IMG/VR virus record: IMGVR_UViG_3300017917_001086
Coordinates: 1 to 20,809 of that record
DNA length: 20,809 nt
Reading direction: 5' to 3' (one strand)
DNA from: a virus
This document shows positions 1 to 20,809 of this stretch, in pieces (the stretch's first letter is position 1; each line of letters starts with the position of its first letter). A program made the position numbers and the translations under genes. The notes beneath the pieces are model-generated. The model searched no databases and was not told the DNA's origin. It saw nothing but the letters and a program-made list of their open reading frames with translations.

Positions 1-22
1 GCTCCGATTTTAGAAAAAAGAT

Positions 23-52
23 TTGACATACAATCTATTAAAACTGTATACT
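23..52 (+). promoter_or_regulatory. sigma70-like promoter upstream of the structured RNA region
   Basis: TTGACA at 23-28 and TATACT at 47-52 are separated by 18 bases. The -35 is consensus and the -10 is one base off. No coding gene follows for about 275 bases, so this promoter probably drives the foldable region after it, perhaps reading on into the gene at 328. Confidence 0.6.
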
Positions 53-59
53 TACTAAG

Positions 60-310
60 TTCTACATCGGTCAAATACCCAGCTTGGGAAGTTTTATGCA
101 AAAAATAGTGTGCTAGTAGAATCCCCGGCCCTACGCCGGTTAGCGAGTAGGCGTGACAAGACCAGCGTTAGGAGTCTTAGGCTATCCATGCGGCCTCCAA
201 TCGGGCCAAATCCGATTTGGTAAAAGCAACCCATGGAATCGTTGATCCTTCGACCAAGGATACGGACAGGGTAACCACTCAAATCGGGGCTTATGGGAAT
301 AAGTAGCCGA
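60..310 (+). ncRNA. candidate structured non-coding RNA, family not recognised
   Basis: This stretch has no convincing ORF on either strand and is visibly richer in G+C than its neighbours. It contains consecutive perfect helices: CCGGC 125-129 with GCCGG 135-139, and AAGAC 158-162 with GTCTT 174-178. A closed multibranch domain follows. GGCTA 180-184 pairs with TAGCC 304-308 and encloses three stems: TCCATG 185-190/CATGGA 232-237 (itself enclosing AATCGG 199-204/CCGATT 212-217), ATCCTT 245-250/AAGGAT 256-261, and CTTAT 290-294/ATAAG 299-303. CCGATTTG 212-219 could instead pair with CAAATCGG 280-287, giving a pseudoknot or a switch. A promoter sits just upstream. T4 encodes stable RNAs of unknown role (RNA C and D) near its tRNAs, so an analogous element is plausible. 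The exact ends are guesses. Confidence 0.5.
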
Positions 311-326
311 TACCATAAATATGGTA
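311..326 (+). promoter_or_regulatory. palindrome containing a CATAAATA late-promoter-like box before the first gene
   Basis: TACCATA 311-317 and TATGGTA 320-326 form a perfect inverted repeat ending one base before the ATG at 328. It contains CATAAATA (314-321), one base from the T4 late-promoter box TATAAATA. No Shine-Dalgarno sequence is visible ahead of the start. If the box is used, the transcript would begin almost at the start codon. An RNA hairpin is an alternative explanation. Confidence 0.3.
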
Positions 327-327
327 A

Positions 328-969
328 ATGAAAAAACAACGTATAGCATTATTTCACAATCATCCTGAGTGCAGCGTAGAGTGTGCTCACGGCATCTTAA
401 GAGCGTTAAGCTTGGCATTCGGTGTCGACGTAATTAATAGAGATGAATTGTCTGATGCTGTACTAAAAAAGTATAAGATGATAGCGTTTCCCGGAGGCAT
501 AGGAGATAGTGATAGGTATTATAGATTGTTGGCTAATAAGCAAGATGTGATACAAAATCAAATTGCTAAGGGTAAACGATATCTTGGTATTTGTATGGGC
601 GCTTATTGGGCAGGACCTCATTACTTTAATATACTTGAGAATGTAAATCCTGTACAATATATAAAAAGACCTAATGCTGAGACAAATAGAAGTTATGGTA
701 CGGTTGTTAATGTTACTTGGAATGGGCATGATGAATTAATGTATTTCTATGATGGATGTAGCCTAATAGGCGATCAAAATAATTTTGAAACTATTGCTAC
801 TTATAGCAATGGTGATCCTGCAGCAATCATACAAAATAATATAGGCGTCATTGGTCCTCATCCAGAGAGTGATATTTACTGGTATAAGAAAAAGTATTTA
901 AAGCCTTATTGGCATGAGTATAGACATCATCAATTACTACTTAAATTTGTTAAACGATTAATGAGATAG
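328..969 (+). CDS. class I glutamine-amidotransferase-like protein (biotin-protein-ligase N-terminal type)
   Basis: This 213-residue protein looks like the BPL_N family, a class I glutamine-amidotransferase-like fold seen alone or at the N-terminus of some biotin-protein ligases. The visible signs are an N-terminal beta strand (RIALFH), an FPGG turn near residue 55, a nucleophile-elbow motif GICMGAYWAG with Cys89 as candidate nucleophile, and GPHPESD near residue 177, which supplies a His and Glu in the position of the triad. There is no ligase domain and no synthetase partner nearby, so the substrate is unknown. The start at 328 has no evident ribosome-binding site. The stop codon shares its last base with the first base of tRNA-Phe. 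The fold call is fairly secure; the function is open. Confidence 0.7.
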   Translation: MKKQRIALFHNHPECSVECAHGILRALSLAFGVDVINRDELSDAVLKKYKMIAFPGGIGDSDRYYRLLANKQDVIQNQIAKGKRYLGICMGAYWAGPHYFNILENVNPVQYIKRPNAETNRSYGTVVNVTWNGHDELMYFYDGCSLIGDQNNFETIATYSNGDPAAIIQNNIGVIGPHPESDIYWYKKKYLKPYWHEYRHHQLLLKFVKRLMR

Positions 970-1044
970 CCGCTCTGGTGAAGGAGGTCCTCACGCTAGT
1001 CTGAAGAACTAGAGAACGCGGTTCGATACCGTGGGGCGGCACCA
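969..1044 (+). tRNA. tRNA-Phe (GAA)
   Basis: A complete cloverleaf is visible. The acceptor pairs GCCGCTC 969-975 with GGGCGGC 1034-1040, and the D stem is GTGA/TCAC. The anticodon stem CTAGT/ACTAG carries loop CTGAAGA with anticodon GAA at 1003-1005. The T arm is CGCGG/CCGTG with loop TTCGATA. Discriminator A and an encoded CCA (1042-1044) follow. Base 969 is also the last base of the upstream stop codon. Confidence 0.95.
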
Positions 1045-1049
1045 AACAT

Positions 1050-1175
1050 ATGAACAAGTATTTTATCTTTTTGAATAATTTATATTCTAGTACTAAGTTT
1101 ACTATTGTAGAACTTTTGTTTATAATTTGCTTGATTGGTTTTACATTAAACTATATAATTAGTTATTATGAATAA
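1050..1175 (+). CDS. possible 41-residue single-membrane-span micro-ORF
   Basis: An ATG at 1050, just after tRNA-Phe, opens a 41-codon frame ending with TAA at 1173-1175. It overlaps the start of the GGQ factor gene by 8 bases. The predicted peptide has one hydrophobic stretch (residues 18-37, KFTIVELLFIICLIGFTLNY) and a short polar tail. There is no visible ribosome-binding site, a good promoter lies inside the frame, and AT-rich DNA easily gives hydrophobic frames. I therefore hold this weakly; it may be only untranslated DNA. Confidence 0.2.
   Translation: MNKYFIFLNNLYSSTKFTIVELLFIICLIGFTLNYIISYYE
1131..1159 (+). promoter_or_regulatory. sigma70-like promoter for the GGQ factor gene
   Basis: TTGATT (1131-1136) and a consensus TATAAT (1154-1159) are 17 bases apart, placing the start of transcription close to the ATG at 1168. 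The 14 bases 1153-1166 (ATATAATTAGTTAT) recur exactly at 10035-10048. The bases before the -35 (TTTGCTTGATT) recur at the tRNA-Leu promoter. Confidence 0.6.
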
Positions 1176-1572
1176 TAAAGAACCCTTTTTTAGTATTACT
1201 GCTAAAGACTGTGAGTGGTCCTATACCAAGGGCACCGGTGCTGGTGGACAGAAACGCAACAAGACGTCTAGCGCTGTCCATTGTATACATAAAGCATCTG
1301 GAGCCCATGGCTATAGTGAATCCAGTCGTAGTCAACTTGATAATAGAAAAGAAGCCTTTCGTAAGATGGCTGAAACAGATAAGTTTAAGAAATGGATTCA
1401 TATAGAATACATGAAACGAACAGGCGAGCATTACGAAGTTGAACGTCAAATACAAGCAAGCTTAAATAAAGTAAAAGTCGAAGTTAAGATAGACGGCAAA
1501 TGGACAGAAGTCTCTATAGATCAATTAGTTGATGACCCAGATAAATTTGATTTTAGTTTCTTAAATAAATAA
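1168..1572 (+). CDS. release-factor-like peptidyl-tRNA hydrolase with GGQ motif
   Basis: This 134-residue protein is essentially one class I release factor catalytic domain (RF-1 domain). The GGQ loop is GTGAGGQKRNKTSSAV, with Gly26-Gly27-Gln28 as the residues that promote ester hydrolysis in the ribosomal peptidyl-transferase centre. It is followed by RSQLDNRKEAF, the usual helix of the family. It has no codon-recognition domain, so it should not read stop codons. Stand-alone GGQ proteins such as ArfB rescue stalled ribosomes, and PrfH acts with RtcB-type repair ligases. Unlike ArfB, the C-terminus here is acidic rather than basic, so its way of binding the ribosome is unclear. It lies between two tRNA genes behind its own promoter, suggesting a translation-maintenance role during infection. 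Confidence 0.88.
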   Translation: MNNKEPFFSITAKDCEWSYTKGTGAGGQKRNKTSSAVHCIHKASGAHGYSESSRSQLDNRKEAFRKMAETDKFKKWIHIEYMKRTGEHYEVERQIQASLNKVKVEVKIDGKWTEVSIDQLVDDPDKFDFSFLNK

Positions 1573-1573
1573 C

Positions 1574-1650
1574 CGGGGTGTAGCTTAGCCTGTTAAAGCG
1601 CCTGTTTTGGGAACAGGAGACCGAAAGTTAGAATCTTTCCATCCCGACCA
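1574..1650 (+). tRNA. tRNA-Pro (UGG) with altered 19-56 tertiary pair
   Basis: The acceptor pairs CGGGGTG 1574-1580 with CATCCCG 1640-1646, the D stem is GCTT/AAGC, and the anticodon stem is CCTGT/ACAGG. The loop TTTGGGA gives anticodon TGG at 1608-1610. The T stem is GAAAG/CTTTC and CCA is encoded at 1648-1650. The T loop reads TTAGAAT, with A where C56 is nearly invariant. The D loop reads AGCCTGTTA, with T where G19 is expected. The pair 19-56 therefore becomes U-A instead of G-C. The gene starts one base after the upstream stop codon. Confidence 0.93.
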
Positions 1651-1664
1651 CCTCTTTTTCAAAG

Positions 1665-2060
1665 ATGAGTAAAATAATAGTAAATGGGACTTTTGATATA
1701 ATTCATATCGGCCATTTAAAATTATTGGAGTATGCTAAATCCCTTGGTACATTTCTAACTGTAGCCATAGATACAGATGAAAGAGTTAGAAGTAATAAGG
1801 GTACATCAAGACCGGTAAACAATGAATATGAACGTAAAGTGATGTTGGAATTTTTAAAACCTGTTGACAAGGTAGTTCTATTTTCCAACGATCAAGAATT
1901 AATAGATATCATTAAACAGAATGATATAATGGTTAAAGGTTCAGATTACAAAGGTAAATATATAGTTGGTGAAACATTTTGTAAACAAATAATTTTTTAT
2001 GACAGAATTGAAGAATATTCAACAACAAAAAAAATTCGAAATATTACTACTGGGCGATAA
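1665..2060 (+). CDS. hldE2: heptose-1-phosphate adenylyltransferase (HldE C-terminal-type domain)
   Basis: This 131-residue protein matches the adenylyltransferase half of HldE (RfaE2). That enzyme transfers AMP from ATP to D-glycero-beta-D-manno-heptose 1-phosphate, giving ADP-heptose. The nucleotide-binding motif NGTFDIIHIGH (residues 7-17; HxGH type) is intact. SRPVNNEYER, VKGSDYK and the C-terminal STTKKI follow the HldE order. In most bacteria this domain is fused behind the kinase; here it is a separate gene placed ahead of it, overlapping the next frame by 62 bases. It starts just after tRNA-Pro with no strong ribosome-binding site. Related cytidylyltransferases such as TagD share the fold, but the neighbouring kinase favours the heptose assignment. 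Confidence 0.85.
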   Translation: MSKIIVNGTFDIIHIGHLKLLEYAKSLGTFLTVAIDTDERVRSNKGTSRPVNNEYERKVMLEFLKPVDKVVLFSNDQELIDIIKQNDIMVKGSDYKGKYIVGETFCKQIIFYDRIEEYSTTKKIRNITTGR

Positions 2061-2760
2061 CTGTGTAGACATATATCAATATGGTTACGTTGATCGCATC
2101 AGCCCAGAAGCACCGGTACCAGTATTTAGATTAGATAAAGAAGAATCCAGACCTGGTATGGCTGGAAATGTACATGCCAACCTTATTCAGTTTGGATGCA
2201 ATGTAAACTTTATACATGGTAAGACATCCACAAAGACCAGACTAATAGATATTAAAAGCAAACAACATATAGTTAGAATAGATAATGATGTCTTGTCTGA
2301 ATCAATTAACCTATTGACTACATATCTATACGATGCAATCGTTATCAGTGATTACAACAAAGGTACCATTTCTCTTGACCTAATAAAAGAGATACGACAA
2401 GATTTCAATGGTCCTATTTTTGTTGATACTAAGAAAACTGATTTAAAAGAATTACAAGACTGTATAGTAAAAATTAATGCTTTAGAATATTCTTTACTTA
2501 AATCTGAATGTGAGAATCTTATTGTCACATTGGGAAGCGAAGGTGTTAGATACAGAGATAAAATTTTTTCAGCTGTACCCATAGAAGTTGTGGATACGTG
2601 TGGAGCAGGCGATACTTTTCTAGCAGCACTTTGTTACGGATTTTTAACTAGTAACGATATGATTGAAGCAATTAAGTTCGCCAATAAGGCGGCCGCCATC
2701 ACAGTACAACATAGCGGAGTATATTCTCCGACATTAGAACAAATTGCGGGTATGATGTAA
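1999..2760 (+). CDS. hldE1: heptose-7-phosphate kinase (HldE N-terminal-type domain), compact
   Basis: This PfkB/ribokinase-family sugar kinase resembles the kinase half of HldE (RfaE1), which phosphorylates D-glycero-D-manno-heptose 7-phosphate at C1. Visible motifs are GDNCVDIYQYG near residue 20, the substrate-side RISPEAPVPVF, PGMAGNV near residue 53, KQHIVRID, SDYNKG, and the anion-hole/catalytic motif DTCGAGDTF at 199-207 with Asp205 as catalytic base. At 253 residues it is about 60 shorter than bacterial kinase domains; the lid and following strand region seem trimmed while the active site stays. The first residues overlap the hldE2 frame by 62 bases. Its last five codons (2746-2760) are also the 5' acceptor strand and D-arm of tRNA-Gly. 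Confidence 0.85.
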   Translation: MTELKNIQQQKKFEILLLGDNCVDIYQYGYVDRISPEAPVPVFRLDKEESRPGMAGNVHANLIQFGCNVNFIHGKTSTKTRLIDIKSKQHIVRIDNDVLSESINLLTTYLYDAIVISDYNKGTISLDLIKEIRQDFNGPIFVDTKKTDLKELQDCIVKINALEYSLLKSECENLIVTLGSEGVRYRDKIFSAVPIEVVDTCGAGDTFLAALCYGFLTSNDMIEAIKFANKAAAITVQHSGVYSPTLEQIAGMM

Positions 2761-2819
2761 TGGTAACCTGAATCCTTGCCAAGGATTATTTGCGAGTTCG
2801 ATTCTCGCTACCCGCTCCA
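2746..2819 (+). tRNA. tRNA-Gly (GCC), 5' end inside the hldE1 coding region
   Basis: The acceptor pairs GCGGGTA 2746-2752 with TACCCGC 2809-2815. The anticodon stem AATCC/GGATT has loop TTGCCAA with anticodon GCC at 2778-2780. The T arm is GCGAG/CTCGC with TTCGATT, and CCA is at 2817-2819. The D stem (2755-2758 with 2766-2769) contains one T-C mismatch. Its 5' strand lies in the last Met codon and stop codon of hldE1, which may explain the compromise. Confidence 0.93.
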
Positions 2820-2827
2820 ATAAATTT

Positions 2828-2903
2828 ACCGAGTTAGCTCAGTTGGTAGAGCGGCACGTTTACACCGTGTAGGTCGGGAGTTCGAGACTCTCACTCGGTA
2901 CCA
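2828..2903 (+). tRNA. tRNA-Val (UAC)
   Basis: A clean cloverleaf: acceptor ACCGAGT 2828-2834 with ACTCGGT 2893-2899, D stem GCTC/GAGC with loop AGTTGGTA, and anticodon stem GCACG/CGTGT. Loop TTTACAC gives anticodon TAC at 2861-2863. The T arm is GGGAG/CTCTC with TTCGAGA, and CCA is encoded at 2901-2903. Confidence 0.96.
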
Positions 2904-2914
2904 AGGATATTAAT

Positions 2915-3487
2915 ATGTCAGCAACATTTCTCACAGCAGACCCGCACTTCGGTCACGAAGGAGTGTGCAGATTCTTAAGAAAAGATGGTACTAAGCTTCG
3001 CCCATGGGATTCAGCAGAAGAAATGGATGAAGCTATGGTAAAACTCTGGAATGAAACTGTAAGTAAAAAAGATAAAGTCTACATGCTTGGTGATATCGTC
3101 ATCAATCGAAAAGCGTTACCTACACTTAGTAGACTTAATGGAGACAAGGTTCTAATAAGAGGTAATCACGATATCTTCAAACTCCATGATTACACCAAAT
3201 ATTTCAGAGACATTAGAGCGACTCATATCATGAAAGGTCTAATTCTTACTCATATCCCTATTCATCATGATAGCCTTGCTAGATTTGGTTGTAACGTTCA
3301 TGGGCATTTACATGAAAAACGAGTCATGCTTAACAACGAAATAGATAATAGGTACATTTGTGTTAGTGTTGAGCATACTGATTTTAAACCTATTTCTTTA
3401 GAAGATCTTAGAGATAGAATTTTAAAACAAGGTGGTGAATTGGAAATGCGAGGTGTTTCATCTTGGTGTGACATGCAACCTAGTTAG
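2915..3487 (+). CDS. calcineurin-like metallophosphoesterase
   Basis: This 190-residue protein belongs to the calcineurin-like two-metal phosphoesterases. The metal-binding blocks are in order: DPHFGH (residues 9-14), GDI near 59, RGNHD near 84, LTHIPIH near 108 and VHGHLH near 121. This short form is common in large phages and usually has no known substrate; a nucleotide or nucleic-acid phosphodiester or monoester is possible. It follows tRNA-Val by 11 bases. It is unlike the LpxH-like protein at 5277, which is longer and has a helical insertion. The C-terminal tail (GVSSWCDMQPS) looks unstructured. Confidence 0.85.
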   Translation: MSATFLTADPHFGHEGVCRFLRKDGTKLRPWDSAEEMDEAMVKLWNETVSKKDKVYMLGDIVINRKALPTLSRLNGDKVLIRGNHDIFKLHDYTKYFRDIRATHIMKGLILTHIPIHHDSLARFGCNVHGHLHEKRVMLNNEIDNRYICVSVEHTDFKPISLEDLRDRILKQGGELEMRGVSSWCDMQPS

Positions 3488-3499
3488 ATTAAAACTAGA

Positions 3500-3553
3500 T
3501 TACACCTTATAGATAATATTGAGGGTGTCCTCGGTAACTTCTATAGGGTGTAA
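3500..3553 (+). promoter_or_regulatory. switch-like leader hairpin of pstS
   Basis: The left arm 3500-3513 pairs over 14 consecutive positions (one G-T wobble) with 3540-3553. The right arm contains the only Shine-Dalgarno-like bases (AGGG 3545-3548) and ends two bases before the pstS ATG. AGGGTGT occurs twice, at 3522-3528 in the loop and at 3545-3551 in the right arm. ACACCTT (3502-3508) can pair equally well over those seven bases with either copy. The leader could therefore switch between a form hiding the ribosome-binding site and one freeing it. A small GAGG/CCTC hairpin (3521-3524/3529-3532) competes with the alternative pairing. Confidence 0.55.
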
Positions 3554-3555
3554 CA

Positions 3556-4566
3556 ATGAAACAAATAATTGCTGTCGTATTAGGATTATTTTTTGGTGCA
3601 ATTCAAGCTCAAACAATTACTGGGGCAGGCGCAACCTTCCCATATCCAATTTACGCTAAGTGGGCTGAAGCATATCATAAAGCAACTGGCGTAACTTTAA
3701 ATTATCAATCTATCGGTTCAAGTGGCGGTATCCGTCAAATCAATTCGAAGACAGTGATCTTCGGCGCAACAGATGCTCCAGTTAAAGGTGAGGATCTAGA
3801 CAAAAATGGTCAAGTACAATTTCCTGCTATCATTGGTGGTACTGTACCTGTGGTTAACCTGGATGGATTCAAGCCCGGTGAACTTCGAATCACAGGACCT
3901 ATCCTTGCAGAACTTTATTTAGGAAACATTACTAAATGGAACGATCCTAAACTTCTGGCATTGAATCCAGATAAAAAATTACCAGATCAAATTATCACTA
4001 TAGTCCACAGAGCAGATGGGTCTGGTACTACATTTAATTTTACTGATTACCTCAGTGAAGTCAGCCCTGAGTGGAAAACTAAAATGGGTAAAGGTGCAGC
4101 AGTAAAATGGATTCCACAAACCGCGGTTGGAGGTAAAGGCAACGAGGGTGTTGCTGCTAACGTTGATAGAATCAAAGGTGCAATAGGATATGTCGAATAT
4201 GCCTACGTCAAGAAAAATAATATGACATACATGCAACTGCAAAACAAATCAGGTAACTTTGTTAGCCCAGATGATGCGACATTTGCAGCAGCTGCTGCAG
4301 GTGCAGACTGGTTCAGTGTTCCGGGCATGGGACTGAGCATCGTAAATCAGGGCGGCAAAGAAACCTGGCCTATTAGTACAGCAAGTTTCATTATAATGTA
4401 TAAAGATCCTGCTGATAAAAAGGCTAGTCAAGAAGTAATTAAATTCTTTGATTGGTCATTCAAGAATGGTAAGAAATTGAGTGAAGAACTTGATTATGTT
4501 CACTTACCAGAAAAATTACAGAATGAAATTAGAACTCGTGTTTGGAAACAAATAAAAATAAACTAG
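3556..4566 (+). CDS. pstS: phosphate-binding protein PstS of the phosphate ABC transporter
   Basis: This 336-residue periplasmic phosphate-binding protein would feed phosphate to the host PstCAB transporter. Residues 1-18 are a signal peptide (short basic start, hydrophobic core, IQA before the likely cut). The mature N-terminus TITGAGATFPYPIYAKWAEA and the phosphate-ligand segments SIGSSGGI, GATDAP and RADGSGTTFNFTDYL are intact, as are the VGGKGNEGVA and GAIGYVEYAY blocks. Length and motif order match full bacterial PstS of proteobacterial type. No pstC, pstA or pstB is present. Cyanophages are known to carry pstS as an auxiliary gene induced under phosphate limitation; the host here appears to be another Gram-negative. 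Translation may be governed by the leader hairpin just upstream. Confidence 0.95.
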   Translation: MKQIIAVVLGLFFGAIQAQTITGAGATFPYPIYAKWAEAYHKATGVTLNYQSIGSSGGIRQINSKTVIFGATDAPVKGEDLDKNGQVQFPAIIGGTVPVVNLDGFKPGELRITGPILAELYLGNITKWNDPKLLALNPDKKLPDQIITIVHRADGSGTTFNFTDYLSEVSPEWKTKMGKGAAVKWIPQTAVGGKGNEGVAANVDRIKGAIGYVEYAYVKKNNMTYMQLQNKSGNFVSPDDATFAAAAAGADWFSVPGMGLSIVNQGGKETWPISTASFIIMYKDPADKKASQEVIKFFDWSFKNGKKLSEELDYVHLPEKLQNEIRTRVWKQIKIN

Positions 4567-4575
4567 GAGAATAAA

Positions 4576-5220
4576 ATGCGTTTACAAGAACTAGCGTCAA
4601 GATTAGTAGTTGTAGAAACCAAATTAGCAACACTAACAGGAGTGGAACCTAATACTTCAAGCCCAACTAGTATTGAAGAATTAGATTCAAGACTTTCGGT
4701 TGTTGAAGTTCAGGTAGATCGTCTTTTAGCTGAGAAAGCAGAAAGGCAAGTAGCCGAAGTTGTAGCAGCACCAGCAGATAAAGCAACAGTTTCTGTTGCT
4801 GATATTGTAGCTCTATCAGCAAGTTCTAGCGTCCCCCAGGCAGCTGATATTGTAGCAGATGTTGTAGCTGTGCAAATGGAGGCTCCGGCTATCCAAGATC
4901 CTGAAGTTGCTGCTATAGTTACTGCAGCCATTAAAGCAGTAGTTAATGCAGATCCCGAAGTAGTTACAGACCCAGAAGCTGTTAGATTACTTATTACCGA
5001 TGTTGTTTCCCAGATGCCTGCACCATCAGCAGATGTAGAAGAAAAGGTAGCTGCTGCTGTTGCTGAAGTTGTATCTGCTGCTACTGGAGAAGATGTAACC
5101 CCAGAAGTACATGCAGAAATCAAGGATGCTGTTATTACTCAGTCAGATGCAGCACTAGATGCCATCGAAGCTCGTTTGAATGCTGCAGAAGCAAAGGTAG
5201 ATAGTCTATTGGGAAAGTAA
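4576..5220 (+). CDS. Ala/Val-rich coiled-coil protein of unknown function, with possible -1 frameshift extension
   Basis: I do not recognise a family. The 214-residue product has three similar heptad-patterned helices. Two are at the N-terminus (residues 2-20, and about 35-55 with SRLSVVEVQVDRLLAEKAE). One is at the C-terminus (about 195-213, IEARLNAAEAKVDSLLGK). Between them is a low-complexity Ala/Val/Asp/Pro stretch. The repeated RL..VE.KV..L pattern suggests an oligomeric coiled coil. It has no signal peptide or membrane span. Ribosome-binding site AGGAG (4566-4570) gives the start. The stop is preceded in frame by slippery heptamer G GGA AAG. A virion or membrane-associated role is possible but not shown. 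Confidence 0.75.
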   Translation: MRLQELASRLVVVETKLATLTGVEPNTSSPTSIEELDSRLSVVEVQVDRLLAEKAERQVAEVVAAPADKATVSVADIVALSASSSVPQAADIVADVVAVQMEAPAIQDPEVAAIVTAAIKAVVNADPEVVTDPEAVRLLITDVVSQMPAPSADVEEKVAAAVAEVVSAATGEDVTPEVHAEIKDAVITQSDAALDAIEARLNAAEAKVDSLLGK

Positions 5221-5261
5221 TAAAGAAGTTCAAAAAATGGTTACGTAGTATTTTTCAATAA
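5211..5261 (+). other. candidate programmed -1 frameshift site and 14-residue extension
   Basis: GGGAAAG (5211-5217) is in the correct register (G GGA AAG) immediately before TAA 5218-5220. The same heptamer is used by phage lambda for its G/GT tail-assembly frameshift. A -1 slip would append 14 residues, VIKKFKKWLRSIFQ, ending with TAA at 5259-5261. The added peptide is cationic and amphipathic. An AAAGG run (5193-5197) lies about 13 bases upstream and might act as a Shine-Dalgarno-like stimulator; no strong downstream stem is obvious. Confidence 0.4.
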
Positions 5262-5276
5262 GGAGCATTATCTATA

Positions 5277-6050
5277 ATGCACTATAGATCAATCTTTATA
5301 TCTGATGTTCATTTGGGTAGTAAAGGTTGTAAAGCAGAAATATTAGTAAATTTTTTGAAGAACAATACAGCCGATAAATTATATCTCATTGGTGATATTG
5401 TTGATGGTTGGAAAATACAACAGAACAAGTGGGCTTGGAAACAGGCCCACACCAACGTTGTACGTAGAATTTTAGGTCATGCTAAACAAGGTACCGAAGT
5501 ATTTTACATAGCAGGGAATCATGATGAGTTTCTTCGTCCAATGATACCCTATGGAATATCTTTCGGAAGAATCAGTATATTCAATCAAACCTCACATACA
5601 GGTATAGATGGTAAAAATTATTTAGTTGTTCATGGTGATCTATTTGATGGTATTACAAGACTAGCCCCCTGGATAAGTTTTTTAGGAGATAAGGCCTACG
5701 ATGTACTACTTGTTCTCAATACCAATTTCAATCGCTGGAGACATAGATTTGGATTCGGCTATTGGAGTCTTAGTCAATTTCTTAAGCAACGTGTTAAACG
5801 TGCCGTGGATTTTGTTTTTCAGTTTGAGCGTAATCTTGTTGACTACGGTCGCAAGCGTGGTTTTGACGGAGTTATTTGCGGACACATCCACAAAGCAGAA
5901 ATCAAAGAAATAGATGGTTTTGTCTATATGAATGATGGTGATTGGGTTGAATCATGCTCAGCATTAGTAGAACATATCGATGGTAAATGGGAAATAGTTT
6001 ACTGGACAAAAGAAATTTCAGATGTGGATACTATTTCTCATAGTAGTTAA
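5277..6050 (+). CDS. LpxH-like metallophosphoesterase (UDP-2,3-diacylglucosamine pyrophosphatase family)
   Basis: This 257-residue protein has the full calcineurin-like metal set: SDVHLG (9-14), GDIVDGW (39-45), GNHDE (80-84), VVHGD near 121 and GHIH near 203. Between the last two blocks is a helical insertion rich in aromatic and basic residues (RWRHRFGFGYWSLSQFLKQR), as in LpxH and LpxH2-type enzymes, where it forms a membrane-facing cap. LpxH hydrolyses UDP-2,3-diacylglucosamine to lipid X in lipid A synthesis. The match is at family level and the actual substrate may be another envelope pyrophosphate. AAGGAG at 5260-5265 serves as ribosome-binding site. The next large gene is a GT4 glycosyltransferase; from memory, LpxH2-like and GT4 genes are often adjacent in proteobacterial chromosomes, suggesting both were acquired together. 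Confidence 0.82.
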   Translation: MHYRSIFISDVHLGSKGCKAEILVNFLKNNTADKLYLIGDIVDGWKIQQNKWAWKQAHTNVVRRILGHAKQGTEVFYIAGNHDEFLRPMIPYGISFGRISIFNQTSHTGIDGKNYLVVHGDLFDGITRLAPWISFLGDKAYDVLLVLNTNFNRWRHRFGFGYWSLSQFLKQRVKRAVDFVFQFERNLVDYGRKRGFDGVICGHIHKAEIKEIDGFVYMNDGDWVESCSALVEHIDGKWEIVYWTKEISDVDTISHSS

Positions 6051-6195
6051 TGTATATGATTCGACTGATATTCCGGGTCGAATACAACTACATTTTAAAG
6101 ACCAACAAAGTTGTGAGCAAGCACTCCAATCAATGACTTCATGGGTGAAATTTCCCTGGTTTAAGGTCGAAGGAACATGCAAAAAACAATTCTAA
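6022..6195 (+). CDS. 57-residue small protein of unknown function
   Basis: An ATG at 6022, inside the end of the LpxH-like gene, opens a 57-codon frame ending with TAA at 6193-6195 inside the glycosyltransferase gene. It fills the otherwise empty gap between them. The N-terminus is hydrophobic (MWILFLIVV). The remainder is protein-like, with a SCEQALQSMTSW helix and a strand WFKVEGTC giving two cysteines. Small phage proteins of this pattern (CE..L..M...F..FKV...C) seem familiar, but I cannot name a family. The true start may be an internal codon, since the hydrophobic residues lie in the overlapped part. Confidence 0.45.
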   Translation: MWILFLIVVNVYDSTDIPGRIQLHFKDQQSCEQALQSMTSWVKFPWFKVEGTCKKQF

Positions 6196-7187
6196 TTGTG
6201 ACAGATAATTTACCTGAACAAATAAATGGTGTCGTTACTACATACAAAAATATTGAAACGTATGCGATTCGTGATGGTTATCGTTTTGTTTATATTACTC
6301 CCAATGAGTTCAGCTACATTGATTGCCCTATCTATAACGAAGTCAAGATTGCATATCCAAGGAAAATGGGCCAGAAGATTGAGGCGATATGTCCGGATTA
6401 TATCCATATCGCCACCGAGGGTCCTTTGGGTTTGTGGGCTAGAAAATATCTTACAAAACATAATATTAGGTACAATACTGCTTATCATACTAAATTCCCT
6501 GAAGGATTGGAAACCCTTCTTGGAATTCCTGAATCTATTACCTGGCGTTATATAAAATGGTTTCATAAGCATACTGGCAAAGTTTTGACTACAACAGAGT
6601 CTATGGTAAAACAACTTAAGGAACAGGGATTAGTAGCCGAAATTTTACCTTGGACTCGGGGTGTTGATAGAACTATTTTTAATGATTCTTTAAGAGTAAA
6701 ATCTAAACGAGATATAAATTTAGTATGCGTAAGTCGTGTTAGTAAAGAAAAAAATTTAGAAGATTTTTGTAAACTAGATTATTTTCATGCCACTAAATAT
6801 GTGGTGGGTGACGGTCCTTATAGAGCAGAATTAGAAGAAAAATACCCAGATGTAAAATTTGTTGGATATAAAACAGGAAAAGATTTAGCTTACTATTATG
6901 CCAATGCTGATGTGTTTGTTTTTCCTAGTCAGTGGGAAACTTTTGGCATCGTAATGATTGAGGCAATGGCATGTGGTACTCCTGTAGCTGCTTTTCCAGT
7001 TCAAGGACCTATAGATGTGGTTGAACATGGCGTTACTGGATTTCTAAGAAATGATTTAAGATTAGCTATTACAGAATGTTTAACTTTAAATAGATTTGAT
7101 GTGATGGAAGCAAGTTTAAAATGGTCTTGGGAAGATGCATGGACTATTTTTAAAAATAATTTAACACCGATAAATAAACAATTATAA
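6177..7187 (+). CDS. GT4-family glycosyltransferase
   Basis: This 336-residue protein has the two-domain GT-B layout of retaining GT4 enzymes. The N-terminal acceptor domain begins with TILIVTDNLPEQINGVVTTYKN, whose NGV...Y loop is typical of the acceptor side. It continues through TAYHTKFPEGL and a linker around EILPWTRGVD. The C-terminal donor domain has VCVSRVSKEKNL, VVGDGPYRAELE, the FVGYKTGKDLAYYYANADVFVFPS block and the ETFGIVMIEAMACGTPV motif, whose two Glu residues form the EX7E signature. The family resembles mannosyl- and glucosyltransferases acting on lipids or LPS. The donor sugar cannot be read from sequence, but ADP-heptose made by the Hld genes is a possibility. AAGGA at 6170-6174 supports the start. 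Confidence 0.88.
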   Translation: MQKTILIVTDNLPEQINGVVTTYKNIETYAIRDGYRFVYITPNEFSYIDCPIYNEVKIAYPRKMGQKIEAICPDYIHIATEGPLGLWARKYLTKHNIRYNTAYHTKFPEGLETLLGIPESITWRYIKWFHKHTGKVLTTTESMVKQLKEQGLVAEILPWTRGVDRTIFNDSLRVKSKRDINLVCVSRVSKEKNLEDFCKLDYFHATKYVVGDGPYRAELEEKYPDVKFVGYKTGKDLAYYYANADVFVFPSQWETFGIVMIEAMACGTPVAAFPVQGPIDVVEHGVTGFLRNDLRLAITECLTLNRFDVMEASLKWSWEDAWTIFKNNLTPINKQL

Positions 7188-7197
7188 AGGAGCCAAT

Positions 7198-7404
7198 ATG
7201 CTTAGACTACAAATGATTTCTGACGGCATTGAAGTTGAATTTTCCTGCGAGGACTCCGGGGAACATGTCTCTCTTTTGAATCTCTTAAACTCATTGATAC
7301 GAGAATTACACGGGCATCAGAATGTTAGCCTGTCTATTCGGTCGGTGGAACAAGAGGAAAGTGAACAAGAACCTGATCAAGAATTTCCTGTAAGAGACGA
7401 ATAA
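7198..7404 (+). CDS. 68-residue hypothetical protein
   Basis: A short acidic protein with a good ribosome-binding site (AAGGAG at 7188-7193) ten bases after the glycosyltransferase. The first 50 residues look like a small alpha/beta unit (MLRLQMISDGIEVEFS, then a helix SLLNLLNSLIREL, then a strand VSLSIRS). The tail is rich in Glu and Gln and probably disordered. I do not recognise a family. It is the last gene before a terminator-like hairpin. Confidence 0.65.
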   Translation: MLRLQMISDGIEVEFSCEDSGEHVSLLNLLNSLIRELHGHQNVSLSIRSVEQEESEQEPDQEFPVRDE

Positions 7405-7411
7405 TTTGGCT

Positions 7412-7439
7412 AACCCGGTTTGAATCCGGGTTTAATTTT
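7412..7439 (+). terminator. intrinsic-type terminator after the envelope gene run
   Basis: AACCCGG 7412-7418 pairs perfectly with CCGGGTT 7426-7432 around loop TTTGAAT and is followed by a T-rich run (TAATTTT). It ends the run from pstS to the 68-residue gene and is followed at once by the tRNA-Leu promoter. Confidence 0.65.
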
Positions 7440-7441
7440 GC

Positions 7442-7470
7442 TTGATTAGTGGTACTAAAGCAATTATAAT
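7442..7470 (+). promoter_or_regulatory. sigma70-like promoter for the tRNA-Leu region
   Basis: TTGATT 7442-7447 and consensus TATAAT 7465-7470 are 17 bases apart, placing initiation at about the first bases of tRNA-Leu (7479). The -35 and the bases before it (TTTGCTTGATT) are identical to those of the promoter at 1131. Confidence 0.65.
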
Positions 7471-7478
7471 ATGATTAT

Positions 7479-7567
7479 GCCCGAGTGGTGAAACAGGTAG
7501 CCACAAGAGATTTAAAATCTCTCGCGAAGATAGTAGCGTGCCGGTTCGATTCCGGCCTCGGGTACCA
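7479..7567 (+). tRNA. tRNA-Leu (UAA)
   Basis: A class II tRNA with long variable arm. The acceptor pairs GCCCGAG 7479-7485 with CTCGGGT 7557-7563, including the G1-U72 pair also seen in E. coli tRNA-Leu. The anticodon stem AGAGA/TCTCT has loop TTTAAAA with anticodon TAA at 7513-7515. A variable arm, a CCGG-type T arm with TTCGATT, and encoded CCA at 7565-7567 complete it. Confidence 0.94.
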
Positions 7568-7572
7568 GTATT

Positions 7573-7610
7573 GCCCCCTTAGCTCATGGTTAGAAGAGCA
7601 ACGGTCTCCT
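7573..7610 (+). pseudogene. 5' half of a tRNA-Arg (CCU), broken after the anticodon
   Basis: GCCCCCT (7573-7579), TA, a D arm GCTC/GAGC (7582-7585/7596-7599), A26 and a 5' anticodon strand ACGGT (7601-7605) followed by CTCCT read as a normal tRNA-Arg with anticodon CCT at 7608-7610. After the anticodon the sequence changes to T/A-rich DNA leading into the homing endonuclease. No matching 3' half (AGGGGGC acceptor strand) is found downstream. Confidence 0.65.
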
Positions 7611-7635
7611 TTTTTATAAATAAATAAAAAGGAGA
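7605..7635 (+). promoter_or_regulatory. late promoter nested in a hairpin that hides the endonuclease ribosome-binding site
   Basis: TCTCCTTTTT 7605-7614 pairs perfectly over 10 bases with AAAAAGGAGA 7626-7635, which contains the AAGGAG ribosome-binding site of the gene at 7640. The loop holds a perfect T4 late box TATAAATA (7615-7622). Transcripts coming from the tRNA promoter would contain both arms and be poorly translated. Transcripts starting at the late promoter would lack the left arm and be translatable. T4 uses this design for gene e, soc and the I-TevI ORF. Confidence 0.6.
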
Positions 7636-7639
7636 TTAA

Positions 7640-8317
7640 ATGAACTGTATTTTTTGTAATAGATTATGTAAAAATTTAAATTCGTTGAGAAATCATACAA
7701 GACTTTGTAAATTAAATCCTAACTTTTTACCTGCTCCAAAAAAATCTGAAGCATGGTATAAAAGTATGAATAAACAAAAATCTGAAGCATGGTATAAAAG
7801 TATGAACAAACGAAAAGGAAATGGAACAAATCAATATACCAAAGCTAAAGAAACAGGGATACCTTACATCTTAAAAGAGTCCACACGGAAAAAATTAGGT
7901 GTCTCGGGAACTGAACGTGTTTGGACTGAAGAAATGCGTAAAAAACATTCTGAATCTATGAAAAAAGCTGTAGAAACAAATCCAGAATCATATACCTCCT
8001 CTAATAGGGGTCGGGTTAAACAAATTACGTACGATGGTATAAAATTTCAAGGAACGTGGGAATTAGAATATTATAAGTGGAGTATATCTAATAATATTAA
8101 AATAGAAAGATGTGAAGAATCATTTTCCTATGAATGGAAAGGTATACGAAAATACTTTCCTGATTTTTATCATCCTGATTTGGATTTATATGTTGAAGTA
8201 AAAGGATATGAAACCGATAGAGACAGAGCAAAATGGTCTCAATTTCCGAAAAAATTGTCTATTATAAAAGAAAAAGATATAAAAGATATTAGAAAAGGAT
8301 GCTTTGTGCGGCTATAG
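7640..8317 (+). CDS. PD-(D/E)XK-type homing endonuclease with N-terminal zinc finger
   Basis: This 225-residue protein looks like a free-standing phage homing endonuclease. The N-terminus is a Cys/His finger (CIFCNRLC then NHTRLC, residues 3-23). Basic DNA-contact modules follow, including a tandemly duplicated SEAWYKSMNK unit (residues 36-58), and then a TRKKLGVSG and MRKKHSESMKKA helix-like region. The C-terminal catalytic domain is FQGTWELEYYKW (Glu), then RKYFPDFYHPD and LYVEVKGY, giving the PD...ExK signature. This class includes I-Ssp6803I, which targets a tRNA anticodon region. Here the gene sits exactly after the anticodon of a broken tRNA-Arg and its last bases form the start of the next tRNA. 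Translation is probably late (see the nested hairpin). Confidence 0.82.
   Translation: MNCIFCNRLCKNLNSLRNHTRLCKLNPNFLPAPKKSEAWYKSMNKQKSEAWYKSMNKRKGNGTNQYTKAKETGIPYILKESTRKKLGVSGTERVWTEEMRKKHSESMKKAVETNPESYTSSNRGRVKQITYDGIKFQGTWELEYYKWSISNNIKIERCEESFSYEWKGIRKYFPDFYHPDLDLYVEVKGYETDRDRAKWSQFPKKLSIIKEKDIKDIRKGCFVRL
7742..7813 (+). repeat. 36-bp tandem duplication inside the homing endonuclease gene
   Basis: Units 7742-7777 and 7778-7813 are nearly identical (two differing bases seen) and in frame, each encoding KSEAWYKSMNK plus one residue. The near identity points to recent duplication of a DNA-contact module. Confidence 0.85.
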
Positions 8318-8393
8318 CTCAGAGGTAAGCAGCACTCCGCTCATAACGGATAGGTCCCTGGTTCGAATCCAGGTGGCCGCACAAAGCATCCTT
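8295..8393 (+). repeat. 18-bp perfect inverted repeat enclosing a tRNA(CAU) gene
   Basis: AAGGATGCTTTGTGCGGC at 8295-8312 is the exact reverse complement of 8376-8393. Two further pairs (T8313-G8375, A8314-T8374) complete a 20-bp helix whose inner seven pairs are the tRNA acceptor stem. The left arm is also the end of the homing endonuclease coding region. Confidence 0.9.
8308..8381 (+). tRNA. tRNA with CAU anticodon (Met or lysidine-type Ile), no encoded CCA
   Basis: The acceptor pairs GCGGCTA 8308-8314 with TGGCCGC 8374-8380. The anticodon loop CTCATAA has anticodon CAT at 8342-8344 on stem CTCCG/CGGAT, whose outermost pair is C-T. The T arm is CCTGG/CCAGG with TTCGAAT. The D stem is weak (three pairs plus a C-C mismatch). 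It lacks the C1-A72 mismatch of initiator tRNA. Alone among the complete tRNAs here, it is followed by ACAAAG rather than ACCA, so CCA must be added or the gene is degenerate. Its first 10 bases overlap the endonuclease gene. Confidence 0.75.
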
Positions 8394-8410
8394 ACTATGA
8401 AAGGTGTTAA

Positions 8411-8878
8411 ATGAAACTAAATCTAGAACAAGTACAGCAATTTATCGAAGCACAAAGTCCTCAGACTAAAATATACATTGGATGTGATTCAGAAAGATAT
8501 CGCAGAAATAATGTATGGTACGCTGATTATATTCTTGCCATTGTAGTTCATATTGATGGTAAGCATGGATGCAAAATCTTCGGTGAAGTAATAACAGAGC
8601 GAGATTATGATCAGAAAGCATCCAAGCCAACATTTCGTTTAATGAATGAAGTGTATAAGATTAGTGAACTGTATCTTAAATTGCAAGAAGTTCTAGTGGA
8701 TAGAGATGTTGAAGTTCATCTTGATATTAACCCAGATGATGACCATGTAAGTAATATAGTGTTATCTCAAGCAGTTGGTTATATCAAAGGTACTTGTAAT
8801 GTTATCCCTTTAGTCAAACCAAATGCATTTGCTGCTAGTTACGCAGCAGATCGTCTCAAGGAATTGAAAATAGCATGA
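8411..8878 (+). CDS. RNase H-like fold protein (DUF458/YkuK-like)
   Basis: This 155-residue protein resembles the YkuK/DUF458 group, predicted to have a ribonuclease H-like fold. The first strand IYIGCDSER carries Asp26 and Glu28 in the position of the first metal ligand. The second strand ILAIVVHID is followed by an acidic helix. A later VHLDINPDDDHVSN block (about residues 102-115) supplies more acidic residues, and a PNAFAASYAADRL helix ends the domain. No member is known to me with a defined substrate, so nuclease activity is inference. GAAAGGTG precedes the ATG. The stop overlaps the ATG of hldD (ATGA), so the two are translationally coupled. Confidence 0.7.
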   Translation: MKLNLEQVQQFIEAQSPQTKIYIGCDSERYRRNNVWYADYILAIVVHIDGKHGCKIFGEVITERDYDQKASKPTFRLMNEVYKISELYLKLQEVLVDRDVEVHLDINPDDDHVSNIVLSQAVGYIKGTCNVIPLVKPNAFAASYAADRLKELKIA

Positions 8879-9657
8879 ATATATTAATTACAGGATATAA
8901 CGGGTTTATCGGTCAAAATATGACAAGATATTTATCAGATCATAATCTTTATTTCTTTGAATGGGGTGAAGTTTTTGATTCTAAAATTTTTAAAAAATTG
9001 GATTGGGTAATTCATCTAGGAGCCAATAGTTCAACAACAGAAACTGATGTAGAAAAAGTTTATAGCAGAAATGTTGATTTTACTCTTACCCTATCTTTGT
9101 TATGTAAACAGTTTGATGTAAATCTTCAGTACGCAAGTTCAGCAAGCGTATATGGATTGAATACTAATTTTGCTGAGGATGCTCCTAAAAATCCTCAAAG
9201 CCCATATGCTTGGTCCAAATTTATTGTAGACAGATATATGGAACACACACAATTTAGTAATAACAATATTTTGGTTCAGGGTTTTAGATATTTTAATGTA
9301 TATGGCCCATATGAAAGCCACAAAGAAAATCAAGCAAGCCCGTACTATAATTTTGACAAACAAGCTAAAGAAACGGGTGTTATCAAGATCTTCGAAGGTA
9401 GTGAGAATTTTAAGAGAGACTTTATTCATGTTGATACTGTATGTAAAATACATGAAGCAATGTTAAATAAAAAAGTGTCTGGAATTTTTAACGTAGGTAT
9501 GGGAGAAACTAAATCCTTTCTCCAAGTCGCAGAAGAAATAGCAAAAAAACATAATGCCAAAATAGAATACATCCCAATGCCAGAAAATATTAAATATCAA
9601 TATCAAACCTACACATGTGCTGATTTAACAAAATTGAATGGAGTTCTAAATGGCTAG
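8875..9657 (+). CDS. hldD: ADP-L-glycero-D-manno-heptose 6-epimerase, C-terminally short
   Basis: HldD (RfaD) converts ADP-D-glycero-D-manno-heptose to the L-glycero form used in LPS inner core. The Rossmann motif GYNGFIG is at residues 7-13, GANSSTTETD at 49-58, catalytic Tyr111/Lys115 in YAWSK, and RYFNVYGPYESHKENQAS, FEGSENFKRDF and SGIFNVGMGETKSF follow in HldD order. The end, IEYIPMPENIKYQYQTYTCADLTKL, is specific to this family rather than to general NAD-dependent epimerases. At 260 residues it stops about 45 short of the usual 305-310, losing the last helices of the substrate domain. It overlaps rpoZ by 8 bases. With hldE1 and hldE2 at 1665-2760 it supplies three steps of ADP-heptose synthesis. 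Confidence 0.88.
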   Translation: MNILITGYNGFIGQNMTRYLSDHNLYFFEWGEVFDSKIFKKLDWVIHLGANSSTTETDVEKVYSRNVDFTLTLSLLCKQFDVNLQYASSASVYGLNTNFAEDAPKNPQSPYAWSKFIVDRYMEHTQFSNNNILVQGFRYFNVYGPYESHKENQASPYYNFDKQAKETGVIKIFEGSENFKRDFIHVDTVCKIHEAMLNKKVSGIFNVGMGETKSFLQVAEEIAKKHNAKIEYIPMPENIKYQYQTYTCADLTKLNGVLNG

Positions 9658-9874
9658 AATAACCTCGGAAGTAGCATCAATTAAAATTGGCAATAAATAC
9701 GATATGGTATTAATTGCTGCAGCAAGAGCTAGAGAATTAAAACGAGGGCATCGATCGACTCTCGGAGAAAAGAATCGCCCTATCGTAACTGCTATTCGAG
9801 AAATAGAACAAGGATTAATTGGTAGAGAATACTTAAGAAAGCTAAGAAATGCATCAAATACAAAAAGGAAGTAA
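9650..9874 (+). CDS. rpoZ: RNA polymerase omega subunit
   Basis: This 74-residue protein closely follows bacterial omega. MARIT opens it, KIGNKYDMVLIAAARARELKRG covers the conserved region 1 that contacts beta-prime, and NRPIVTAIREIEQGLI matches the second conserved helix (E. coli has NDKTTVIALREIEEGLI). Omega wraps the beta-prime C-terminus and aids polymerase assembly; it also forms part of one ppGpp site together with beta-prime. It is somewhat shorter than the E. coli subunit (about 90), losing only the variable acidic tail, and here ends basic (RNASNTKRK). Position 8 bases inside the end of hldD and ahead of a micro-ORF puts it in a compact phage operon. A phage copy could alter host polymerase. 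Confidence 0.88.
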   Translation: MARITSEVASIKIGNKYDMVLIAAARARELKRGHRSTLGEKNRPIVTAIREIEQGLIGREYLRKLRNASNTKRK

Positions 9875-10016
9875 ATATGCGTTAGTTGAAGCAAGAACTT
9901 TTGGTGGATATAGAGTATTTCTTTACAATGCTTACTTTGATTCTCAAGAAGAAGTTTATTTCGAAACCAAACAAGAAGCAGATGAATATGCTAATTTTTG
10001 GATAACTTTAGATTGA
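9849..10016 (+). CDS. 55-residue hypothetical protein overlapping rpoZ
   Basis: ATG at 9849 opens a 55-codon frame that ends with TGA at 10014-10016 and overlaps rpoZ by 26 bases. The product has a protein-like composition: strand KYALVEARTF, strand YRVFLYNAYFD, strand EEVYFETKQ and a helix EADEYANFWITL. This suggests a small beta-sheet domain. No family is recognised. Its stop codon lies in the -35 box of the next promoter. A better-looking ribosome-binding site at about 9865 leads only to an ATG followed by an immediate stop, so the 9849 start is preferred. Confidence 0.5.
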   Translation: MHQIQKGSKYALVEARTFGGYRVFLYNAYFDSQEEVYFETKQEADEYANFWITLD

Positions 10017-10041
10017 CACCCCAATCAAGTTATTATATAAT
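10013..10041 (+). promoter_or_regulatory. consensus sigma70 promoter for the winged-helix gene
   Basis: TTGACA 10013-10018 and TATAAT 10036-10041 are both exact consensus and 17 bases apart, the ideal spacing. It shares 14 bases around and after the -10 (10035-10048) with the promoter at 1131-1159. The transcribed leader holds a 6-bp hairpin, ATCGCA 10056-10061 with TGCGAT 10070-10075. Confidence 0.85.
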
Positions 10042-10092
10042 TAGTTATGGTGATGATCGCACACCTATTTGCGATGAATTTATGGAGTTATT

Positions 10093-10341
10093 ATGCTTAA
10101 AACTCGTGTATTGAAAGTTTTACAATCTGGTCGTAACTTTACCCCAGCACAATTAGCTGGTCTAACTGGTAGTTCTGAGGATAGCATTCGTCCTCGTATC
10201 AGCGAACTACGTGCTGAAGGTTATGCTGTATATAGTAATACCACTAAGAACGGCAAACATGCTTATCGTTTAGGCAAACCAAGTCGTCAAATGGTTGCTG
10301 CTGCTTATAAGCAAGCAGGTAGCGCAGCGTTCTCAGCGTAA
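10093..10341 (+). CDS. small winged-helix DNA-binding protein
   Basis: An 82-residue protein with a helix-turn-helix (FTPAQLAGLTGSSEDSIRPRISELRAEGY, residues about 16-44) followed by a beta wing (AVYSNTTKNGKHAYRLG) and an Ala-rich tail. Very similar small winged-helix proteins are common in T4-like aquatic phages and are thought to be transcription factors. Conserved arginines in the recognition helix (RPRISELR) fit DNA contact. It is driven by the strongest promoter in the window and uses a clear GGAG ribosome-binding site, so high early expression is likely. Codons seem richer in C and G at third positions than those of its neighbours, consistent with high expression. Confidence 0.8.
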   Translation: MLKTRVLKVLQSGRNFTPAQLAGLTGSSEDSIRPRISELRAEGYAVYSNTTKNGKHAYRLGKPSRQMVAAAYKQAGSAAFSA

Positions 10342-10350
10342 TTTAATACG

Positions 10351-10400
10351 GTCGCCAACCTCCACTCCACCCAAATGGCGACGCCGGAACCGTAACCGGC
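10351..10400 (+). other. tandem hairpins between the winged-helix and HNH genes
   Basis: GTCGCC 10351-10356 pairs with GGCGAC 10377-10382, and GCCGG 10383-10387 with CCGGC 10396-10400, directly abutting. The first loop is C-rich and carries CCTCC, a match to the 16S anti-Shine-Dalgarno. There is no T run, so this is not a classical terminator. It could be an mRNA 3' stabiliser or a small RNA end. Confidence 0.4.
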
Positions 10401-10420
10401 ACCTAACCTAAATATTTGCC

Positions 10421-10981
10421 ATGAATACATTTGATTTTACTGATAAACAACTTTGTAAAGAAGCCAAACGGCTTAATTTGATCAAACGAATCCAAGCTAG
10501 AGACTTGACAGAGGAAGAAACAACTCTCGCCAAGGCATTTTCTAGTTGGGAATACCAGCAAAAGAAAGCAAAGCTTGAAGCGTTGCCCGAGTCTAAAAAG
10601 AAAAAGCTAAAAGAAAAGCATGGAGAAAGCTATCGCAAACGAAAAGCTAATCCAGAAAAATTCGGTCAGATGGAACACACTGCACTGAAGACTCGAGCAA
10701 AAGGTAAAGAACTAGCTTTCGATCTGACACCGGAGTATATTCAAAAGAAATTTGATGAGTGCAAAGGTGTTTGTGCTATCACAAAACTACCTTTTAGTAT
10801 GGAGATTGGGACTAAGAAAAAACGTAATCCGTTTAGACCAAGTGTTGATAGAATCAATTCGAAGCGCGGATACGTTAAAGGTAATATACAAATTGTTTTA
10901 ACGATCGTAAATACGATGAAAATGGACTATACCGACGATATTTTGCACCCCGTAGTAAAAGCATGGGCAAGCAATATCTAG
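10421..10981 (+). CDS. HNH-like endonuclease, probably a homing type
   Basis: This 186-residue protein begins with about 100 residues of charged helix rich in Lys and Glu (QQKKAKLEALPESKKKKLKE), then a C-terminal domain of HNH type. The relevant blocks are TRAKGKELAFDLTPEYIQKKF, CKGVCAITKLPFSM (a CxxxC-like knuckle), PSVDRINSKRGYVKGNIQIV (the SxDRxdsxxGYxxxNvqxv signature seen in many phage HNH proteins) and VNTMKMDYT. The classical first His is not obvious; Asp in SVDRI and Asn in KGNIQIV fit the second and third positions. The role is probably intron-less homing or recombination, but not proven. A terminator follows it closely. Confidence 0.65.
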   Translation: MNTFDFTDKQLCKEAKRLNLIKRIQARDLTEEETTLAKAFSSWEYQQKKAKLEALPESKKKKLKEKHGESYRKRKANPEKFGQMEHTALKTRAKGKELAFDLTPEYIQKKFDECKGVCAITKLPFSMEIGTKKKRNPFRPSVDRINSKRGYVKGNIQIVLTIVNTMKMDYTDDILHPVVKAWASNI

Positions 10982-11000
10982 ATAAATATTTATATAAGTT

Positions 11001-11024
11001 AGGGCCTTCGGGCCCTTTCTTTTT
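11001..11024 (+). terminator. rho-independent terminator with UUCG tetraloop
   Basis: AGGGCC 11001-11006, loop TTCG, GGCCCT 11011-11016, then TTCTTTTT. This is an exceptionally stable stem with a T run and marks the boundary between the accessory genes and the late virion module. Confidence 0.92.
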
Positions 11025-11038
11025 GACTTTCTAGAACT

Positions 11039-11046
11039 AATAAATA
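11039..11046 (+). promoter_or_regulatory. T4-type late promoter (variant) for the virion module
   Basis: AATAAATA differs at the first base from the T4 late box TATAAATA and matches the NATAAATA form reported for cyanophages. It lies between the terminator and the first late gene, about 28 bases before its ATG, a suitable distance. Confidence 0.5.
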
Positions 11047-11074
11047 TAAGTGAATTCGTTCTAATGGGTTAAAA

Positions 11075-12244
11075 ATGAAAACTTTCTCAGAGCATTTAGA
11101 AGAAGATTATTACGACGTTTTGGATTTGCAAGAAGAAGCTGACGATCCTACTAAAGAGGGAGGAGTTTCTAATAACACTAAAGGTGTATTACATGAATTG
11201 CTTGTAGGTAAACATCTTAATGGTGGTTCTCATATGAAAAAACATGAAGATGAGAACAAAATGAGTCCAGAACAAGTCCATGATAAGTTAAAAGCACAAA
11301 TTCATCCTAAAGATTATGAAAGAATTGATAAAAAAGCTAAAAGTGCTGCCGAAGATATAAAAGCAAATTTAGCTAAATCGCATCCCGGACACGCTATGCA
11401 TGAAGTAGTTTGGACATCTAAACCTGGCGATACGCAAAAAGTTACAGGCATTCCTGCGTCTCAAATTCAAGATTCATCTGATATTTACGTTACCACTAAA
11501 CACGCTAAAACTGGCAAATTAGTTCATCATGGTTGGAGCTTAAAAGTAAGCGATAAATCTAATAAAGAAATACCAGCATCTAGTCTTGGTATGAAATCAT
11601 CTGGCTCTAAAGCAGAAGCGCTATTCAGAGAACATCAAAAAAATGTGAGGGAACAATATCCAGAATTAGCAGGTAAAAATGATGTTGCAAGAAAAGAATG
11701 GGCTCGTGCAAATCCAGAGAAACATGCTGAAATTAAAAAAATGAATCAAAATTTATTAAGATCAGTTGCATCTGAACATGCTAAAGAACTTCAAAACAAA
11801 TTAGACTCTAAAGATTATGAATCTGTAGTGAATCATATTAGAAATGTTATAGCAGCAAAAACTACTCCAGCAGAAGAGGCAGGAGCTGCTACCTTTCAAA
11901 AACATACAACATATCAAACAGCTAAGGGTCCTCAACATAATACTGCTAAACCAAGTCAAGATTATGAATATATACTTAAAGACCCAAAAAATATTTCAGT
12001 ACAATCAAGTGGTGCAGGAGTTCATTTTTATTACAAAGGCAAAAAATTTGCTAGTCAATCCCAAAAATTTGATTCCCAAAGTGATCCGTTAAGTAATTTA
12101 AAAAGTGCAGGTAAATCAACCAATATTAAACCTGAAACTACAGAAACAAATACATCTTCTCTACCTAAACCTAAAGAACCAGAAACTGGTACTCATATAA
12201 TTATTCATAGTGGTGGAAGTAATAAAAAAGTGAAATTGTCATGA
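11075..12244 (+). CDS. capsid-targeted protein with possible PD-(D/E)XK nuclease core
   Basis: This 389-residue protein starts MKTFSEHLEE, which aligns residue by residue with the T4 internal-protein capsid-targeting sequence (MKTYQEFIxE type) and would be cut after Glu10 by a gp21-like prohead protease. A possible nuclease core follows: helix GVLHELLVGKHL with Glu41, strand SSDIYV with Asp136, and strand GWSLKVS with Lys157. The E...D...xLK spacing resembles PD-(D/E)XK folds, with Ser155 replacing the usual Glu. That reading is my inference. The C-terminal 120 residues are low-complexity and Ser/Lys/Pro-rich. It is the first gene of the late module; its stop overlaps the next start (ATGA). 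Confidence 0.65.
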   Translation: MKTFSEHLEEDYYDVLDLQEEADDPTKEGGVSNNTKGVLHELLVGKHLNGGSHMKKHEDENKMSPEQVHDKLKAQIHPKDYERIDKKAKSAAEDIKANLAKSHPGHAMHEVVWTSKPGDTQKVTGIPASQIQDSSDIYVTTKHAKTGKLVHHGWSLKVSDKSNKEIPASSLGMKSSGSKAEALFREHQKNVREQYPELAGKNDVARKEWARANPEKHAEIKKMNQNLLRSVASEHAKELQNKLDSKDYESVVNHIRNVIAAKTTPAEEAGAATFQKHTTYQTAKGPQHNTAKPSQDYEYILKDPKNISVQSSGAGVHFYYKGKKFASQSQKFDSQSDPLSNLKSAGKSTNIKPETTETNTSSLPKPKEPETGTHIIIHSGGSNKKVKLS

Positions 12245-13431
12245 AATTATTCCTCGACTTTTTACTAGAAGAAAAAAATGAATCTATTCCTCATCTGCGA
12301 CATTTAGCAGGGGAAAGCCACTTCTATGGTGAACAAGAAACAGATGACGAATTGAAAAGATTAGAGCATCTACATAAGCACCTTTCAGGTGAGCAATCCA
12401 ATGTAGAAAGTATTAGTATGAAGGCTGATGGATCACCTTCATTTAATATGGGATACGTTAAGGATCCTCGAGACGGAGAAACTAAATTTGGAGTAGCTTA
12501 TAAAGGTGCAGCTAGAGGATTCGCCTTTACTCAGGACGACGTAAATAATCTATTTGCTCACAATGAAGGCCTCAAATCGAAAATGGGTCAACTACTTGAG
12601 CATGGATCCAAGGTGGTTAGACCTCAGCACGGATTGATTCAAGGTGATTTTATGGGTAGTAAGCAAGATAAAACTATTCGTAAAGAGGGCGATAAGATAA
12701 AATTCAAAGAAAATACTATTGATTATGGTATAGATAAAAATTCATCTGAAGGTAAAGCAATTGGCAAAGCTAAAATTATGGTTGCCTTACATACGAGAAT
12801 TGATGGAGAGAATAAAGAGTTTAATCTTCATCCAAATAAATTTCCTCATAGTGATGATGTAGCTGTGTTCAATAACAAAGTCTACCACAATCCAGAGAAT
12901 TATACTAAAGAACAAAAACAAGACTTTGAGAAAAATTTTAGTAAAGCAAAAGAACATCTAAGTCAAATTAGAGATCATACTTCATTGGTAGATGGACTAA
13001 CAGATCATCTACAGACTTATGTCAACAGTACAGTTAGAGAAGATACAAATCCAACAGTAGCAGGATTTAGAGCACATCTCAAAGAAAAACTAAGTAAACA
13101 GGTAGATAAATTAAAATCAGAAAAAGGCAGACAGAAGAAAACAGACGAAATGAATTCTAATCTGTTTAGAGTAGATGAAAATGCTAAAGATTTTAAACAT
13201 CTATTTGCCGCCCATACTCATCTCGACAAAGCAAAGAACACTCTGACCGATTCATTGAATAGTGGAGAACAACATTATGAGCATGAAATCAAAGGTGAAC
13301 AAACACATCCAGAGGGCTATGTTGTTAAATACAAAGGCGGAAATAGTTTAGATAATGTTGCTAAGGTAGTTAATAGACAAGAATTTTCAAGAAAGAATTT
13401 CTTAGATGAAACGTTTCGGTTCCTTTATTAA
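12241..13431 (+). CDS. capsid-targeted ligase-like covalent nucleotidyltransferase
   Basis: This 396-residue protein begins MKLFLDFLLEE, another capsid-targeting-like N-terminus with Leu8 and Glu10. Downstream are motifs of the DNA/RNA ligase and capping-enzyme superfamily: motif I KADG (61-64) with Lys61 as the likely AMP-linked residue, FGVAYKGAARG (83-93), GLIQGDFMG (131-139) in the place of motif III, and EGYVVKYKG (about 358-366) in the place of motifs IV and V. A long Lys-rich insertion separates the last two. It resembles a phage family that I recall as DUF6267. A sealing or end-modifying reaction on nucleic acid is plausible; there is no direct proof. It overlaps the next gene by 26 bases. 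Confidence 0.7.
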   Translation: MKLFLDFLLEEKNESIPHLRHLAGESHFYGEQETDDELKRLEHLHKHLSGEQSNVESISMKADGSPSFNMGYVKDPRDGETKFGVAYKGAARGFAFTQDDVNNLFAHNEGLKSKMGQLLEHGSKVVRPQHGLIQGDFMGSKQDKTIRKEGDKIKFKENTIDYGIDKNSSEGKAIGKAKIMVALHTRIDGENKEFNLHPNKFPHSDDVAVFNNKVYHNPENYTKEQKQDFEKNFSKAKEHLSQIRDHTSLVDGLTDHLQTYVNSTVREDTNPTVAGFRAHLKEKLSKQVDKLKSEKGRQKKTDEMNSNLFRVDENAKDFKHLFAAHTHLDKAKNTLTDSLNSGEQHYEHEIKGEQTHPEGYVVKYKGGNSLDNVAKVVNRQEFSRKNFLDETFRFLY

Positions 13432-13909
13432 AGAAAATAAACGAAACAAAGATCTAGATCATTTTCTAGATCATGCAAAGCAAGAACTCGGCTTGGAATC
13501 TTTGCCGACTATTAATATGGTAAATGATAAAAATGTCGCTATACAGAATAGAAGCTTCGGTGGATACAGTCCAGGGTTAAAAGAGATAAATGTTAATACC
13601 GCCGGTAGACATCCAGTAGATGTTTACAGAACATTGGCACATGAATTAGTTCATTATAAACAAGATATGGATGGTAGACTAACTGTTAATGCTGGAGAAA
13701 CAGGATCTACATTCGAAAATGAAGCAAATACCTTAGCTGGCGTTATAATGCGAAATTACGGAAGAGCTAATCCGAAGATATATGAGGATTATGAAAATCC
13801 ATATCGCTTTGACTGGGCGACTCCAGAAGGAACAAAATATATGATGAAACAATATCCTTGGAAAATAATTGCTACAAAAACTGCTAAAGAAATATTAAAA
13901 AAGAAGTAA
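13406..13909 (+). CDS. capsid-targeted zinc metalloprotease-like protein
   Basis: This 167-residue protein starts MKRFGSFIKE, with Ile8 and Glu10 as in the T4 capsid-targeting sequence. The core is a gluzincin-like metallopeptidase: AHELVHYKQD with zinc ligands His79 and His83 and catalytic Glu80, then FENEANTLAG where Glu106 can be the third ligand. The HExxH...ENEA layout recalls M78/IrrE-ImmA proteases. A strand LKEINVNT precedes it as an edge strand. It lacks a pro-domain or secretion signal. If packaged, it could act on host proteins at the start of infection; a role in virion maturation is the alternative. Confidence 0.72.
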   Translation: MKRFGSFIKENKRNKDLDHFLDHAKQELGLESLPTINMVNDKNVAIQNRSFGGYSPGLKEINVNTAGRHPVDVYRTLAHELVHYKQDMDGRLTVNAGETGSTFENEANTLAGVIMRNYGRANPKIYEDYENPYRFDWATPEGTKYMMKQYPWKIIATKTAKEILKKK

Positions 13910-13955
13910 CAATATCATCTAGGCTCATAGCAAATAATAACACCGTGTCAATACT

Positions 13956-14744
13956 ATGTCTATAAAATCTATCAAAGAAAAGGAGCTATTGGTCAACTTG
14001 GCCAAGTCTTTTGGTCAGAAAGTGGATCCAACTCTTTTATCTGAAATTGAACAGCACAAAAAATTCGAAAATAATATTAGAGAATCTATTAGATCAAATG
14101 TATTTGAGGATTTAACTAAAGCATTAGCTGAACTAAAACAAGAAGCAGATAGAGTTAGTATAGAGTATAACTATCCTCTACCTCCTTCTTTAGAAGATCT
14201 TGATACTATAATAGCGGAGGAAGAAAATGACTTGGATCAGACGACGACCGAAGAAATCACCTCCCCCGTTACCCACGCCAACACCCTCTCCGATCTTGCC
14301 GCAAAAGCAATTACCGCCAGCGCAAAACGAGATTCTTTCCAACAACCAGATCCTTTGCTGGTGGCACCTGATGTAAATTCTATACAGAAAAAGATTCGCT
14401 ATCTGGAGCAATGGATAGCTAAGATATCAGAATACGGTCCCGGCGGTGGAGCAGGTTCGGTAGCCAAATTAGACCATGAAACTAAATTAATTGATTTTCC
14501 TAGTTACGATGTTACGACTAAAGATTATTATTTGGGTGTTAACTTTGCCGGTAACGTATCAATTTATTTACCCGAAGCAATTAATAATGGTAGAATGTAT
14601 ATTATTAAAGATGAATCGGGTAATTGCTCTACCTTCCCAATAAGAGTATATGGTAATGTGGATAATGACCCTGGTGGATTTATTTTACAGCAAGATAATG
14701 GTGGCATTCAAATGATTTACAGAAATGGTTGGAGAATAGTATGA
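13956..14744 (+). CDS. virion structural protein with C-terminal beta domain
   Basis: The N-terminal 110 residues of this 262-residue protein are helical and charged (ELLVNLAKSFGQ, then KALAELKQEADRVS), followed by a Thr/Ala-rich linker. Around residues 145-165 there is a helix KKIRYLEQWIAKISEYGPGGG, and then a beta-rich domain (YYLGVNFAGNVSIYLP, NGRMYIIKDESG, GGIQMIYRNGWRIV). This end domain is typical of structural proteins of T4-like aquatic phages and precedes the next structural gene in the same way. Tail, neck or fibre location cannot be decided from sequence. It ends in an ATGA overlap with the following gene, implying coupled synthesis. Confidence 0.7.
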   Translation: MSIKSIKEKELLVNLAKSFGQKVDPTLLSEIEQHKKFENNIRESIRSNVFEDLTKALAELKQEADRVSIEYNYPLPPSLEDLDTIIAEEENDLDQTTTEEITSPVTHANTLSDLAAKAITASAKRDSFQQPDPLLVAPDVNSIQKKIRYLEQWIAKISEYGPGGGAGSVAKLDHETKLIDFPSYDVTTKDYYLGVNFAGNVSIYLPEAINNGRMYIIKDESGNCSTFPIRVYGNVDNDPGGFILQQDNGGIQMIYRNGWRIV

Positions 14745-16075
14745 CGTATCTATTTAGCAGTGGCACTGTAATTACCAATGAAGTTGAAGTAAAGAATGAT
14801 GCTGGTAATGCAATACCAATAAGTAAAAATACTTTAACTAATTCTGATTCCAATCCTATATTTGTAAAAGGTACTGCGGATACTAGTTTCTTTGCTCCAA
14901 CTCAAACTGATGCTTTTGGTAGACTCCGAGTGAGCAATCCTTTTACTATTTTTGATAACTCATTTTCTGTGGGTGATAATGAAAGAAGATGGTCCACAAG
15001 TAATACTAATGCTACATCTTTTGTTTTTAATGCTAATACTGCTAGCATTAATATGAATGTTACTACAAATTCTGGAGATCATGTTTACAGACAAACTAAA
15101 AGATACTTTCAATACCAACCCGGAAAAAGTCTTTTAAGTTTAAATACATTCGTGATGAATTCTGGCAAAGCCAATCTTAGACAACGTGTTGGGTATTTTG
15201 ATACTCAGAATGGTATTTTTTTAGAAAATTTTAGCAATGTTAATTATTTAGTAAAGCGTAGTTATGTAACTGGATCAGTTGTAGAAACTAGAATAGCACA
15301 ATCAAATTGGAATTTTGATCCCATGTTAGGCACAGGTCCAAGTGGTAAACATTTGGATATATCTAAAGCACAAATTTTTTGGACAGATGTAGAATGGTTA
15401 GGGGTTGGTTCAGTAAGAGCTGGTTTTGTTATAGATGGAGAATTTCAAATATGCCATCAGTTCAATCATGCTAATATAGAATCTAATGTTTACATGTCAA
15501 CTGCTACATTACCTATAAGATATGAAATTGAAAATGTTGGTCCTACAGATTCTCCTAGTACATTAAAACATATATGCAATACTGTAATAAGTGAAGGGGG
15601 ATATGCCCCAGCAGTTGTTACAAGATCAGCATCTACCTCTTTGGCCGGGTTGGAAATGTCACAAACTAATTTTAGACCCTTGTTATCATTAAGATTAAAG
15701 ACCGGACAATATGGGCAGGTAGTAGTACCATCTAAAATAGATTTATTTGGATTACAATCTACGCCATTTGTGTATAAAATTGTGACAAATGCAAATGTCA
15801 TAGGCGGCGTATGGTTAACCACAGGTACTGATAGTGTGGTTGAATATAATGCAAATGCTACCACACTTGGAGTAGGGGGATTTGATCTTCTGCAAGGTAT
15901 GTTTGTCGGTGGCACTTCTGCTCAACCCGTGTCAATTTATTTGAAAGAATTCAACCATGCTTTTCAACTTAGGGCAAATATTACTGGAGCATCTGAAGTA
16001 TTTACTATTTCAGTAAAGGCAACTACCAATAACGATGATGCACTAGGTTCAATAGCTTGGGAAGAATATAACTAA
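14741..16075 (+). CDS. virion structural protein conserved in T4-like aquatic phages
   Basis: I place the start at ATG 14741 rather than an earlier in-frame ATG (14729), because GGAG at 14731-14734 is well spaced for it and it forms the ATGA overlap with the upstream stop. The 444-residue product contains AFGRLRVSNPFTIFDNSF, RETKR-like YRQTKRYFQYQPGKSLL, LRQRVGYFDTQNGIFLE, GPSGKHLDISKAQIFW and LPIRYEIENVG. These blocks are familiar from a large structural protein of cyanophages and pelagiphages, probably tail-fibre or baseplate associated. It is beta-rich and Asn/Ser/Thr-rich throughout, with no membrane or enzyme motif. Confidence 0.8.
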   Translation: MTYLFSSGTVITNEVEVKNDAGNAIPISKNTLTNSDSNPIFVKGTADTSFFAPTQTDAFGRLRVSNPFTIFDNSFSVGDNERRWSTSNTNATSFVFNANTASINMNVTTNSGDHVYRQTKRYFQYQPGKSLLSLNTFVMNSGKANLRQRVGYFDTQNGIFLENFSNVNYLVKRSYVTGSVVETRIAQSNWNFDPMLGTGPSGKHLDISKAQIFWTDVEWLGVGSVRAGFVIDGEFQICHQFNHANIESNVYMSTATLPIRYEIENVGPTDSPSTLKHICNTVISEGGYAPAVVTRSASTSLAGLEMSQTNFRPLLSLRLKTGQYGQVVVPSKIDLFGLQSTPFVYKIVTNANVIGGVWLTTGTDSVVEYNANATTLGVGGFDLLQGMFVGGTSAQPVSIYLKEFNHAFQLRANITGASEVFTISVKATTNNDDALGSIAWEEYN

Positions 16076-16091
16076 CCAAAATATCATATCT

Positions 16092-16099
16092 TATAAATA
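16092..16099 (+). promoter_or_regulatory. T4-type late promoter, perfect TATAAATA
   Basis: An exact match to the T4 late box in the only real gap of this region (16076-16126), about 27 bases before the ATG of the next gene. It likely starts the second transcript of the late module, from the nucleotidyltransferase fusion onward. Confidence 0.7.
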
Positions 16100-16126
16100 A
16101 TTAACACTATATTCTAATGGACAACA

Positions 16127-17890
16127 ATGGCATCTAAATCCGCTTCATTCATCTTCGGCAGAATGAATCCTCCGACTGTGGAAGGACACGGGAAAGGTAT
16201 TCAAAAAGTTCTAGATCATGCCGAAAAAACAGGAAGTACTCCGTACGTCTTTGTTTCTCATTCGCACGATACAAAGAAAAATCCTGTCAATCCCAATACA
16301 AAAGTATCTGCTATACAGCATTCTTTTCCAGAAGCCAACGTCCAATCTACTTCTAAAGAATCTCCATCCATTATTCATATCATGAAGGATTTGAATAAAA
16401 AACATAATGAAGCCCATGTTTTTGCTGGTTCTGATAGAGTAGATGAATATCACACCCTATTACATAAGTATAACAATAAAGAATATAACTATAAAAAAAT
16501 AGTTGTACATAGTATTGGTCAAAGAGATCCAGACGGAGAAAGTGAAGAAGGTAGAATTACTTCTGGTACTGCAGCTAGGCAAGCTGCTCTATCTGATCCA
16601 AAGAAATTTCACGGTGGCGTGTTGGGTTCCAGACAACATCACGACGAAATGATACAACAAATTAGACAAGCAGCAATGTCTAAAACAAGTAAATCCCTTA
16701 GAGAACAGTTTATAAACAACGAAATATACAATTTACACGACTACGTAGTAACTAAAAACGGTAAATATGGCGAAATAGTTTATAAAAATTCTAATTACGT
16801 TACAATACAACTAGAAAATAACGAAACAGTTAAATCTTGGATATACGAGATAAAAGAAACATCTTTTAGACCAAAACGTAATGGAATCCAACAACCAGTA
16901 AAAGAGAAATTTGATGGTCCTCGTTATACCTTTCATTTTAAGCAGAAAGCTAACGAACAAAAAATACCTGCTCTTTTAATTCCAAGTAAAAAATTAATAG
17001 AAGAATCTGGACAAGTAAAGTATCAAGATTATACAACTAAAAATCTTGATATGGATAAGGATGCATCTAAACTTCTTAAACAACTTGTTGCAAGAACTGA
17101 TCTAAATCCAAAGTATGTAAAACAAGCAGTAATGGCAGTCGATAAAATGTTTGATCTTGAAAAACAAGCATTTGCAAATAAACTTCATCCAGAAAAAATA
17201 CATGATTTCACAATGTACGCCTCTATAGCCCATGATACATTAAACATGCTTGGGTATGAGGATAAAGAAATAATGTTTATACAAACACATTATATTGACT
17301 TTGCCAAATATGTAGATGAAGATGATGCTGATCTTCAAGACGATGCCCCGGGTCATATGGTCGGAATCCATGGAGGAGAAATGGATGAGGCAGTAGATTC
17401 AGATCAAAATAGATTTGTACAACAGGGCAGAGCTAGTCCTGGTATGTTTAAGAAAGTTACATCAGCTGATTACGAAACTAGAATCGGTCCTGGCGGTAAA
17501 AAATATAAAGTAAAGAAATCAATAATTTCTAAAGGACATAAACTAATAGACAAGGATGGTAGAGATAACGAACCATCTGGTGTTCCTCCATTTGCAGGTT
17601 TATCAGGAATGTACGAGAGCAAAATGAAAAATACCAAAGAATCATATGAAACACCTATTAAAAATTTAACACATGATGTTACTAAACCAGAAAACAGAGT
17701 TGGTATAGTACCATTTAGTGATTATCTAAAAATGAAGATGGATCAAAAGGCCACTCAATTTGGTACTGAGATTGGTGGGTCAGCAATTCAAGAACCACCT
17801 CCAAAATCCACAGATAAGAATATACATTTTACTTCTAAATCAAAAAGCGCAAAGACTGCTGCTAAAAGAATTCAAATGGGATTGGATTGA
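16127..17890 (+). CDS. NadM-like nucleotidyltransferase fused to a long C-terminal region
   Basis: The first about 180 residues of this 587-residue protein are a cytidylyltransferase-like domain. They show FGRMNPPTVEGH (10-21), the equivalent of GRFxPxHxGH, and SGTAAR (146-151), the equivalent of the ISSTxxR phosphate-binding motif of NMN adenylyltransferases. The first motif has Thr for the first His and one extra residue before GH, so activity is uncertain. Residues about 200-245 (DYVVTKNGKYGEIVYKNSNYVTIQL) look like a small SH3/KOW-type barrel common in these phages. The remainder is helical, then disordered and Lys-rich. Such fusions occur in the structural gene region of T4-like aquatic phages. 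It overlaps the Dps start by one base. Confidence 0.72.
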   Translation: MASKSASFIFGRMNPPTVEGHGKGIQKVLDHAEKTGSTPYVFVSHSHDTKKNPVNPNTKVSAIQHSFPEANVQSTSKESPSIIHIMKDLNKKHNEAHVFAGSDRVDEYHTLLHKYNNKEYNYKKIVVHSIGQRDPDGESEEGRITSGTAARQAALSDPKKFHGGVLGSRQHHDEMIQQIRQAAMSKTSKSLREQFINNEIYNLHDYVVTKNGKYGEIVYKNSNYVTIQLENNETVKSWIYEIKETSFRPKRNGIQQPVKEKFDGPRYTFHFKQKANEQKIPALLIPSKKLIEESGQVKYQDYTTKNLDMDKDASKLLKQLVARTDLNPKYVKQAVMAVDKMFDLEKQAFANKLHPEKIHDFTMYASIAHDTLNMLGYEDKEIMFIQTHYIDFAKYVDEDDADLQDDAPGHMVGIHGGEMDEAVDSDQNRFVQQGRASPGMFKKVTSADYETRIGPGGKKYKVKKSIISKGHKLIDKDGRDNEPSGVPPFAGLSGMYESKMKNTKESYETPIKNLTHDVTKPENRVGIVPFSDYLKMKMDQKATQFGTEIGGSAIQEPPPKSTDKNIHFTSKSKSAKTAAKRIQMGLD

Positions 17891-18321
17891 TGGAACAGTT
17901 GCAACTTGCTATTAATAAAGTATTGGCTGATACTTTTGGCATGTACTACAAAGCACATGCATATCATTGGAATGTAGTTGGCCCAGACTTTAGTCAGTAT
18001 CATGATTTCTTCGGTAAGTTATATGAAGAACTGTTTGGTGCTGTAGATACTATAGCAGAGCATGTTAGAGCCATTGATGGTTTAGCCCCTGCTAATCTAT
18101 CTAAAATAAAAGAATTATCTAGTTTATCTGATGCTGATCCAGGTTCAGCTATGGATATGTTTAATGATTTACTAATGGCTAATAACTTAGTACTAGTTTC
18201 ATTAATGAGAGCATATCAATTAGCAGATGATGCAGACGAATTGGGTTTAGCTAATTTTATTCAAGATAGAATTGATATTCATCAGAAACATGGTTGGATG
18301 ATCAAAGCAACACTTAAATGA
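17890..18321 (+). CDS. dps: Dps-like ferritin-fold protein
   Basis: ATG 17890 (TGATG overlap) is preferred to a TTG one codon earlier, giving 144 residues. The ferroxidase signature of Dps is intact: YYKAHAYHWNVVGPDFSQYHDFFGKLYEEL contributes two His, and AVDTIAEHVRAIDG the Asp and Glu, so an inter-subunit di-iron site is possible. The second helix pair (FNDLLMANNLVLVSLMRAYQLADDADELG, then FIQDRIDIHQKHGWMIK) completes the four-helix bundle. Dps dodecamers bind or protect DNA and oxidise iron. There is no basic N-terminal tail, so DNA binding may be weak. It sits within late virion genes, suggesting protection of replicating or packaged DNA. Confidence 0.88.
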   Translation: MEQLQLAINKVLADTFGMYYKAHAYHWNVVGPDFSQYHDFFGKLYEELFGAVDTIAEHVRAIDGLAPANLSKIKELSSLSDADPGSAMDMFNDLLMANNLVLVSLMRAYQLADDADELGLANFIQDRIDIHQKHGWMIKATLK

Positions 18322-18707
18322 AAAAGTTCTTTATTCTTAGACAAGAAATATATGAAGCAGCTATTCCTGAAGCTGTAAAAGATATTCATGTAAATCTTGA
18401 GAATAGACAACATGCTATAGATGAATACATGTATGGACCAGCTAATCCAAATGAGCCTGGAGATTACTGGAAAGAATTAGGTAAAATCTGGGACATATCT
18501 GAGGATGAGGCAAGTACAATGAGATGTGGTAATTGTGCTGCTTTTAATATCAAACCTGCTATGAGAAAAGCTATTGCAGATAATATTAGTGATAATGGTA
18601 TGGAAGTTGTGGATTTAGCTAATCTTGGGTATTGCGAATTATTTCACTTCAAATGTGCTGGAGACAGAAGTTGTTCAGCTTGGTTAACTAATGGACCACT
18701 AAAATGA
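18318..18707 (+). CDS. Cys-rich metal-binding-like phage protein
   Basis: This 129-residue protein has five or six closely placed cysteines in the C-terminal half: RCGNCAAF, GYCELFHFKC and RSCSAWLT, an arrangement fit for zinc or an iron-sulfur cluster. Proteins with this CxNC...YC...C...C..W pattern are common hypotheticals in T4-like aquatic phages; I know no function. The N-terminus (MKKFFILRQEIYEA) partly resembles a capsid-targeting sequence: Phe4 and Glu10 fit but Arg8 does not, and a second IYE-A site follows at 11-14. It overlaps both neighbours by four bases (ATGA). Confidence 0.68.
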   Translation: MKKFFILRQEIYEAAIPEAVKDIHVNLENRQHAIDEYMYGPANPNEPGDYWKELGKIWDISEDEASTMRCGNCAAFNIKPAMRKAIADNISDNGMEVVDLANLGYCELFHFKCAGDRSCSAWLTNGPLK

Positions 18708-19180
18708 AACAATTTAAAGAATACCTTGAAGAAGGTTATAGAATTAAAGAAGAAGAATTAAACGACTGGATCTCTGTTTTCACTTGGGAAGAGATTAGCG
18801 ATCTATACGAAGAAGAAGAATTTGAACAAGAAGAACCTGTTACATTGTCAGAAAAGATTTCTGCTTCTACTAGACTTCGTAAGGGGCAACAGTTAAAGTC
18901 CAGAGGTTCTCGTTTGGCTGTTGCTAAACAAATGAAACTACTAAGAACATCTTCTCCTGAGGTATTAGGAGCTAGAGCTAAAGCAGCTGCTCGAAGAATG
19001 TTGATGCAAAAGTTTCTACAGGGTAAAGATAAAGGGACATTATCTGCTCAAGAAAGAGATCGTTTAGAACAAAGAGTATCTAGCATTATAAAGATGCAAC
19101 CAGCTCTTGTTGTAAAAATGACACAAAAGGTTAGAACTCTTGAACGTTCAAGATTAGCAGGCAAAAGTAAAAAGAAATGA
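18704..19180 (+). CDS. basic head-type protein with capsid-targeting N-terminus
   Basis: The N-terminus MKQFKEYLEEG fits the T4 capsid-targeting pattern (Phe4, Tyr7, Leu8, Glu10, then Gly11). An acidic segment (about residues 11-48, many Glu) is followed by TLSEKIS, a further L-x-E site, and then a strongly basic region with helices LAVAKQMKLL, ARAKAAARRMLMQKFLQGK and ERDRLEQRV and a C-terminal LERSRLAGKSKKK. The acidic propeptide plus basic body recalls T4 internal and core proteins, in which proteolysis frees DNA-binding proteins in the head. Similar basic proteins are annotated as structural in vibriophages and cyanophages. Length is 158 residues; both ends overlap neighbouring genes by four bases. 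Confidence 0.7.
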   Translation: MKQFKEYLEEGYRIKEEELNDWISVFTWEEISDLYEEEEFEQEEPVTLSEKISASTRLRKGQQLKSRGSRLAVAKQMKLLRTSSPEVLGARAKAAARRMLMQKFLQGKDKGTLSAQERDRLEQRVSSIIKMQPALVVKMTQKVRTLERSRLAGKSKKK

Positions 19181-20809
19181 AATTGCCGGTAACTAATGAG
19201 GATTTAAGAACCTGGTTTCGACAGAAATGGGTTCGAATGGATACTAAAGGCAATATTAAAGGTGACTGTGCCAGAGAAGAAGGTGAAGGTAAGCCAAAAT
19301 GTTTACCATCCGCGCAAGCACATTCAATGAGTAAAGCTGATAGAGCAACAGCTGCCAGAAGAAAAAGAAGAGAAGATCCTGTAGCAGATAGACCCGGAAA
19401 GGGCGGAAAACCAATTAACGTGAGGACCGAAGAAATGAATTTAGAGGAAGGCAATAAGCCAACTAATCCAGCTCTGTGGTCAAGAGCAAAGGCATTAGCG
19501 AGATCTAAATTTGATGTTTATCCTTCTGCTTATGCTAATGGTTGGGCCGCTAAATGGTATAAGTCTAAAGGTGGTGGTTGGAAATCTGTTAGCGAAGGTG
19601 TTGATGACGAAGGTGGCATGGCTAAAGGTGAATTAGAAACTATAGCAGGTAAAGCTAAATCTCTTTCTAAGATGATGAAAAAGAATAAACAATTAGATGC
19701 ATGGGTACAATCTAAGATTACTAAGGCTGATGATTACATTGGTTCGGTGCATGATTATTTAAAGAACAGTAAACAGGAAGTAGACGAGCAAATGCAAAAG
19801 AAAACATTCTTTAGGTTAAGAGAACAACTTGATTCTGTTTGTATTGATTGTGATGATTCTATATATGGGTCAGTTGAGGAAGACTTTGAACCAACAGGTG
19901 ATGAACAGTATGAAGATTGGGATTTAGATGAAGCCAATGATGCTGACAAGTATACCTACATAGATCAGACTAAAGGTCCTGTATTAAGGGGTAAAACTGG
20001 GACATATGTAGGTTATACACATTCTGCTACCAAAGGCAAGGGTGCCAACATTCTAAAGCATAACAAGACTAAAAAGTATTATGCAGCAGGTGGTTCTTCT
20101 ACAGCATTCACGCAAAAAACTACTTTACATGATACACCTGAAGATGCAGCTAAGGCATATCACGATAAACAGAAGGAAAAGCTAGCCGAAGACTTTGAGT
20201 TAGACGAAGCAGCGTTTGCGCCTACCATGCGTAAAGCCATGGCAGCACATGAGCGTGGCGATCATAAAATGGTCAAGTATCATTTAGATAATGCCAAGAC
20301 TGCCAGATATGCCATGAAGTCCACAGACATTGCCAAACATAAAGATCTCTTGGACAAGTACAAAGAACTTAGAGCTATGCATGAGGATGTTGAGGATGTG
20401 GCTGAAGAAGCATCGCCCATGATCAAGCCACCCAAGAACGAATTTACCACCAAGGCAGATGCGTTTTCCCATGCCAAGAAGCATGGTGGTAAGGTCATGA
20501 AAAAGACATTCACCCATCCCACTTCTGGTATGAAGCATGTTAGCTATGTGGTTAGAGAAGAAGCCGAATTAGATGAAGCTAAGTATCAAAAATTATCAGC
20601 ACATGAGAAGTTTAAAAATTCTATGAAACGTGCTGGTTATGATATGGATGCTGGTGCTAAAAGATTACAAGACTTATTAGCTAAGCAAAAGAAAGAGCGT
20701 GAAGAAAGAGAAAAGCAAGGTGTGGCGGAAGGCTGGGGCTTTGATAAATGGGGGCACGATACATGGACTGATGCTCAAAAAGAAGTAGCACGAAAGAAAA
20801 AGAACGAAA
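19177..20809 (+). CDS. modular, probably protease-processed virion protein (partial, runs off the window)
   Basis: ATG at 19177 (ATGA overlap) opens a frame that stays open for 544 residues to the window edge. Segment 1-91 contains RTWFRQKWVRMD and paired Cys31/Cys42 with Lys/Arg-rich SMSKADRATAARRKRR, a module known from other aquatic phages. Segment 93-140 (NPALWSRAKALARSKFDVYP, WAAKWYKSKGGGW) resembles a DUF5872-type module. Later segments include KTGTYVGYTHSATKGKGA, an Ala/His-rich helical unit (350-400) and HAKKHGGKVMKK (432-443). Segments are separated by L-D/E-E followed by Gly or Ala at 89-92, 250-253, 342-345 and 465-468. These match the cleavage rule of T4 prohead protease, so I infer a polyprotein of small cargo or core proteins. 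Confidence 0.7.
   Translation, partial: MKLPVTNEDLRTWFRQKWVRMDTKGNIKGDCAREEGEGKPKCLPSAQAHSMSKADRATAARRKRREDPVADRPGKGGKPINVRTEEMNLEEGNKPTNPALWSRAKALARSKFDVYPSAYANGWAAKWYKSKGGGWKSVSEGVDDEGGMAKGELETIAGKAKSLSKMMKKNKQLDAWVQSKITKADDYIGSVHDYLKNSKQEVDEQMQKKTFFRLREQLDSVCIDCDDSIYGSVEEDFEPTGDEQYEDWDLDEANDADKYTYIDQTKGPVLRGKTGTYVGYTHSATKGKGANILKHNKTKKYYAAGGSSTAFTQKTTLHDTPEDAAKAYHDKQKEKLAEDFELDEAAFAPTMRKAMAAHERGDHKMVKYHLDNAKTARYAMKSTDIAKHKDLLDKYKELRAMHEDVEDVAEEASPMIKPPKNEFTTKADAFSHAKKHGGKVMKKTFTHPTSGMKHVSYVVREEAELDEAKYQKLSAHEKFKNSMKRAGYDMDAGAKRLQDLLAKQKKEREEREKQGVAEGWGFDKWGHDTWTDAQKEVARKKKNE

Follow-up and report, generated by a model that had tools for sequence, protein, structure and literature searches.

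A T4-type capsid-targeting leader and a probable island of head-packaged cargo in a Kyanoviridae-like phage

The viral DNA fragment analysed here (20,809 nucleotides, referred to as the window) very probably carries an island of cargo genes from a T4-type (Kyanoviridae-like) phage, encoding proteins that are targeted by a ten-residue N-terminal leader, cut by gp21, packaged in the head and ejected. In the proposed mechanism, F4 together with F or Y at position 7 of the leader would attach the cargo to the core of the prohead, and a gp21-type protease (Peptidase_S77) would cut after E10 at an LxE site. The mature cargo would remain beside the DNA in the head until its ejection into the host; for this phage, we infer packaging, cleavage, injection and activity of the cargo. 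Four proteins would make up the cargo: a DUF6267 nucleotidyltransferase of the ligase superfamily, a peptidase with an HExxH motif, a basic protein and a possible nuclease. The protein next to them, starting at 19177, would probably be cut at internal LxE/A sites (the slash marks a predicted cut), yielding small domains. The leader, its modularity, the presence of gp21 in relatives and the leader-bearing homologues detected in virions are established by sequence or by published data. Compared with the initial annotation, our analysis adds the constraint at position 7, a likely multi-site gp21 substrate (19177) and the wide occurrence of the leader outside this phage.

Leaders and gene order in the window

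The motif M-x-x-F-x-x-[FYH]-[LI]-x-E formed the N-terminus of four window proteins, and a fifth protein carried a degenerate version of it.

11075..11104, plus strand: leader MKTFSEHLEE, motif match, predicted cut after E10
12241..12270, plus strand: leader MKLFLDFLLE, motif match
13406..13435, plus strand: leader MKRFGSFIKE, motif match
18704..18733, plus strand: leader MKQFKEYLEE, motif match
18318..18707, plus strand: Cys-containing protein with degenerate leader MKKFFILRQEIYE/AA, R at position 8

The reading frames and N-termini given in the initial annotation were confirmed, as was its gapless alignment of the four N-termini (an aromatic residue at 4, L/I at 8, E at 10), and its description of 18318 as a partial fit was borne out. 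L/I8 and E10 were present in four of the five candidates, 18318 (N-terminus MKKFFILRQEIYEAA) failing at position 8; an IYE/A site lies three residues further on in this protein, and in its homologue L188:11347 the leader is complete (MKTFKQYIFE). F4 was found in all four full leaders. Position 7 was constrained to an aromatic residue or His (H, F, F and Y in 11075, 12241, 13406 and 18704, respectively), H7 of 11075 being the deviation from an aromatic residue. The supposed exact agreement with T4 internal proteins held for the type of leader but not for residue 4, which is Y in T4 and F here.

When residues 2-25 of each gene were shuffled as a control, 0.03 matches were expected among the 27 window genes, versus the four observed (P of at least four = 2.2e-8). 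The nearest relative (G001/L001) has three of the four leaders again. Its DUF6267 leader reads MKSFIEFLSE, versus MKLFLDFLLE in the window, so the variable positions have changed and 4, 7, 8 and 10 are the same. Mutagenesis in T4 assigned residues 4 and 7 to targeting and residues 8 and 10 to processing (PMC9026906). Packaging of the leader proteins is likely.

Further features of the island were the following.

11039..11046, plus strand: late-promoter-like AATAAATA, 36 nt before the 11075 ATG
13956..14744, plus strand: leaderless island protein between the metallopeptidase and the structural protein
14729..16075, plus strand: virion structural protein (phrog_1645, E=1.6e-111)
16092..16099, plus strand: late-promoter-like TATAAATA, 35 nt before the 16127 ATG
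16127..17890, plus strand: cytidylyltransferase/NMNAT-like protein (phrog_3041), without a leader here

The 13956 protein had no match in Pfam or PHROG, and an orthologue of it is present in L001. Homologues of 16127 in Syn9, P-SSM2, C48C1, S-CRM01 and S-CREM2 carry the leader. Since the count of NATAAATA across the whole window was not above chance, we relied solely on its distance to the 11075 and 16127 starts, which is repeated in relatives (near-equal in L154). A permuted pattern, TAAATAA, which overlaps the late-promoter pattern, gave a similar spacing count, and the spacing evidence is weak.

The leader in other phages and in virions

A motif search over genomes revealed a widespread leader with strong enrichment at position 4. 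There, 131 leader motifs started, versus 0.53 per internal position (51 when the largest family was removed), in a set whose IMG/VR loci were gathered partly via leader-bearing relatives, one scan having queried the leader peptide MKQFKEYL itself. In isolate genomes only, with the largest family left out, the numbers were 10 versus 0.35. Leader-bearing families numbered 20, versus about 2. The same scan found no leader motif in T7 or P-SSP7. MK starts and E-rich N-termini are frequent in AT-rich phage genomes, and chance or start-codon context could in principle produce a similar pattern. However, composition-matched shuffles, the positional control and T7/P-SSP7 contradict such an origin, which was rejected on the positional enrichment and retains a negligible probability.

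Of 91 DUF6267 proteins, 83 carry the leader. All 70 distinct DUF6267 leaders have F or Y at both 4 and 7, with L/I at 8 and E at 10, and positions 2, 3, 5, 6 and 9 vary; E10 is invariant in the DUF6267 alignment (A2), in which the bodies are about 30% identical. Alignable orthologues may have or lack the leader, which also moves between unrelated domains and has been found on ligase-like, HExxH, HAD, cytidylyltransferase, SAM hydrolase and kinase proteins. A non-targeting N-terminus that the proteins share through common ancestry or local duplication of genes would agree with the leader genes adjoining in one operon-like cluster, but the bodies are unrelated, conservation is restricted to 4, 7, 8 and 10, and the same leader occurs in the internal proteins of T4 as well as in distant genomes. 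Common descent was rejected because of the unrelated bodies and the conservation of only four positions, and we consider it very improbable.

Published virion proteomes bear on packaging. Three reports list cytidylyltransferase/NMNAT-like, kinase and SAM hydrolase proteins as present in virions (PMC10665884, PMC9146016, PMC3037559). In S-CREM2, the SAM hydrolase, an APH/ChoK-like kinase and the cytidylyltransferase, all in the published proteome, carry the leader; the authors of that report could not place these three enzymes, nor could they exclude carry-over of non-virion proteins. Among the non-structural ORFs of S-CREM2, four of five leader ORFs were detected by MS, versus 28 of 195 (p=0.0016). 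S-CREM2 leader ORF 175 and S-SZBM1 leader protein 191 were undetected in virions by MS. S-SZBM1_140, which has a leader, was detected, and the neighbouring leaderless DUF6267 protein is not among the proteins listed; no DUF6267 protein was detected in a virion, although the S-CREM2 and S-SZBM1 copies lack the leader. The reading of the leader as a T4-type capsid-targeting and processing signal was thus upheld: its conserved residues (4 and 7, 8 and 10) are those defined by T4 mutagenesis, it is modular, and it stands on S-CREM2 virion enzymes.

The gp21 protease is present in eight T4-like isolates and in contigs G002 and G009, both with leader genes, and the N-terminal regions of gp23 in relatives contain (F)LxE sites. 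gp21, gp22 and gp23 were not found in the window; the protease of this phage is unseen because the window is a 20.8-kb fragment.

Predicted cargo proteins and the 19177 polyprotein candidate

The four leader-bearing genes encode the following candidate cargo.

11075..12244, plus strand: 389-aa cargo protein, possible PD-(D/E)XK-type nuclease (weak)
12241..13431, plus strand: DUF6267 protein, putative covalent nucleotidyltransferase or RNA-DNA ligase-like cargo (Pfam DUF6267, E=5.6e-51)
13406..13909, plus strand: putative zinc metallopeptidase cargo (HELVH), from HExxH and phrog_87 metallo-protease (E=4.7e-5)
18704..19180, plus strand: basic cargo protein, from its sequence

The KxDG, QGD and EGxV motifs and a K of DUF6267 are invariant, with K61, D63, G64, E358, G359, V361 and K375 unchanged in 30 sequences. 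KxDG matches motif I, EGxV motif IV and the K motif V of the ligase superfamily. The structural model had a pLDDT of 88, with residues 1-16 below 50, and nearly all of the 50 VIA matches listed were ligases, RNA ligases first (best among those listed: Z 8.9, rmsd 4.0 over 190 residues). Foldseek alone found no significant match to the model and a sequence-profile search against PDB returned nothing meaningful, so the ligase reading is drawn from the VIA-align matches and the motifs. On this predicted fold and these motifs, DUF6267 has an RNA/DNA-ligase-like fold, and the ligase-like label of the initial annotation was retained. A full-text literature search for DUF6267 yielded no paper. As a functional refinement, DUF6267 and PNK-type HAD phosphatases might act as an end-repair kit that seals host-inflicted RNA or DNA breaks immediately after injection. 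RNA/DNA ligases are structural neighbours of DUF6267 among the matches listed, leader-bearing HAD proteins adjoin DUF6267 in L188, L218 and L254, and one HAD protein weakly matches phrog_415 polynucleotide kinase. However, the window cluster has no HAD gene and the Foldseek result was negative, and we regard this refinement as possible but doubtful.

The leader of 11075 is kept on homologues with bodies 22-65% identical. This protein had no match in Pfam or PHROG, and its homologue alignment (A3) conserves D136...S155-x-K157. The best full-length structural neighbour of its model (pLDDT 70.9) was HinP1I (Z 4.7 over 209 residues), which scores below other, short chance matches; short RNA-polymerase matches of about 90 residues were discarded as chance. 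The leader of 13406 is retained in L154, L156 and L161, with bodies 46-66% identical, and HExxH (HELVH or HELTH) is conserved in all eight listed homologues of its branch, its Pfam match to Tox-MPTase3 lying below the cut-off. Homologues of 18704 were found in C48C1 (starting MLSFKQFVSE), HTVC008M and IMG/VR contigs, and several of them keep F4 and Y7 with S at position 8. The earlier interpretation was supported in part: the T4-type leader and the ligase-like protein stood, as did the protease-like one through its conserved HExxH. The nuclease-like assignment of 11075 was left weak, with the conserved D136 and S155xK157 and the low-scoring HinP1I match behind it. The anti-defence or repair role that the initial annotation proposed for the set is conjectural.

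Next to these genes lies a different type of candidate.

19177..20809, plus strand: cargo polyprotein candidate, open at the contig end, from site enrichment and cassette junctions
after 19449, plus strand: predicted gp21-type site NLEE/G
after 19932, plus strand: predicted gp21-type site DLDE/A
after 20208, plus strand: predicted gp21-type site ELDE/A
after 20577, plus strand: predicted gp21-type site ELDE/A

The four [LI]xE[AG] sites compare with 0.54 expected and were reached in 4 of 2000 shuffles; the L154 homologue has six versus 0.64 expected. This enrichment places 19177 alongside gp22 and gp21. Cassette junctions fell at LxE/A sites in all eight contexts first found; of the 68 distinct contexts in a wider scan, only 28 had the site before the junction. 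Eighteen contigs of that scan had no detectable gp21, and three of them had a site or near-site. Since gp21-less contigs that do not belong to the T4-like set break this junction rule, we claim it for the T4-like phages alone. The KKV cassette matched no Pfam family. Our tentative reading, with a little less than an even chance of being correct, is that 19177 is a cargo polyprotein of small domain cassettes shuffled between phages, joined by gp21-type LxE/A sites and released in the prohead, so that one gene would load a cocktail of mini-proteins. Other phages have such a cassette on its own, preceded by a capsid-targeting leader (L238:3928, SFKSFKEWLAE/AEYQG).

The ranking of 19177 with the scaffold protein gp22 for cleavage sites also suits a different explanation, in which the leader binds the prohead core and the proteins serve in the head as scaffold or morphogenesis factors that are never delivered to the host. 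T4 IPIII does have a morphogenetic role (PMC9026906). However, the leaders stand on enzyme folds that scaffolding would not require and are gained and lost among orthologues, which makes a scaffold role unlikely and leaves ejected cargo as the preferred reading.

Relation to known systems and significance

T4 IPI, IPII, IPIII and Alt (MKTYQEFIAE type) share with the island the ten-residue leader with determinants at 4, 7, 8 and 10, the LxE cleavage site and diverse mature bodies, gp21 being known here from relatives. Unlike in T4, F is preferred at position 4, the cargo consists of larger enzyme folds instead of small basic proteins, Kyanoviridae-like phages from aquatic habitats bear the leader on the same enzyme families, and a multi-site polyprotein adjoins the leader genes. 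T4 gp61.1 (MKTFKEFIKE) has an identical leader pattern and lies in the gene 41-61 interval, as the cluster does in cyanophages, but it is 54 aa long with no homology to the window cargo. Virion enzymes of S-CREM2, S-SZBM1, S-SM1 and S-CRM01 include a homologous cytidylyltransferase and leaders. The available parts of the proteome papers give presence without a targeting signal (PMC10665884, PMC9146016, PMC3037559), and these phages differ from the window in their leaderless DUF6267. In phiKZ and SPN3US, head proteins are likewise cut by a gp21-related protease at several sites per propeptide, but their ejection proteins are cut after (S/A)xE, with no conserved ten-residue FxxF leader reported (PMC9026906). 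An antirestriction protein sent to the capsid by an N-terminal signal is analogous, although the signal has another sequence and a larger N-terminal region (PMC9024508).

The leader accounts for the SAM hydrolase, kinase and NMNAT-like enzymes in cyanophage virions, and it puts forward DUF6267, found in many marine T4-like phages, as a candidate for an injected enzyme of the ligase-like type. Should 19177 prove to be a polyprotein, many small effectors would be loaded compactly. T4-like phages are among the commonest marine viruses, and to our knowledge the proteins that they inject are almost unknown. Since the leader can be read from sequence, injected proteins may be predicted genome-wide.

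N-terminal leaders in the window and their spread

The 20.8-kb IMG/VR virus record carries about 27 plus-strand genes and six tRNA genes. The gene cluster under study occupies the right half of the window, from 11075 to the contig end.

Genes of the cluster (coordinates, strand, product)
11075, +, leader-bearing protein, possible nuclease-type cargo
12241, +, DUF6267 protein
13406, +, HELVH protein
13956, +, gene between the HELVH protein and the structural protein
14729, +, virion structural protein (phrog_1645)
16127, +, cytidylyltransferase-like protein
17887-18321, +, Dps/ferritin-like protein, leaderless, within the candidate cargo island
18318, +, protein with partial leader
18704, +, basic protein
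19177 onward, +, long protein, open at the contig end

Elsewhere in the window, 1665-2760, 5277-7187, and 8875-9657 resemble an LPS/heptose-type gene set (HldE-like nucleotidyltransferase and kinase halves, LpxH-like metallophosphoesterase, glycosyltransferase, and nucleotide-sugar epimerase, phrog_540). Such a set suggests that the phage remodels the surface of a Gram-negative host. A phage-encoded release-factor-like protein with GGQ (1168-1572, phrog_3122) is possibly an ArfB-type ribosome rescue factor, and 3556-4566 encodes a PstS-like phosphate-binding protein (phrog_5385), a known auxiliary gene of marine phages.

The initial annotation had claimed a common T4-like N-terminus on four proteins, and this was borne out. 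MKTFSEHLEE (11075), MKLFLDFLLE (12241), MKRFGSFIKE (13406), and MKQFKEYLEE (18704) gave 4 matches to M..[FY]...[LI].E versus 0.03 expected when residues 2-25 of the 27 genes were shuffled (P = 2.2e-8); since the motif was fixed in advance from T4, the match does not arise from fitting. Position 7 imposes a second constraint, an aromatic residue or His, which had been overlooked. The partial fit claimed for 18318 fails at position 8, whereas its homologue in locus L188 has MKTFKQYIFE.

A motif search of N-termini from isolates and contigs (4,297 distinct sequences) revealed enrichment at position 4. The core [FY]..[FYH][LI].E began there in 131, versus 0.53 per internal position, and in 51 once the DUF6267/cytidylyltransferase family was removed. 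Because the contigs were gathered partly via leader-bearing relatives, the fair figure is that of the isolate genomes, 10 versus 0.35 with this largest family left out. Twenty families had the core near the N-terminus, versus about two per control interval, and the same scan found none in T7 or cyanophage P-SSP7. Sequence comparison indicates that the leader is gained or lost between alignable orthologues: DUF6267 carries it in C48C1 (MLDFKNFITE) and lacks it in P-HM2, S-CRM01, XG4, and S-SZBM1, while the cytidylyltransferase lacks it in the window phage and carries it in Syn9, P-SSM2, C48C1, S-CRM01, and S-CREM2.

Agreement with T4 targeting and cleavage

In T4, ten residues of IPIII are enough for packaging, residues 4 and 7 of the capsid-targeting sequence (CTS) determine targeting and residues 8 and 10 processing, and the head protease gp21 cleaves after (L/I)xE (PMC9026906). 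DUF6267 leaders were picked by a pattern, fitted by 83 of 91 homologues, that constrained positions 4, 7, 8, and 10 and permitted several residues at 4, 7, and 8. The 70 distinct leaders had F at position 4 in 69, and F or Y at 7, L or I at 8, and E at 10 in all 70; positions 2, 3, 5, 6, and 9 were variable. A homologue of 18704 (L154:8526-8993) has D at position 10 (MITFKEHIED). Since Asp at this position in T4 stops processing while targeting is still possible, this protein may be cargo packaged uncut.

Gp21 (Peptidase_S77) was present in 8/8 T4-like isolate genomes searched, T4 among them. Aligned N-regions of Kyanoviridae-like gp23 share an LxE site (arrow, predicted cut): GFLTE↓T in C48C1, NFLSE↓A in P-SSM2, LFLAE↓A in S-CRM01, VLTE↓A in P-HM2, and LLTE↓A in S-CREM2. 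This core is the same as that of leader residues 7-10 and of T4 FLTE↓A. In two contigs, G002 (166.9 kb) and G009 (60.5 kb), leader-bearing genes accompany gp21 and gp23. HTVC008M, P-HM2, S-CRM01, and S-SZBM1 have the cluster between their gp41/MazG and gp61/nrdA regions. In the equivalent interval, T4 gp61.1 (NC_000866 18966-19130, 54 aa) starts MKTFKEFIKE, a pattern identical to that of the internal proteins, and is predicted to be a packaged internal protein.

Virion proteomes of relatives

Published proteomics showed packaging of leader-bearing proteins in relatives, although carry-over in S-CREM2 was not separable by its authors. Apart from structural components, the S-CREM2 virions yielded a SAM hydrolase, an APH/ChoK-like kinase, a cytidylyltransferase, and a Cas9-like nuclease, enzymes that the authors considered possibly encapsulated (PMC10665884). 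In the S-CREM2 record (OR473000), ORF6 starts MKDFDSFLEE, ORF14 KRFDAFLTE (GTG start), ORF154 MKNFSSFLTE↓A, and ORF13 MKDLHSFLTE. The virion-detected 'Cas9-like' ORF12 (7704-10313) has RFASFMAE↓A near residue 25; its start may be misannotated or its leader longer. The same motif matched five of 219 ORFs, four of them MS-detected (p = 0.0016 among non-structural ORFs); the near-match ORF136 (MQTFSMFFSE) was detected too, and the matching ORF175 was not. In S-SZBM1 virions, S-SZBM1_140 (MRFRQFIIE↓A) was detected, the adjoining DUF6267 without leader (141) was not listed, and the leader-bearing S-SZBM1_191 (MKSFKSFLSE) was not detected. The S-CRM01 gene annotated serine/threonine kinase starts MISFDQFLSE, and PMC10665884 cites a putative kinase as reported from S-CRM01 virions. 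Cytidylyltransferase cluster T4-GC190 was detected in S-SM1 virions (PMC3037559).

Candidate cargo and polyprotein

The DUF6267 model (pLDDT 88; residues 1-16 <50) matched, among the VIA-align matches listed, almost exclusively RNA and DNA ligases, the best being Naegleria RNA ligase with a moderate Z of 8.9 (rmsd 4.0 over 190 residues), and KxDG, QGD, EGxV, and K were invariant. The ligase-like reading of 12241 therefore held, the structural matches being unanimous and the catalytic motifs present, as did the protease-like reading of 13406, whose HExxH is kept in homologues. The nuclease-like reading of 11075 fared less well: the model (pLDDT 71; sole long match HinP1I, Z 4.7 over 209 residues) and a conserved D and SxK weakly suggest a PD-(D/E)XK-type nuclease. 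HAD-type phosphatases (DVDDT) with CTS-like leaders lie near DUF6267 in other contigs (L188:8501-9124, L218:5379, L254:7020, and L182:4904), and one weakly matches polynucleotide kinase; on this basis, end repair by the cargo set is offered as a hypothesis only. L182:4904 fuses an HExxH domain and the DVDDT motif in a single protein.

The 19177 protein, a candidate polyprotein, contains 4 [LI]xE[AG] sites versus 0.54 expected, and its complete homologues 6 versus 0.64 (L154) and 4 versus 0.46 (L001, the nearest relative). When proteins of at least 200 aa were ranked by site enrichment, with known gp21 substrates as positive controls, both homologues stood near the top with the scaffold protein gp22 of S-CREM2, XG4, T4, and S-PM2 and several gp21. 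Segments lying between sites turn up again across the three phages, in different order. Eight contexts of the cassette AEKNGKKVQLNKP... were found; almost all of them have LxE↓A or a similar site directly before the cassette, and in L238 it follows a leader immediately. On a broader scan, the site was present in no more than 28/68 distinct contexts, and gp21 was not detectable in 18 of the contigs; the rule that the site precedes the cassette thus applies to the T4-like set, and its association with gp21 is suggestive only.

A search of the open PMC literature found no description of a CTS in cyanophages or other Kyanoviridae and no paper on DUF6267. CTS-like sequences are already known in T2, T4, and T6, a CTS has already been proposed to enable T4-like phages to package varied proteins, and the mechanism itself is known. 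As far as the open PMC search reaches, what is new is the CTS in aquatic T4-like phages and on named enzymes, and perhaps the polyprotein. We regard it as very likely that the leader is a peptide for capsid targeting and processing.
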